In this document: piece by piece, positions 1-52,614 of the stretch
Position numbering within the stretch: position 1 is the stretch's first letter
How the letters are laid out: each line of letters starts with the position of its first letter
Assembly (NCBI GenBank): GCA_034370385.1
Contig: JAXMKZ010000034.1
Span: 1-52,614 of the forward strand
Source: Coriobacteriia bacterium
Lineage (GTDB): Bacteria > Actinomycetota > Coriobacteriia > Anaerosomatales > PHET01
Direction: 5' to 3'
Length of the DNA: 52,614 bases
Program-made: the position numbers and the translations under genes
The notes under the pieces: generated by a model
Seen by the model: only the letters and a program-made list of their open reading frames with translations
Database searches by the model: none
What the model was told of the DNA's origin: nothing

Positions 1-42
1 GTTGATGGCGTATCGTTCTTCCAGGGTGATCTGGGCATGCAT
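1..42 (-). CDS. IS30-family transposase, N-terminus only (partial)
   Basis: Reading from ATG at 42 on the minus strand gives MHAQITLEERYAIN, cut by the window edge. The TLEERYxI signature is typical of the first residues of IS30-family DDE transposases, just before their HTH. An AGGGGA ribosome-binding site (RBS) lies a few bases upstream on the minus strand (about 47-54 on the plus strand). Only 14 residues are visible, so the family call rests on this short match and on the terminal-repeat-like sequence beside it. Confidence 0.55.
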   Translation of the reverse strand, partial: MHAQITLEERYAIN

Positions 43-141
43 CGGTTCCCCTTTGCTTGGCGGTAGGGAGGAACCGTGAGTGTCCCAGACCGCCCCACCC
101 TCATCGGGTGGGGGTGTTGCGTTTAGTATCTGAATCCGCGG
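1..141 (-). mobile_element. End of an IS30-like insertion sequence
   Basis: The left edge holds the 5' end of a transposase gene read on the minus strand, preceded by about 100 bp of non-coding DNA. The outer part, around 109-137, contains GGTGTTGCGTTTAGT, which resembles the terminal repeats I know from IS30 elements. The outer boundary is placed just before the first attC site and is approximate. No target duplication can be checked because the other end lies outside the window. Confidence 0.55.
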
Positions 142-142
142 G

Positions 143-227
143 CGCTAACAAGCGCATCGAGCAGAACGCCAATAGGTAGACTCACCCGAGAGCGCATCGG
201 CGTCTGCTCCTGCGCACGACGTTAGTC
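143..227 (+). other. attC site 1
   Basis: It starts with CGCTAAC (143-149) and ends with GTTAGTC (221-227). The left arm GCGCATCGAGCAGAACGCC pairs with GGCGTCTGCTCCTGCGC, leaving a few bases unpaired. The inner GGTAG/ACTCACC sits in the middle. It directly abuts the IS30-like end, so the gene of this cassette is lost or lies to the left. Confidence 0.8.
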
Positions 228-248
228 AGAACCCTGTGACCGTTTGGA

Positions 249-277
249 TTGCTGTACCGGAAGACTGTCGATACACT
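249..277 (+). promoter_or_regulatory. Possible promoter of the vapBC cassette
   Basis: TTGCTG (249-254) and TACACT (272-277) are separated by 17 bp, about 38 bp upstream of the VapB start. Toxin-antitoxin cassettes in integrons commonly bring their own promoter. Matches to the consensus are only moderate. Confidence 0.35.
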
Positions 278-315
278 GTGTGTTGTACGTTAGCGGCATC
301 GATAAGGAGTCCGTG

Positions 316-522
316 ATGACAACGGTCACCATCTCACCCAAGTTCCAGGTTGTAATCCCCAAGGCGATCCGCGAGCGTCTTGATCTGCATCCAGGCCAGC
401 AGGTTCAGGCGATCGAGTACGACGGCCGCATCGAGTTCGTTCCGGTGCGCCCGATCTCGAGCATGCGCGGGTTCCTTGCCGGCATTGACTCGACGGTCGA
501 GCGTGACGAGGACCGCGTATGA
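316..522 (+). CDS. vapB: VapB antitoxin, AbrB/SpoVT fold
   Basis: A 68-residue protein beginning MTTVTISPKFQVVIPKAIR, the swapped-hairpin AbrB/MazE DNA-binding fold (residues about 4-45). The acidic tail GFLAGIDSTVERDEDRV is the type that binds and blocks a PIN toxin. It likely autoregulates the pair and neutralises the downstream toxin. ATG 316 is chosen because AAGGAG (303-308) sits at good spacing and the fold starts there; an upstream ATG at 244 has no support. It overlaps vapC by 4 bp (ATGA), which implies translational coupling. Confidence 0.88.
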   Translation: MTTVTISPKFQVVIPKAIRERLDLHPGQQVQAIEYDGRIEFVPVRPISSMRGFLAGIDSTVERDEDRV

Positions 523-899
523 ACGTCGTTGACTCTTCCGGGTGGCTCGAGTTCTTCGGCGACGGCCGCAATGCGGAGTTCTTTGCCACGCCGCTCTCGG
601 ACGCGCCCTCGCTGATCGTGCCCGTGATCACTGTCTACGAGGTCTTCAAGCGCGCGCTCCTCGACCGAGGCGAGGGTGCGGCACTCGAAGCGGTTGCCCT
701 CATGCAGCAGGGTGAAGTCGTCGAGCTCTCGAGCGCCGCGGCCATCTCGGCGGCGCGGCTTAGCGTCGAGGCCTCACTTCCTATGGCTGATGCCATCATC
801 CTGTCCACGGCGCGCGCCAGGGGCGCGATGTTCTGGACGCAGGATGCTCACTTCGAGGGTATGGCGGACGTGAAGTACGTCTCGGCGCGGTCTGACTAA
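519..899 (+). CDS. vapC: VapC toxin, PIN-domain ribonuclease
   Basis: A 126-residue PIN-domain protein of normal family length. The acidic residues of the Mg2+ site are visible: D5 in MNVVDSSGW, the Glu of TVYEVFK (about 41), and aspartates in MADAIILSTA and WTQDAHF near the C-terminus. VapC toxins cleave tRNA or rRNA when freed from VapB. It starts inside the vapB stop codon. Its own stop codon lies within the first half-site of attC 2, a compact cassette layout. Confidence 0.88.
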   Translation: MNVVDSSGWLEFFGDGRNAEFFATPLSDAPSLIVPVITVYEVFKRALLDRGEGAALEAVALMQQGEVVELSSAAAISAARLSVEASLPMADAIILSTARARGAMFWTQDAHFEGMADVKYVSARSD

Positions 900-977
900 C
901 CAAGGCATCGAGCGGACGGCGTCAGGTAGTATCAACCTGAGCGGTCTTGACCGCTGCTCATGCCTCACACGTTAGCC
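894..977 (+). other. attC site 2
   Basis: GACTAAC (894-900) to GTTAGCC (971-977). The arms GGCATCGAGCGGACGGC and GCCGCTGCTCATGCC are complementary with extrahelical bases. An inner stem TCAGGT/ACCTGA closes the hairpin. This is the clearest fold in the array. The vapC stop codon overlaps the left half-site. Confidence 0.85.
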
Positions 978-1005
978 GCACTCATGGGACTTGTAGGAGG
1001 ACGCG

Positions 1006-1566
1006 ATGGGCCGGCTGGTCTACTCGATGATGCAGTCACTTGATGGCTACGTCTCGGACACCACCGGCAAGTTCGATTGGGCGGAACCTGACGAAGCCGT
1101 TCATCGGTTCGCGAATGAGCTGCAGCGCACCATCGGCACCAACCTGCTCGGCAGACGCATGCATGAGATGATGTCTGCTTGGGAGACGCTCGGTACGCGC
1201 GACGACGAGCCTGACTACATCCGTGAGTTCGGTGAGTTGTGGCGCGCATCTGACAAGATCGTTTACTCCTCCAGCCTCGACTCTGTCGACACCGCTCGGA
1301 CGCGGATCGAGCGCAAGTTCGAGCCCCATGTCGTTCAACGCATGAAGGACGAACTGGCTGACGACATCTCGGTCAGCGGACCGACCTTGGCGGCTACGGC
1401 GATTGCGGCTGGTCTCGTCGACGAGTACCAGTTGTTCGTCGTGCCTGTCGTCGTGGGCGGGGGCCAGCGCTGTATGCCGGATGGAGTTCGCCTCGATCTG
1501 CGGCTCGTTGACCAGCGTCGGTTCGACAATGGCACGCTGTACGTGAGCTACCAGCTGGTCAGATGA
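1006..1566 (+). CDS. RibD C-terminal/dihydrofolate-reductase-like reductase
   Basis: A 186-residue protein with the RibD_C/DHFR-like fold: MGRLVYSMMQSLDGYVSD at the start, a TNLLGRRMHEMM segment near residue 48, and the glycine-rich VVVGGGQR near residue 150 that contacts NADPH in the family. Members of this group (YyaP/YwjB-like) are mostly uncharacterised reductases, and the substrate cannot be told from sequence. GTAGGAGG lies upstream of ATG 1006. It is the only gene between attC 2 and attC 3, a one-gene cassette. It is not a housekeeping ribD or folA. Confidence 0.8.
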   Translation: MGRLVYSMMQSLDGYVSDTTGKFDWAEPDEAVHRFANELQRTIGTNLLGRRMHEMMSAWETLGTRDDEPDYIREFGELWRASDKIVYSSSLDSVDTARTRIERKFEPHVVQRMKDELADDISVSGPTLAATAIAAGLVDEYQLFVVPVVVGGGQRCMPDGVRLDLRLVDQRRFDNGTLYVSYQLVR

Positions 1567-1593
1567 CTGATGTCCGACGCTCTTGTCAGAGGC

Positions 1594-1678
1594 GGCTAAC
1601 AAGCGCTTCCGGCCGACTTCGTCAGCCCTCGGCTACCATGTCCTTCATCGGGCGCGGCTGACGCGCCACACGCTAGGC
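1594..1678 (+). other. attC site 3 (slightly degenerate)
   Basis: GGCTAAC (1594-1600) to GCTAGGC (1672-1678). The right half-site carries C where GTTAGGC is expected. Arms beginning AAGCGC and ending with GCGCC are partly complementary. The same GCTAGG variant occurs inside attC 6. Confidence 0.6.
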
Positions 1679-1696
1679 CCAACAAGGGGAGGGCAT

Positions 1697-2497
1697 GTGC
1701 TCGAAGGTGTGAGCGCACCGAATTCGTCTACCGCGCTTGAGCCGCTGATTGCGGAAGGACGCATCCCTTTGCGGCGCGTGTGGGGCATGCTGGCGTTGCG
1801 CTCAGCGCTCTCGTTCGGGCTGCTCCTCGGCCTTGCGACCGCCTTCGCGCTGACCGGCCGCCCAGATGCCGTCGCATCCTCGGCGGCATGGTGGCTCTGG
1901 TTCGTGACCGCCGCGAACGTCGCCTGCATCGCACTCATGGTGCGGTTCGGTCGCCTTGAGGGCTTGCGGCTCCGCGACATCTACTTCGCCAGCCGGTCGA
2001 CTTGGAAGGGCGATCTGCTATGGGCGCTCATCTTCTCGGTCGGCACAACCGTGTTCGCCATGTTGCCCGGCACGTATCTCGCCGGCGCACTGTGGGGGGA
2101 CGCCGCCTACCCCAACGGGCTGCTCTTTCAGGCTCTTCCGCTATTGGCAGTCTACCCGCTCTTCCTGCTGATGCCAGCCACACAGGCGCTCGCGGAGCTG
2201 CCTACGTACTGGGGCTACGTCGCCCCGCGGCTCCGTGCTTCGGGTATGGGCCGGTGCATGGTGATTGGCATCGTCGGGGCGACGTTGTCGGCGCAGCACA
2301 TGTTCTTCGCGTTCAGGCTCGACTGGCGCTACGACCTCTGGCTGGCGGTCAAGTTCCTGCCCTTTGCGCTCTGGACGGGTTTCATCGTCGACCGCCGCCC
2401 CACCGCTCTGCCGTATCTGATGGGCCTGCACTTCCTGCTCGATGCGAGTCTGCCACTCCTCCTGTTGCTGGCTTCAAAGGGGATGCCGCTTTCCTGA
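1697..2497 (+). CDS. Polytopic membrane protein, CPBP-protease-like
   Basis: About 266 residues with roughly eight hydrophobic segments. The central ALAELPTYWGYVAPRL, the later SAQHMFF and GLHFLLDAS place Glu and His residues as in CPBP intramembrane proteases and related proteins. The double Glu of the classical EExxxR motif is missing, so it may be a divergent or inactive member. GTG 1697 is preferred because GGGGAGGG (1686-1693) sits upstream and earlier codons overlap attC 3. It is a one-gene cassette. The function is unknown; bacteriocin self-immunity is a known role for some CPBP proteins. Confidence 0.6.
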   Translation: MLEGVSAPNSSTALEPLIAEGRIPLRRVWGMLALRSALSFGLLLGLATAFALTGRPDAVASSAAWWLWFVTAANVACIALMVRFGRLEGLRLRDIYFASRSTWKGDLLWALIFSVGTTVFAMLPGTYLAGALWGDAAYPNGLLFQALPLLAVYPLFLLMPATQALAELPTYWGYVAPRLRASGMGRCMVIGIVGATLSAQHMFFAFRLDWRYDLWLAVKFLPFALWTGFIVDRRPTALPYLMGLHFLLDASLPLLLLLASKGMPLS

Positions 2498-2519
2498 CTC
2501 AGGTCTCGGTGGCGTGTGG

Positions 2520-2621
2520 GCGTAACAAGGGCATCGACGCCGACAAACCGCGGCAGTGGGGTAGTCTGACTTGAGGGCGGGGTCGGGCCGCGGTTCGCTG
2601 GTCATGCCTAACACGTTAGCG
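2520..2621 (+). other. attC site 4 (long form)
   Basis: GCGTAAC (2520-2526) to GTTAGCG (2615-2621), 102 bp. It has AAGGGCATCGACGCCGAC in the left arm, GGTAGTCTGACTT in the middle and GGTCATGCCTAACAC in the right arm. It is longer than its neighbours because of a larger central loop. Confidence 0.75.
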
Positions 2622-2725
2622 CTACAGCCGCACCGCCCGTTGCCTCACGTAAGACTGTCGTCGAACGTCACCTTCGTTGACTCATCATAGATGTCGTCGA
2701 AATCGGGTGCCTGCACCTCCCGCGC

Positions 2726-2754
2726 TTGACTCGGCTTGGGTCTCGGTATATACA
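2726..2754 (+). promoter_or_regulatory. Promoter of the antitoxin-like operon
   Basis: TTGACT (2726-2731), a 17 bp spacer, then TATACA (2749-2754). A second overlapping AT-rich hexamer follows around 2762. Transcription would start about 30 bp before the ATG at 2792. This is the best promoter match in the array and fits a cassette that carries its own control region. Confidence 0.6.
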
Positions 2755-2791
2755 AGAAATAGTATAACGACTTCTGCCGAGAGGTCCGTGC

Positions 2792-3106
2792 ATGACAGAC
2801 CACCCCATCCAAACCTGCTCCATGACCGAGCTTCGCCGTGGGCTTTCGCGCCACATCGCACAAGTCAGTGAGAGTGGGCAACCGCTGTATATCACCCGTC
2901 GCGGCAAGATCGTCGCCGTCCTCCTGTCGCTTGAACACTACGAGTTGATGCTGCGACAGCGAGAGGATCTCCGTTCTCAGTTGCGTATAACGCAGCCCGA
3001 CTCGCCTCCGGAGACTCCCGATGCCCGCTCCTTCCTTCGTGACCTGAAGGGGACCGCAGTGGACGAGGCCGACTATCGCCGCTACCTGGAAGAGAAGTAC
3101 CGGTGA
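2792..3106 (+). CDS. Phd/YefM-type antitoxin-like protein
   Basis: A 104-residue protein. Residues about 10-55 (CSMTELRRGLSRHIAQV, then PLYITRRGKIVAVLLSLEHY) match the Phd/YefM fold, whose N-terminus binds operator DNA and whose C-terminus normally blocks a RelE or Doc toxin. The remaining tail, ending ADYRRYLEEKYR, is longer than usual. GAGAGG precedes ATG 2792. The stop overlaps the GTG start of the next gene (GTGA). No RelE, YoeB or Doc gene follows, so its partner is unclear: it may be the operon's repressor rather than an antitoxin. Confidence 0.75.
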   Translation: MTDHPIQTCSMTELRRGLSRHIAQVSESGQPLYITRRGKIVAVLLSLEHYELMLRQREDLRSQLRITQPDSPPETPDARSFLRDLKGTAVDEADYRRYLEEKYR

Positions 3107-4479
3107 ATGACCTTCGAACCCATCACGTCCACCCTGGTGAGGTACTCCGCGAGGACTTCCTCCCAGAGTATGGGCTGGACGTGCCGGACTTCTCGCAGCG
3201 CCTCTGCCTACCGGTCGACCGGGTACGCGCCCTTCTCCTGGAACAGGAGCCGATCGATGCAGAACTGGCACTTCGGCTGGGGCGCCTGTTCGGTAACTCG
3301 GGTCAGTTCTGGATGAACTTGCAGCGCGATGCCGACCTAGCCGAGGCGCGCGGCCGTCTTCGCTCCGAGCTGATGCACGTGCGAGGCATGTCGGACACCG
3401 GATGGGCGGCATCGAGCACGGCCGATGGTGAGAGCTGGCGCGACTGGATGAGCGCGACAACTCCATCGGACACTCTGTCCAACCTCCTCAAGCACGGCGG
3501 CGGTGTCTCAACGGCTTATCCCGCGATTGTTGCGGGCCTCAGTCCCGAGCGGCTCCACGCGCTAGCGAGCGGCGCCGAGCGCTTCACCGTGGCGGACGAT
3601 GCCACCTTGTCGGCCGCTTTCGGATACTCGCTGGGGTACTGGCTGCGCGCACAGGCAATCGCCGATGCCACCTCCGGCATCGACGCAGGCAGGCCGGAAC
3701 TGGGTCCTGCCGAGCGAGTTCGCGACGTGCTTGCGCGAATCGAAGTAGAGCAGGACGTTCGCATACTCTATGCCGTCGAGTCAGGGAGCCGCGCGTGGGG
3801 CTTCGCGTCGACCGATTCGGACTACGATGTCCGCTTTCTTTACGCCCACCGCCCCGAGTGGTACCTCACCACCCAACGCCGCAGCGATGTGATCGAGCGG
3901 CCGATCGAGGGTGACCTCGACGTCAGCGGATGGGACCTGCCCAAGGCGCTGCACCTTCTCGGCAAGTCGAATCCCCCGCTTCTCGAGTGGCTGCGCTCGC
4001 CAATCGTCTACTTGGAGAGCGGGTCACTGGCGCCACGCATGCTCGGCATGGCCGACCGCTTTGTGTCACCAGGCGCATGCATGCATCACTACCTTCATAT
4101 GGCCGGAGGAAACTTCCGAGAGTACCTGCAGGGCGAACAGGTTTGGCTCAAGAAGTACTTCTACGTGCTGCGGCCGGTCTTGGCGTGCCGTTGGATTGAG
4201 GGTCACGACACCCTTCCCCCGGTGGAGTTCGAAGAACTTGCCGATGAAGTGCTGCCGCAACAGCTGCGCATGCCGGTCGCTGACCTGCTGGTGCGCAAGC
4301 GTGCGGGCGAGGAGCTTGACCGCGGTCCTCGCATACGCGTTCTCAGTGAGTTCCTGGCCGAGGAGATCTCAAGACTCAGCGAGGTCGCCCGCAACCAAGA
4401 ACGTGCGCAGCCCCCAGACCGCGACGACCTGGATGCCCTCATGCGCGAGATTCTGCGCCAAACCTGGGCAGCCACGTAG
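3103..4479 (+). CDS. HigA-like HTH fused to an RlaP/YcgL-type nucleotidyltransferase
   Basis: 458 residues. Residues about 5-85 form a HigA-type XRE domain (HPGEVLREDFLPEYGL, then LALRLGRLFGNSGQFWMNLQ). A linker of about 120 residues has no recognised domain. From about residue 205 there is a polymerase-beta-like nucleotidyltransferase of the RlaP type: GSRAWGFASTDSDYDVRFLY carries the GS...DSDxD catalytic signature, followed by WDLPKALHLLGKSNPPLLEW. The active-site residues look intact. GTG start 3103 overlaps the upstream stop. Nucleotidyltransferases can act as antitoxins that AMPylate toxins, or as toxins themselves; here the activity is unknown. The fusion is unusual. Confidence 0.72.
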   Translation: MNDLRTHHVHPGEVLREDFLPEYGLDVPDFSQRLCLPVDRVRALLLEQEPIDAELALRLGRLFGNSGQFWMNLQRDADLAEARGRLRSELMHVRGMSDTGWAASSTADGESWRDWMSATTPSDTLSNLLKHGGGVSTAYPAIVAGLSPERLHALASGAERFTVADDATLSAAFGYSLGYWLRAQAIADATSGIDAGRPELGPAERVRDVLARIEVEQDVRILYAVESGSRAWGFASTDSDYDVRFLYAHRPEWYLTTQRRSDVIERPIEGDLDVSGWDLPKALHLLGKSNPPLLEWLRSPIVYLESGSLAPRMLGMADRFVSPGACMHHYLHMAGGNFREYLQGEQVWLKKYFYVLRPVLACRWIEGHDTLPPVEFEELADEVLPQQLRMPVADLLVRKRAGEELDRGPRIRVLSEFLAEEISRLSEVARNQERAQPPDRDDLDALMREILRQTWAAT

Positions 4480-4504
4480 TGAATACCCCGACGAAGGAGT
4501 ACCG

Positions 4505-4837
4505 ATGAGCCGATGCACGACCCGCCATGAGGCCGATGACGAGCCGCATGCCGTCCGCTTGTCGCTGGCCCGTGAGATCGCGCAGATCGTCTCGGTGCGG
4601 GGTCTTACCCAATGCGAAGCGGCGGAGCTGCTGGGGACTGCCCAGCCACGGATATCTGCGCTGATGAGCGGCAACGTCGAGGGCTTCTCGCTTGACCGTT
4701 TGGTGAAGTATCTCAACCTTCTCGGCGAGGACATCCACATCGTGGTGCTCCCAAAGCCCCCCGGGCGAGAGCGTGCACGCACGTGGGTGACCAACCCAGC
4801 GTCCGGCGCCGGCACAGGAGGCTCGGCGCATGCGTAG
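4505..4837 (+). CDS. XRE-family HTH protein, HigA2-like antitoxin
   Basis: 110 residues. Residues about 18-80 form a helix-turn-helix (LTQCEAAELLGTAQPRISAL, then FSLDRLVKYLNLLGEDIHIVV), the layout of antitoxins paired with RelE/gp49-type toxins. The C-terminal 30 residues are Gly/Ala/Pro-rich and probably disordered. GAAGGAG lies upstream of ATG 4505 and separates it by 25 bp from the fusion gene. No RelE-type toxin gene is adjacent. It overlaps the next gene by 8 bp. Confidence 0.75.
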   Translation: MSRCTTRHEADDEPHAVRLSLAREIAQIVSVRGLTQCEAAELLGTAQPRISALMSGNVEGFSLDRLVKYLNLLGEDIHIVVLPKPPGRERARTWVTNPASGAGTGGSAHA

Positions 4838-5675
4838 ACGGTTCGAGCCGGAGCCCGCAGGCGCCATGCTGCAAACCGAGTTCCTCGACGACTACGAACT
4901 GACCGCCAAGGAGCTCGCCGAGGCAATCAGGGTTCCGATTGAGCGGGTGGAGCGACTGCTCGCGGGCGTCGACCCGCTCGATGCGGATCTGGCGTTACGA
5001 CTCGCCAAGCTGTTCGGCGGTCAGGCCGACGGGTGGCTGTACTGGCAGCGAGCACGGGATCTGTGGCGCGCCCGGGAGCCGATTGTCGAGGACCTCGAAG
5101 CAATCGTTCCCCTCGATCCAGACAGCCGGCTGTCGGTGCGCGAGGACGAGCCGCTCGAGCCTGAGTTAGTCGAGGAGCTCAAGCGGCGAATGGCGGACTA
5201 TGACGACCCCCGCAGGTGGGTCATCGTAAGCAGAATTCTCGACGAGGACGTGCCGCTGTACGAACGCGATATCGGGCGTAGTTTCTACGACGTGGCAACC
5301 GGCTGCTACACATTGGATCTACTGCATGCGACGCCCTTCAAGAAACGGGAGATTGCCGAGGCAACGGCGGCGGTCCTTGGCGATCGTCAGCACGTTGTCG
5401 AAATCACCCGAGAGGACCTCAAGAAGCCGGCACATGACGACGAGGTTGATCGCGAAGTCCGAGATTGCCTTCTCAAGAACTCAGGACGGGGGATGTCCGC
5501 GTGGGATGCCGGTACGTACCTTCGCGACAACGATGACATGGCAGCTTACTTGGAGGCTGCGGCCAAGAATGGTGACGGCGGTGTGATCGCCGTCGCCGTG
5601 GCCGACGTCCTCAGAGCGATGACCGCGAAGACCACGGTCGAGTATCTTCGCGCAACGGGTCAGATCAGAGAGTGA
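4830..5675 (+). CDS. HigA-like protein with an antidote-module C-terminus
   Basis: 281 residues. The N-terminus (GAMLQTEFLDDYELTAKELA, then LALRLAKLFGGQADGWLYWQ) is a HigA-type HTH, clearly related to the N-terminus of the gene at 3103. The middle (about 115-185) has no recognised domain. The C-terminus (YLRDNDDMAAYLEAAAKNG, then GVIAVAVADVLRAM) matches the separate addiction-module antidote family that pairs with RelE/HigB-like toxins. It therefore appears to join two antitoxin types. It overlaps both neighbours, which indicates a coupled operon. Confidence 0.68.
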   Translation: MRRRFEPEPAGAMLQTEFLDDYELTAKELAEAIRVPIERVERLLAGVDPLDADLALRLAKLFGGQADGWLYWQRARDLWRAREPIVEDLEAIVPLDPDSRLSVREDEPLEPELVEELKRRMADYDDPRRWVIVSRILDEDVPLYERDIGRSFYDVATGCYTLDLLHATPFKKREIAEATAAVLGDRQHVVEITREDLKKPAHDDEVDREVRDCLLKNSGRGMSAWDAGTYLRDNDDMAAYLEAAAKNGDGGVIAVAVADVLRAMTAKTTVEYLRATGQIRE

Positions 5676-5866
5676 GAGTAGAGGTCGATATCGAGGAGGA
5701 GCTGTTCGCCGAAGCGGCGGGGCTGGCGCGTCGGCTCAGGTGGTCGATCGACCGGCTGGTCACCGAGGCGCTGAGTGACTACGTGGCCGGGCGATCAGCT
5801 GATGGCATGCGGGGGTCCTTCTCCGGCATCGACACTCCTGTGTCTCGCGAGGATGACCGGATCTAG
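5672..5866 (+). CDS. Orphan antitoxin, ribbon-helix-helix VapB-like
   Basis: 64 residues starting at GTG 5672 inside the previous stop (GTGA). MRVEVDIEEELFAEAAGLAR followed by WSIDRLVTEALSDYV is a ribbon-helix-helix pattern. The tail MRGSFSGIDTPVSREDDRI closely resembles the PIN-binding tail of the VapB at 316-522 (MRGFLAGIDSTVERDEDRV) although the DNA-binding domains differ. A VapC partner would be expected next, but no PIN gene follows. Confidence 0.65.
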   Translation: MRVEVDIEEELFAEAAGLARRLRWSIDRLVTEALSDYVAGRSADGMRGSFSGIDTPVSREDDRI

Positions 5867-6184
5867 CAGCGCTGGTTGGGTCCACCAGCATGAACTGGTC
5901 AGTGTGCACACCGTTCGGTCCCCCTGCCGCGCAATCGTTGTATCGTCAGCATATGGGGTTCTCCTTCGAACACGTGTGGTTTCACCGTGATGGTGACACG
6001 CTTCTGGCACGCGCGTTCGTGGCGCGCAAACAAGTGGAGGGCAAGAGCATGCGCTCGACGGTGCCTGAAGCGCTACACGCATCGCACGCGCCACCTTCGG
6101 CATACCGAAGGAGATCGAAGCGGCAGGCTGAGGTCGCTTCGTCGAGGTCGTCTTCAGGAGCGACCTGCTTCGGTGGCCGCGTCG
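5867..6184 (+). other. Non-coding or decayed stretch before attC 5
   Basis: About 320 bp between the orphan antitoxin and attC 5. A reading frame from 5890 to 6222 is open but shows no recognisable domain, has poor composition and runs into the attC site. A vapC gene would be expected here, but I cannot find PIN motifs in any frame. It looks like decayed or foreign filler. Confidence 0.4.
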
Positions 6185-6275
6185 GCCTGACAGAGGAGCG
6201 ACGAGCGGACGGCGTCAGGTAGACTGCGGAAGAGAGGCGGTCGGCCAGCCGCCGCTCATTTCTGACACGTTGGGC
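6185..6275 (+). other. attC site 5
   Basis: GCCTGAC (6185-6191) to GTTGGGC (6269-6275). It contains GAGCGGACGGC, then GTCAGGTAGACT, then GCCGCCGCTCATTTC, matching the arms and inner element of attC 2. The right half-site fits GTTRRRY exactly. Confidence 0.78.
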
Positions 6276-6295
6276 AGAATTGCATCGGGGGAATC

Positions 6296-6502
6296 GTGGA
6301 CGTTTCCAGGGAGCAGGCTGTGGCGGCCTGCGAGCAGGTCAGGTCGGCCAACAGCCGGCGATATCTGAGCTTGAGTCATTGGCAGTGCTGGGGCTGCATG
6401 CGCTACAGCGGCGACGATCCGGCCAAGCGCTGCATGCACACCGACGTCGGCGGCTGGGACGCCTGCCCGCATGTGAACCGCTTGCTCGGATCACGGGCCT
6501 GA
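6296..6502 (+). CDS. Small four-cysteine protein, probable metal binder
   Basis: 68 residues from GTG 6296. Cysteines at about 31, 34, 46 and 57 (WQCWGCMRY, KRCMH, DACPHV) could bind one zinc ion or an iron-sulfur cluster. The rest is polar. It begins 20 bp after attC 5, the usual place for the first gene of a cassette. I do not recognise the family. Homologues annotated only as hypothetical would be expected. Confidence 0.55.
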   Translation: MDVSREQAVAACEQVRSANSRRYLSLSHWQCWGCMRYSGDDPAKRCMHTDVGGWDACPHVNRLLGSRA

Positions 6503-6670
6503 CGGGTTCTCGGCCTGTGCATTCGCCTGCCCAGTCAGCGCATCAACTCGACGCGACCCAGGTTGACGTATTCTGAGAGCGAACTGGCGCGCGGGCTTTG
6601 CGTAAACGCGTTCGACACAATCGGCCGGCGCTCGTGCGCGAAGACTGTCATGCTCCTGCTGGAGGGCCGC

Positions 6671-7306
6671 ATGTCCACAAGAATCGAGATGCTCCACGAG
6701 GTGCGCGACGAGGACCTGCTCCGTGCTGCAGCGACGTTGGCGCGCGCATTCGAGCATGATCCTGTCTGGGCCAGAGCATTCGAGGGTGTGCCTCGGGAGA
6801 CGATGGCGGCTTGGTTCGAGGGTCCGATTCGCTACTGCCGGGAGTTCGGGCGCGTCTACGCGACCTCAGAGAGGCTTGAAGGAATCGCTGGGGTGGTGCC
6901 CGGTGAGTATGCGCGTATGACCATGAGGCGCGCGATGCGGGCGGGCACCATGAAGATGGCCCCGCGCATGGGGCTGCAGCTGATGATGCGCGCGCCAAGA
7001 ATGATGCGCATGTTCGCGCCCCTCGACTCCGACCGAAAGAGGCATATGGGTGCGCGAGCGTTCACCTATGTCATGATCGTCGGCGTGGACCCCGAGCATC
7101 AACGGCAGGGACACGGCGGCGCGCTGCTTCGAGCGCTCATGGAGGAAAGCGACCGGATGGGGATCCCGTTGTACCTAGAGACGGAGACCGAGGAGAACCG
7201 ACAGATGTACGAGCACTACGGCTTCGATCTCCTCAGCGAGATCGCGCTTCCCGTCGTCGGGCTTCCCATGTGGGAGATGTTGAGGGAGCCGGCACTGTCG
7301 CGATGA
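6671..7306 (+). CDS. GNAT-family N-acetyltransferase
   Basis: 211 residues. The acetyl-CoA motif A is clear near residues 135-165: VDPEHQRQGHGGALLRAL (the Q/R-x-x-G-x-G/A loop), followed by a beta strand YLETETEENRQMYEHYGF typical of the GNAT C-terminal half. An Arg/Met-rich insert (about 75-125) precedes it. ATG 6671 is supported by GGAGGG (6661-6666); an ATG at 6650 has no RBS. The acceptor substrate is unknown; small-molecule or antibiotic acetylation is common for cassette-borne GNATs. Confidence 0.78.
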   Translation: MSTRIEMLHEVRDEDLLRAAATLARAFEHDPVWARAFEGVPRETMAAWFEGPIRYCREFGRVYATSERLEGIAGVVPGEYARMTMRRAMRAGTMKMAPRMGLQLMMRAPRMMRMFAPLDSDRKRHMGARAFTYVMIVGVDPEHQRQGHGGALLRALMEESDRMGIPLYLETETEENRQMYEHYGFDLLSEIALPVVGLPMWEMLREPALSR

Positions 7307-7361
7307 TGCGTCGAGCAAAGGCGACTCACGCGTCACACCGACGCTGACGGAAGAGAATCGC

Positions 7362-8075
7362 ATGGTCAGCGGAATCCGCAGGATCGACTTCGGCGTGAAC
7401 TGCTATCTCATCGATGCTGAGGGCGGCTACATCCTCATCGACACGAGCTTCCCGAGCAAGCAGGACAAGCTAGACGCCGAACTCGCCGCGGCAGGTTGCG
7501 GGCCCGATGGACTGCGCCTCATCGTCCTGACCCACGGCGATGTCGATCATGCGGGCAACAGTGCACATCTTCGCCGCACTCTGCATGCCCCCATCGCGAT
7601 TCATCGCAACGACGCCGAGATGGTGCGCAGCGGGGACATGGGCTCAGGCAGGAAGGACCAGCCCGACAGACACACGATCGCATTCAGGATCCTGACACGG
7701 GGCTCGGGGCTGCTGAACAAGTTCATGGGGGCGGGCGAGGGTTTCGAGGCTTTCGAGCCCGACGTGCTCCTAGAGGACGGGCAGGATCTCTCAGTCTATG
7801 GGCTCGACGCACGCGTGGTGCATCTTCCGGGCCATTCAAGCGGATCAATAGGCGTCGTCACGGGCGACGGCGACCTGTTCTGCGGCGATTTGCTCGTGAA
7901 CGTGACGAAGCCCTCAGTCCATTTCTACATAGACGACCTAGCCCGGGCGGATGAGAGTATTCGTAAGCTGAACGGCCTCGGGGTCGAGACCGTTCACCCC
8001 GGGCACGGCAAGCCGTTCCCGCTCGCACAGTTGCCGACCCAGGGCCGATCACGCGGTCGCTTCTTGCGGTCGTGA
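7362..8075 (+). CDS. Metallo-beta-lactamase fold hydrolase
   Basis: 237 residues. The metal site is complete: THGDVDHAGN (about 58-67, the HxHxDH-like motif), LPGHSSGSIGV (about 150), FCGDLL (about 170) and HPGHGKPF (about 211). Family members hydrolyse thioesters, lactones or phosphoesters, and a few are true beta-lactamases; substrate choice cannot be read here. The catalytic first His of the motif is replaced by Gly at one position (HGDVDH rather than HxHxDH), as in some MBL hydrolases. It shares a cassette with the GNAT gene. Confidence 0.8.
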   Translation: MVSGIRRIDFGVNCYLIDAEGGYILIDTSFPSKQDKLDAELAAAGCGPDGLRLIVLTHGDVDHAGNSAHLRRTLHAPIAIHRNDAEMVRSGDMGSGRKDQPDRHTIAFRILTRGSGLLNKFMGAGEGFEAFEPDVLLEDGQDLSVYGLDARVVHLPGHSSGSIGVVTGDGDLFCGDLLVNVTKPSVHFYIDDLARADESIRKLNGLGVETVHPGHGKPFPLAQLPTQGRSRGRFLRS

Positions 8076-8077
8076 GG

Positions 8078-8162
8078 TGCTAGCAAGCGCTTCCCGCCGA
8101 CACACGCACGCGCTAGGCTGAAAGGCGGCGCTTGTGTGCGGCTGAAACGCGACACGTTAGGA
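8078..8162 (+). other. attC site 6 (degenerate left half)
   Basis: TGCTAGC (8078-8084) to GTTAGGA (8156-8162). AAGCGCTTCCCGCCGACACACGC in the left arm is complementary to parts of GGCGGCGCTTGTGTGCG in the right arm. The left half-site has G in place of the expected A. Confidence 0.65.
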
Positions 8163-8165
8163 CGA

Positions 8166-8693
8166 GTGATCGGGGTGGGACGTCTGAACTCAACGGCTCT
8201 CTCTTCGGTGATTGCCCGCAATGGAGCGCTGTTGATCGTGCCTCCTTTGGTGATTTCGACCGGCTTGTGGGCGCGCCTCCCGGCGGCATTCGGCAACGAT
8301 GCTTTTGACCAAGGCATTCCTGCATGGCTGCTGATATCGGAGAACGCGCTGCGCGCCGCCGTACTCCTTCTTCCCGCATTGTTGCTTTTCGGCGCAACCG
8401 GACGACTGCAACGACTGGGCTGGATTCTGTACGGGCTAGGACTCATCTCCTATCTAGCGAGCTACGTGGTGTTGATTACTCTGCCAGCAAGCGCTTGGTC
8501 CTCGAGCGCACTCGGTTTCACTGCACCGGCATGGACGACCGGGTGGTGGCTCCTCGGCATCGGGCTAGTTTGCGCTGACACCTGGCTGCCCCTTTCATGG
8601 AGTCGCCTTATCTACCTGATACCGGCGGCGGGATTCGTCTTGACGCATTCGGCTCACGCTTGGCTTGCATACCTGCTTGTCCGACCGTCCTAA
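8166..8693 (+). CDS. Four-helix integral membrane protein
   Basis: About 175 residues with some four or five hydrophobic segments (ALLIVPPLVISTGLWARLP, AVLLLPALLLFGATG, YLASYVVLITLP and TGWWLLGIGLVCADTWLP). GTG 8166 directly follows attC 6 and fits the cassette layout; earlier in-frame codons overlap the attC. No catalytic motif was recognised. It is a one-gene cassette of unknown function. Confidence 0.6.
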   Translation: MIGVGRLNSTALSSVIARNGALLIVPPLVISTGLWARLPAAFGNDAFDQGIPAWLLISENALRAAVLLLPALLLFGATGRLQRLGWILYGLGLISYLASYVVLITLPASAWSSSALGFTAPAWTTGWWLLGIGLVCADTWLPLSWSRLIYLIPAAGFVLTHSAHAWLAYLLVRPS

Positions 8694-8768
8694 CAAGCAA
8701 CAGCGGACGGCGAGAGCTAGAATCAACCAGTAGGTCATGGGCCGCTGCTCATGCCCAACACGTTGGGC
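8688..8768 (+). other. attC site 7
   Basis: TCCTAAC (8688-8694) to GTTGGGC (8762-8768). It has AGCGGACGGCGAGAGCTAG in the left arm, and GGGCCGCTGCTCATGCCC then AACACGTTGGGC at the right. The stop codon of the membrane protein lies inside the left half-site. Confidence 0.8.
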
Positions 8769-8786
8769 CGAGCGTAGGAGGCTGCG

Positions 8787-8876
8787 ATGACGACCTACGT
8801 TATCGTTGCTGTCATCAGTGGGTGCTCTACGAGAGCCTGCCCGGGAGCAGCGGAGTGCTCCGGGGCGGGTCCGTGA
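8787..8876 (+). CDS. Possible 29-residue peptide
   Basis: An ATG at 8787 with GTAGGAGG just upstream opens a 29-codon frame (MTTYVIVAVISGCSTRAC and on). The strong RBS directly after attC 7 is the only support. It may be a remnant of a cassette gene cut short by a frameshift, or a leader for the downstream glutaminase. Confidence 0.3.
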   Translation: MTTYVIVAVISGCSTRACPGAAECSGAGP

Positions 8877-8921
8877 GGCGGATCTTCTCCGCCAGCACCG
8901 ATAACCGGGGAGGGTGATCGG

Positions 8922-9923
8922 ATGACGATAAGACGACGAGACACCGATGACGAGACCGTCTCGCGATTCGTGTCGACCGGCCGTTTGCCCACGGCCGATC
9001 TGGTCCGGTCGTACGTCGCAGAAGCACACGACCGGTATCTATCCACCACGGGCGGCGCCAACTCCCAAGTCTATCCGGCTCTGGCGGAAGCGGAGCCCGA
9101 CCTCTTCGGCATCTGCATCGTCGGCGTCGATGGTCAGGAGTATGCGGCAGGGGATGTGGACGCCGGCTTCGCGATCATGAGCGGCGCCAAGCCCTTCGTG
9201 TTCGCGCTTGTCTGCATGGCCATCGGATCCGAGGAAGCGCGGAATCTGATCGGCATGAATGCCACGGGTCTGCCGTTCAACTCACTGGCGGCCGTCGAGC
9301 GTGATGCTCAAGGCAAGACGAATCCAATGGTCAACGCGGGCGCCATCACTGCGACCAGTCTGGTTCCCGGCGACACGCCCGAAGACAAGTGGACCGTCAT
9401 CCAGGACGGGCTGTCGCGCTTTGCCGGGCGGCCGCTCTTCCTCGACGAAGGGGTGTTGCGTTCCGCCTCGGCGACCAACCATCGCAATCGGGCTATCGTC
9501 AACCTGCTCCGAGCTTATGGCAAGCCCTATTGCGACCCGGATGTGGCTTTGGATCTCTACACCAAGCAGAGCGCGCTGCTCGTGACCGCGAGGGATCTTG
9601 CGGTGATGGGGGCGACACTCGCGCACGGCGGCGTGAACCCGTTCACCGGGGAGCAGGTGGTCGGCACGGAAGCGTGTCGTCACACCCTGGCGGCGATGAT
9701 CACCGCGGGCCTCTACGAGACGTCCGGGGACTGGCTGTGGGACGTTGGCCTTCCTGGCAAGAGCGGCATCGGTGGTGGCATCATGACCGTGTCGCCCGGG
9801 AAGGGTGGGCTCGGGACATTCTCGCCTCCGCTGGACGCCGCGGGTAACAGTGTCAGGGGCCAGGCAGTCGCGCGCTTTCTCTCGTGCCGGCTGGGACTGG
9901 ACCTTCTGGCTTCGCCGAGTTAG
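8922..9923 (+). CDS. glsA: Glutaminase (GlsA family)
   Basis: 333 residues, close to the usual 300-330 of serine-dependent glutaminases that convert glutamine to glutamate and ammonia. Hallmarks: the SxxK catalytic pair in IMSGAKPFVF (about 87-96), PMVNAGAI (about 137), ATNHRNRAI (about 184), LYTKQSALLVTARDLA and PGKSGIGGGIM near the C-terminus. GGGGAGGG (8908-8915) precedes ATG 8922. It is a metabolic enzyme carried as cassette cargo. The gene stops in a GTTAGGC sequence that looks like a right attC half-site, possibly by chance. Confidence 0.88.
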   Translation: MTIRRRDTDDETVSRFVSTGRLPTADLVRSYVAEAHDRYLSTTGGANSQVYPALAEAEPDLFGICIVGVDGQEYAAGDVDAGFAIMSGAKPFVFALVCMAIGSEEARNLIGMNATGLPFNSLAAVERDAQGKTNPMVNAGAITATSLVPGDTPEDKWTVIQDGLSRFAGRPLFLDEGVLRSASATNHRNRAIVNLLRAYGKPYCDPDVALDLYTKQSALLVTARDLAVMGATLAHGGVNPFTGEQVVGTEACRHTLAAMITAGLYETSGDWLWDVGLPGKSGIGGGIMTVSPGKGGLGTFSPPLDAAGNSVRGQAVARFLSCRLGLDLLASPS

Positions 9924-9928
9924 GCCCG

Positions 9929-10060
9929 GTGCGAAGCGTCCACTGGCCTTGGCCCCAGTGGCGCATCTGCTTCCGGTTCGAGGATGGAGACGCCTACGAC
10001 GTCGAGATCCAGACTGCGGAAGAGAAGCGCGTGCGCCGCAGGTTCGGCCAAGCCTGTTAG
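9929..10060 (+). pseudogene. 3' fragment of a HigB/RelE-type toxin gene
   Basis: In one frame the sequence reads VRSVHWPWPQWRICFRFEDG and continues DAYDVEIQT. QWRICFRxEDGDAYDVEI is the conserved C-terminal part of HigB/RelE toxins. The first half of a normal HigB (about 90 residues) is absent. The last codons read into AGACTGCGGAAGAGAAG, which resembles the inside of attC 5, and end in GTTAGGA (10055-10061). This is a toxin gene remnant joined to half of an attC site. Confidence 0.6.
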
Positions 10061-10080
10061 GACGACGACGGGCGACAGCC

Positions 10081-10110
10081 TTAACGAGACCTGAGCGGCT
10101 CGCGTATAGT
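10081..10110 (+). promoter_or_regulatory. Promoter of the leader/efflux transcript
   Basis: TTAACG (10081-10086) and TATAGT (10105-10110) are separated by 18 bp. Transcription would begin near 10117, about 15 bases before the leader ATG at 10132 and 150 bases before the efflux gene. This leaves a long leader that holds the hairpins described separately. Confidence 0.5.
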
Positions 10111-10131
10111 AGCCTCGTTGCTCGAATCCTC

Positions 10132-10272
10132 ATGCGCATCAGGTTCAGGAGTCCAGAATGCAGTCTGCGCGTCTCCGCTAGCACAGAGACCCCGGTGGTC
10201 GGGGTCCGGACATCATCTCGCCGCCCCACCGGGGCGCGTCCGTCCGTGCCTTCCTTCTTGGAGATGTCATGA
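10132..10272 (+). CDS. Putative regulatory leader peptide with an Arg-x-Arg start
   Basis: 46 residues beginning MRIRFRSPE, then through the hairpin region and ending FLEMS. The stop overlaps the ATG of the efflux gene (ATGA). Macrolide-responsive leaders such as ErmDL contain MRLRFPT; the arginine-x-arginine motif stalls ribosomes holding macrolides. The match (MRIRFR) plus position and hairpins is the evidence. No good RBS is visible; a short 5' UTR or near-leaderless start is possible. The reading frame is longer than typical leaders, so translation past the first dozen codons may be incidental. Confidence 0.5.
   Translation: MRIRFRSPECSLRVSASTETPVVGVRTSSRRPTGARPSVPSFLEMS
10188..10236 (+). 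promoter_or_regulatory. Attenuator with mutually exclusive hairpins
   Basis: Hairpin A pairs GACCCCG (10188-10194) with CGGGGTC (10200-10206). Hairpin C pairs CGCCCC (10222-10227) with GGGGCG (10231-10236) and is followed by pyrimidine-rich CCTTCCTTCTT. Alternatively CCCCGGTGG (10190-10198) pairs perfectly with CCACCGGGG (10226-10234), which excludes both. A ribosome stalled at the start of the leader could change which forms. Confidence 0.55.
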
Positions 10273-11528
10273 ATACTCGAACTGACAGCTGGCTCCGCAC
10301 TTTCCTCATCATCTTTACCGGGCAGGCTTTCTCCCTACTGGGGAGTTCCGCGGTCAACTTCTCACTCGTGTGGTGGCTGACCGCTGAGACCGGTTCTGCA
10401 TCGATCCTCGCGTATGCCTCGATAGCGGCCATCCTGCCGCAGGCCCTTCTCGGACCAATCGCTGGCCCCTTCATCGACCGATGGGATCGACGACTCACGA
10501 TGATCGCCGCGGATCTGATGATCGCGGCAACGAGTGTCTGGCTCTTGCTCGCGTTCGCAGAAGGTGCACCGTCGGTCACGGCCATCATGCTCACTATCGG
10601 GCTGCGGTCCGCGTGTGCCGCCTTCCACACTCCGGCGAGCCAGGCGGCGGTTCCCATGTATGTGCCTTCGGACCAGCTGATGCGAGTCGCCGGATGGAAC
10701 TTCTTCATGAGCTCGGGTGTGGCGATGGCCGGACCGGTGCTGGGGGCCTTCATGATGGCGGCCACGTCGGTCTCGGTAGTCATGATGGTCGACATTCTCG
10801 GGGCTGGGATTGCCGTCGCATCGCTCCTGATGGTACGCATTCCCAACCCCCAGAGAGATGAGAGCGATTCAGAGCACATCGACTTCGTCGTCGAGTTCGT
10901 CGATGGCTGGCGAGAGCTGATTCGACACAGAGGGCTGTTCGATCTGACGCTCGTGCTCGCGATGGTCACGCTTCTGTATATGCCGCTCAACGCGCTGTTC
11001 CCGTTGATGACGTTCTCGCACTTCGGCGGAGATGCGGCCGCTGCGAGCTACGTCGAGGTCGCGTTCGGGGCGGGGATGCTCGTCGGGTCGATGGCGATCG
11101 GCGTGATGTCACAGCGCTACTCAGGAGTTCAGCTTATCGGCGCGGGCATCCTTCTTGTCGGCGGCATGCTCGCGGCTTCTGGCCTGCTCCCGACATCTGC
11201 GTTCTGGGTCTTCGTTTTGATGTGCGTGGCGATGGGCTTCTCGGTTCCGCTCTTCGGCGCTCCGATCACGGCGATGTTTCAAGGGCTCATCGACCCAACG
11301 AAGCTAGGGCGTGTCATGTCGCTCTACATGACCATCGCCATGCTTGCGGCACCGATCGGGTTGCTGGTGGCCGGTCCGCTGGCAGAACGGGTGGGTGTGG
11401 CTTGGTGGTTCGCGATCTCGGGCGTGCTCATTGCGGTGATGGGGCTCTTGGTCTGGCTACTCCCGGCGGTTCGCGAGCTCGATGCGGCCATGGTCCTTGC
11501 GACCTCCGAACCGGCGGCTGACAAGTAG
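10269..11528 (+). CDS. MFS drug exporter, Mef-like macrolide efflux family
   Basis: 419 residues with about 12 transmembrane segments. SWLRTFLIIFTGQAFSLLGS at the start and GPIAGPFIDRWDRRLTMI (loop 2-3, the MFS motif A region, about 60-78) follow the pattern of Mef(A) and related MFS_3 exporters. It exports a small hydrophobic compound by proton antiport; macrolides are suggested by the family and by the leader upstream. ATG 10269 overlaps the leader stop, with TTGGAG just before. It is a single-gene cassette bounded on the right by attC 9. Confidence 0.75.
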   Translation: MNTRTDSWLRTFLIIFTGQAFSLLGSSAVNFSLVWWLTAETGSASILAYASIAAILPQALLGPIAGPFIDRWDRRLTMIAADLMIAATSVWLLLAFAEGAPSVTAIMLTIGLRSACAAFHTPASQAAVPMYVPSDQLMRVAGWNFFMSSGVAMAGPVLGAFMMAATSVSVVMMVDILGAGIAVASLLMVRIPNPQRDESDSEHIDFVVEFVDGWRELIRHRGLFDLTLVLAMVTLLYMPLNALFPLMTFSHFGGDAAAASYVEVAFGAGMLVGSMAIGVMSQRYSGVQLIGAGILLVGGMLAASGLLPTSAFWVFVLMCVAMGFSVPLFGAPITAMFQGLIDPTKLGRVMSLYMTIAMLAAPIGLLVAGPLAERVGVAWWFAISGVLIAVMGLLVWLLPAVRELDAAMVLATSEPAADK

Positions 11529-11534
11529 CAAGCG

Positions 11535-11616
11535 TCCTGACACGGGCATCGAGCAGAACACCAGGAGGTAGACTGACCTGCGAGGGCATGCGCGTCTGCT
11601 CATGCCTACGTTAGGC
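11535..11616 (+). other. attC site 9
   Basis: TCCTGAC (11535-11541) to GTTAGGC (11610-11616). GGGCATCGAGCAGAACACC in the left arm and GGTAGACTGACCTG in the centre match attC 1 and attC 11 almost base for base. GCGCGTCTGCTCATGCC forms the right arm. (Number 8 is reserved for the half-site fused to the HigB remnant.). Confidence 0.8.
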
Positions 11617-11645
11617 GCACGGCACGATCATGAAAGGACCAGACG

Positions 11646-12527
11646 ATGGTTGACACGGGGCTATCAGGTCGGGTCGCTCTGGTGACCGGCGCGAATCACG
11701 GAATCGGCGCGGCGATAGCCGTGGCACTGGCGCGCGAAGGCGCGAGGGTGCTCATCACGTACTTGCGCCAGAGTCCCGACGTCTACATGGTCGCCCCCGA
11801 GGACGCGGAGGCCGCAGCGAGTCCAGGAAGCGCCTACTATGCCCGCGAGATCGCACAGACGTCCGAATCCGTGGAGGCCGCGATCGCCGCATTCGGCGGC
11901 GTATGCGCAGCGCGCGAAGCCGACCTCGCAGACGCACAATCGATTCCGCTGCTGTTCGACGCGGCGGAGAGTGAGTGGGCGGGTGTCGACATCCTGGTGA
12001 ACAATGCGGCACTCGCTATCCCTGACACGTTTCTTCCTGATTCGATCCTCGGCGATGAAGCCACATTCGCGGACGAATACACCCTCAGGACCCTGACTGT
12101 TGAGGGCCACGAGGAGCACTTCGCCGTCAACAGCCGTGCGGTCGCGCTGATGATGGCCGAGTTTGCACGGCGCTCCATTAAGCGTGGCGGCACATGGGGT
12201 CGCATCATCAACATATCCACCGACGGGTCTTACTGTCATCCGTCGAACGTTTCGTACGGTGCGAGCAAGCACGCAGCTGAGAGCTTCACCCGCTCTGCTG
12301 CCGTTGAGCTCGGCCCCTACGGAATCACCGTGAATGCGATCTCGCCCGGTGCGGTTCAGACCGGCTGGATGACCCCCGAGTTCGAACGCGATATCGCCGC
12401 TGGCTACCCGCTTGGCCGAATCGGACAACCAGAGGACATCGCGGATGCAGCGGTCTTTCTGGCCTCGGAGCAGGCCGGGTGGATCACGGGACAGATCCTG
12501 AACGTTGGTGGCGGGAATCGGATGTGA
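11646..12527 (+). CDS. Short-chain dehydrogenase/reductase
   Basis: 293 residues. A Rossmann NAD(P) motif TGANHGIGAA (about 14-23), ILVNNAAL (about 117) and the catalytic YGASK (Tyr about 205) with a Ser upstream (NISTDGS) are all present. The C-terminus GWITGQILNVGGG is typical of FabG-like SDRs. The family oxidises or reduces a hydroxyl/keto group; the substrate is unknown. An insert of about 45 residues after the second strand (VYMVAPEDAEAAASPGSA) is longer than in FabG. ATGAAAGGA precedes ATG 11646. A fragment of a close paralogue occurs at 15757. Confidence 0.85.
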   Translation: MVDTGLSGRVALVTGANHGIGAAIAVALAREGARVLITYLRQSPDVYMVAPEDAEAAASPGSAYYAREIAQTSESVEAAIAAFGGVCAAREADLADAQSIPLLFDAAESEWAGVDILVNNAALAIPDTFLPDSILGDEATFADEYTLRTLTVEGHEEHFAVNSRAVALMMAEFARRSIKRGGTWGRIINISTDGSYCHPSNVSYGASKHAAESFTRSAAVELGPYGITVNAISPGAVQTGWMTPEFERDIAAGYPLGRIGQPEDIADAAVFLASEQAGWITGQILNVGGGNRM

Positions 12528-12679
12528 GCGACCTGCTACTACTCGTCGCTGTAATCGCTGCGGGAATGGGAATCTGGGCAGCCATAACCAAGTCGAGGCG
12601 GCTTGCGATCACAGCGGGAGTGCTTGGGGGCGGTGCGCTTCTGGTCGTCGGGGGGATACTGCTCGCCATCCGGCTCTAG
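12524..12679 (+). CDS. Small two-helix membrane protein
   Basis: 51 residues from GTG 12524, which overlaps the SDR stop (GTGA). Two hydrophobic segments (LLLLVAVIAAGMGIWAAI and AGVLGGGALLVVGGILLAI) are joined by a short basic loop TKSRR, a hairpin membrane protein. Coupled translation with the SDR suggests they are co-expressed. I do not recognise a family. Confidence 0.55.
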   Translation: MSDLLLLVAVIAAGMGIWAAITKSRRLAITAGVLGGGALLVVGGILLAIRL

Positions 12680-12692
12680 GCTGTAGCGCGGC

Positions 12693-12780
12693 ACCTAACC
12701 AGGACATCAACCTGACGGCCAGAAGCGTCACGGTTGACACCGCAAGCGCTCAGGCCGCAGGTTATGCCTGAACACGCGAG
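12693..12780 (+). other. attC site 10 (degenerate)
   Basis: ACCTAAC (12693-12699), then AGGACATCAACCTGACGGCC. The right end CAGGTTATGCCTGAACACGCGAGGG matches the usual GCTCATGCCTAACACGTTAGGG but the GTT is changed to GCG. It is probably no longer a good recombination substrate. The right boundary is approximate. Confidence 0.5.
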
Positions 12781-12796
12781 GGAGAACGGGAGTCCG

Positions 12797-13537
12797 GTGA
12801 GGGGAGCACGCGCGACAGTGGCCTTGCTCGTCGCGAGTCTGTGTGTCGGCACGGCGTGCACCGCGCCCCGCCAGTCGGGCTCGACTCCCGATGTTGTCAT
12901 CGTGGGTTTCGGCGACAGCATAGTGTATGGCTCCAACTACCCGAAGCCCTGGCTGTACACCCTGCTTGAGCGCCTCACCAGCGTCCCGATCACGTACGTG
13001 CCGGAGTGGCCTTGGGACTGGGATGCTCCAAGCACTCGCCATGACCGCTGGTATGAATCGGGCGGCGTGCGCGTCTACAACAGCGGTATCGATGGAAACA
13101 CAACCGCGCAGCTGCTCTCTCGGTTCGAAGAGGACGTCGCGGCGGTGAAGCCCGACAGCTGTCTGATTCTCGGCGGGACGAACGACATCTTTCGAGGCGT
13201 TCCCCTCTCCACTATCGAGGCCAATCTCACCCAGCTCTACGACGACTGCGCCGAAGCCGGCATCACTCCGGTCGCGTGCACCCTGACGCCGGTCAAGCAG
13301 GGGTTCCTCCTCGGCGACTCTGCTGATGCGGATGCCCTCAACTCGTCGATCGACACACTCAACGCGTGGATCAGGACTCACTGCGCGGAGCGCAGCATCG
13401 CCGTCGTTGACTTCAATACCGTGCTGAAGGCGGATCCGGCGACCTACCTTCAGGATGACGGCATTCACCCCAGCGAGGCGGGCCATGATGCAATGGGTCG
13501 CTCAGTAGACCTGGCTGTGCTGGGCCTTGCTCGTTAG
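12797..13537 (+). CDS. SGNH/GDSL hydrolase, exported
   Basis: About 246 residues. A hydrophobic leader TVALLVASLCVGTAC near the N-terminus suggests export, perhaps as a lipoprotein although the box is not canonical. Catalytic blocks: FGDSIVYGS (Ser, about 40), NSGIDGNTTAQLL (block II), GGTNDIFRG (about 130, block III) and DGIHPSEAGH (Asp-His, about 222). This is an esterase or lipase of unknown substrate. GTG 12797 follows a GGGAG; an in-frame ATG at 12764 overlaps attC 10 and is less likely. Confidence 0.78.
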   Translation: MRGARATVALLVASLCVGTACTAPRQSGSTPDVVIVGFGDSIVYGSNYPKPWLYTLLERLTSVPITYVPEWPWDWDAPSTRHDRWYESGGVRVYNSGIDGNTTAQLLSRFEEDVAAVKPDSCLILGGTNDIFRGVPLSTIEANLTQLYDDCAEAGITPVACTLTPVKQGFLLGDSADADALNSSIDTLNAWIRTHCAERSIAVVDFNTVLKADPATYLQDDGIHPSEAGHDAMGRSVDLAVLGLAR

Positions 13538-13561
13538 CAGTGGGAGCTTACCGTCGCGTCT

Positions 13562-13645
13562 GCCTGACAAGCGCAGCGCAGAACGCCAGAAGGTAGACTG
13601 ACCTGAACGCGCATCGGCGACTGCTCATGCGCAACCACGTTGGGC
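13562..13645 (+). other. attC site 11
   Basis: GCCTGAC (13562-13568) to GTTGGGC (13639-13645). AAGCGCAGCGCAGAACGCC, then GGTAGACTGACCTG, then GGCGACTGCTCATGCGC are near copies of attC 1 and attC 9. Confidence 0.82.
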
Positions 13646-13712
13646 GGACCAGCACTGAGCACCGCGACGGAAGGCTGCGGGCGACTAACTGGACTCGGCG
13701 GAGGAGGGTGTC

Positions 13713-14294
13713 GTGGAGGTAGAGCGTAGGCATCGCATCATGCTCGCGATCGGCGTCGTACTTGTGGCAATGCCCCTCATGGGTTGCGCTCTTCTCAACG
13801 CAATCGAGAGGGGGAACGATAACTTCAAGAAGGATGACCCACCCGCTGTCCAGCTCGACACAGGGGAAGGCATCATCGCTTCTGAAGGCGCGGCCCCTCA
13901 AGACGAGACTGCGGCAGAGGTGGACGCATCCGTTCTGTTCGACAACCAGAACATCCTTGCGGTCCAGAACGGCGGGACGTCACCGACATTCGAGCTTTCT
14001 TCGGCCACCGTCATCGCCAAGATCCAGACGTATCATTGGAACGACGCCATCGGAAACAGCTCCACCGGCACGATCTCGCTGAAATCGGATGACGGGACCG
14101 TGTACGGGCCCTGGGAGACCGTAGGGGCAGAAGGACAGGGTGGCGTGACCAACGCCTACTGGGCAGCCAGCCCCAACGTGAAGCTTCCGGCTGGCCGGTA
14201 CACAGTGATTGATTCCGACCCGAGCACGTGGTCACAGAACGCAGACTCTGGCGGAGAGGGTTTCGTGATCGTGTATGCGCGGGCTGCCCCGTAG
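13713..14294 (+). CDS. Lipoprotein of unknown function
   Basis: 193 residues from GTG 13713 with GGAGGAGGG upstream. Residues about 8-25 form a signal sequence that ends in a lipobox LMGC (AIGVVLVAMPLMGC), so the mature protein would be lipid-anchored. The rest (FDNQNILAVQNGGTSPTFEL, then WETVGAEGQGGVTNAYW) looks like a beta-sandwich domain such as a carbohydrate-binding or discoidin-like fold, which is only a guess. It is a one-gene cassette. Confidence 0.65.
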   Translation: MEVERRHRIMLAIGVVLVAMPLMGCALLNAIERGNDNFKKDDPPAVQLDTGEGIIASEGAAPQDETAAEVDASVLFDNQNILAVQNGGTSPTFELSSATVIAKIQTYHWNDAIGNSSTGTISLKSDDGTVYGPWETVGAEGQGGVTNAYWAASPNVKLPAGRYTVIDSDPSTWSQNADSGGEGFVIVYARAAP

Positions 14295-14309
14295 CGATTG
14301 CGTGCAGCG

Positions 14310-14372
14310 GCTCAACAATGAGATGAGCCGACTCGCTTCGCTCTCGGCTTATCTCGCCTCACCCAACGAGGC
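14310..14372 (+). other. attC site 12, short type unlike the rest
   Basis: GCTCAAC (14310-14316), then GAGATGAGCCGA, a loop CTCGCTTCGCTC, TCGGCTTATCTCGCCT and a degenerate right end CAACGAGGC (14364-14372). The inner arms pair well. The AGCCGA...GCTTCG...TCGGCTTA core is that of the classic 60 bp attC sites of proteobacterial mobile integrons. The other sites here lack it. Confidence 0.6.
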
Positions 14373-14588
14373 AAGAATGTGACAACCATGCCGATAATGG
14401 GCACCTCATAGTATGGACCCAGCCATTATCACGGTTCTCTCACGATTCTCGTCGCCACGGTGGCTGCGCTCGTTCTCGAGGCCGTCCGCATAGACGTCGT
14501 TGCGCTTGTCTGTACGCGCCGGTTCGTGTCATTGGATCTTTGGATTCCCGACCTCGACGGCGCGCATCGCGCAACTGGAGGAGAGAGC

Positions 14589-15743
14589 GTGGACGCACTC
14601 GGCAAAGACCTCGCTGATGGACTTTTTGAGAATTGCGACCCGCCCTGCCTTTCGCTCTACCAGCCCACGCATCGGCACCGTCCGGACAATGAGCAAGATC
14701 GAATCCGGTTCGGGATCCTTGTGAAGGCGCTGGAGGAATCGCTCCTGCGGACAGTCCCGAAGAGAGAGGTCCCGCCATTGCTGGAGCCGTTCTTGGCATT
14801 GGCGGATGACCGCGACGTGTGGAACCATACCCTTGACGGACTGGCGGTGCTGGGCGCAAAGGGAGTGTTTCGAGTCTACAGACTGCAGCGGCCCGTCGCC
14901 GAACTGGCCGTAGTGGCGGACAGCTTCCATCTCAAGCCCCTGATGCGCATTCTTCAGTCAGCCGACCGTTATCAGGTTCTCGGCGTGAACCGACGGGAGG
15001 CCAGACTCTTCGAAGGTAATCGTGACGCCTTTGACGAGATCGCACTGCATCGGGATGTGCCACGCACGCTCACGGATGCACTGGGGGAGGAGCTGACCGA
15101 GCCGCACCTTACCGTCGCCTCCTATGGCGGCGCAGGTGGATCCCAGGCGTCCATGCACCATGGCCACGGGGGGAAGGAAGCAGAGGTGGACATCGATACG
15201 GAACGCTTCTTCCGCGCCGTTGACCGGGGAGTCCTTGAGCATCACTCGCAGCCGTCGGGCTTGCCACTGATTCTAGCCGCGCTCCCCGAGCACCATCATC
15301 TATTTCGCGAAGTGAGCGGTAATCCGTTCCTGATACCGGAGAGCATCGATACTCATCCGGATGCCCTCTCGTCAACTGACGAGCTCCGAGAGCGCGTCTG
15401 GCAGCTCATGGAGCCTCGGTACCTGGCGCATCTGGCCGCACTGGTCGAGGAGTTCGGCACCGCACGCTCCGAGGGGCTCGGGGATGACGATCTGGCTCAG
15501 GTCGCCAGGGCGGCTGTTGGTGGACGGGTGGCTACAGTGCTGATCGAGGCCGAGCGCGAGATTCCCGGACGCGTGGATACAGCGACCGGCGATATCGAGC
15601 CTGGCGACCTGGCGCACCCCGAGTTTGATGACGTGCTCGACGACCTCGGCACGCTGGTGGCGAAGATGGGCGGAAACGTCGTTATCGTACCGACCGAACA
15701 GATGCCGACGGAGAACGGAATAGCTGCGGTCTATCGCTACTGA
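14589..15743 (+). CDS. BaeRF-like protein (bacterial eRF1-related family)
   Basis: About 384 residues. The N-terminal half holds CLSLYQPTHRHRPDNEQDRI and RFGILVKALEESL, the signature of the bacterial archaeo-eukaryotic release-factor-like group (BaeRF family 3). The C-terminus (LGTLVAKMGGNVVIVPTEQM) is the L7Ae-like part seen in this group. These proteins are thought to act on ribosomes or stalled translation, but the biochemical role is unproven. GTG 14589 is chosen because GGAGGA (14577-14582) lies 6 bases upstream; a longer frame from 14460 has no RBS. Confidence 0.68.
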   Translation: MDALGKDLADGLFENCDPPCLSLYQPTHRHRPDNEQDRIRFGILVKALEESLLRTVPKREVPPLLEPFLALADDRDVWNHTLDGLAVLGAKGVFRVYRLQRPVAELAVVADSFHLKPLMRILQSADRYQVLGVNRREARLFEGNRDAFDEIALHRDVPRTLTDALGEELTEPHLTVASYGGAGGSQASMHHGHGGKEAEVDIDTERFFRAVDRGVLEHHSQPSGLPLILAALPEHHHLFREVSGNPFLIPESIDTHPDALSSTDELRERVWQLMEPRYLAHLAALVEEFGTARSEGLGDDDLAQVARAAVGGRVATVLIEAEREIPGRVDTATGDIEPGDLAHPEFDDVLDDLGTLVAKMGGNVVIVPTEQMPTENGIAAVYRY

Positions 15744-15756
15744 GGGCCAGCAGACT

Positions 15757-15803
15757 ATTCGCGGACGAATGCACCCCCAAGACCCTGACTATCGAGGGCC
15801 ATG
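15757..15803 (+). pseudogene. Fragment of an SDR gene
   Basis: This stretch matches the SDR gene at about 12065-12111 closely (the stem GCGGACGAAT is shared, then ACCCTGACT and GAGGGCCA). By eye about 40 of 47 bases agree. Translated it gives a degenerate form of FADEYTLRTLTVEGH. The rest of the gene is missing, so it is a remnant left by recombination, not a separate gene. Confidence 0.6.
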
Positions 15804-15841
15804 GGCCGATGGGTACTGCATTTCGGGGATTGGGGGACTCT

Positions 15842-16099
15842 ATGGCGGAGCCCAAGCTCAGCAGGGCGCAGGCGCGCGGAGCTCTCGTCTACAGTTTCGT
15901 TGGTTTCGTTGTCTGTGTCTGGCTCCTGAGGCTCATCCTGGTCGGCGATTGGGAGGGCGTTGTCTACACGAGTGCCGGGCAGGTGGTCGAACTGCAGTTC
16001 TTCTTCGTCATCGGCGCCATCGGTGCCGCGGGGGCCTTCTTCAGCATGCTCGATGACGCTTTTCCGGGTATCTGGAGGTCGTTGTCACGCCGCCGGTAG
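15842..16099 (+). CDS. Small two-helix membrane protein
   Basis: 85 residues from ATG 15842. Two hydrophobic segments (ALVYSFVGFVVCVWLLRLIL and LQFFFVIGAIGAAGAFFS) flank a short polar stretch, and the tail is basic (RSLSRRR). An earlier ATG at 15809 would add 11 residues that overlap the SDR remnant region; GGGG before 15842 is weak support. No family recognised. Confidence 0.5.
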   Translation: MAEPKLSRAQARGALVYSFVGFVVCVWLLRLILVGDWEGVVYTSAGQVVELQFFFVIGAIGAAGAFFSMLDDAFPGIWRSLSRRR

Positions 16100-16110
16100 T
16101 CTCCAGCACG

Positions 16111-16197
16111 GCCTAACCCGCGCGTCCAGTCGACGGCGCAGGCGGTAGTCCACGAAGTCGGGCGTACGGCCGTGGCTGAAGCGAAATAGCGTTAGCC
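16111..16197 (+). other. attC site 13
   Basis: GCCTAAC (16111-16117), an exact match to RYYYAAC, to GTTAGCC (16191-16197). It carries CAGTCGACGGCGCAGGCGGTAG and CGGCCGTGGCTGAAGC. The arms are more diverged from attC 1 than are attC 9 and 11. Confidence 0.72.
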
Positions 16198-16230
16198 GTA
16201 CAGCTTGTAGTCCTCGGGAAGCGAGACGAT

Positions 16231-16881
16231 ATGGCGAAGATCACAGGCGGCATGCGGGAGCGGCTCGATGGCATCATCGGATTCATCCGGTCGTTCATGG
16301 GGGCTCGCGAGTTCGAGACCGACGCCCCTGGAGGTTGTAGTCCGCGGCTCATGCTCGGCCTGGTCATTGGGCTGGCGGTCATCATCACTCTGTATGTGAC
16401 CGGCGTAATCGCCTACGACTTCACGCTGACCCCTGCCGAGCGGGCTGCGGTTGACGCAGCCGGGCCAACGGATGGTGATACTGCTGCAGACTCCGGCGTC
16501 GACCCGCAGCTTCCCGGCGAGCCATACCTGGACGGCCGCCACTACGCGATCATCGGGACGGGAGATGCCGGCACGAGTCGCGTCTACACCATCGAGCTCC
16601 TCGGCGAGGGCGACAGCGGGGCCATCCGCGTCTGGGAGGACGACACCGGCCGGGGCACCTATACGATCGCTGAGGGCTCGATCCGCATCGAGATGGAGCG
16701 GATGGTGCCACCGGAGGACCCTGCTGGATGGGAGCCGAACGTCTTCGAGGGCACGATCTCCTCGGATGAATCTCGCATCGAGGGGACGTGGACGCGCCGG
16801 GGCTGGTTCCGAGACGCCCACGCGGGCACATTCGAACTGGAAGACTGGACCGACTACGGCTGCTACGCCGAGCGTCTCTAG
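16231..16881 (+). CDS. Membrane-anchored protein with an extracytoplasmic domain
   Basis: 216 residues. One transmembrane segment (LMLGLVIGLAVIITLYVTG, about 50-68) follows a short basic cytoplasmic N-terminus. The C-terminal part (about 85-216) is acidic and rich in beta-strand patterns (TYTIAEGSIRIEMERM, GTISSDESRIEGTWTRRG), resembling lipocalin-like or extracytoplasmic beta domains. Function unknown. It starts 33 bp after attC 13. GGGAAGCGAG before ATG 16231 is a modest RBS. Confidence 0.58.
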   Translation: MAKITGGMRERLDGIIGFIRSFMGAREFETDAPGGCSPRLMLGLVIGLAVIITLYVTGVIAYDFTLTPAERAAVDAAGPTDGDTAADSGVDPQLPGEPYLDGRHYAIIGTGDAGTSRVYTIELLGEGDSGAIRVWEDDTGRGTYTIAEGSIRIEMERMVPPEDPAGWEPNVFEGTISSDESRIEGTWTRRGWFRDAHAGTFELEDWTDYGCYAERL

Positions 16882-16906
16882 ATGCGTGCACACTGCGGGA
16901 GAGTCC

Positions 16907-16972
16907 CGCTGACATCCGTCTCACGGCAGGGCGCACGGTGTCCTGCGTTGGACCGTGCGACAATAGTTAGCA
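16907..16972 (+). other. Possible short attC site 14
   Basis: CGCTGAC (16907-16913) to GTTAGCA (16966-16972). GCTGAC and GTTAGC can pair with one wobble. An inner stem GCGCACGGT/ACCGTGCG lies between. It lacks the GGTAGACT element of the other sites. It could be the final site of the array. Confidence 0.4.
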
Positions 16973-16992
16973 GCCGCTGATGAGGAGTCCGC

Positions 16993-18453
16993 ATGCCAGC
17001 TGTCCCGCGTTGCATGAGCACACAGCACCCCGATAACGCGACCGTTCCGTTCTTCGCCACGTCGGGCGTACTCGCCGGGGAAGACGAGATTCGCGAGGCG
17101 TTCTACGCCTACTCGCACTTGGGGTGCGATGAGCAGATGTGGGACGTCGAGGGCAAGGAGATCGACACCTACGTCGTCAAGAAGCTGCTGTCCTTCTACC
17201 CCGAGTACTTCCGCGATCACGTGCTGGGTGAGGACCTGCGGCTCACGTTGCGAGTCCCGAATCCGACGGTGGAAACGACCGAGGCGAAGATCCTCCTCGA
17301 GACTCTGGAGAGCATTCCGCGGTCCTATGACGCGGCTCGGCTCTTCTACGGACGTGATGTCGCACCGATCTTCGAAGTGATTCTCCCCATGACGACCTCG
17401 GCGAAGTGCATCGATCGCATCTACCGCTACTACGTGGACCACATCGTGGACAGACAACACACCCGGTTCCGCGGTGACGACATAAGCATCGCGGAGTGGA
17501 TCGGCGAGTTCTCGCCTTCGAGCATCGAGGTGATCCCGCTGTTCGAAGACGTGCCGACCATGGTGCGGGCGGCGGACATCGTCGAGGAGTACCTCTCTGA
17601 CAAGACCGTCAGCGACCAGCGGGTGTTCTTGGCTCGCTCCGACACGGCGATGAACTATGGGCTTGTCTCAGCCGCGCTCGCGAATAAGATCGCGCTCTAC
17701 CGACTGGACGAGTTGTCCGCCCGTTCCGGCGTGCGACTTCATCCGATCATGGGGATGGGCTCCGCCCCATTTCGTGGTGGGTTGTCTCCGGCCACGGCGG
17801 AGCGGGTCGGCAAGGAGTATCCAAGCGCAGTGACGTTCAGCATCCAGTCGGCCTTCAAGTTCGATCACCCCCCGGAAGAGGTGAGGGCCGCATGCGAACT
17901 CCTCAAGACGCGAGTGATCGAGCAAGCGACGCCGGTTGATGTTGAGCGTGCCTCAGCGGTAATCGAGCGGTACAGTGATGCGTATCGACGGCGGGTTGTT
18001 GAACTGGCCCCAGCTATCAACCGCATGGCGAGGTTCGTACCCGCCCGCCGGGCTCGCAAGCTGCATATCGGGTTGTTTGGCTACGCGCGCGAACTCGGCG
18101 GAGTGACGCTTCCAAGGGCCATCTCGTTTACGTGCTCGCTCTACTCCCTGGGGCTGCCCCCGGAGTTGATTGCCTTCGACGCCCTGAGCCAGAGCGACCT
18201 CGCTTTCGTGCGCGAGGCTTACCCATCTTTCGAGGCGAAGGTCAGCGAAGCACTGTCCTTCACCGACTTCGATGGGCCACTGATGACGAGCACGCTCAGA
18301 GCCTCTCTGGAGCGCGCCGGCTATGGCTTCGAGCCGAACCAGGAGCATCTCGAGTTGGTGCGCAGAATGCGCATCGCACTTGATGAAGGCGATACGTCAC
18401 AACTGACGGACCTGGTGTCTCGCGCCGCTATTCTTAGACGGTTTCTCGGCTGA
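16993..18453 (+). CDS. ppcA: Archaeal-type phosphoenolpyruvate carboxylase
   Basis: 486 residues, matching the about 490-residue archaeal PEPC (PpcA), far shorter than the 900-residue bacterial Ppc. It carboxylates PEP to oxaloacetate with bicarbonate. Family-typical blocks include MSTQHPDNATVPFF at the start, MGMGSAPFRGGLSPAT near residue 255 and GYARELGGVTLPRAISFT near residue 365. TGAGGAG lies upstream of ATG 16993. It is anaplerotic and would feed oxaloacetate to the TCA branch, complementing PPDK at 42.3 kb. It sits between two attC-like sequences, so it may be cargo or old chromosome. Confidence 0.9.
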   Translation: MPAVPRCMSTQHPDNATVPFFATSGVLAGEDEIREAFYAYSHLGCDEQMWDVEGKEIDTYVVKKLLSFYPEYFRDHVLGEDLRLTLRVPNPTVETTEAKILLETLESIPRSYDAARLFYGRDVAPIFEVILPMTTSAKCIDRIYRYYVDHIVDRQHTRFRGDDISIAEWIGEFSPSSIEVIPLFEDVPTMVRAADIVEEYLSDKTVSDQRVFLARSDTAMNYGLVSAALANKIALYRLDELSARSGVRLHPIMGMGSAPFRGGLSPATAERVGKEYPSAVTFSIQSAFKFDHPPEEVRAACELLKTRVIEQATPVDVERASAVIERYSDAYRRRVVELAPAINRMARFVPARRARKLHIGLFGYARELGGVTLPRAISFTCSLYSLGLPPELIAFDALSQSDLAFVREAYPSFEAKVSEALSFTDFDGPLMTSTLRASLERAGYGFEPNQEHLELVRRMRIALDEGDTSQLTDLVSRAAILRRFLG

Positions 18454-18466
18454 TAGGATTCGGACG

Positions 18467-19012
18467 ATGAGTACTGACTATGTCGTCCGGCTGGCCGGCC
18501 CCGAGCACGTCGACCAGCTACCCGCCATCGAGCGCGCGGCAGCCACCAGGTTCGGCGACTCGCTACCTGAATCCGTGCTTTCGCATGTCACCCCGGTGGA
18601 CCATCTGGCGGCAGCACAACAGGCGGGTCTACTCTGGGTGGCTCTCGAACCGACGGGTGCCCCTGTGGGATTCGCTGTGGCCAGCGTCGGCGGACGGCGC
18701 GTGCACCTCGAGGAACTCGATGTGCTGCCTGAGCACGGCCGCAAGGGGATAGGGTCGGCGCTCGTGCAAGCCGTCGAGGACTACGCGCTCAAGAGCGACT
18801 GCACCGAGATCACGCTTACCACGTTCCGCGACGTAGCGTGGAATGCGCCGTTCTATGCTCGCGTCGGTTTCGAGGCCATACCAGAGCAGGAGCTCGATGC
18901 GGAGCTCATTCGCCGGCTCTCAGAGGAGACCGCCCTGGGCCTAGAACGTTCTAGGCGGGTGGCGATGCGCAAGCCGCTCAGCTCACCGCCTTCTTCACCA
19001 GCGTGGCAATAG
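18467..19012 (+). CDS. GNAT-family acetyltransferase
   Basis: 181 residues. [20 protein letters not shown] (about 82-101) is the acetyl-CoA-binding motif A with the R-K-G-I-G loop. [24 protein letters not shown] (positions about 108-131) gives the following strand and helix. The target is unknown. It starts 13 bp after the PEPC gene, in the same direction, and its 3' end overlaps the next, convergent gene by 35 bp. Confidence 0.78.
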
Positions 19013-19415
19013 TCGCCTCGTCCGTGGCGGTCAGCTGAGTCAGCGCGTAGGAGGTCGGCCACATCGTGCCTGCGTCGAGTCGTGCCTCCTGATCGAAGCC
19101 GAACGTTGCATACCTAGCGTTGAACTTCGCTGCCGCCTGAAAGAAGCAGACGATCTTGCCGTCCTTGGCATACGCGGGCATCCCGTACCAGGTCTTCGGG
19201 GTGAGTTCCGGTGCAGTGGCTTTGACAATCTCGTGAATCCGCTCAGCGATGAAGCGATCCGGTTCCGGCATCTCGGCGATCTTGGCGAGCACATCGCGTT
19301 CCCCGGCCGCCCGGTCCTTGTTCGCGCGCGCTTCAGCCTTGAGTTCCTTTGCGCGCTCCTTCATCGCGGTCCGTTCCTCGTCGGTGAATCCCTCAGACGT
19401 GCCGGTCTTTGCCAT
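18978..19415 (-). CDS. DUF1801/YdhG-like protein
   Basis: 145 residues on the minus strand, the only complete minus-strand gene I accept. After a lysine/alanine-rich helical N-terminus ([19 protein letters not shown]), [20 protein letters not shown] and [19 protein letters not shown] match the DUF1801 (YdhG/YdeI) fold, a small alpha/beta protein of uncertain role. The start at 19415 is preferred because GGAGGGGAG lies just upstream on this strand; a longer frame to 19508 has no RBS. A shorter relative occurs at 30160. Confidence 0.75.
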
Positions 19416-19565
19416 TCGGACTCCCCTCCGTGTCGGGGCCTTCACGGCCGCACGCCCAGTCACTGCATGGATCGTGCGGCTTGACACTGCTTCGAGGCTA
19501 CTGCCCACGAGTCACGGTTGGCAAACACTCGTTGGGGCCTCACGGCCGCTTAGCGTGCGCTATCG

Positions 19566-19656
19566 CGTACCGCGAGCGCGAAGAGCCCCGGGGGAAGGCG
19601 TCAGGTAGAATCTGCCGGAGCGATACGGGCCGCCGCTCCCGTGCACGACGTTTCGA
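19566..19656 (+). other. Relic attC-like sequence 15
   Basis: AAGGCGTCAGGTAGAATCTG (19595-19614) and GGCCGCCGCTCCCGTGCACGACG match the inner element and right arm of attC 5 and attC 1. The right half-site reads GTTTCGA and the left half-site is not recognisable. A further GTTGGGG preceded by AAACACTC (19524-19537) may be the end of yet another site. It shows that the array once reached this far. Confidence 0.5.
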
Positions 19657-19688
19657 GTTCAGCGCGCCGCCTAAGGAGTCGTGAGGAC

Positions 19689-20594
19689 ATGCAGCCCAAG
19701 GATCTACGCCGCTACATCAAGGCCACCGAGCGCACCGTCGACCCCGCGACGGTGGCGATGAGAGTCCAGGGCATCGGCATCCTGCGCAAACTGCCGCAGC
19801 GACTCCAGCACTACATCATCGAGCGCGGCTCGCGTACCGACCCGTATATGAGCTTCGTCGTCGAGCCCTACGCGACCTTTCTTGCGTTCGAGATCGTCGA
19901 CACGGAGGCGGCCGGACGATTGCTGCCCCCGGGGTACTCCCTTCACCCGTCGGCGATGTTCAGCGACACTCCGCAACGACTGTGCGCGATCGTGAGTGCA
20001 TTCACCGTGCACACGAATGTCTTCTGGGGGAGCCGTGTGGAGTTCTACCTCATCGCGGAGAACCGCGAGACGGGGATGCTGTCGTGGGTGATAGGAGAGT
20101 ACGAGAGCAACGCGCATAGCTACGACCCCAGCCGGGGATTCACCCTGCCGAGCACCTCGCGTTCGGTGGTCACGACATCGTATCGGGGCGAGGTCATCGT
20201 CGACGTCGCCAGCAAGGACTCCGGCAATGCCCTGGAGCTGCTCGCCGATCTGTCAGGCGGTTCGTTCGCCGAGCTCGACCAACGACTGTGGGTCGAAGGC
20301 AACCTGTCGGTTGACTACGGCGGAGAGCTGCAGCAGTGCACGAAGCCGTTCAGCTTGGTATTTGATCCCGGCGAGATGGAGAAGGCCCTCAAGTTGCCGC
20401 TTGACGCCGTCTCGCTGTGCACCAACACCTTTGGACGCGACATGCTCGATTCCGAGCCGTTCGAGGTCGCGGTCTTCCCGTACGCACAGCACTTCGTCAC
20501 GACCAGTTTCCCCACGGGCACTTCGATGCGCACGACCGAGGACCTGGAGCGTGCCGTGGGCGAGCTCAATGAGCGACTCAACTCATCCGCCTAG
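19689..20594 (+). CDS. Acetoacetate-decarboxylase-like protein, function unknown
   Basis: 301 residues. The segments AGRLLPPGYSLHPSAMFSD (about 75-94) and RVEFYLIAENRETGMLSW (about 118-135) resemble the acetoacetate decarboxylase-like fold, but the catalytic Lys context is not evident, so activity is uncertain. ATG 19689 is preferred, with GGAG about 15 bases and GAGG about 4 bases upstream; a longer frame from 19641 overlaps the attC relic. It runs 3 bp before the next gene and is probably co-transcribed with it. Confidence 0.5.
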   Translation: MQPKDLRRYIKATERTVDPATVAMRVQGIGILRKLPQRLQHYIIERGSRTDPYMSFVVEPYATFLAFEIVDTEAAGRLLPPGYSLHPSAMFSDTPQRLCAIVSAFTVHTNVFWGSRVEFYLIAENRETGMLSWVIGEYESNAHSYDPSRGFTLPSTSRSVVTTSYRGEVIVDVASKDSGNALELLADLSGGSFAELDQRLWVEGNLSVDYGGELQQCTKPFSLVFDPGEMEKALKLPLDAVSLCTNTFGRDMLDSEPFEVAVFPYAQHFVTTSFPTGTSMRTTEDLERAVGELNERLNSSA

Positions 20595-20597
20595 TCC

Positions 20598-21203
20598 ATG
20601 CGCCGGGGAGACACGACTGTGCATCCGGTCTTGCTCGTGCACGGCATCAACGACACGGGCGCGCGCTTCAAGAAGATGCGCGATGTTTTGGAGACCCGCG
20701 GATTTCGTTCCGTGCACGCCATCAACCTCACGCCGCCCGATGGGTCGATCACGCTCGAGGCCATGGGCGAACAGGTCATTGACGGTGTGCGTGCATGCCG
20801 AGATGTAGCAGGATCGCAGATGATCGACATCGTGGCCTTCAGTATGGGGGCCCTGGCCGCGCGGTCGGCTCTACATGACCCCGATGTGCGCTCCAGCGTG
20901 CGTCGGTTCGTGTCGATCTCGGGCCCGCATCACGGCACTGTGAACGCACACCTCAGTTGGAAGTCCGGGACGAGGCAGATGCGTCCGGGCAGCAGGTTTC
21001 TGAGGGATTTGGAGATGGACGCCGAGCGGTGGGGTGAGATAGAGGTGTACTCGTTCTGGTCGCCGTTCGATCTGGTGGTGATCCCGGCGAGAAGTTCGGT
21101 GCTGGAAGGCGCCCAGAACCGCTCGTTCCTGGTAGCCGTGCACCATTGGATGCTCTCAGATGATCGCGTCATCGCGGCGGTTGTCCAGGCTCTGTCTGAA
21201 TGA
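20598..21203 (+). CDS. Alpha/beta-hydrolase, lipase-like
   Basis: 201 residues. HPVLLVHGINDTGARFKKM is the HG oxyanion-hole strand at the N-terminus; AFSMGALAAR (about 78-87) holds the nucleophile Ser in an xxSxG elbow; PFDLVVIP and the late HHWML region supply the Asp and His. It resembles small lipases/esterases (LipA or triacylglycerol-lipase-like). No signal peptide is evident, so it is likely cytoplasmic. The start is set by the ATG 4 bp after the previous stop. Confidence 0.75.
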   Translation: MRRGDTTVHPVLLVHGINDTGARFKKMRDVLETRGFRSVHAINLTPPDGSITLEAMGEQVIDGVRACRDVAGSQMIDIVAFSMGALAARSALHDPDVRSSVRRFVSISGPHHGTVNAHLSWKSGTRQMRPGSRFLRDLEMDAERWGEIEVYSFWSPFDLVVIPARSSVLEGAQNRSFLVAVHHWMLSDDRVIAAVVQALSE

Positions 21204-21246
21204 ACTACGCTCACGAGCAATCTGGGTCTGACCCCGAGGAGGGTGC

Positions 21247-21615
21247 ATGCCTGTTGGTTCAAGCATCATCATCACCATGGCGCTGGTCTTCTACACGATC
21301 GGGGTCTGGGGTGAGCGGATAGCCGGAAGACTCAAGCCGTGGCATCTGGCGTTCTTCTATCTTGGCCTGGCGTTTGACACCGTGGGTACCGGGATGATGT
21401 TCAGCTATGCCGACGGGATGACCTTCGATGTCCATGGCGTCACGGGTATGCTTGCGATCATTCTCATGCTGGTACACGCGGTGTGGGCGACGGTCGTGCT
21501 GGTGAGACGCGACGAGAACTGGATCACGCGGTTTCACCGATTCAGCATCGTGGTCTGGTTGGTGTGGCTTGTGCCCTACTTCAGTCCGATGTTCTTCGCG
21601 ATGGCCGCGGTCTGA
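21247..21615 (+). CDS. HsmA-family membrane protein (TIGR03987-like)
   Basis: 122 residues with four transmembrane segments. MALVFYTIGVWGERIAGRL, HLAFFYLGLAFDTVGTGMM and FDVHGVTGMLAIILMLVHA match the HsmA/TIGR03987 family. The family is uncharacterised in detail. GAGGAGGG precedes ATG 21247. It lies among small accessory genes with no obvious operon partner. Confidence 0.72.
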   Translation: MPVGSSIIITMALVFYTIGVWGERIAGRLKPWHLAFFYLGLAFDTVGTGMMFSYADGMTFDVHGVTGMLAIILMLVHAVWATVVLVRRDENWITRFHRFSIVVWLVWLVPYFSPMFFAMAAV

Positions 21616-21693
21616 TAACCGGATCGCTCGACGGGGTACGATGTCCGTCGAGGCGCGAGCACGTTTTGCGGAGTTCGAGGATCGGGGGCGTCT

Positions 21694-21993
21694 ATGAGCG
21701 ACATGACAACGGTTATCGAGGTGACTACCAGTCATGTGCCGGGTTCGACATACCAGGATCTTGTGAATCCGACCATCGAGGTCGACGGCGAGCCGCTGCA
21801 GGGCGCTTGGGGGGTCAACACTCTGACGGTGGCACCGGGCAGGCACACACTGAAGGCCTACCACAAGTGGCTGGTGTTCCGGCAGGCCTACGCAAGCAGC
21901 ATCACCGTGGATGTCGCACCGGGCCAGACGCTCAGGCTCGGCTGGCACACCGGTTATACGGCGTTCAGGCCGGCCAAGTGGTCTCAGTTGTGA
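21694..21993 (+). CDS. Small beta-rich protein, PEGA-like
   Basis: 99 residues. NTLTVAPGRHTLKAYHKW and AYASSITVDVAPGQTLRLGW show the alternating pattern of a small beta-sandwich such as PEGA or a similar domain. There is no signal peptide or membrane helix. Function unknown. GGGGGCG lies upstream of ATG 21694. Confidence 0.55.
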   Translation: MSDMTTVIEVTTSHVPGSTYQDLVNPTIEVDGEPLQGAWGVNTLTVAPGRHTLKAYHKWLVFRQAYASSITVDVAPGQTLRLGWHTGYTAFRPAKWSQL

Positions 21994-22092
21994 AACCGAG
22001 CGGCTACCCCAAGCCTAGTCGCGCCTCCCGCGCTCCTGCGTGCGATGGACTCGCTCTAGGGCACGCGCCGTTCGATTGGAATGGAGATTGAC

Positions 22093-22230
22093 GTGAACGA
22101 AGGCCCAAGCGGCAACAATCGACAGCGCAATGTGGGGGCCGGGATCGGCTCCGTCACGTTCTGGATCGGGATGGCCGCGCTCCTGGTGTTCTTCGGCTAC
22201 CTCGGCTGGCAGTACTGGTTCGGCGGCTAG
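22093..22230 (+). CDS. Small single-pass membrane protein
   Basis: 45 residues from GTG 22093, with GGAG (22083-22086) 6 bases upstream; ATG 22081 is possible but would lie on the RBS. A polar start (NEGPSGNNRQRN) is followed by one hydrophobic helix (VTFWIGMAALLVFFGYLGW) and QYWFGG. It is below the length normally called. No family recognised. Confidence 0.5.
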   Translation: MNEGPSGNNRQRNVGAGIGSVTFWIGMAALLVFFGYLGWQYWFGG

Positions 22231-22292
22231 ACGGGACGGCGGCGTGAGTGCGCGCTGCGCGGTGGGTGACGAGTCCGTGATTCGGGGGTCAG

Positions 22293-22943
22293 GTGCAAAG
22301 CCAGCAAGCGGTGATCCGAACGGCCTGCGTGGGGGACAGCATCACGCGCGGTACGTTTGTGTGGCGCAGGAAGCGCAACTCCTATCCTGCGCAGCTGCAG
22401 GCGCTTCTGGGGCAGGGATACCGGGTGTCCAACTTCGGAGTCAACGGACACGCCGCACAACGGGCAGCTGACCGGCCGTATCGTGCGAGCAAGGCGTTCA
22501 CGCTGAGCTTGGAGTCTGCTCCGCACATCGTCCTGATCATGCTCGGCACCAACGACTCGCGCGGCCAGAACTGGAGGGGCATCGAGCCCTTCGTGAACGA
22601 CTACCGCACCCTGGTCACACGCTACCTGTCACTGGAGTGCGTGCCACGGGTATGGCTGCTGACTCCGCCATCGTTGTTCCGTGTCCGGCGAAACCGCGAC
22701 GTGATGTACGGCATGAACGAGCCCGCGGTGCGTCAGATGTGCGGAGCGGTCAGGGGTCTGGCGGTCGAACTGGGCTGCGAGCTGATAGACATCCATGAGG
22801 TGACGCGACATCATCCCGAGGCGTTCAAGTTCGACGGGGTCCATCCGGGAGCAAAAGGTGCGGCGCTTATCGCCGACGCCGTGTACGCTGCACTCGGCCA
22901 GGCCGCACGTACAGGAACAGCGAGCGGCGAGGCTGCGCTCTGA
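22293..22943 (+). CDS. SGNH/GDSL hydrolase
   Basis: 216 residues from GTG 22293, with GGGGG upstream. Blocks: ACVGDSITRGT (Ser about 15), NFGVNGHAAQ (Gly, block II), LGTNDSRGQ (Asn, about 90) and FDGVHPGAKG (Asp/His, about 192). It lacks the export leader of the related gene at 12797 and is likely cytoplasmic. Esterase or acyl hydrolase; substrate unknown. Confidence 0.78.
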   Translation: MQSQQAVIRTACVGDSITRGTFVWRRKRNSYPAQLQALLGQGYRVSNFGVNGHAAQRAADRPYRASKAFTLSLESAPHIVLIMLGTNDSRGQNWRGIEPFVNDYRTLVTRYLSLECVPRVWLLTPPSLFRVRRNRDVMYGMNEPAVRQMCGAVRGLAVELGCELIDIHEVTRHHPEAFKFDGVHPGAKGAALIADAVYAALGQAARTGTASGEAAL

Positions 22944-23003
22944 GCGGCGCAGCGCGCCGAGCACTCTCATGAAACGTTTTGGACGCCGGACCAAAGGACA
23001 CGC

Positions 23004-23858
23004 ATGACCAAGCGAGGGCACGTGTACATCAACGGTCGCATCGTTCCCGCCCACGAGGCGGCGGTCTCACCCTTCGATGTGGGACTGCTGCGAGGGTACG
23101 CGGTGTTCGACCTGCTGCAGACGATCGGCGGCAGGCCGTTTCAGCTGCACGAGCACCTTGTGCGCTTTCGCGAATCGGCCGCGATGCTTGGTCTTGAAGT
23201 GCCGATCGGCGATGACGAGATCACTGGAATCATCGAGACGCTTCTCGGGCTGAACGACTTCGACGAGTCCACGGTTCGCATGGTTCTGACCGGCGGCGAG
23301 TCCGACGACGGCATGCACTTCGATCCGACCACGCCGACGCTTGTCATTCTCACCCACCCGATGTTTGCCGTGCCCGCCGAGTTCTACTCGACGGGAGCTA
23401 AGCTCATAACAGAGGAGTACCGACGCGAACTGCCGCAGGCAAAGACGACAAACTACATCTCGTGGATGCGCAACCACGGGCGGCTTGAAGAGGCGGGTGC
23501 CCTTGATGTTCTGTATCACGCTGACGGGTACGTCTCTGAGGCGGCCACCGCCAGCTTCTATCTGGTGACAGACGGACGCATCCATGCTCCGGATGAGGGT
23601 GTCCTGCGGGGCACCGTGGGAACCGCGGTGCTCGAGCTGGCTGCCGTCGAGTACGACATCGTCTATGGCCCGCTATCCACGCAGGACGTGGCCGATGCCG
23701 ACGAGGCGTTCATCACCTCGAGCGTGCGAGGTGTCATTCCGATCGTTCGCATCGACGACGCGATCGTCGGCAGCGGCCGGGTAGGCCCCGTTTCGGCCCG
23801 CCTCGTGGGGCTGTGCCAAGATTGGATGAACGAGTTCTCGGACTCAGGGAGGCGCTGA
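23004..23858 (+). CDS. Class IV PLP-dependent aminotransferase (BCAT/DAAT-like)
   Basis: 284 residues. QAKTTNYISW (Lys about 150) is the PLP-binding Lys of fold-type IV enzymes, and VSEAATASFYLVTDG (Glu about 180) holds the coenzyme pyridine nitrogen. YINGRIVPAHEAAVSPFDVG at the N-terminus is family-typical. It may be a branched-chain aminotransferase, D-amino-acid transaminase or aminodeoxychorismate lyase; the sequence does not decide, though IlvE-like is most likely. It ends 2 bp before the oxidoreductase gene and so may form an operon with it. Confidence 0.8.
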   Translation: MTKRGHVYINGRIVPAHEAAVSPFDVGLLRGYAVFDLLQTIGGRPFQLHEHLVRFRESAAMLGLEVPIGDDEITGIIETLLGLNDFDESTVRMVLTGGESDDGMHFDPTTPTLVILTHPMFAVPAEFYSTGAKLITEEYRRELPQAKTTNYISWMRNHGRLEEAGALDVLYHADGYVSEAATASFYLVTDGRIHAPDEGVLRGTVGTAVLELAAVEYDIVYGPLSTQDVADADEAFITSSVRGVIPIVRIDDAIVGSGRVGPVSARLVGLCQDWMNEFSDSGRR

Positions 23859-23860
23859 GC

Positions 23861-24844
23861 ATGAAGGCGGTCACCCAGATGGTGTACGGCACTCCGGACG
23901 TCATGTCGCTTCAGGACATCCCGACGCCCTCGATCGAGGCCGACGAGGTCCTCGTGCGCGTGTATGCTGCTGCCGTGAATCCGCCCGACTGGGCCGGCGT
24001 GCACGGCATCCCCTACATCGTGCGCGCTGCGTTCGGCTTCCGAAGTCCCAAGCTCGGCGTACGCGGCACCGACCTGGCAGGCACCGTGGAGGCGGTTGGT
24101 GCGAGTGTGACGGGGCTTTCGGTCGGTGACGCGGTGTTCGGTGCGGGGTCGGGTACGTTCGCCGAGTACGCGGTCGCCAAAGCGGAGCACCTTGCGCCCA
24201 AGCCGGAGAACGCATCGTTCGAGCAAGCCGCAGCAACGGGTATGGCGGCGCTGACGGCGCTCCAGGCGCTGCGCGATGCGGGCCAGATTCAGTCAGGTCA
24301 GAAGGTCCTCATCGTCGGCGCGGGTGGCGGCATCGGCACGTTCGCCGTCCAGATAGCGAAGTCGTTCGGTGCGCAGGTGACCGGTGTGTGCAGCACGTCG
24401 AAGCACGAGCTGGTGCGCTCGTTGGGCGCCGATCACGTCATCGACTACGCGCGCGAGGACTTCACAGCCGGCGCGGAGCGCTACGACCTCATACTCGATA
24501 ACGTGCTGCATCATTCGCTTCGCGAGTTGCTTCAGGTGCTCGACCGAAACGGCATACTTGTGCCCAACGGTGGCCAGTTCCACAAGCGGTGGTTCGCCAG
24601 CACGGGGGTGATGCTCATACAGGCACCGCTGCTGTCGGCGGTGGTGCCTCAGCGAATTCGTGTGTGCAACGAGCGACCGAACCGAGGCGATCTGGTCGTT
24701 CTCAAGGAGCTGATCGAGTCAGGGAAGCTCACCCCGGTAGTGGGTCGCACGTATCCGCTTGAGCGCGCAGCGGACGCCATCTCGTACTTTGGAGAGGGTC
24801 ACGCTGAAGGCAAGGTCGTGGTCACGGTCTGCTGCGCCGAGTGA
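23861..24844 (+). CDS. NAD(P)-dependent quinone-oxidoreductase-like MDR protein
   Basis: 327 residues of the zinc-free medium-chain dehydrogenase type. VNPPDWAGVHG (about 39-49), LGVRGTDLAGTVEAVG, and the nucleotide motif VLIVGAGGGIGTFAVQIAKS (about 149-168) are present; no zinc-ligand Cys cluster appears. Such enzymes reduce quinones or enones with NADPH. ATG 23861 has GGAGGCGCTGAGC upstream. Substrate unknown. Confidence 0.8.
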   Translation: MKAVTQMVYGTPDVMSLQDIPTPSIEADEVLVRVYAAAVNPPDWAGVHGIPYIVRAAFGFRSPKLGVRGTDLAGTVEAVGASVTGLSVGDAVFGAGSGTFAEYAVAKAEHLAPKPENASFEQAAATGMAALTALQALRDAGQIQSGQKVLIVGAGGGIGTFAVQIAKSFGAQVTGVCSTSKHELVRSLGADHVIDYAREDFTAGAERYDLILDNVLHHSLRELLQVLDRNGILVPNGGQFHKRWFASTGVMLIQAPLLSAVVPQRIRVCNERPNRGDLVVLKELIESGKLTPVVGRTYPLERAADAISYFGEGHAEGKVVVTVCCAE

Positions 24845-24881
24845 TTTCGCTGCTGTCCCCAACGACCCGGAGGGGTGCGTC

Positions 24882-25925
24882 TTGTCTCGCTTCGCCCTGC
24901 TGATTCTGCCCTCAGCCAATCGCGTCTACGCCGAAGCTTCTCTTCGCATGAGCTGCGCTGAGCTTGGCGTCTTGAACGAGACGGTGTTCTCGCAGCGCCT
25001 CGGCGATGTGGGCGTCGAATCCATCGGCGGGGTCAGTTATGTGACGTTCAGTGCGGAAGAGATCGGCGAACGTGACGCGTTGTACCTGTCGAACCTCTCA
25101 GCGTGCTACGCGCTGTTCGAGATGGCCTCTGATGGCTCGCTTCGCCCGATCACCGTGAAACGCCTGGATCGGTTCGACGACGACCTGGTCACCATCCAGA
25201 AGTATCCCGGCAAGACCAACGAGCAGTTCACCAAGCTGCTCCTCAACGTCACGCTTCTCGCTTCAGATTTCCGGGCGGAGATGCTCGATCGCAAGTTCTT
25301 GGTCATGGACCCGCTGTGTGGGCGCGGGACGGCCTTGAACCAGGCGCTCATGTACGGGTTCGACGCGTCGGGAATCGACATCGACCAGAAGGACTTCGAT
25401 GCCTACTCGACGTTCATGAAGACCTATCTCAAGCGCAAGCGGATGAAGCACAAGGCGCAGGCCGCACCGGTCCGCACGAACGGCCGCGTCGTGGGGCGCC
25501 GCTTCGACGTCACGCTTGCCGAGTCCAAGGAGCAGTACGCTTTGGGGGATACGCTGCAGCTCACCGTTGTCAACGCCGACACGACCAAGGCGCTCGACTT
25601 CTTCCCCGCCGGCAAGGCCGATGTACTCGTCGCCGATGCGCCGTACGGGGTGCAGCACGCAAGCCGCACCGCACATCGGGGCCATGCGAAGAGCCCCCTG
25701 GACCTGCTCGCTGCCGCGGTGCCGGTTTGGACGAGACTGCTGCGCACCGGTGGGGCGATGGGAATAGCGTGGAACGTGCATGTGGCAAAGAGGAGCGAGG
25801 CGGCGGCGATACTCGAGGCGGCCGGGCTCCGTGTCATGAACGAGGGGCCGTACCTGGAGTTTGAACACTGGGTGGAGCAGGCCATCACCCGTGACATTCT
25901 GGTTGCGGTCAAGCAGAAGGGGTAA
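24882..25925 (+). CDS. Putative RNA methyltransferase (TRM11/UPF0020-like)
   Basis: About 347 residues from TTG 24882 with GGAGGGG just upstream. VMDPLCGRGTALNQALMYG (about 145) is the SAM-binding DPxCGxGT motif, and VADAPYGVQ (about 252) is an NPPY-like catalytic motif in DAPY form, as in some N2-guanine methylases (TRM11 type). The N-terminus would be the RNA-recognition part. This suggests methylation of a guanine or adenine in tRNA or rRNA. ATG 24759 would extend it into the upstream gene and is unlikely. Confidence 0.7.
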   Translation: MSRFALLILPSANRVYAEASLRMSCAELGVLNETVFSQRLGDVGVESIGGVSYVTFSAEEIGERDALYLSNLSACYALFEMASDGSLRPITVKRLDRFDDDLVTIQKYPGKTNEQFTKLLLNVTLLASDFRAEMLDRKFLVMDPLCGRGTALNQALMYGFDASGIDIDQKDFDAYSTFMKTYLKRKRMKHKAQAAPVRTNGRVVGRRFDVTLAESKEQYALGDTLQLTVVNADTTKALDFFPAGKADVLVADAPYGVQHASRTAHRGHAKSPLDLLAAAVPVWTRLLRTGGAMGIAWNVHVAKRSEAAAILEAAGLRVMNEGPYLEFEHWVEQAITRDILVAVKQKG

Positions 25926-25927
25926 CC

Positions 25928-26653
25928 ATGCGCACGTGGCTCAAGGTCGCCGGAATCACCTTTGCGGTGGTGCTGGTAGTGGCGGTCGTCGGATTCCTGG
26001 CGTGGACGCGCATGGAGCGCTACCCGGCGTTTCAGGGGGCCGCAGCCCTGGCTGAACAAGCGAAGACCGAATCCGGTTGGTACGTCTTCGGGCCCGACGG
26101 CCAGGCGACGACCGGGGTGATCTTCTACCCGGGCGGGCTTGTCGACCCGGCCGCCTACGCGCCACTCATGGAGCGACTCAGCCAAGACGGAGTGCTCGCG
26201 ATCATCGTTCCCATGCCGCTTGACCTAGCCGTCTTTGGGATCGATCGAGCCGACGGCGTCATCGCCGAGTACCCTGAGGTCGACTCATGGGTGATTGCCG
26301 GGCACTCGCTCGGGGGCTCGATGGCCGCTGAGTACGTGAAGAGGAATCCGGACGCGATCCAAGGCATAGCGTTCCTTGCGTCGTATCCGGCCGACTCAAC
26401 GGATCTGTCTGCGTCGACTTTGCGTGCGACTTCGACCTACGGTACCGAAGACGGCGTTGCGGGCGACGTCTTCGAGGGGTCGCTTCGCCTGCTGCCAGGC
26501 GGCACACCGCTTGACGTCATCGAGGGAGGGAACCACGCCCAGTTCGGGGACTATGGGCCCCAGAAGGGCGACGGTACTGCGAGCATCTCCCGTGAACAGC
26601 AGCAGCAACAGGCGGCTTCCACCATCATGCGGTTGGTGGAACTGCTCAACTGA
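25928..26653 (+). CDS. Alpha/beta-hydrolase with N-terminal membrane anchor
   Basis: 241 residues. A single hydrophobic segment (VAGITFAVVLVVAVVGFLAW, about 6-25) anchors or exports the protein. Then IFYPGGLVDPAAYA supplies the oxyanion loop, VIAGHSLGGSMA (about 120-131) the nucleophile elbow, and GGNHAQFGDYG (about 200) the His. It matches the PF12695-type hydrolases. Start ATG 25928 is 2 bp after the previous stop. Confidence 0.75.
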   Translation: MRTWLKVAGITFAVVLVVAVVGFLAWTRMERYPAFQGAAALAEQAKTESGWYVFGPDGQATTGVIFYPGGLVDPAAYAPLMERLSQDGVLAIIVPMPLDLAVFGIDRADGVIAEYPEVDSWVIAGHSLGGSMAAEYVKRNPDAIQGIAFLASYPADSTDLSASTLRATSTYGTEDGVAGDVFEGSLRLLPGGTPLDVIEGGNHAQFGDYGPQKGDGTASISREQQQQQAASTIMRLVELLN

Positions 26654-26734
26654 CAAGAGTCCATGTCGACAGCCTTGTTCGGGTTGCCGATTTTCCCGGT
26701 GGTGCGTCCATTTGTGGTGCGAGGGGTATGTAAT

Positions 26735-26776
26735 CGACTGAGGAACCAGCTACTCGCGCAGCGGAGTCGGCTGGTT
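26735..26776 (+). promoter_or_regulatory. Alternative helices in the leader of the pnt operon
   Basis: AACCAGC (26744-26750) pairs with GCTGGTT (26770-26776), and CGACT (26735-26739) pairs with AGTCG (26765-26769). The two helices cross, so they exclude each other or form a pseudoknot. No known riboswitch was recognised. The hairpin may equally be the terminator of the upstream gene. Confidence 0.35.
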
Positions 26777-26867
26777 CGTTACTGCGATGTCCATGCGTTT
26801 TTGTTCTTGAGGTGCCACGCAGCCTGTGGGGTTAGGGCGATGCGTCGTGCCGCGTCAGGAGGGCTTC

Positions 26868-28052
26868 ATGATCCTCGGTGTCGCGAAGGAATCCTATCCG
26901 GATGAGCGGTGCGTGGCGCTCGTGCCCTCGTCCGTCCCGCCGCTTGTTGCCGCGGGTCTTGAAGTGATCGTGGAGAGCGGCGCCGGCGAACGAGCGGGCC
27001 ACACCGACGATGAGTTCGTCGCGAAGGGAGCCCGTCTGGCCTCACGGGCCGAGGTTTTCGAAACCTCGGATGTCCTGGTGCAGTATCGCGGGCCCGGGGT
27101 GAACCTTCTGTACGGGGATGACGACCTGAAGCTCACCCACCCGGGACAGGTTCTGATCGGAATGCAAAACCCCTTGGGCAACCCGGAGTGCGTTCGGGAC
27201 ATGGCCGAACGGGGACTCTCCGTCTTCGCCTTGGAACTCGTGCCCCGCATCACGAGGGCGCAGAGCATGGATGTCCTGTCGTCCATGGCCACCGTCGCGG
27301 GGTACCAGGCGGTGATCGAGGCGGCGGCGCACCTGCCAAAGCTCTTTCCGCTCATGATGACAGCCGCCGGGACACTCAAGCCCGCGCGCGTCTTCGTAGT
27401 GGGGGTCGGCGTAGCCGGTCTGCAGGCGATTGCAACCGCGAAGCGTCTGGGAGCAGTCGTAGAGGCCTACGACGTGCGTCCCGCCGTGCGCGACCAGGTC
27501 ACCAGTGTGGGCGCACGTTTCGTGGAGTTCGATCTGGACACGGAGGGCGCTGAGGGTGCAGGTGGTTACGCGCAGGAGCAAGACGACGAGTTCATCCGCC
27601 GCCAGCAGGCACAGATGAAGGAGGTCGTGGTCCGCAACGACGTCGTCATCACCACGGCGGCCATACCGGGCAAGAAGGCACCGGTGCTGGTGACCGCCGA
27701 CATGGTCGCAGGTATGGCGCCCGGTTCGGTGATCATCGATCTGGCGGCACAACACGGAGGCAACTGCGAACTGAGCGATCCTGGCGAAGGCCTGGTGCAA
27801 GCCCATGGCGTCACCATCGTGTGCACCGCCGATATCGTGTCGCGCAAGCCGTACCACGCCAGCCAGATGTTCTCTAAGAACGTCGAGACGTTCCTCATCT
27901 CGTTGATGTCAGAGGGGAGAATCGCCGTCGATCCTGATGATGAAGTCGCGACAGGTACCGTCGTGTGTCAAGACGGCCACGTCGTCCACCCTCGGGTGCT
28001 CGAGCTGCTCGGACAGCCACCTGTGACTGAGCCGGAAAGGGGAACCGCCTGA
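26868..28052 (+). CDS. pntA1: NAD(P) transhydrogenase, alpha-1 subunit
   Basis: 394 residues, the NAD(H)-binding dI domain of the proton-pumping transhydrogenase. MILGVAKESYPDERCVALVP at the start and the Rossmann segment VVGVGVAGLQAIATAKRLG (about 175-193) are typical; AlaDH/PNT-type. In the split-alpha arrangement, alpha-1 is soluble and alpha-2 holds the first membrane helices. ATG 26868 has AGGAGGG upstream. It overlaps pntA2 by one base, showing coupling. Confidence 0.9.
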   Translation: MILGVAKESYPDERCVALVPSSVPPLVAAGLEVIVESGAGERAGHTDDEFVAKGARLASRAEVFETSDVLVQYRGPGVNLLYGDDDLKLTHPGQVLIGMQNPLGNPECVRDMAERGLSVFALELVPRITRAQSMDVLSSMATVAGYQAVIEAAAHLPKLFPLMMTAAGTLKPARVFVVGVGVAGLQAIATAKRLGAVVEAYDVRPAVRDQVTSVGARFVEFDLDTEGAEGAGGYAQEQDDEFIRRQQAQMKEVVVRNDVVITTAAIPGKKAPVLVTADMVAGMAPGSVIIDLAAQHGGNCELSDPGEGLVQAHGVTIVCTADIVSRKPYHASQMFSKNVETFLISLMSEGRIAVDPDDEVATGTVVCQDGHVVHPRVLELLGQPPVTEPERGTA

Positions 28053-28333
28053 TGGATGCGCTCATCGCGGCGATAACGGTGTTCGTGCTGGCCCTGTTCC
28101 TAGGCGCTGAGATCATCACCAAGGTTCCACCTACGCTGCATACGCCGCTCATGTCGGGGTCGAATGCGATATCGGGCATCACGCTCATCGGGGCCGTCAT
28201 ATCTATGCGGACGGACAACGAAGTGCTTGCAACGGTGCTTGCGGTCGTTGCCGTGTCTTTCGCGATGATCAATGTCGCGGGTGGCTACCTTGTCACTAAC
28301 CGAATGCTCGCCATGTTCAAGGGCAAGCGGTGA
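28052..28333 (+). CDS. pntA2: NAD(P) transhydrogenase, alpha-2 subunit
   Basis: 93 residues with three transmembrane helices, corresponding to the alpha-2 part of the dII proton channel (FVLALFLGAEIITKVPPTLH, TPLMSGSNAISGITLIGA, VAVSFAMINVAGGYLVTNRM). It joins PntB to form the membrane domain. It overlaps pntA1 by 1 bp and precedes pntB by 4 bp. Confidence 0.9.
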   Translation: MDALIAAITVFVLALFLGAEIITKVPPTLHTPLMSGSNAISGITLIGAVISMRTDNEVLATVLAVVAVSFAMINVAGGYLVTNRMLAMFKGKR

Positions 28334-28337
28334 AGCC

Positions 28338-29744
28338 ATGAGCGCAGACGCTGCAACCATGTACCTGATCGACGACGCGTGGATAAACCTGGCCTACCTG
28401 GTCGCTTCGGTACTGTTCGTCTACGGCATCAAGGGCCTTACCCACCCTCGGACAGCCGTCAGGGGCAACCTGATCAGCGCGGTCGGCATGCTGATCGCAG
28501 TGGTTGCAACCCTTCTTGCCGAGGGCCTGGCCTATCAGTGGATCCTGCTCGGCATAGTCGTGGGCGGCGCAATCGGCGCCGTTGCGGCGGCCCGTGTACA
28601 GATGACTCAGATGCCCGAGATGGTCGCCCTGTTCAACGGGTTCGGTGGGTTGGCTTCGGTACTCGTCGCCGGCGTCGCGTTCATGGGAGCAGCCGTACCG
28701 GGTGTGCAGATGACGGTCGCCACCGGGCTGTCGGGGTTGATCGGCGCCGTCACGTTCACTGGCTCGATGATCGCGTTTCTCAAACTGGCGGAGATGATGT
28801 CCGGCAAGCCGCTGGGCTTCGCTGGCATCAAGCTCTTCAACGCGGTGCTGCTGGTCCTGGCCCTTGCCTGTACCGCCTGGCTGGTTGTTGATCCAAGTGC
28901 GCTGGTTGTCTATTGGGTCATCGTGGCCATCGCTCTGGTGCTCGGCGTGACGCTCACGATTCCCATCGGCGGAGCCGACATGCCGGTTGTCATCGCTTTG
29001 CTGAACTCGTACTCGGGTTTGGCCGCGGCCGCCACGGGGTTCGTGTTGATGAACAACGTGCTCATCATCGCCGGTTCGCTTGTCGGGGCTTCGGGCATCA
29101 TTCTCACCCAGGTCATGTGCAAAGCCATGAACCGCTCTTTGACCGATGTCTTGTTCGGGACGTTTGGGCCCAGCGCGGATGGTCCGAGCGCTGACGACGT
29201 GTACGGCGGCAGGGTGAAGTCCACGTCGCCGGATGAGGTTGCCATGCTGCTTGATACGGCCCAGAGGGTCCTCGTGGTTCCCGGCTACGGGCTTGCGGTT
29301 GCTCAGGCCCAGCACACGGTCCGAGAGCTTGCAAACCTTCTCGAAACACGCGGTGTGATCGTGGAGTACGGAGTGCATCCGGTGGCAGGACGGATGCCCG
29401 GGCACATGAACGTCTTGCTCGCAGAGGCTGATGTGCCCTACGAGCAGCTCAAGGAGATGGACGAGGCCAACTCCGAGATGGGCGAGGTCGATGTCTGTCT
29501 CGTGATTGGCGCCAATGACGTCGTCAACCCGTCCGCGCTGACCGATCCGAAGAGTCCGATCGCCGGAATGCCCATCATCGACGTTTCGCGTGCCCGGACC
29601 GTCGTTGTGATCAAGCGTTCGCTGAGCCCCGGTTTCGCCGGTATCCCTAACCCGCTGTTCGCGGCTGACAACTGCCTGATGATGTTCGGTGACGGCAAGA
29701 AGGCGCTCGTCGAGCTCGTCTCCGCGCTCAAGGAAGCTTCGTAG
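28338..29744 (+). CDS. pntB: NAD(P) transhydrogenase, beta subunit
   Basis: 468 residues. The N-terminal half is the membrane domain (about eight helices). The C-terminal dIII domain binds NADP(H), with VVPGYGLAVAQAQHTVRE (about 312) and IGANDVVNPSA (about 392). With alpha-1 and alpha-2 it couples hydride transfer from NADH to NADP+ with proton re-entry, giving NADPH. ATG 28338 is 4 bp after pntA2. It overlaps the next GTG by 1 bp. Confidence 0.92.
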   Translation: MSADAATMYLIDDAWINLAYLVASVLFVYGIKGLTHPRTAVRGNLISAVGMLIAVVATLLAEGLAYQWILLGIVVGGAIGAVAAARVQMTQMPEMVALFNGFGGLASVLVAGVAFMGAAVPGVQMTVATGLSGLIGAVTFTGSMIAFLKLAEMMSGKPLGFAGIKLFNAVLLVLALACTAWLVVDPSALVVYWVIVAIALVLGVTLTIPIGGADMPVVIALLNSYSGLAAAATGFVLMNNVLIIAGSLVGASGIILTQVMCKAMNRSLTDVLFGTFGPSADGPSADDVYGGRVKSTSPDEVAMLLDTAQRVLVVPGYGLAVAQAQHTVRELANLLETRGVIVEYGVHPVAGRMPGHMNVLLAEADVPYEQLKEMDEANSEMGEVDVCLVIGANDVVNPSALTDPKSPIAGMPIIDVSRARTVVVIKRSLSPGFAGIPNPLFAADNCLMMFGDGKKALVELVSALKEAS

Positions 29745-30136
29745 TGACCGATGGCGAGGGGCGGTCGGAGCGCACCCAAGCCAAAGCGGTGTTACTGGAT
29801 CCGGTTTCCCTGTCGGTACTTTGGGACAGCGAGAGTGCCTCAGCGACCGCTGGTGTCGGTGCCGAGAATCCGCTCGTGGCCCCGACACTGGAAGAGGTCA
29901 TCCCGTTGGCCGACGGGATGGGGCTGTCGCAGGCTATCGTCGAGGTGGCCGCGACAGGGGAGCCCCGCCGGCTGAGTGCCGACGTGGTTTCGACGTCACG
30001 GGGCAGTGTGACGTACTCGTGCGGGGTCTTTCTCCTCCCCGACGGACACGTGCTGGTGGTTGCGGAGAATGGATGGCGGGCGGAGATGCTGCAGGGCCCG
30101 AGCGGACGGGTGCGTCGTACACGCACCGGTCGCTGA
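29744..30136 (+). CDS. Hypothetical protein coupled to pntB
   Basis: 130 residues from GTG 29744, overlapping the pntB stop by one base. No signal peptide or helix. Residues about 13-75 and 80-115 show alternating hydrophobic patterns (KAVLLDPVSLSVLWDSESA, SVTYSCGVFLLPDGHVLVV), perhaps a PAS- or GAF-like sensor fold, which I cannot confirm. Translational coupling to PntB suggests co-regulation. No family recognised. Confidence 0.5.
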   Translation: MTDGEGRSERTQAKAVLLDPVSLSVLWDSESASATAGVGAENPLVAPTLEEVIPLADGMGLSQAIVEVAATGEPRRLSADVVSTSRGSVTYSCGVFLLPDGHVLVVAENGWRAEMLQGPSGRVRRTRTGR

Positions 30137-30159
30137 GCAAAGGGGGAGGTAGTTTCGCT

Positions 30160-30522
30160 ATGGCCGAGAGTTCCTCGCCACCAACCATCGATGACTACAT
30201 CTCCGGGTTCCCGCCGGACACCCAGGCGGTCTTGAAGCGCATGCGTGCGATCATTCAAGCGGCAGCCCCGGATGCCACGGAGTCCATCAGCTACCAGATG
30301 CCCACCTTCAAGCTGGCTGGCAAGAATCTCGTGCACTTCGCCGGCTACGCGCACCACATCGGCTTCTATCCGATTCCCACGGGTATCGAGGCGTTCAAGG
30401 ACGAGCTGGCCGGCTACAAGCAGGGGAAGGGCTCGGTACAGTTCCCGTTGACTGAGGCGTTGCCAGAGGACCTTGTGGCGCGCATCGTCGCGTTTCGAGT
30501 AGGCGAGGTGACTCGGTCTTGA
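30160..30522 (+). CDS. DUF1801 family protein
   Basis: 120 residues. TIDDYISGFPPDTQAVLKRM, ESISYQMPTFKLAGKNLVHF and AGYAHHIGFYPIPTGIEAF match DUF1801 (YdhG). This is a shorter form than the gene at 18978, and its lysine-rich N-terminus is absent. ATG 30160 has AGGGGGAGG upstream. Such proteins may bind small ligands or metals, but the role is unproven. Confidence 0.8.
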   Translation: MAESSSPPTIDDYISGFPPDTQAVLKRMRAIIQAAAPDATESISYQMPTFKLAGKNLVHFAGYAHHIGFYPIPTGIEAFKDELAGYKQGKGSVQFPLTEALPEDLVARIVAFRVGEVTRS

Positions 30523-30539
30523 ATCCGTCTCCGTACGAC

Positions 30540-30887
30540 ATGTCGGGCGCGCGAAGCCGGGCCGGTAGGTTGACGATGGCCGCACGGCTGGTGTGCGGGT
30601 TGTTCCTGCTGTGCTGTTCGCTTTCGCTCGTGGCGTGCTCGCAGGAGACTGACTTCTCTGCACAGTTCATGCGTTACGACACCCTGCCCAACGGTGATCG
30701 TGTAGCGGTGGTGCAGCCTGTCGCTGCGGGGGCGGACCCCGCGGAGATCGTCGCGTTCACCACGATCAGCGACTTGGCGCCGGGAGAGATCGTGTACGTG
30801 AAGGTGACCGGACGCAGCTGGGACGAACCGCAGTGGTCACCGGAGGCTGCCGTCGTCGACCGGGCGGGAAAGCCCGACGATCGGTGA
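30540..30887 (+). CDS. Small lipoprotein
   Basis: About 115 residues from ATG 30540 (ATG 30576 gives 103; a TTG at 30519 overlaps the upstream gene). A hydrophobic leader ends in LSLVAC, a good lipobox, so the mature part would be lipid-anchored. The mature part (FMRYDTLPNGDRVAVVQPVA, DLAPGEIVYVKVTG) is beta-rich. Function unknown. Confidence 0.6.
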   Translation: MSGARSRAGRLTMAARLVCGLFLLCCSLSLVACSQETDFSAQFMRYDTLPNGDRVAVVQPVAAGADPAEIVAFTTISDLAPGEIVYVKVTGRSWDEPQWSPEAAVVDRAGKPDDR

Positions 30888-31003
30888 GCCGCGGGCCACT
30901 ATGCTGATGCGGTTTTCGGGTCTGCGGCCATCAGCCGCCCGGATTTGGCCTGATGCTTCTCCCGATCATCGTAGCTGAGGCGTACGGTTCTGGCGCGAGG
31001 CGG

Positions 31004-31009
31004 TATAAT
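31004..31009 (+). promoter_or_regulatory. phoH: -10 element upstream of phoH
   Basis: A perfect TATAAT at 31004-31009. No clear -35 is visible 17 bp upstream. A start of transcription near 31016 would exclude the GTG at 31015 as start codon of phoH and favours 31066 or 31081. It probably drives the phoH to cdd/era block. Confidence 0.5.
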
Positions 31010-31065
31010 CTGCAGTGCGGGCCGCAACCGGTCCGCTCGTACTTTCGTGCAACGTTCGAACCGAG

Positions 31066-32058
31066 GTGCATCCTTCCACTGTGGAATCCACTCAGATTCG
31101 CCTGATCATCCCGCCCGAACTGGACATGACGCGCATACTCGGGCACGGGGACGAGTTGCTCCGCGTCGTCGAGGACCGATTCGAGTCCGAGATCTCAGTT
31201 CGAGGCAACGAGATAACCATCTCCGGCGGCGTAGTCGACGGCCAGGCCGTCTCGGCGCTGTTCGCCGAGATGATCGGCCTCGTCGAGCGAGGTGAGAACC
31301 TGAGCGTAGACTCGGTCGAGCGCTCCATCGATCTGTTGGTGGGCGGCGAGTGCACCCCCACTGCCCTGCACGGCGACATCATCCTCACCCACAAGGGCAA
31401 GTCTGTTCGTCCCAAGACCGGCGGGCAGAAGCGCTACGTGGACGCCATTCGCTCGCACACGGTCACCTTCGGAATCGGTCCTGCGGGTACCGGCAAAACC
31501 TACCTTGCCATGGCCATGGCCGTCGATGCCCTGAAGAGCAAGGCAGTGGGGCGCATCATTCTCACGCGTCCTGCCGTGGAAGCGGGCGAATCACTCGGTT
31601 TTCTTCCGGGAACCCTCACCGAGAAGGTCGACCCCTACCTGCGGCCGCTCTACGACGCGCTTTTCGACATGATGGATGCTGAGAAGTCCGCCTCGTTGCT
31701 TGAGCGGGGAGTCATCGAGATCGCGCCGCTCGCCTACATGCGCGGTCGCACGCTCAACGACAGCTTCGTGATTCTTGACGAGGCGCAGAACACCACGGCC
31801 GAGCAGATGAAGATGTTTCTCACGCGCCTGGGGTTTGGATCGAAGGTCGTGGTCACCGGCGACGTCACCCAGATCGACCTTCCGCGTGGCGTCTCGGGCC
31901 TGCGCGAGGTGCGCGGAATCCTCGATGGGGTCGCCGATATCTCGTTCATCGAGCTCACGGGCAAAGACGTCGTCAGACACCGGCTCGTGCAGCGCATCGT
32001 GACGGCATACGAAGAGTACGAAGAGGCGAAGGCAGCGAAGTCGGATGCCAACGAGTAG
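31066..32058 (+). CDS. phoH: PhoH-like ATPase
   Basis: About 325-330 residues. The Walker A GPAGTGKTYLAMAMAV (about 140) and Walker B-like VILDEAQN (about 228) with KVVVTGDVTQIDLP are intact. An N-terminal KH-like domain (IRLIIPPELDMTRILG) precedes it, as in PhoH/YbeZ. These ATPases act with YbeY in rRNA processing and ribosome quality control; ybeY lies just downstream. GTG 31066 or 31081 is preferred; a GTG at 31015 sits on the promoter. Confidence 0.9.
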   Translation: MHPSTVESTQIRLIIPPELDMTRILGHGDELLRVVEDRFESEISVRGNEITISGGVVDGQAVSALFAEMIGLVERGENLSVDSVERSIDLLVGGECTPTALHGDIILTHKGKSVRPKTGGQKRYVDAIRSHTVTFGIGPAGTGKTYLAMAMAVDALKSKAVGRIILTRPAVEAGESLGFLPGTLTEKVDPYLRPLYDALFDMMDAEKSASLLERGVIEIAPLAYMRGRTLNDSFVILDEAQNTTAEQMKMFLTRLGFGSKVVVTGDVTQIDLPRGVSGLREVRGILDGVADISFIELTGKDVVRHRLVQRIVTAYEEYEEAKAAKSDANE

Positions 32059-33079
32059 ATCCCCCCTTCACTTCGGGATGCCTCGCATCACGTCACGCGC
32101 GCTGGCGATGCGACCGCGATCCAGGCGGCTGTTCGTTCTCGTGGCCCTCGGGGCTATCGCTGGTGCGACTGCCATCGGAGCCGCCGTGGCCTTCGCCGGC
32201 GACCGGTTGTCCGGAGGCACCCCCGAAGAAGCCCTGAACGCCGCTTTGTGGGGTGGCCTTGGAGCACTGGCAGCCGCCGCCGTGGGGGTCAGTGCGATTC
32301 CCGTCGCGCGAAGGCTTCTGATCTCCCGGGCGGATGTACGCCTGGTCGAGGCTGCGAGCCCGGTCAACCCGCTGATGAGGCGCCTGATGATTGAGGCACC
32401 CGGTACGTACACGCACTCACTCGCGACGGCTAGTCTGGCAGAGGCCGCGGCCGAGGCCATCGGGGCCGATGCCTTGCTGGCGCGCGTCGGCGCCTACTAC
32501 CACGACGTCGGCAAACTGGTGCGTCCGTGCTACTTCTTCGAGAACCTCGCCCAGGGCGACAACCCCCATGACGCGGAGAAGCCGTCGTTGTCGGCGCTCA
32601 TCATCACGGGTCACGTCGCCGACGGGTTGGAGCTTGCCCAGGAGTACGATCTTCCGCAGCCCGTGAGAGACATCATCCGCGAGCACCACGGTACCTCGCT
32701 CATCCGCTACTTCTACCACAAGGCCACCGCTACCGAGCCGCAGGTCTTCGAAGGCGACTTTCGGTACCACGGAGGACGTCCGCGCACGCGCGAGGCGGCC
32801 TTGGTCATGCTTGCTGACGCGACCGAGGCGGCGGTTCGCGCTCTTCCCCAGCCTTCAGCCGATGAGATCGCGATCGTGGTCCGCGCCGTCATCGACGACA
32901 AGGTCGACGACCGCCAGCTGGAGGTGAGCGGGCTGTCAGATGATGAGGTTGAACAGGTGGTCGGCATCTTCAGCCGCATGCTGGTGGGCATGCTTCACGC
33001 GCGCTGTGAGTACCCGAGACTGTTGTCGACGGAGAGGGAAGGTCATGCAGATCAGTGTCGTGAGCCATCGCGAGTCTGA
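32045..33079 (+). CDS. PgpH-like HD-domain phosphodiesterase, short form
   Basis: 344 residues. After two predicted membrane helices (RLFVLVALGAIAGATAIG, about 30-47, and AALWGGLGALAAAAVGV, about 67-83) an HD domain follows: YTHSLATASLAE, VGAYYHDVGKL (metal HD, about 160), ITGHVADG, REHHGTSLIRYFYHKA and VMLADATEAAV. This is the PgpH c-di-AMP phosphodiesterase layout but lacks the large extracytoplasmic domain (normally over 700 residues). It likely lowers c-di-AMP. The start at 32045 overlaps phoH; 32078 is an alternative with no better RBS. Confidence 0.82.
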   Translation: MPTSRSPLHFGMPRITSRALAMRPRSRRLFVLVALGAIAGATAIGAAVAFAGDRLSGGTPEEALNAALWGGLGALAAAAVGVSAIPVARRLLISRADVRLVEAASPVNPLMRRLMIEAPGTYTHSLATASLAEAAAEAIGADALLARVGAYYHDVGKLVRPCYFFENLAQGDNPHDAEKPSLSALIITGHVADGLELAQEYDLPQPVRDIIREHHGTSLIRYFYHKATATEPQVFEGDFRYHGGRPRTREAALVMLADATEAAVRALPQPSADEIAIVVRAVIDDKVDDRQLEVSGLSDDEVEQVVGIFSRMLVGMLHARCEYPRLLSTEREGHADQCREPSRV

Positions 33080-33494
33080 GCCGCTGGACTTGCTCACATT
33101 CGAACGCCTCGCCGGGTTCGTGCTGGAGCGGGAGGATGCACCTTCGGCCGTTGAGCTGTCGATAGCGGTCGTTGAGATCGCCGAGATGACCGAGCTCAAC
33201 ACCACCTACCGGTCCAAAGAGGGCCCGACGGATGTGCTCTCGTTCCCGTGTGACGACCCGTGCGCGGTCGTGGGGCCGGGAGAGTCGGTGACTCTGGGAG
33301 ACGTCATCATCGCTCCCGAGGTGGCGGAGCGTCAGGCAGCCGAGTACGGCCACACGGTTGAAGAGGAACTCAACCTGCTGCTGGTTCACGGAGTGCTTCA
33401 TCTCCTCGGGTACGACCACGAGGCCGACGAGGAGGCCGCCGCCATGCAGGCTCGAGAGCGCGTGCTCCTTGAGGCTTGGCAGGCGGCATCGTAG
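33045..33494 (+). CDS. ybeY: Endoribonuclease YbeY
   Basis: 149 residues, normal length. The zinc-binding motif HGVLHLLGYDHEADEE (HGxLHLxGYDH, about 115) is complete, and RSKEGPTDVLSFP (about 60) is the other conserved block. YbeY processes 16S rRNA 3' ends and degrades defective ribosomes. The start is supported by GGAGAGGG upstream. It overlaps the HD gene by 35 bp, which fits tight coupling. Confidence 0.95.
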   Translation: MQISVVSHRESEPLDLLTFERLAGFVLEREDAPSAVELSIAVVEIAEMTELNTTYRSKEGPTDVLSFPCDDPCAVVGPGESVTLGDVIIAPEVAERQAAEYGHTVEEELNLLLVHGVLHLLGYDHEADEEAAAMQARERVLLEAWQAAS

Positions 33495-33498
33495 CGCC

Positions 33499-34209
33499 GT
33501 GACCGCGCCATCGCGTCGCTCCATACTCTGGAGCTTCAACTTCGCCATAGAAGGCATCGTCTACGCCCTTCGTACCCAGCGCAACATGCGCGTTCACGTG
33601 GTCTTCGCGATGCTGATCGCGGTGGTCAGTCTTGTGCTGGGGATTCCCCGACTGGAGCTTGTGGCCGTCGTGTTCGCGGTGAGCCTCGTGCTTGTGACCG
33701 AGCTCGTGAACACCGCGATCGAGGCTGCGGTGGACCTCTCTGTTGAGCAGTTCGACCCTTTGGCCAAGGTAGCCAAAGACGTCGCCGCCGGTGCCGTGCT
33801 CGTGGCCGCGATCAATGCGCTCGCCATCGCCTATCTCGTCCTCTTCGACGATGTCAGACGTGTGCTTCAGGATGGGCTTAATGGCGCCCGCCTCGCCACT
33901 CCCGACCTCACGGTGATCGCTCTGGGGTTGGTGCTGCTGGCAGTCATCGCGCTCAAAGCGATCTCACGCGAGGGTACGTGGATGCGGGGAGGATGGCCCA
34001 GCGGACACGCGGCTATCGCATTCGCCGCCGCCACCATCGTGGGGTTCGTGACCGGCAATGCGAGTGCGCTCGCCCTTGGCTACTTCATCGCGGTTCTGGT
34101 CGTGCAAAGCCGCGTCGAGTCCGAAGTGCACACCATCCCGCAAAGCCTTGTGGGCGCCGTCTTGGGCGTGGTCCTGACCACCGCGGTCTTTCAGGTATTC
34201 TTCTGGTGA
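33499..34209 (+). CDS. dgkA: Diacylglycerol/undecaprenol kinase fused to a PAP2-like phosphatase
   Basis: 236 residues. Residues about 10-120 are a DgkA-type kinase (RNMRVHVVFAM, VTELVNTAIEAAVDLSV, FDPLAKVAKDVAAGAVL holding the catalytic Glu and Asp). The C-terminal part adds a PAP2-like segment with WPSGHAAIAFAA (about 165) and QSRVESEVHT (about 205), the PSGH and SRxxxxxH signatures. The protein therefore combines kinase and phosphatase modules, probably for undecaprenol recycling. Each part has about three to four helices. Start GTG 33499 is 5 bp after ybeY. Confidence 0.85.
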   Translation: MTAPSRRSILWSFNFAIEGIVYALRTQRNMRVHVVFAMLIAVVSLVLGIPRLELVAVVFAVSLVLVTELVNTAIEAAVDLSVEQFDPLAKVAKDVAAGAVLVAAINALAIAYLVLFDDVRRVLQDGLNGARLATPDLTVIALGLVLLAVIALKAISREGTWMRGGWPSGHAAIAFAAATIVGFVTGNASALALGYFIAVLVVQSRVESEVHTIPQSLVGAVLGVVLTTAVFQVFFW

Positions 34210-34249
34210 TGGCTGTGCACACTAGTTGCGTTCAGGAGGCAGTTCGCGC

Positions 34250-35506
34250 GTGATACCCGTAGTGGTTGGCATGTGGGTCGTTCTTATGGTGCTGTCGACG
34301 GTACTTTCCGCATCCGAGACCTCGGTGCTGTTGCTGTCCGTCGGGCGAGTTCACCGTCTGGTGGAGGCCGAGCGAAAAGGCGCACTTTCTTTATACAAGC
34401 TCGCGGATGGCAGACACCGTCTGCGGGCCGCATCTGAGCTGCTGGCCGGTCTGGCGTATGGGGCCGGTTGGTTCGCGGGATGGGTGGTCGGCACGTCGTA
34501 TGAAGGCGCACTATCCGGAGGAGTTCTCGGACTGCTCGCCGTAGTCGTGACGTACTCCGTGGCACAGGCTCTGCCGCGGACCCTCGCCGTGACGAACCCC
34601 GAGCCCATCGCCCTCGATTCAGCGCCCATCGCCTGGTCACTCACCCGAGCCATCTATCCGGTCGCGGCGCTGCTCGGTGCTCCGTGGAAGTGGGGGATCG
34701 CGCTCACCGGCGCCGAGCGTCCGTTTTCGCCGTGGGCGGTCACGCCCGAGTGGCGGGGCTCGGTGGAGTCCGAGGAGCACGCCGAGCGTGAAGAGGCTGA
34801 AGAGGCGCTGCTCGAGGCGGTGTCTGACTTCGCCGAGAAGGTCGTTCGTGAGGTCATGGTGCCGCGCACCGACATGCACGCGCTTGAAGACACCGCGACC
34901 GTTGCTGAAGCGGTGGCCCTGATCTCGCACACCGGCGTGTCGCGCGTGCCGGTGTATCACGAGACCATCGATGACGTGCGCGGGATGCTCTACGCCAAGG
35001 ATCTGCTCACGGCTCTGCAGGAGGGCTCCGACGCTACGTTGGCAAGCCTCGCTCGAAAGCCGCACTTCGTGCCTGAGACCAAACCCGTACAAGAGCTCCT
35101 TGTCGAGATGCGTGCCACCACCCACATCGCCATCGTGGCTGACGAGTACGGTGGTACCTCCGGCCTGGTGACCCTTGAGGATCTACTCGAGGAGATCGTC
35201 GGTGAGATCTCAGACGAGTACGATCGGGAGGAGCTTCTCATCGAAGAGCTGGGCGAGGGGCGGTTCCGTGTCGATGCGCGCCTACCCGTCGATGACCTCA
35301 ACGAGCTGTTCGGCACTGACCTGGAGATCGACGCGGATTCGGTGGGTGGCTTGTTCACCGAGGTCGCTGGGCACATTCCTGAGGTAGGGGAGTCGGTGCA
35401 GCTCGAAGGCTTGCGATTGACTGTGACCGTGCTGGAAGGGACCCGGATTCGCCAGCTGTGTGTCGAGCCGGCGGGTACGGGCGGAAACGGAGACGATGAT
35501 GCGTAA
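34250..35506 (+). CDS. CorC/HlyC-type protein with DUF21 (CNNM) and CBS domains
   Basis: About 418 residues. Membrane domain about 1-150 (MWVVLMVLSTVLSASETSVL carries the SxxE-type signature of CNNM proteins), a CBS pair about 200-330 (VMVPRTDMHALEDTATVAEA, HIAIVADEYGGTSGLVTLED) and a C-terminal CorC_HlyC domain (FRVDARLPVDDLNELFGTDL). This is probably a Mg2+ or other divalent cation transporter. GTG 34250 follows AGGAGG (34234-34239). Confidence 0.9.
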   Translation: MIPVVVGMWVVLMVLSTVLSASETSVLLLSVGRVHRLVEAERKGALSLYKLADGRHRLRAASELLAGLAYGAGWFAGWVVGTSYEGALSGGVLGLLAVVVTYSVAQALPRTLAVTNPEPIALDSAPIAWSLTRAIYPVAALLGAPWKWGIALTGAERPFSPWAVTPEWRGSVESEEHAEREEAEEALLEAVSDFAEKVVREVMVPRTDMHALEDTATVAEAVALISHTGVSRVPVYHETIDDVRGMLYAKDLLTALQEGSDATLASLARKPHFVPETKPVQELLVEMRATTHIAIVADEYGGTSGLVTLEDLLEEIVGEISDEYDREELLIEELGEGRFRVDARLPVDDLNELFGTDLEIDADSVGGLFTEVAGHIPEVGESVQLEGLRLTVTVLEGTRIRQLCVEPAGTGGNGDDDA

Positions 35507-35921
35507 TCTCACGCAACCTGACCTGGTTCTACTCGCATTCGCGCGTGAGGCACAGGAGAGGGCGTATGCGCCCTACTCGATGTTTCGCGTCGGTGCTGCC
35601 GTCTACACCGAGGAGGGCGAGACGTTCCAGGGTGTCAACATCGAGAACGCGGCCTACGGTGCCACCATCTGCGCCGAGCGCTCGGCGCTGGCTGCAGCCG
35701 TCTCGGCGGGCTTCAAGAACATCGCCGCCGTCGCGGTCGTGGGTGATTCGGACGCGCCCACCGTCCCGTGTGGCTGTTGCCGGCAGGCTCTGGCCGAGTT
35801 CAACCCGGAGATGCGCGTCATCATGGGCGGTCAGCACGACGACGTCATGGTCATGACGCTCGACGAGCTGCTACCCGAGGCGTTCGTCAGCGCTTACCTC
35901 GATCAAGACGAGACCACCTAG
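35499..35921 (+). CDS. cdd: Cytidine deaminase
   Basis: 140 residues. NIENAAYGATICAERSALAA (about 50) carries the zinc Cys and catalytic Glu, and VPCGCCRQALAEF (about 86) the other two zinc ligands. It deaminates cytidine and deoxycytidine in salvage. The start is ATG 35499 or 35496, both inside the upstream gene's end. It overlaps era by one base. With deoC nearby it forms a nucleoside-salvage pair. Confidence 0.93.
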   Translation: MRNLTQPDLVLLAFAREAQERAYAPYSMFRVGAAVYTEEGETFQGVNIENAAYGATICAERSALAAAVSAGFKNIAAVAVVGDSDAPTVPCGCCRQALAEFNPEMRVIMGGQHDDVMVMTLDELLPEAFVSAYLDQDETT

Positions 35922-36850
35922 TGACGAAATCCACGCCCGCTCCGGACGCCGCGATCCGTTCAGGCTTTGTGGCGCTTGTGGGTCGACCCAACTCCGGGAA
36001 GTCCACCCTGACCAACGCGCTTGTGGGAAGCAAGGTCGCCATCACGAGCGATACGCCGCAGACCACGCGCCACCGCCTGCGGGCCGTGATCAACCGCGAC
36101 GACGCCCAGGTCGTGCTCGTCGACACCCCCGGACTGCACAAGCCGCACGACGCGCTCGGCGAGGAACTCAACAAGAGCGCGCTCAAGTCGCTTGAAGATG
36201 TCGACGTGGTGGCGATGCTCGTGGACGCCACCAAGCCCGTCGGCGGCGGCGACCGGTGGGTGGGCGAGCATGTGGCGCGGGCGCGGGGGGTGGCCCACCG
36301 CATCCTCGTCATCACCAAGGCCGATATCGCCAGCGCCGAGCAGGTAGAGTCCCAGCTGGTAGCCGCACGCAAGCTCGCCACCTTTGAGGAAGAGGTCGTC
36401 CTCTCGGCGGTCGAGGGGTTCAACATGGAGGGCTTCTACGAGTCGGTTCTGCGCTTCCTTCCCGAGGGCCCGCGCTGGTTTCCTGCAGACATGCCCACCG
36501 ACCAATCGCTCGAAGTCATGATCGCCGAGTTCGTGCGCGAGAAGATTCTGCGAACCACCTTCGACGAAGTCCCCCACGCCGTCGGCGTGCAGGTTGAGGA
36601 GCTGGAGAGCTTTCCCCGGAAGAATCTCACCAAGATCTGGGCGGTCATATACGTGGAACGCGCCAGCCAGAAGGGCATCATCATCGGAAAGGGAGGCGAG
36701 GCGATCAAGTTGATCGGTTCGCAGGCCCGTGTGGATCTCGAGCGCCTTATCGGCACGCAAGTGTTCCTGGAGTTGACGGTCAAGGTCAAGAAGGACTGGC
36801 GTCGAGACGCCTCGCAGATTCGACGATTCGGGTACGGGGAGGGGCTGTGA
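35921..36850 (+). CDS. era: GTPase Era
   Basis: 309 residues. G1 GRPNSGKSTL, G3 DTPGLHKP, G4 TKAD and the C-terminal KH domain IIGKGGEAIKLIGSQAR are all intact. It binds the 3' end of 16S rRNA and guides 30S maturation. GTG 35921 overlaps cdd by one base. Confidence 0.95.
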   Translation: MTKSTPAPDAAIRSGFVALVGRPNSGKSTLTNALVGSKVAITSDTPQTTRHRLRAVINRDDAQVVLVDTPGLHKPHDALGEELNKSALKSLEDVDVVAMLVDATKPVGGGDRWVGEHVARARGVAHRILVITKADIASAEQVESQLVAARKLATFEEEVVLSAVEGFNMEGFYESVLRFLPEGPRWFPADMPTDQSLEVMIAEFVREKILRTTFDEVPHAVGVQVEELESFPRKNLTKIWAVIYVERASQKGIIIGKGGEAIKLIGSQARVDLERLIGTQVFLELTVKVKKDWRRDASQIRRFGYGEGL

Positions 36851-37539
36851 GTTCGGTGGACGTAGTCACGCTGGCACACGCTATCGATCAGACACTCCTG
36901 AAGCCGACCGTGGGCATGCAAGCGGCGGCCGAGTGGATGGAGGGCTCGCGCACCCGGGGTTTCGCCACCCTGTGTGTCTCGCCGTTCCTCGTCCCTCTTG
37001 CCGCTCAGCGTCTAGCCGGTGGCGTCACCGCTGTGTGCTCGGTTGCGGGGTTCCCGCTGGGCTATGCGCTGACCGAGACGAAGGTCGAGGAGTCCATTCA
37101 CCTGGTCGAGCTGGGGTGCGCGGAGGTTGACATGGTGATGAACATCGCCGCGTTCCTCGAGGGCGAGCACGAGTACGTGCGCGATGACATCGAGGCCGTC
37201 GTCAGAGCCGTTGATGAGGCCAGCGAGGGGTCCGGTCTGGTGAAGGTGATCCTTGAGACGGGACACCTCGATGAGGACCAGGTCGCGCGTGCCAGCGCCC
37301 TGTGTGCCTCTGCCGGGGCGGCTTTCGTGAAGACCTCGACGGGGTTCGGTCCGCGGGGGGCATCGGCCCGCGACGTCGAGATCATGCGCGCCGAGGTCGG
37401 GCCGGAGCTTGGCGTGAAGGCCGCCGGCGGCATCCGCGATCTGGATACCGCATTCGAGATGCTCGATGCGGGCGCCAACCGACTAGGTACGTCGAATGGT
37501 ATCGAGATCCTTACTCAGGCCGCCGCGCGCGGGCTCTGA
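36847..37539 (+). CDS. deoC: Deoxyribose-phosphate aldolase
   Basis: 230 residues, a TIM-barrel aldolase splitting 2-deoxyribose-5-phosphate. The Schiff-base Lys is in FVKTSTGFG (about 160), and the second key Lys in GVKAAGGIRDL (about 190). VCSVAGFPLGY is the conserved N-terminal block. GTG 36847 overlaps the era stop by 4 bp. It supports nucleoside breakdown with cdd. Confidence 0.93.
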   Translation: MSSVDVVTLAHAIDQTLLKPTVGMQAAAEWMEGSRTRGFATLCVSPFLVPLAAQRLAGGVTAVCSVAGFPLGYALTETKVEESIHLVELGCAEVDMVMNIAAFLEGEHEYVRDDIEAVVRAVDEASEGSGLVKVILETGHLDEDQVARASALCASAGAAFVKTSTGFGPRGASARDVEIMRAEVGPELGVKAAGGIRDLDTAFEMLDAGANRLGTSNGIEILTQAAARGL

Positions 37540-37561
37540 CGGCTTCACTCACTGAGCGCCG

Positions 37562-38311
37562 ATGCCAGCCTATCCCCTGACCGCTCTGGTGCTGCGCAAG
37601 ACCAAGCTCGGCGAGACTGACGTGATTCTCACGCTCATGGCGAGCGACGGCACTCAGGTCCGCGCGGTCGCCAAGGGGCTGCGCAAGCCGGGGTCACGAT
37701 TCGGCGCCCGCCTCGAGCCCTATAGCGTGGTCGATCTGCTGCTGCATACCGGCCGGTCTCTTGAGACCATCTCCGAGGCCCGCACCGTGGTTGCACACGC
37801 CGGGCTGCGCGAGGACATCGAGCGCTCCGCCGCCGCAGCGGTCGTCGCAGACGTGCTCGACAAGATCGCGGTCGAGCGGCAGACGGAGCCCCGACTCTTC
37901 GGCCTGGCGTCGGCCACGCTGGACGCGATGGAATCGTGCGAGCCCGAGGCCGTTCACGCGCTCGTCGTCGCGTTCCTGCTCAAGGCGATGGCGATGCACG
38001 GCTACCGCCCTGAGCTCGAGTCGTGCGCAGCGTGTGCCTGTGCCGCGACTGACGGGGGCACGTTCTCGGTAGCGCACGGTGGCGCGCTGTGCCCCGCTTG
38101 CGGTGAGCTCGACCCGAGCGCACTGCGCGCGCCCGATGAGGCTCGCGCCTGGATGGCGCACCTTCTGGCTTCGACGATGGCTGACATCGCCGCCGATCCT
38201 CCTCCACCCGCAGCGGTGTCTGACTGCTTCGTCCTCGTACGCGCCTTCATCAGCTACCACCTGCCGGCCCGATTGAGGGCTTTGGACTACTACGCGGGCA
38301 TGCTGGGGTAG
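37562..38311 (+). CDS. recO: DNA repair protein RecO
   Basis: 249 residues. An OB-fold N-terminus (ALVLRKTKLGETDVILTLM and TQVRAVAKGLRKPGSRF) is followed by a helical part with a zinc site CAACACAATDGGTF and CPAC (about 158-181). RecO helps RecR load RecA in gap repair. The start codon is ATG 37562, 22 bp after deoC. Confidence 0.9.
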   Translation: MPAYPLTALVLRKTKLGETDVILTLMASDGTQVRAVAKGLRKPGSRFGARLEPYSVVDLLLHTGRSLETISEARTVVAHAGLREDIERSAAAAVVADVLDKIAVERQTEPRLFGLASATLDAMESCEPEAVHALVVAFLLKAMAMHGYRPELESCAACACAATDGGTFSVAHGGALCPACGELDPSALRAPDEARAWMAHLLASTMADIAADPPPPAAVSDCFVLVRAFISYHLPARLRALDYYAGMLG

Positions 38312-38389
38312 GCACAAAGGGTCATGTAAGATGTTCCGACACCCTCAGGCGAGGGGTTCGCGATCATGTCACGAGGGAGAATCGGAACC

Positions 38390-39313
38390 ATGGGTACGCT
38401 GACCTTCCAGGACATCATTCTGGGTCTGTCACGCTACTGGGCCGACCAGGGATGCGTTGTTCTGCAGCCCTACGATACCGAGGTGGGTGCCGGTACGTTT
38501 CACCCGGCCACGACGCTGCGATCGTTAGGTCCCGACTCGTGGTACACGGCCTATGTGCAGCCTTCGCGGCGCCCCACCGACGGACGGTACGGCGAGAACC
38601 CCAACCGCCTGCAGCACTACTACCAGTACCAGGTCATCCTCAAGCCGAGCCCGGACAACGTGCTCGACCTGTACTTCGACTCCCTGCGCGCCATCGGTAT
38701 CGAGCCTGCGGAGCACGATATCCGCCTTGTGGAAGACGATTGGGAGTCTCCGACACTGGGCGCCTGGGGTCTGGGGTGGGAGGTCTGGCTCAACGGCATG
38801 GAGTGCACGCAGTTCACCTATTTCCAGCAGGTGGGCGGGTTCGAGTGCCGCCCCGTTCCCGCTGAGATCACCTACGGAATCGAGCGCCTCGCCATGTACA
38901 TCCAGGGAGTGGACAGCGTCTACGACCTTGTGTGGTCCAAGGCTCCTGACGGGACGGTTTTCACCTACGGGGACGTGTTCTTGCGAAACGAACAGCAGTA
39001 CTCCGCATACAACTTCGAGGTGGCCGATGTGGACATGCTGCTCTCGCTGTTCACCACGTACGAAGGCGAGTGCAAGCGCACTCTGGATGCCGGCTACGTC
39101 CTTCCCGCGTACGACTACGTGCTCAAGTGCAGCCACGCCTTCAACCTGCTCGACGCGCGCGGCGCTATCAGTGTCACCGAGCGTCAGGGCTACATACTGC
39201 GCGTACGCGCACTGGCCAAAGCGTGCTGCGCGGCCTACATCGATCTCATCGCGCCCCCGCAGGACGACGATGCCCGCGATGCGGAAGCATCGAAGGGTGG
39301 TGATGCATCGTGA
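38390..39313 (+). CDS. glyQ: Glycyl-tRNA synthetase, alpha chain
   Basis: 307 residues from ATG 38390 (GGGAGAA upstream); ATG 38366 would add eight residues. [20 protein letters not shown] at the start, [16 protein letters not shown] and [20 protein letters not shown] are signatures of the alpha chain of the tetrameric enzyme. It activates glycine. It overlaps glyS by 4 bp (GTGA). The alpha-beta form is typical of many bacteria. Confidence 0.95.
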
Positions 39314-41382
39314 GCGCCCGTCAGCTTGTCTTCGAGATCGGCACCGAGGAACTTCCTTCAAGCGCCGTGTACGCGGCCATCGAGCAGCTGCAGGTGGCCA
39401 TACCCAAGGCGCTTGATGATGCGCGCCTCGGCTACGACGGAATCGCGGTGCTGGCGTCGCCGCGCCGCCTTGCGGTTCTTGTGACCGACCTGTCCGAACA
39501 GCAGTCAGACGCAGTGACCGTGGCGAAGGGCCCCTCGGCCAAGGCCGCGTTCGGTGCGGATGGTGCCCCGACACCCGCGGCCATCGGGTTCGCCCGTGGT
39601 AAGGGTGTGGATGTCAGTGCGCTTGAGGTTCGCTCAGACGAGAGCGGCGAGTATGTCTACGCCACGGTCGAGACGACCGGCGGACCCACGAGCGAGGTTC
39701 TCCCGGGGCTGCTTTCCCGGGTAGCCGAGAACCTCGAGTGGGCGAAAGCGCAGCGGTGGGGACACGGCACCGCGCGTTTCCCGCGGCCGGTGCGTTGGCT
39801 GTTGTGCCTGTACGGCACCGACGTGATCGAGGTCGCCTTCGCAGGACTCACCTCAGGACGCACGACGTACGGGCATCGCTTCTTGCGGCCGGAGCCGATC
39901 GAGCTCACTGCCGCGTGGGAGTACACCGAGAAGCTCGAGGCGGGATGCGTGCTGGTGGATCACGAGCTCAGGGCGAAGGTTCTACGCGAGGGTATCGCTG
40001 CTGCGGCGACAGAGCATGACGCGCGAGCCGTGGTTCCCGACAAGACCTTTGCCGAGGTGGTCAATCTGGTGGAGTGGCCCACGGTGGCCGTCGGCACGTT
40101 CGATGAGGAGTTCCTTGAGGTACCGCGCGAGATGCTCGAGCACGCAATGGGCTCGCACCAGCGCTACTTTCCCCTGGAGCGCGCCGACGGCTCGCTCGAC
40201 AATCGGTTCCTCGTCGCTCACAACGGGGCGCCGGGCCAGACGGTGTCGATCGTGCGCGGTCACGAGCGGGTGATCCGCGCGCGCCTGTCGGATGCGGCAT
40301 TCTTCTACCGTGAGGATCTGGCGGTGCCGCTTGAGCAGTGGCTGACGCGCCTCGACACGGTGGTGTTCCAGGAGAAGCTGGGCACCTCTGCCGACAAGGT
40401 GGCGCGCGTCGAGCGGCTGACGGCACGACTCGCCGTGATGGTGGATGCTCCTGCCGATGAGGCTGCGTTCGCCGTGCGCGCCGCGCACCTCGCCAAGGCC
40501 GATCTGGTGACGAACTGCGTCGTCGAGTTCACCGACCTGCAAGGGACCATGGGCCGCTACTACGCGCTGGCGGCGGGCGAAGAGGCGCAGGTTGCTGTGG
40601 CCATCGAAGAGCACTACCGCCCTCGTTTCGCGGGCGATGCGCCGCCCACGACGATCGCCGGCCGGCTCGTCTCCATCGCAGACAAGGCCGACACGATCTG
40701 TGGGATCTTCGCCGCGGGGATGCCTCCGAAGGGCACCTCGGATCCTTTTGCGCTCAGGCGAGCCGCCATCGGAATCCTGCAGATGATGATCTCGGGCACG
40801 CCGATCACGCTCCAGGTCCTCATCACCGAGGCGCTTGAGCCACTGAGCTCCTCCGTCGTGTTCGACACCGACGCAGTGGGCAGCGCCGTGAGGGAGTTTC
40901 TCGTCGGGCGATTCGAGACGATTCTGCGCGATCGGGGTCATGCCTACGACACGGTGAGCGCGGTGCTTGCGGTGGCTGCCGACGATCCGGCGGACGCACT
41001 GGCTCGTTGCGAGGCGCTCACGTCGTTTCGCGCGTCGAGCGATGCCATGGAGAACCTGTCAGTCGCGTTCACTCGTGCGAGGAATCTAGCCAAGCCAGAA
41101 CTCGGCGTTGCCTACGAGCGAGAGATCATGGGTGCTGAGGAGATCGCGCTCGCCGACGCGCTCGACAGTGCCGGGGCCGAAGCGGACCAGCTCGTTGAAC
41201 AGCGCGCGTACTCGGCGTTGCTCGACTCCTACGCCGGTCTTCGTACACCGATCGATGCGTTCTTCGAGGCTGTTCTGGTCATGGACGAGGACGTCCAGAA
41301 GCGGGAGAACCGCTTGAGGCTTCTCAACCGCTTCGTCGCCCTCTTCGAGACGTTCGCCGATTTCGGGCGTCTGGCCGGCTGA
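39310..41382 (+). CDS. glyS: Glycyl-tRNA synthetase, beta chain
   Basis: 690 residues, the family's normal length. [20 protein letters not shown] at the start is the beta-chain signature; [14 protein letters not shown] near residue 158 is a core motif. The HD-like and DALR tRNA-binding regions occupy the C-terminal half. With GlyQ it forms the heterotetramer that charges tRNA-Gly. GTG start within the glyQ stop. Confidence 0.95.
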
Positions 41383-41384
41383 CG

Positions 41385-42200
41385 GTGCCCGAGTCGATCT
41401 CGATTCATGTGATTTCGGACTCGCTGGGCGAGACGGGCGAGATGGTCGCGCGCGCAGCCGCTGCTCAGTTTGCCGAGAACGCCTTCATAATCGAACGTTT
41501 GACCAAGATCCACACGGCCGAGCAGCTTCGCGAAGAGGTCAGGTCCCACTGCGGACATCACTGCATCTTCTTCTACACGCTGGTGGATGCGTCGCTTCGC
41601 GCCGAGATGGAGCAGTTGTGCGCAGAGGGCGTCAACGGAGTGGACCTGCTCGGACCTTCCGTCGTACTCATCGAACGCGTCACGGGTCTGGCCCCTACCG
41701 GCGAGGCCGGAGGGATTCGCAGGACCGATGCCGACTACTTCGACCGTATCGAGGCGATGGAGTTCGCTGTCAAGCACGATGACGGCAGAAATCCCGAGGG
41801 GCTTGCCGAGGCCGACATCGTGCTCATCGGTGTGTCGCGCACGAGCAAGACTCCCCTGTCGATGTATCTGGCGTTCAAGGGCTGGCGGGTGGCCAACATC
41901 CCGCTCGCGCCTGGCATGGCACCTCCGCCCGAGCTCTTCGAGGTCGATCCGAGGAAGGTCTTCGGGCTGGTCACCAGTGTTGACGTCCTGCTCGACATTC
42001 GCCAAGTACGCATGCGAGAGATCGGCGCAGTCGTCCGGGGCTACGCTGAGCGCGAGGCGGTGGAGAAGGAGCTCGAGGAGGCGCGTGCGCTGATGAGGTG
42101 TATCGGGTGCATCGTCGTCCACACCGACAACCGCGCTGTCGAAGAGGCAGCGCAGGAGATCGTGCGCCAGGTGGAGGGCGGCCAGAGGGTAGGGGACTGA
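41385..42200 (+). CDS. PPDK/PEP-synthase regulatory kinase-phosphorylase
   Basis: 271 residues, a normal length for the YqfL/PpsR family (DUF299). ISIHVISDSLGETGEMVARA at the start and IGVSRTSKTPLSMYLAFKG (the P-loop, about 148) are diagnostic. It inactivates and reactivates its partner by ADP-dependent phosphorylation and Pi-dependent dephosphorylation of a threonine next to the catalytic His. That partner, ppdK, is next. GTG 41385 is 2 bp after glyS. Confidence 0.93.
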   Translation: MPESISIHVISDSLGETGEMVARAAAAQFAENAFIIERLTKIHTAEQLREEVRSHCGHHCIFFYTLVDASLRAEMEQLCAEGVNGVDLLGPSVVLIERVTGLAPTGEAGGIRRTDADYFDRIEAMEFAVKHDDGRNPEGLAEADIVLIGVSRTSKTPLSMYLAFKGWRVANIPLAPGMAPPPELFEVDPRKVFGLVTSVDVLLDIRQVRMREIGAVVRGYAEREAVEKELEEARALMRCIGCIVVHTDNRAVEEAAQEIVRQVEGGQRVGD

Positions 42201-42232
42201 AGAGACAACGGCCGCAGGCCGCGTTCGGCGCG

Positions 42233-42261
42233 TTACACGTTGGAAACGACTACGGTATGAT
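42233..42261 (+). promoter_or_regulatory. Possible ppdK promoter
   Basis: TATGAT (42256-42261) is a good -10; TTACAC (42233-42238) lies 17 bp upstream but is a weak -35. The predicted transcript start near 42268 would leave about 34 bases to the TTG at 42302 and would exclude the ATG at 42257. Confidence 0.4.
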
Positions 42262-42301
42262 TCGAGGTCACGCTGGCCCCGAACGGATGAGGGAGATAAC
42301 G

Positions 42302-45022
42302 TTGTCCGAGACCAAGCGCGTGTTCGCATTCGGTGGGGGGACCACTGAGGGCAACAAGTCCATGAAGTTCATACTCGGCGGCAAGGGTGCGAACCTGGCC
42401 GAGATGGCCAACATGGGTCTGCCCGTTCCGCCCGGCTTCACCATCACCTGTCAGGCATGCATGGAGTACTACCACGCCACGCCCCCGGCGTTTCCCGCCG
42501 GGTTGTCTGAGGAGATCGCCGCCCACGTGGCTGCCCTTGAGGCCAAGATGGGCAAGCGCCTTGGGGACGACAACGACCCTCTGCTCGTGTCGGTGCGCTC
42601 GGGCTCACCGTTCTCGATGCCGGGCATGATGGACACGGTTCTCAACCTGGGGCTCAACGACACCTCAATTCAGGGGCTGATCGCGCAGACGGGCAACGAG
42701 CGTTTCGCGTGGGACAGCTACCGGCGTTTCATCCAGATGTTCTCCAAGGTGGTGCTCGACGTCGAGGGAGACCTCTTCGAGAACGCCATCACTCGGATGA
42801 AACTGGACTGCGGCGCCGCGAGCGATACCGACCTGTCTTCCGAGCACCTTCGCGAACTGGTGGATACCTTCAAGGCCATCGTCTCGAAGCATGTTTCGGC
42901 TGACGCGTTCCCGTCGCTTGCCGTCGGCGGCACGGTCGCCTTCCCGCAAGACGTGGCTTCGCAGCTTCACCTTTCGATCGAGGCGGTCTTCAGAAGCTGG
43001 ATGAACGATCGGGCGGTCTACTACCGCCAGATGGAGAAGATCGCCGATGACCTCGGCACCGCCGTCAACGTCCAGACGATGGTCTTCGGCAACAAGGGCG
43101 AGACCTCCGCAACCGGCGTCGGCTTCACGCGCAACCCGGCCGACGGCACCAACGAGTACTACGGTGACTTCCTCACCAACGCGCAGGGCGAAGATGTCGT
43201 TGCCGGCATCCGCATCACGCGTCCAATCAGCGAGCTCAAGACGGTAGCGGGACTCGAGGCGGCCGGCGTTGAGCTCGACGGGGTGTTCGCTAAGCTCGAG
43301 TCTGAGTACCGCGACATGTGCGACATCGAGTTCACCATCGAGCAGGGCACGCTGTGGATGCTCCAGACCCGCGTGGGCAAGCGGACCGCGCGCGCTGCGC
43401 TCAAGGTGGCTATCGACATGGTCAAGGAAGGCATGATCACGCGCGAGGAAGCCGTCACGCGCATCGATCCGAGCCAGCTCGATCAGCTCCTTCACCCTCA
43501 GTTCGACACGAAGGCCACCTACGACGTGGTTGCCAAGGGGCTCAATGCGAGTCCGGGTGCCGCGGTGGGCGAGGTCGTGTTCTCGAGCCCCGATGCGGTG
43601 GCCGCTAAAGCCGAGGGTCGAAAGGCGATTCTCGTACGGTGGGAGACCAACCCCGACGATCTGGCGGGCATGGACGCGGCGCAGGGCATCTTGACGAGCC
43701 ACGGCGGCAAGACGAGCCATGCGGCGGTCGTCGCTCGCGGCATGGGCAAGCCCTGTGTGTGCGGCGTCGAGAAGCTCAAGATCGATGCCGAGGCCAAGGT
43801 GGCCCGCTTCGCCGGCTCCGACGTCGAGTTGCACGAGGGTGACCTGATCTCAATCGACGGCACGACCGGAATCGTCGTTCTGGGTGCGGTCTCTCTGGTC
43901 GAGCCGGAGGTCACGGGCGACTTCGACGAGATCCTGGCGTGGGCCGATGAGTTCCGTACGATGGGCGTTCGCGCCAATGCCGATACGCCTGACGACGCGG
44001 CCCTCGGCCGCAAGTTCGGTGCGGCAGGTATCGGACTGTGCCGAACCGAGCACATGTTCCTGGGCGACCGCAAGGACATCCTCCAGCGCTTCATCCTCGC
44101 CGAAGAGGGCGACGGCGTACGCGATCAAGCCCTCAAGGAGCTCTTGGATGCGCAGGTCGGCGACTTCCTCGGGATCTTCGAGGCTATGGACGGCCTGCCT
44201 GTCACCGTTCGTCTGCTCGACCCGCCGCTGCACGAGTTCCTCGACTCTCCGCGCGAGCTGGAGGTCGAGATCGTGCGCGCCGAACTGTCGGGCGCGCCGG
44301 CAGCTGAGCTGGTGGCTAAGCGCAAGCTCCTCGCGCAGATCGACTCGATGGTCGAGATGAACCCCATGCTGGGCTTGCGCGGATGCCGTTTGGGCATCAT
44401 GCATCCCGAGCTGTACGCGATGCAGGTTCGGGCTATCACGATCGCCACGTGCGAGCTCAAGAAGGCCGGCAAGGACCCGCGCCCCGAGATCATGATCCCG
44501 CTTGTCAGCGTCAAGGCGGAGCTCGAGATGCTGCGGGCCGAGAGCGTACAGGTCATCGCCGATGTCTCCGCCGAGCAGGGCGTCGCTGTGGACATCCCGA
44601 TCGGGACCATGATCGAGCTGCCGCGGGCGGCTGTGACCGCTGATGAGATCGGTGAAGTGGCCGACTTCTTCAGCTTCGGCACCAACGACCTCACTCAGAC
44701 CACGTTCGGCTTCTCGCGCGACGACATCGAGAGCAAGTTCCTGCCGCGATACCTGGAGCGCAAGGTGCTTCTCCGCAACCCGTTCGAGACGATCGACGAC
44801 GGCGTGGCCACGATGGTCAAGATCGGATGCGAGAAGGGCCGCAGCGTCAATCCCACGATCAAACTGGGAGTGTGTGGCGAACACGGTGGAGACCCGGAAT
44901 CCGTGCACATCTTCTTCGAGATCGGGCTCGACTATGTGAGCTGCTCACCCTACCGGGTGCCGCTGGCCAGGTTGGCGGCCGCCCAAGCCGCTCTGCAGGC
45001 CGGGGGAGCGGGTAACGCGTAG
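42302..45022 (+). CDS. ppdK: Pyruvate, phosphate dikinase
   Basis: About 906 residues. An ATP-grasp N-terminus (GGKGANLAEMANMGLPVPPG, about 26-45), the central phosphohistidine domain with SHGGKTSHAAVVARGMGKPC (catalytic His; regulatory Thr two residues before it), and a C-terminal PEP-binding TIM barrel (LCRTEHMF, FGTNDLTQTTFGFSRDD). It interconverts pyruvate + ATP + Pi and PEP + AMP + PPi. TTG 42302 is preferred because GAGGGAG (42289-42295) lies upstream; ATG 42287 is possible. Its regulator precedes it, and pyrophosphate may feed the pump at 46.6 kb. Confidence 0.95.
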   Translation: MSETKRVFAFGGGTTEGNKSMKFILGGKGANLAEMANMGLPVPPGFTITCQACMEYYHATPPAFPAGLSEEIAAHVAALEAKMGKRLGDDNDPLLVSVRSGSPFSMPGMMDTVLNLGLNDTSIQGLIAQTGNERFAWDSYRRFIQMFSKVVLDVEGDLFENAITRMKLDCGAASDTDLSSEHLRELVDTFKAIVSKHVSADAFPSLAVGGTVAFPQDVASQLHLSIEAVFRSWMNDRAVYYRQMEKIADDLGTAVNVQTMVFGNKGETSATGVGFTRNPADGTNEYYGDFLTNAQGEDVVAGIRITRPISELKTVAGLEAAGVELDGVFAKLESEYRDMCDIEFTIEQGTLWMLQTRVGKRTARAALKVAIDMVKEGMITREEAVTRIDPSQLDQLLHPQFDTKATYDVVAKGLNASPGAAVGEVVFSSPDAVAAKAEGRKAILVRWETNPDDLAGMDAAQGILTSHGGKTSHAAVVARGMGKPCVCGVEKLKIDAEAKVARFAGSDVELHEGDLISIDGTTGIVVLGAVSLVEPEVTGDFDEILAWADEFRTMGVRANADTPDDAALGRKFGAAGIGLCRTEHMFLGDRKDILQRFILAEEGDGVRDQALKELLDAQVGDFLGIFEAMDGLPVTVRLLDPPLHEFLDSPRELEVEIVRAELSGAPAAELVAKRKLLAQIDSMVEMNPMLGLRGCRLGIMHPELYAMQVRAITIATCELKKAGKDPRPEIMIPLVSVKAELEMLRAESVQVIADVSAEQGVAVDIPIGTMIELPRAAVTADEIGEVADFFSFGTNDLTQTTFGFSRDDIESKFLPRYLERKVLLRNPFETIDDGVATMVKIGCEKGRSVNPTIKLGVCGEHGGDPESVHIFFEIGLDYVSCSPYRVPLARLAAAQAALQAGGAGNA

Positions 45023-45032
45023 AGAATCAATG

Positions 45033-45062
45033 GAAGGGCCCGGCCACACAGCCGGGCCCTTC
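45033..45062 (+). terminator. Hairpin terminator after ppdK
   Basis: GAAGGGCCCGGC (45033-45044) pairs perfectly with GCCGGGCCCTTC (45051-45062) around a CACACA loop, 12 bp in all. No T-run follows, as is common in GC-rich genomes. Confidence 0.75.
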
Positions 45063-45080
45063 GTGCAAGAGGGGACTGAC

Positions 45081-45419
45081 GTGAGAGGCACGAGGCTTTG
45101 GCAGGCGGCGGGATCGCCCCTCATTCAAGGGCGCTCGCGTGCCTTCGTGCCGTACTGGCGTCATTTCGTGTTTGCGCTCGCTGCCTGCGGTGTCATAGTC
45201 GCCGTGTACGATGTGGCGACGTCCGCTGGTCCCCAGATGTCGCTCGAAGGCTTCCTTTCGGTCGGTGCCTCCCTGGTGGCTGGGCTCGCGTACGGGTTCG
45301 TTCCCGCGGCGGTCTCGGTAGGGATCTTCCGTCGACTGAACACGCGCCACGTCTGGTTTGCCGCGGGACTGTTCTCCGCCGTGCTGGTCGGCGCGGCGCG
45401 ACTGGTGTGGCCGCTGTGA
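45081..45419 (+). CDS. Small integral membrane protein
   Basis: 112 residues from GTG 45081, with GAGGGGA upstream. Three hydrophobic segments (FVFALAACGVIVAVYDVA, GFLSVGASLVAGLAYGFVPA, WFAAGLFSAVLVGAARLVW). No motif recognised. It starts 18 bp past the ppdK terminator and precedes dgt. Confidence 0.5.
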   Translation: MRGTRLWQAAGSPLIQGRSRAFVPYWRHFVFALAACGVIVAVYDVATSAGPQMSLEGFLSVGASLVAGLAYGFVPAAVSVGIFRRLNTRHVWFAAGLFSAVLVGAARLVWPL

Positions 45420-45471
45420 CGTTTCGGCCCGCTCGTTTCGCGTGACCGCTCTAGAAAGGGATCGATCGCTG

Positions 45472-46500
45472 ATGACCATACGTGCGACATGGGAGGCCCG
45501 CGAGCGCGCGACGCTCTCGGTGAGGGCCGCGTTCTCGGACGCCACGCGGGGGCGCGAGCGCCCGGTGGGCGAGGACACCTACCGCACCGACTTCCAGCGC
45601 GATCGCGACCGCATCATCCACTGCAAGGCGTTTCGGCGCCTCTCGCACAAGACGCAGGTCTTCCTGGCGCCTGAAGGCGACCACTACCGGACCCGACTCA
45701 CACACACCCTGGAGGTCGCTCAGATCGCGCGGTCGATCGCCCGTGCATTGCGGCTGAACGAGGACCTCACGGAGGCCATCGCGCTGGGTCACGACCTGGG
45801 GCACACCCCCTTCGGTCACACGGGTGAGGACGCGCTGTGCCACGCGCTTGAGGAGATCGGGGACGTCTACCCCTGCGTCCCGCATCCGTTCAAGCACAAC
45901 CTCCAGAGCCTGCGCATCGTAGAGCACCTCGAGTACGAGGGGCGGGGGCTGAATCTCACGTGGGAGGTCCGAAACGGCATCCGTTGCCACACCGGCTCGG
46001 AACGCGCGGCCACTCTTGAGGGCCAGATCGTCGCCATCGCGGACCGCATCGCCTACGTCAATCACGACGTCGACGACGCGATCAGGGCCGGCGTGCTGAC
46101 CGAAGAAGAACTGCCGGCCCGACCCACGGACGTCTTGGGGCACACTCATGCTCAGCGCATAACGACGCTGGTCGAGGACCTCGTCGCGACGAGCGAGGAT
46201 TCCGACGTCATCACCATGAGCGACCCCGTGATGTCTGCGATGCTCGAGCTCCGGAGCTTCCTCTTCGACAACGTCTATCTCTCCAGCGCGGCCAAAGCCG
46301 AGGAGCCCAAAGCGTATGGCGTCGTGCGGACGCTGTTCGCGCACTACCTCGCGAACCCGGGCGATCTGCCGGTGGACGAACAGCCGGATGACGACGACGG
46401 GCTGGTGCAGGCGGTCACTGATTATGTCTCGGGTATGACGGACCGCTTCGCCATCCGAACCTTCCAAGAGATCATGGTGCCCAGCCGCTGGCGGGCGTGA
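45472..46500 (+). CDS. dgt: dGTP triphosphohydrolase-like HD protein
   Basis: 342 residues. HTLEVAQIARSIARAL (about 80) and ALGHDLGHTPFGHTGEDAL (about 104) hold the HD-metal motif of Dgt-type dNTPases, preceded by RTDFQRDRDRIIHCKAFRRL (about 38-57), the family's N-terminal signature. It hydrolyses dNTPs to nucleoside and triphosphate, limiting dNTP pools. In actinobacteria it is often next to dnaG, as here. ATG 45472 has AAAGGGA upstream. Confidence 0.9.
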   Translation: MTIRATWEARERATLSVRAAFSDATRGRERPVGEDTYRTDFQRDRDRIIHCKAFRRLSHKTQVFLAPEGDHYRTRLTHTLEVAQIARSIARALRLNEDLTEAIALGHDLGHTPFGHTGEDALCHALEEIGDVYPCVPHPFKHNLQSLRIVEHLEYEGRGLNLTWEVRNGIRCHTGSERAATLEGQIVAIADRIAYVNHDVDDAIRAGVLTEEELPARPTDVLGHTHAQRITTLVEDLVATSEDSDVITMSDPVMSAMLELRSFLFDNVYLSSAAKAEEPKAYGVVRTLFAHYLANPGDLPVDEQPDDDDGLVQAVTDYVSGMTDRFAIRTFQEIMVPSRWRA

Positions 46501-46516
46501 GTGTGTTTCTTCTGTG

Positions 46517-46545
46517 TTGCCGCACCATGGACGGTCGTATATCAT
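46517..46545 (+). promoter_or_regulatory. Promoter of the membrane pyrophosphatase gene
   Basis: TTGCCG (46517-46522), a 17 bp spacer and TATCAT (46540-46545). Transcription would start about 67 bases before ATG 46619. Confidence 0.5.
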
Positions 46546-46618
46546 CGCGTGAGCATCGAGGGGCGGAGCGCATAGACGCGCTTGCGCATGCAACAACCGG
46601 GAAGGGAGACGCACATTC

Positions 46619-48718
46619 ATGGCTGATTGGATAGCATGGCTCGCGCCCGCATCCGCTGCACTGGGAATCGGGGTCGCGATCTACTTGGCGACTTGGGTTC
46701 TCAAGCAGGATCCGGGCAACGAGAAGATGCAGGAGATCTCGAAGGCGACACAGGAGGGCGCACTGGCGTTCCTGCTGCGTGAGTATCGAGTCCTTGCGAT
46801 CTTCGCGATCGTGGTCGCGGTCATCATCGTGGTCGTTCCCGCGATGCCGCCGCTCACAGCGGTCGCATTCCTGACAGGAGCCATCCTGTCCGCGGCTGCC
46901 GGCTACTTCGGCATGTACGTCGCGACCAGGGCGAACGCCCGTACCGCGCAGGCGGCAACCGAGGGCATCCACAAGGCCCTCAACGTCGCCTTCCGTTCCG
47001 GTCTTACGATGGGACTCACCGTAGCCTCCTTCGGGCTGGGTGGTATCTCACTGTGGATCATCACCATGCTCCTCACCGGGACGAATCCGGCCGAGAACGT
47101 CTTCATCGTCAACGGCTTCGCGATGGGCGCGAGCTCGATCGCGCTGTTCGCGCGTGTGGGTGGCGGTATCTACACGAAGGCGGCTGACGTCGGCGCCGAC
47201 CTCGTGGGCAAGGTCGAGGCCGGTATCCCCGAGGACGATCCGCGCAACCCTGCAGTCATCGCCGACAACGTCGGTGACAACGTCGGCGATGTGGCCGGCA
47301 TGGGCGCCGACCTGTTCGAGTCGTTCGTGGGCTCGATCCTGGCGCCGGTCGTCCTTGCGATCTCGCTGTGGGGCATGACCACCGGGTTCGATTCCATGGA
47401 CTTCCGCTACGGCGCCACCGCGCCGCTGCTGATCGCCGCTGTCGGCATCGTGACGTCGATCTTCGGCCTGTTCGCCGTCCGCGCCAAGGAAGGTGCCAAC
47501 CTTCACGAGGCGCTCAACATGGGCACCTACGTGGCGGCCACCCTCCAGCTGGGTGCCATGGGCTTCCTGTTCTGGCACTGGTCCAGCCGTGAGGGCTCAG
47601 ACCCCGCCCGCATGTGGTTCTTCGGCGCGGTCGTCGCGGGCCTTGCCGCCGGTATCGCCATCGGCAAGATCACCGAGTACTTCTGCTCGGATCACTTCCG
47701 TCCCACTCAGAAGATCGCTGAGGCGTCCGAGACCGGGGCGGCTACGAACATCATCGCGGGTCTGGGTACCGGCATGATGTCCACCGCTGCGCCGATCTTC
47801 GTCGTGTGCGCCGGCATCATCGTCTCGTTCCTCGCTGGTGAAGCCGCAGCCCCGGGCGGCGGCATCTACGGCATCGGCCTCGCCGCGCTGGGTATGCTCT
47901 CGATCATCGCCATCACGGTGGGCGTGGACGCCTACGGCCCCGTCGCCGACAACGCCGGCGGTATCGCCGAGATGGCGCACATGGGTCCGGAGATCCGCAA
48001 GATCACCGACTCGCTCGACAGCGTCGGCAACACGACGGCCGCCATCGCCAAGGGCTTCGCGATCGGCTCGGCCGGTCTCACCGCCCTGGCGCTGTTCGTG
48101 GCGTTCCGCACGCAGCTCGCCGCCGGCGGTATCGTGATGAACATGGGACTCGACAATCCGTACGTCATCGTGGGCCTGTTCATCGGTGGCATGCTGCCGT
48201 TCCTCTTCGGCGCTCTGACGATGAACGCTGTGGGCCGCGCGGCCTTCTCGATGATCGAGGAAGTCCGCCGCCAGTTCCGCGAGATTCCCGGCATCATGGA
48301 AGGCACCGGCAAGCCGGACTACGCCGCCTGTGTCGACATCTCGACCAAGGCCTCCCTGCGCGAGATGGTCGTCCCCGGCGTCATCGCCGTGGCCGCTCCG
48401 CTCCTTGTGGGTATGGTCTCGGTGGACATGCTCACCGGTCTTCTCGCTGGATCGCTGGTGACAGGATTCCTGCTGGCAATCTTCATGGCCAACGCCGGTG
48501 GCGCGTGGGACAACGCGAAGAAGTACATCGAGGGTGGCAAGCACGGCGGCAAGGGCTCTGATGCCCATAAGGCCGCCGTCGTCGGCGACACCGTGGGCGA
48601 TCCGTTCAAGGACACCTCCGGTCCGTCGATGAACATCCTCATCAAGCTCATGACCGTCGTGAGTTTGGTCTTCGTGCCCCTGTTCATCTCCTTGGGTGGC
48701 GGGTTCCTGGGCCGCTAG
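46619..48718 (+). CDS. hppA: Membrane-bound pyrophosphatase, K+-dependent type
   Basis: 699 residues with about 16 membrane segments. The PPi/Mg2+ site is complete: [42 protein letters not shown] and [15 protein letters not shown]. The segment [10 protein letters not shown] carries Ala where K+-independent enzymes have Lys, which places it in the K+-dependent class. These pumps use pyrophosphate to move H+ or Na+; which ion cannot be set without the Glu position in the sixth helix. GAAGGGAG lies upstream of ATG 46619. Confidence 0.95.
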
Positions 48719-48751
48719 ATCTGCGTAACCAGTACTGCTGATCGCCGGGTG

Positions 48752-48781
48752 CTCCCGGGTGCCGCGAGGTGCCCGGGAGCC
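48752..48781 (+). terminator. Hairpin terminator after hppA
   Basis: GCTCCCGGG (48752-48760) pairs with CCCGGGAGC (48773-48781) around a 12-base loop. No T-run follows. It separates hppA from dnaG. Confidence 0.65.
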
Positions 48782-48851
48782 TCGTCGTCTCGACGGGCGG
48801 GTGTGTAGGTGCGCTGCGCCCGGGGAACGGTGACATGTGAGAGGGGGTCGA

Positions 48852-50672
48852 GTGGGTCGCATCAGTGACGAAGACGTCGCGCGCGTGCGTGATGCCACTG
48901 ACCTTGTCTCGCTCGTCGCAGAGCGCGTGCCTCTGAAGCAGAAAGGGCGTCTGTTCTGGGGCAACTGCCCGTTCCACGGCGAGAAGACGCCGAGCTTCAA
49001 GGTTGATCCGGGGCGGCAGGACTGGCATTGCTTCGGTTGCGGTGCGCACGGCGACGCCTTCGGCTACCTCATGCGTATGGAGAGCATGGACTTTCCTGAC
49101 GCCGTGCGGCTGCTCGCCGATAGGGCCCGGGTGGAGATCCATGAGTCCGAGGGGGGAGTGCCTCGGGGCTACAAGGATCGCCTGTACGCGGTTCTTGCCG
49201 AGAGCGCCGACTTCTACCATAAGTCGCTGGTCGGATCGCGTGAGCAGGGGGCGACCAAGGCCCGAGAGTACTTGAAGCACCGGGGTTTTGGCAGCGAAGT
49301 GGCCAAGCGGTGGCAGCTGGGTTTCTCGCTCGGGCGGGGTTCGTTGGTTCGACACCTGACCCAGGCGGGCTTCACCCCTGAAGAGATGGTGGACGCCAAC
49401 GTGGCCCTACGGGGCGACGACGCCTCGCTCAAGGATCGATTCTACGAGCGTGTGATGTTCCCGATCTCCGACATCCAGGGGCGCATCGTGGCCTTCGGAG
49501 GGCGCGTCGTGGGCACCGGCGAACCCAAATACCTCAATACCAACGATACGCCGGTCTTTCACAAGTCGGCCAACATGTACGGCATCGAGCGCGCCAAGGC
49601 CGCGATCACGTCAAGCGGGGATGCCGTGGTGGTCGAGGGGTATACGGACGTGATCGCACTGCACGAGGCGGGTGTCCAAAACGCTGTGGCGACTCTAGGC
49701 ACGGCTCTGACGCAGCAGCACGTGCGACTACTCGGGCGATTCGCCCGCAGGGTGGTCTACCTCTTCGACGGCGATGAGGCCGGTATGCGAGCCGCGGATC
49801 GCGCGGTGGAGTTCGTCGACCGGACGCTCACCCCCGAGGCGGGTGGCGGCCGCGTGGATCTTCTGGTGGCGATGCTGCCCAGTGGCACCGACCCCGCGGA
49901 CTATGTGGCTGCGCAGGGCGTTGACGCGCTGGGCTCGGTCGTTGCAGCCGCGGAGCCGCTGTTGCAGTTTGCCATCGACCGTCGGCTGGCACGGTGGGAC
50001 CTTGATCGTCCCGAGGAACGCGCCCGTGCGCTGACCGAGGCTGCTGCCGTGCTCGCGCCCGTCAAAGATTCCATCCTCGCGGATGACTACGCTAACTACA
50101 TTGCGGATAGACTGTTCGCGGACTTCACCACGGTGAAGCGTGCGATCGGCAAGGCGACGGCCAGTCCGAGGCAGGCTGAAGAGGTGGCCGCGGTTGCACC
50201 ACGATCGAAGTCAGGGCTTCAGCCGCCGGTTTCGGGCGAGGCCAAGGCTGAGCGAGACACCGTAGCCTTGCTCGTGAGGACGCCCTCGCTGCGGGGGAGG
50301 GCACAAGAATTGCTTGCTGAAGGGCTCGTGTCCGACGTGTTCTATATTCGGATGCTCGAAGCTGTTTTGGAGGCTCCGCCCGCAACGACATCGGGCGAGA
50401 TGATCGAGCTCATAGAGCAGCGAGTGACCGGTGCTAGTACGGTCCTGGGAGCCGCAGAGGCGCGTGATTCGGGTATTGAACCGGAAGCGCTGTTCGATTC
50501 GCTTGAGTCCAGTCTCAAGGAGTTTGCCTTGGAGAGGCGAATTGCGGCAGCGAAGGGTCTGGCCCGTAGCGAGGAAGTAGTCAAGGACCCGGCTCGATAT
50601 GACGAGATATTCAGGGAAGTGTCAGAGATGCAGCGTCAGCTGGACACCCTGAAGCGATCCAGAAGGACCTGA
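48852..50672 (+). CDS. dnaG: DNA primase
   Basis: 606 residues. N-terminal CHC2 zinc finger with [16 protein letters not shown] and [15 protein letters not shown] (about 37-75); TOPRIM core with [15 protein letters not shown] and [16 protein letters not shown] (about 260-320); the C-terminal helicase-binding region is about 430-606. It makes RNA primers for replication. GTG 48852 follows AGGGGG; GTG 48837 is an alternative. It is followed closely by rpoD, a classic order. Confidence 0.95.
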
Positions 50673-50697
50673 ACGTCCGTACTCTGTGAGGAGAAGC

Positions 50698-52293
50698 GTG
50701 ACCGAGAAGCCCGACGAGATTCCGGCGAAGAAGCCCGGACCTGCGAAGAAGCCCGCCGCGAAGCCTGCGGCCAAGCCGGCGGCCAAGCCCGCCGCGAAGC
50801 CAGCGGCCAAGCCCGCAGCGAAGCCCGCCGCGAAGCCGGCGGCCAAGCCGGCGGCCAAGCCTGCCGCGAAGCCCGCCGCGAAGCCTGCAGCGAAGACCGC
50901 GGCGAAGCCAGCAGCGGCAGCGAAGCCGGCGGCAGCCAAGCCCGCGGCGAAGCCTGCCGCGAAGCCGCGCGTGAAGCGTCCGCCGCTGCCTCCCGAGCTG
51001 GCGGTCATTCCTGAGGTGCTGAGCCTCCTGCAGGCCGGCGCCGCCAAGGGAAACGTCACTGACGAGGAGATCCAGGACGGACTGGGCGCCCTCGATCTGA
51101 GCGACGATGTCGTCGATCGGGTCTATGCGCATATCAAGGAGTCCGGTATCGACATCGTCGAGGACCCGTCGCACGTGATCGACGCCGACGAGGTTGCCAA
51201 TGTCGTCGCCGCAGCGGAGGCAGACGTCGCCGAGCCCGTTGAATCCGAAACCGACGAAGTCGACCCGGACGTGGCGGCGGTCGAAGCGGTTGAAGCCGAA
51301 CTGCCCAAGCCCGCGGCTAAGGCGAAGAAGAAGCCCAAGAAGCGCGTCACCGACGCATCCGCTCTCGCTCCGCTCACCGGCGACCCTGTGCGGATGTACC
51401 TCAAGGAGATCGGCAAGGTGCCGCTCCTGACGGCCGCACAAGAGATCGACCTGGCGATGAAGATCGAGGCCGGGCTTGAGGCTGCCGCGCGGCTTGATGA
51501 TGCTGAGGACTCCGGGAGCCCGTTCGACCGCGCTGAGAAACGGCGCCTGCACCGGGTCGAACAGGTCGGAATCGACGCCAAGCAGCAGCTCGTGGAGGCG
51601 AACCTTCGTCTGGTGGTCTCTATCGCCAAGCGCTACGTCGGACGGGGGATGCTCTTCCTTGACCTCATTCAGGAAGGCAATCTCGGCCTGATTCGCGCAG
51701 TCGAGAAGTTCGACTACACCAAAGGCTTCAAGTTCTCTACCTACGCCACCTGGTGGATTCGCCAGGCCATCACCCGTGCCATTGCCGACCAAGCTCGCAC
51801 GATCCGTATCCCGGTTCACATGGTCGAGACCATCAACAAGCTGATTCGCATCCAGCGGCAGCTGCTCCAGGAGCTCGGACGCGAGCCCACGCCTGACGAG
51901 ATCGGCGAGAAGATGGAGATGACCGCTGAGCGCGTTCGCGAGATTCTCAAGATCAGTCAGGAGCCGGTCAGTCTCGAGACGCCCATCGGCGAAGAGGAAG
52001 ACAGCCAGCTCGGTGACTTCATTGAAGACGGCGAGGCGGTCGTGCCGCCGGATGCGGCGAGCTTCTCGATGCTGCAAGAGCAGCTGGGCAAGGTGCTTGA
52101 TGGCCTGATGGAGCGCGAGCGCAAGGTCATCGAGCTGCGATTCGGTCTGATCGACGGCCACCCGCGCACACTCGAAGAGGTCGGGCGCGAGTTCGGCGTC
52201 ACGCGTGAGCGGATCAGGCAGATCGAGAGTAAGACGCTGTGCAAGCTCCGCCACCCCAGCCGGTCGAGCAGGCTGAAGGACTACCTGGAGTAG
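50698..52293 (+). CDS. rpoD: Primary sigma factor (RpoD/SigA)
   Basis: 531 residues. Residues about 10-90 are a lysine/proline/alanine repeat tail (KPAAKPAA units). Region 1.1 lies about 95-150, with an acidic linker after it. Region 1.2 follows ([16 protein letters not shown], about 228); region 2 holds [20 protein letters not shown] and [19 protein letters not shown]; region 4.2 holds [20 protein letters not shown]. It directs RNA polymerase to -35/-10 promoters and is the principal sigma factor. GTG 50698 follows AGGAG; GTG 50686 is an alternative. Confidence 0.95.
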
Positions 52294-52317
52294 CCGCAAT
52301 ACGCTGTGGATAACGAA

Positions 52318-52345
52318 ACGAGGGCCCCGCATGCGGGGCCCTCGT
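52318..52345 (+). terminator. Hairpin terminator after rpoD
   Basis: ACGAGGGCCCCGC (52318-52330) pairs with GCGGGGCCCTCGT (52333-52345) around a two-base gap, 13 bp and perfect. The IS-like sequence begins just after it. Confidence 0.75.
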
Positions 52346-52346
52346 C

Positions 52347-52614
52347 AGACTGCTGACAAACCCCCGCCGATCTCCGGGTCGACGGGGGTTTGCGGTCTTC
52401 TGGGGCGGAATCGAGGAGGTTGCGGGCAATTCGCGGGCGCAGCGCTTCGGCGGAGAGGCCCCTTTCGGCCCTCAGGTGAGCGCGAAAGCCAACTTCTTGA
52501 TGTTCTGGGCCGCTGCGGTCAGCAGGCACTGCTCTGAGACCCGCTCGATCCCCCGCATCCTGCAGTATCTGAGTCCGTGGAGCTCCTTGGCATCTGCGAA
52601 GGAGCGCTCGACCG
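52347..52614 (-). mobile_element. End of an IS1182-like insertion sequence
   Basis: From 52347 the sequence reads AGACTGCTGACAAACCCC, then a hairpin AAACCCCCG (52358-52366)/CGGGGGTTT (52383-52391). The outer GACTGCTGACAAA resembles the terminal repeats I associate with IS1182-type elements. The transposase's 3' end follows at 52472 on the minus strand. The element continues past the window. Confidence 0.5.
52472..52614 (-). CDS. IS1182-family transposase, C-terminus only (partial)
   Basis: On the minus strand, from the window edge to a stop at 52472, the sequence gives [19 protein letters not shown] and continues [35 protein letters not shown] is the conserved end of IS1182-type DDE transposases. 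Only the last 47 residues are in the window. It is transcribed toward rpoD. Confidence 0.75.

Follow-up and report, generated by a model that had tools for sequence, protein, structure and literature searches.

A probable macrolide-inducible efflux module with a MefAL-like leader peptide on an integron gene cassette of an uncultured actinobacterium

The window analysed here is a stretch of 52,614 nucleotides from a Coriobacteriia bacterium (contig JAXMKZ010000034.1 of assembly GCA_034370385.1, forward strand), and the parts of the pump locus described below are located on its plus strand. At 10269..11528 it encodes a Mef-like MFS efflux pump of 419 aa. The pump was assigned by its scores against the Mef family profiles (295.6 bits for MefA, 293.7 for MefB and 275 for MefC) and by its best plasmid relative, mef(B), to which it is 41% identical over 99%. 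The three scores are far under the curated NCBIfam cut-offs of 675, 800 and 870 bits, respectively, and so do not place the protein in Mef(A), Mef(B) or Mef(C) in the strict sense. They are, on the other hand, far above those obtained for other named exporters such as Tap (71.6 bits) and Tet(V) (47.5 bits). A role as macrolide exporter is therefore putative and taken from the best family matches only. No sequence relative of the pump was found among solved structures.

In the source genome the gene is the only match at E <= 1e-50. Among 298 genomes of the class its closest relatives were found at locus L004 (88% identical), which comes from another family of the same order, and at L005 (69% overall). 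An alignment-based search of genome contigs returned seven pump relatives, the closest being 65-66% identical.

The gene that follows the pump encodes an SDR oxidoreductase and not mel/msr(D), and it lies beyond an attC site. It was also compared with the SDR gene beside plasmid mef(B), and the 21% identity obtained is not meaningful as kinship. With a covariance model built from nine repeats, a training set that included both of the sites scored here, the attC downstream of the pump (11535..11616) reached 80.7 bits (E = 2.4e-22) and the upstream border in L004 reached 78 bits. In the window this upstream border is under the threshold of the model; it is the right half of a degenerate attC (10011..10062) that ends with GTTAGGA and is 82% identical over 50 nt to an attC right half on contig C47. 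The identity between the window and L004 begins exactly at 10057, which is the G|TTAGGA crossover point. Pump, promoter and leader therefore form one integron gene cassette (10057..11610) that is common to two families. The cassette was seen in two arrays, those of the window and of L004, and in the latter one more gene follows the pump before the next attC. Further copies were found neither in genome contigs searched with single-protein patterns, nor in viral contigs, nor in plasmids searched by DNA, nor in 396 genomes of the phylum at E<=1e-78.

Direct repeats of ~80 nt separate the genes of the first 16-20 kb of the window and have attC-like borders such as GCTAACAAGCGC...ACGTTAG. The attC model recovered sites on the plus strand only, spanning 143 to 16197, and in addition a weak one at 19577-19657. 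The whole source genome harbors 48 attC-like sites, which are also present on contigs C5, C14, C37, C39, C44, C47, C54 and C63, and the L004 genome harbors 74. An integron integrase was identified in the source genome (G000:C15:14976-15920, 456 bits against a cut-off of 265), and integrases above the curated cut-off are encoded in 46 of the 69 genomes of the order. Complete integrons, in which the integrase is directly followed by attC sites, were obtained at G019:C4:165651-181454, G075:C4:1162096-1171135, G006:C1:1726649-1734672 and G087:C1:210894-212267. Within this order of actinobacteria, integrons are a common feature. No complete integron was reported for Actinobacteria in a survey of complete genomes (PMC9024848), and a review counts Actinobacteriota among the integron carriers (PMC8618304).

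Several other elements of the window were recorded. A second related cassette gene is present in both arrays (window 996-1534, L004 117-655; 67% identical DNA) and encodes a RibD C-terminal/dihydrofolate-reductase-like domain. A 45 nt piece of the SDR gene (12065-12109) recurs with 89% identity 3.7 kb downstream (15757-15801), where it may have been left behind by a cassette copy that has since been lost. Close to where the array ends, 14460-15743 encodes a bacterial archaeo-eukaryotic release factor domain (baeRF family 3, 172 bits). At 50694-50986, direct repeats of about 75-190 nt that overlap in part and are 75-80% identical were detected.

The earlier note on this DNA had placed a promoter ahead of the efflux gene, and promoter-like hexamers (TTAACG-18-TATAGT) are indeed found at 10081..10110, with a predicted transcription start near 10117, and L004 has a counterpart of the form TTCACG-17-TACCAT. 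Sites of this kind occur twice in 6 kb, where 0.8 would be expected. The note had further proposed a frame starting with MRIRFR (10132..10272) as the macrolide-sensing leader. Its ATG at 10132 is present in the window, but it is not preceded by a Shine-Dalgarno (SD) sequence and is missing in L004. In addition, ATG frames with Arg/Lys-x-Arg/Lys in the first ten codons arise in 13% of dinucleotide shuffles of 10117-10257, and the frame was therefore rejected as leader. Taken singly, the motifs listed in the note carry little information.

An ORF that had gone unnoticed starts 26 nt downstream of the MRIRFR start. It encodes the seven-codon peptide MQSARLR followed by a stop (10158..10181), and an SD sequence AGGAG (10147..10151) is located 6 nt before its ATG. 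As expected for a leader of this class, it is a short SD-led ORF 5' of a macrolide-resistance-type gene (10269) and lies on the same predicted transcript. When the upstream regions of the window and L004 were aligned, the conserved block opened at the AGGAG (10147) and read AGGAGTCC(A)GAATGCAGTCTGCnCGTnTCCG. In this block the SD sequence is followed by the ORF, which reads MQSARLR-stop in the window and MQSARFR... in L004, and the Arg/Lys-x-Arg/Lys motif is conserved as codons 5-7 in both (RLR and RFR, respectively). From the predicted transcription start to the AGGAG, over 30 nt, the two sequences are much less alike than in the block that follows. SD sequence, ATG and Arg-x-Arg are thus kept in L004 while the DNA 5' of the SD sequence diverges. 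The leader of L004 has no stop after Arg-Phe-Arg and extends to 37 codons, overlapping the pump start, an arrangement that could couple the translation of leader and pump.

The closest peptide precedent is the streptococcal leader Mef(E)L/MefAL (MTASMRLR), which comprises eight codons and starts 34 nt from +1 behind the SD sequence AGGAGG; experiments showed that induction by macrolides depends on it (PMC4335068). The peptide contains the Arg/Lys-x-Arg/Lys motif of macrolide arrest (PMC10314930). MQSARLR is similar in size, in its SD sequence, in the terminal Arg-Leu-Arg-stop and in the Mef-type pump downstream, and it starts 41 nt from +1 as compared to 34 nt. By analogy, the peptide may act like MefAL. 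A macrolide-sensing leader is probably present ahead of the pump, as far as can be read from the sequence; the earlier proposal of macrolide stalling at an Arg-x-Arg leader that induces a Mef-like pump is well supported by this comparison, with the correction that the ORF is MQSARLR at 10158 and not MRIRFR. The surroundings differ. The mefA/mefE-msr(D) units of Mega and Tn1207 have a 5' region of 327 nt with an intrinsic terminator (PMC4335068, PMC10314930), whereas here 152 nt separate the predicted start from the pump and a terminator is absent. Moreover, mefA/mefE are followed by mel/msr(D) and reside in transposons of Firmicutes, whereas here an SDR cassette follows and the gene is part of an integron cassette of an uncultured actinobacterium.

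Other leaders share single features. ErmDL/ErmKL (MTHSMRLRFPTLNQ) have the Arg-Leu-Arg arrest motif in common with MQSARLR, but they are longer peptides that precede methylase genes and act by transcriptional attenuation. MsrDL (MYLIFM) is likewise very short and precedes either msrD or a Mef-type pump gene (mef(B)), but it belongs to another peptide class that arrests at termination and has no Arg-x-Arg motif. For the attenuated integron cassette the nearest precedent is cmlA1 of Tn1696, a cassette with its own promoter and a 9-aa leader for which translational attenuation was proposed (PMC8876359). Both cassettes have a promoter of their own and an MFS drug exporter for which attenuation by a short leader is proposed; the differences are the drug (chloramphenicol), the cat-type peptide, the alternate stem-loops and the class 1 integron.

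The combination of an SD sequence, an ATG, 4-12 codons and Arg/Lys-x-Arg/Lys was obtained in 3 of 20,000 shuffles, with a criterion that was chosen after the ORF had been seen but that equals the published MefAL signature. A degenerate pattern (AGGAG-N4-9-ATG-N9-Arg-Leu-Arg-stop) gave four matches in the 69 genomes of the order. The 2.7-Mb source genome has a single one of them, which precedes the only close Mef-like gene there. The other three all overlap long reading frames and none was convincing as a leader; two are not true RLR-stop sequences, as one ends with Arg-Leu-Ser and one has TGG in place of the stop.

Small SD-led ORFs were also observed 5' of many, though not all, Mef-like genes of the class. 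A conserved, very short ORF of this kind, MLASMRIWL, is found about 100-114 nt upstream of the pump homologues L016, L026, L028, L057, L060 and others, while MAGQLYL, MYYVFQ, MHHAFL, MGIFQ and others are found about 215-245 nt upstream. The MAGQLYL/MYYVFQ/MHHAFL types, observed at L007-L015, L019 and L023, are conserved, very short and SD-led. The Mef-like gene of L006 is preceded by MWIVFM, and plasmid mef(B) (NZ_AP027473.1, L147 1009-1029) by ATGTATTTGATATTCATGTAA, which encodes MYLIFM and is identical to the MsrDL leader. Control by leaders would thus be common among genes of this pump family; of the Mef-like genes examined, only the present cassette showed the Arg-x-Arg class. At L049 (2973-3005, from a MAG labelled Gaiellales), a ten-codon ORF, MSLYFTGHCS, precedes a 65%-identical pump, and its stop overlaps the pump start.

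Given that most of the more distant pump homologues showed no such short ORF, the leader might be coincidental and the pump constitutively expressed from the cassette promoter. The missing stop after Arg-x-Arg in L004 would fit this explanation, as would the folding of the whole UTR, which is no better than that of shuffled sequences (z = -0.26). Nevertheless, it appears quite improbable in view of the rarity of such an ORF among shuffles and of its uniqueness in 2.7 Mb at the only close Mef-like gene, together with the conservation of SD sequence, start and Arg-x-Arg in L004 and the close match to MTASMRLR.

All helices with 6 or more pairs that can form within 10117-10271 were enumerated and compared with L004, which is 72% identical in this region and is the only close relative available for the comparison. 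Among 19 helices, a single one with at least 3 variable pairs was fully kept. Its left arm (10169..10177) lies inside leader codons 4-7, and its right arm (10259..10267) contains the pump SD sequence GGAG (10260-10263). All 9 pairs are kept in L004, one of them being changed on both sides; as there is only one close relative, this conservation rests on one comparison. Leader codons 4-7 are the main predicted partner of the pump SD sequence in the free RNA, with pairing probabilities of 0.70 in the window and 0.80 in L004.

The RNA elements named in the earlier note were less well conserved. Both local hairpins are present in the window. For hairpin 1 (GACCCC/GGGGTC, 10188..10206), L004 can still form the CCCC/GGGG pairing if the loop is shifted, whereas in hairpin 2 (about 10222-10236) 2 of 6 pairs are kept. 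The long-range pairing (10190..10234) between CCCCGGTGG (10190-10198) and CCACCGGGG (10226-10234) is indeed an exact reverse complement, but with 5 of 9 pairs kept in L004 it was rejected as a switch that competes with both hairpins. The version in which MRIRFR at 10132 senses the drug and this pairing acts as anti-attenuator can draw on the existence of frame and pairing in the window and on the appearance of the pairing in the predicted stalled state. It is nevertheless hardly credible, since the frame is devoid of an SD sequence and is of a kind common among shuffles, and since L004 has lost the start and broken the pairing. No Rfam family was matched in a search of the window.

The kept helix suggests translational attenuation, in which a ribosome stalled on the leader would release the pump SD sequence. 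In L004, the calculated cost of opening the SD sequence is lower by 2.2-4.8 kcal/mol upon stalling. In the window it is lower by only -0.1 to 1.5 kcal/mol, and when the whole start region is included the change has the opposite sign, against release, so that the energies in the window support the model weakly. Because the helix is kept and SD release is clear in L004, but weak or reversed in the window, translational attenuation is favoured but unproven. Alternatively, MQSARLR might sense macrolides through transcriptional attenuation, perhaps Rho-dependent, or through mRNA protection, and not through release of the pump SD sequence. For mef(E)/mel, transcriptional attenuation and leader-dependent mRNA stability have been described (PMC4335068), and a pyrimidine-rich stretch just before the pump as well as the scant folding support for release of the ribosome binding site in the window are consistent with such a mechanism. 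We regard it as somewhat unlikely, since no terminator-like site was found in 8000-14000 and since the helix between leader and SD sequence is conserved while the hairpins are not. Likewise, the features of the mef(E)/mel attenuator, an intrinsic terminator between leader and pump and mel/msr(D) downstream, are both lacking.

Taken together, we consider it likely that this integron gene cassette holds a self-contained efflux module inducible by macrolides. Transcription would start near 10117 from the promoter inside the cassette, and ribosomes would load at the AGGAG and translate the seven codons of MQSARLR. In the absence of drug the leader would be completed, and the RNA of codons 4-7 could pair with the pump SD sequence, which would keep translation of the pump low. 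When a macrolide occupies the exit tunnel, the ribosome would fail to add the final Arg of Arg-Leu-Arg and would stall with Leu6 in the P site. The stalled ribosome would cover the anti-Shine-Dalgarno codons and thereby leave the pump SD sequence accessible, which would allow synthesis of the pump. Sequence and comparison supply the predicted leader, its SD sequence, the conservation of both, the resemblance to MefAL, the helix kept in L004 and the borders of the cassette; the stall and the identity of the drug are what we infer. The least certain step is that control is exerted on translation and not on transcription or mRNA stability, for which we see slightly under an even chance.

The novelty lies in the combination of a MefAL-like leader with an integron cassette, in the host group and in the arrest codons possibly serving as anti-Shine-Dalgarno arm. 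That actinobacterial chromosomal integrons contain a mobile, self-regulated macrolide-efflux cassette in which the arrest-motif codons (Ala-Arg-Leu-Arg) are themselves this arm is put forward with greater reserve. As the arrest codons would form the arm, peptide sensor and RNA switch would reside on the same bases and a separate alternative hairpin would not be needed. The occurrence of integrons across the order adds evidence from a phylum where the survey of complete genomes had found no complete ones (PMC9024848). If our model holds true, environmental actinobacteria also possess an inducible resistance module of the streptococcal-transposon type, in the form of an integron cassette that would be for macrolides what the cmlA cassette is for chloramphenicol, the drug that regulates it. 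Since such a cassette would bring along both promoter and drug sensor, its expression would be independent of its place in the array, and it would point to an environmental reservoir of pre-regulated resistance cassettes.

Follow-up and report, generated by a model that had tools for sequence, protein, structure and literature searches.

An archaeal-type phosphoenolpyruvate carboxylase gene as a probable former integron cassette in the decayed distal end of a chromosomal integron

The DNA analysed here, called the window, is the entire contig C34 (52,614 nucleotides) of a Coriobacteriia genome of the order Anaerosomatales (G000; 2.69 Mb in 65 contigs). It carries an integron cassette array and, beyond it, a gene for an archaeal-type phosphoenolpyruvate carboxylase (PEPC). 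The attC sites were located with R1, a covariance model built on an alignment of 14 clear sites with paired classical R and L boxes, eight from the window and six from L039, a locus in another family of the same order. A homemade R''/R' detector had recovered only one of the clear sites of the window and the covariance model was used instead. With filters off, R1 gave 13 plus-strand matches of at least 24 bits in the window, five of them held out from training (6184-6275, 1593-1678, 12692-12782, 19557-19655 and 6528-6616), and the next best match reached 13.2 bits and lay outside the array region. An alignment of 15 sites displayed the R''/R' and L''/L' pairing of the attC fold, with standard pairs in 11-15 of the 15 sites at 17 of 19 positions and compensatory changes in the L and inner stems; two outer R pairs were standard in only 8 and 6 of the 15 sites. 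An Rfam search of the window gave no match. The features around the PEPC gene are the following:

142..16197, plus strand: integron cassette array, with 12 of the 13 plus-strand R1 matches of at least 24 bits
16110..16197, plus strand: last intact attC before PEPC (R1 58.5 bits, training site), with R''/R' and L''/L' pairing
16231..16881, plus strand: ORF of no known function, placed after the last intact attC and ahead of PEPC, with no attC behind it
16896..16992, plus strand: leader of PEPC, containing a conserved -10-like stretch (CCGTGCGACAATAG), homologous to the leader of the L039 cassette
16993..18453, plus strand: archaeal-type PEPC, 486 aa (PF14010, TIGR02751)
18467..19012, plus strand: GNAT acetyltransferase (PF00583, 59.6 bits), a single-gene cassette in relatives
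about 18978..19418, minus strand: DUF1801-like gene in convergent orientation to GNAT (PF08818, 26.6 bits, marginally below the cut-off of 27.2)
19557..19655, plus strand: decayed attC (R1 24.7 bits, E 2e-4 over the window, held out)
19689..20594, plus strand: gene of no known family, without Pfam match

The initial annotation had described the array, the archaeal-type PEPC and, beside it, a GNAT gene and a minus-strand DUF1801 gene, and all of these were recovered. The integron integrase of the genome is encoded on a contig other than the window (C15), which ends 376 bp after intI; it matches TIGR02249 with 456.1 bits (cut-off 265) and the narrower model NF011946 with 348 bits, under the cut-off of 435. 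Across nine contigs of G000 we counted 50 R1 matches. In the order as a whole, attC sites were detected by R1 in 63 of 69 genomes, as against 2 of 30 other class members, and an attC-bearing contig of G004, the genome that contains L039, gave an integrase match interrupted by a single TGA. Within the array of the window lies a full glutaminase gene (8922-9923; PF04960, 323.8 bits), a further metabolic enzyme and probable cassette cargo; the other cargo includes a MazE-like/PIN pair (316-899), an RNA repair protein of the RlaP family (3103-4479) and a baeRF family 3 gene (14460-15743). Elsewhere, in G045, three long ORFs between two attC sites make up a cassette of about 5 kb (L042:978-5929); by eye they resemble a restriction-modification set with methylases and a helicase-like protein.

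The PEPC of the window matches its family over the full length (TIGR02751 577.9 bits against a cut-off of 146, PF14010 599 against 25), and its sole match among solved structures is the PEP carboxylase 3odm of the PDB. Judging from its family, the enzyme would form oxaloacetate from PEP and bicarbonate. The gene is present in a single copy, and no second PEPC was found in the genome. Comparison with the L039 copy gave a dN of 0.071 and a dS of 0.829 (NG86), and the resulting dN/dS of about 0.09 indicates that the protein is under purifying selection. The composition of the gene (GC 61.4%, GC3 77.6%) matches that of its neighbours and therefore gives no sign of a foreign origin.

The last intact attC (16110-16197) ends 795 bp before PEPC, and searches with the intervening ORF at 16231-16881 against Pfam and NCBIfam found no match. 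A possible attC, numbered 14, had been proposed at 16907-16972 in the initial annotation. We rejected it, as this stretch belongs to the PEPC leader and is recognisable before PEPC in relatives. R1 gave no plus-strand match there, nor did it when the search was restricted to 16198-22000 with filters off, and the one overlapping match lay on the minus strand with 4.1 bits (E 8). Moreover, the GTTAGCA of the proposed site is not conserved, since the aligned leaders read ACAATAGTTAGCAG in the window, ACAATGGGCTGTGC in L039 and ACAATAGACAGCAG in G009. The leader motif itself is CCGTGCGACAATAG in the window and in G009 and CCGTGCAACAATGG in L039, and similar stretches are found in G011 and G059. 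From its resemblance to a -10 region the leader (16896-16992) may serve as a promoter; a sigma-70 scan of 16100-20700 gave no promoter.

Directly after PEPC, in the 13 bp up to the GNAT start, R1 found no match either, so that in the window no attC follows the gene as it would in a cassette. Only part of the claim that two attC sites flank PEPC could be upheld: of the two sites whose scores were to be checked, attC 14 fails the model and the downstream relic passes weakly. Upstream of the block stands the intact attC at 16110-16197 and downstream the relic at 19557-19655, and three other genes lie alongside PEPC between them. That no attC touches PEPC, together with the local composition, speaks for an alternative in which PEPC is a resident gene at the distal edge of the array and cassettes accumulated beside it. 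In this case the relic on the far side would belong to the GNAT and DUF1801-like genes alone, and the L039 copy would have become a cassette independently, from a similar gene.

The genes behind PEPC are themselves of the cassette type in relatives; the GNAT gene, its pairing with the DUF1801-like gene and the 19689 gene all occur in arrays of other families. In G043 the GNAT gene is an exactly flanked cassette (L143: attC 2334-2421, GNAT, attC 2953-3041), and in G052 (L141) it is immediately followed by an attC at 9211-9296 on the minus strand; the homology of the window gene to both copies begins at 18465-18466. The pair of GNAT and convergent DUF1801-like gene recurs in G064 (L142), where the DNA block corresponding to 18465-19416 is 87% identical. 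At L142:1035-1070 (minus strand) what appears by eye to be a left attC half is joined straight to the GNAT gene, possibly an intermediate of the fusion that the window displays.

The degenerate site that follows this pair corresponds to the relic attC 15 of the initial annotation, which had been placed at 19566-19656. Both its R'' and its R' box are broken and its best-preserved part is GGCGTCAGGTAGAATC. It could thus be argued that this stretch is the promoter region of the 19689 gene, resembling an attC only through the GGTAGAAT/GGTAGACT motif that the attC sites of the order share, and at L149, where no attC is present, a similar TAGAAT stretch can be seen by eye upstream of the gene. However, the 24.7 bits of the relic are far above the best match outside the array (13.2 bits), and its position agrees with that of an attC in G045 (L151 12352-12459) that precedes the same next gene by 28 nt. 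We therefore regard the promoter explanation as quite unlikely. Matches to the 19689 gene were obtained in 16 of 70 genomes, counting G000 itself but no other member of its family (three genomes); the gene lies among attC sites in G045 and G017 and without attC in G028.

Among the matches listed, the nearest PEPC to that of the window is the one of L039 (88% identity), and in the PEPC tree the two are grouped with a support of 100/98. The carriers of close PEPCs among named relatives are Coriobacteriia and Anaerosomatales MAGs. L039 is the MAG contig JAQIBK010000179.1 (contig C7 of G004), in which PEPC forms a single-gene cassette:

283-383, same strand as PEPC: attC before PEPC (66 bits, training site)
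481-1941, same strand as both attC sites: PEPC, in a single-gene cassette of about 1.65 kb
1972-2032, same strand as PEPC: attC after PEPC (41.9 bits, E 4.6e-8), held out, as it had been left out of the training of R1

One attC thus lies directly behind the gene and another directly before its leader, and more cassettes follow downstream. This is the one clean PEPC cassette that was found, known from a single assembly of a 6.6 kb MAG contig. The homology between the window and L039 extends from about 97 nt upstream of the ATG, which is the edge of the L039 cassette, to about 10 nt past the stop codon; beyond these limits, in nt 98-200 upstream and from nt 14 behind the stop codon onwards, the alignment gave no homology. 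In the leader 70 of 104 alignment columns are identical, and the z-scores upstream of the ATG were 7.2 for nt 1-45, 3.2 for nt 46-70 and 2.1 for nt 46-97, scores reached by 0, 1 and 18 of 500 shuffles, respectively. As the homology ends at the edges of the L039 cassette, the conserved unit is this cassette minus its attC.

We propose, with a probability of roughly 0.7, that the PEPC of the window is a former integron cassette, now fixed where a chromosomal integron has decayed at its distal end. It most likely shares a cassette ancestry with the L039 copy and arrived as a cassette. The entry as a cassette had already been suggested in the initial annotation; the L039 cassette and the cassette-limited homology support it, which is evidence of another kind than was offered at the time. 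The original cassette would have comprised PEPC, a leader of about 97 nt belonging to the gene and a downstream attC, an arrangement still intact in L039, and would have been placed at attI or an attC of the array by the integron integrase. The attC sites that would once have stood at both PEPC junctions may later have been deleted, fusing the gene to the preceding ORF and to the following GNAT cassette, while the attC after the GNAT and DUF1801-like genes would have decayed to the relic at 19557-19655. What can be seen in the window today are the missing and the broken attC sites. PEPC would now be fixed because its adjoining attC sites were lost, no longer excisable alone and kept under purifying selection. 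The data are compatible with a transfer from the window lineage to that of L039, with the reverse or with a third source.

Within the order, 32 of 69 genomes carry an archaeal-type PEPC; G000 is one of them, and the three remaining members of its family have none. Given this spread and the many phyla among the matches listed, the earlier view that only a few bacterial groups are known to have this enzyme no longer holds. Outside the order, 11 of 30 class members gave only weak PEPC matches inside frames of more than 900 aa, which are probably of the bacterial type; in a search of 11 genomes, G000 included, no bacterial-type PEPC scored above the cut-off. Gene order, which the initial annotation had suggested comparing, was followed in a scan of named genomes from which 80 of 274 PEPC loci were kept. 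Of 25 window genes (two of them, a CPBP gene and a methyltransferase, misframed) none was found near PEPC in these loci with one exception, an SGNH hydrolase gene that lies about 2.5 kb away from it in L042, seen once. We rejected chromosomal synteny for PEPC on this lack of conserved neighbours.

The inheritance of PEPC was compared with that of DnaG in the 19 genomes having both genes, and over the 171 pairs the identities correlated with an r of 0.20. The PEPC identity of G000 and G004, 88.0%, was the highest of all pairs, whereas their DnaG proteins are just 55.6% identical. The PhoH of G000, by comparison, is 88% identical to its counterpart in G001, a member of its own family, and 74% to that in G004. 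PEPC is patchily distributed, does not track DnaG and follows a non-vertical pattern. HPPase was tried as a species yardstick and dropped because it does not itself follow kinship (47% to the same-family G003 versus 92% to the other-family G028). The HPPase gene of G000 (46619-48718) reaches up to 92% identity to family f4, and within its own family 85% to G001, 73% to G002 and 47% to G003. The pnt transhydrogenase genes of the window (26868-29744) precede phoH and were not found beside it in L135-L140, some of which are very short.

Across the order, an attC was found within 6 kb of PEPC in 6 of 29 whole or nearly whole loci. Upstream and on the same strand it lies in G000, G004, G009, G011 and G045, and in G037 it is located 2.1 kb downstream of a divergent PEPC. 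In the other 23 loci no attC was found within 6 kb, several of the flanks being shortened by contig ends, and no attC accompanies the three PEPC gene fragments in G027, G034 and G066. As 4.0% of G000 lies within 6 kb of an attC, the probability of at least 6 of 29 at that rate is about 9e-4, a value that we take as no more than supportive, since the loci are not independent and the attC content of the other genomes differs. A match just after PEPC in G009 (L216 11283-11323, 6.5 bits) was too weak to count, and a Hydrogenedentota copy (L048) appeared attC-like by eye and gave nothing with R1. The wider PEPC clade takes in other phyla, in which R1, a model tuned to this order, found no attC.

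In G009, G045 and G011, PEPC is found outside the array, 4.0-5.5 kb beyond its last same-strand attC, as would be expected of a resident gene. Nevertheless, a resident PEPC is hard to reconcile with its absence from the three other genomes of the family, with neighbours that are not conserved, with a cassette copy from another family that is far closer than DnaG leads one to expect, and with attC sites or their remains and cassette-type genes on both sides of the gene. An array that grew beside or, as had also been suggested initially, over a resident PEPC consequently explains less than the cassette origin, and we consider it unlikely. PEPC might also have been moved by an insertion sequence, a transposon, a conjugative element or homologous exchange, with the proximity to attC sites being secondary. 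The gene moves widely, outside arrays too, and the DNA after PEPC in G011 (L215:1-380) resembles a cassette stretch of the window at about 2630-2720, by eye a possible transposase or insertion sequence end. Such a vehicle is nonetheless very improbable, as the homologous block equals the L039 cassette and no PEPC was found in 72,556 plasmid records or in viral contigs.

Building on the cassette origin, one may tentatively ask more of these data. It is conceivable, if rather doubtful, that integrons are a recurrent route for PEPC exchange between the families of this actinobacterial order, with a self-promoted cassette being picked up, carried and frozen at the distal end of an array by attC loss. 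If true, such a route would go some way towards accounting for the mismatch between PEPC and species relationships in the order, and for the location of PEPC in or beside array ends in G000, G004, G009, G011 and G045. Integrons are best known for spreading accessory genes, and their cargo consists mostly of defence, mobile and no-known-function genes. With PEPC in a decayed array and its nearest relative in a complete cassette, a core metabolic enzyme appears to have been moved by this accessory-gene system. Where a cassette bears the one PEPC detected in a genome, integrons seem able to transmit a core carbon-fixing step that then settles, and the loss of neighbouring attC sites is a candidate route from accessory cassette to resident gene.

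Compared with other archaeal-type PEPCs (TIGR02751/PF14010; PDB 3odm), the enzyme of the window is alike over its full 486 aa and an otherwise ordinary member that differs in its genomic setting. In the literature covered, which contained few subscription papers and no preprints, we came across neither a PEPC cassette nor integrons of Coriobacteriia or Anaerosomatales; the one paper that names integrons, gene cassettes and PEPC together deals with a Corynebacterium genome. A survey of RefSeq genomes found no complete integron in Actinobacteria (PMC9024848), while Actinobacteriota are listed among the integron-bearing phyla in another study (PMC8618304). According to a metagenome survey, carbohydrate metabolism is among the most depleted cargo classes of integrons, with an odds ratio of 0.158 (PMC7370490). 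For the array of Vibrio sp. DAT722, cassettes of primary metabolism are listed, e.g. for beta-phosphoglucomutase, with no PEPC in the passages covered (PMC1382264). The array described here resembles sedentary chromosomal integrons in the paired R''/R' and L''/L' folds of its attC sites, in cassettes running in one direction, in an integrase encoded in the genome and in its GNAT, toxin-antitoxin and no-known-function cargo. It differs from them in that the cargo includes a central-carbon enzyme with its own leader, that the attC sites adjacent to PEPC are lost in the window and that the host belongs to an actinobacterial order. The integron mechanism is already known, whereas the PEPC cargo and the host group are unusual.
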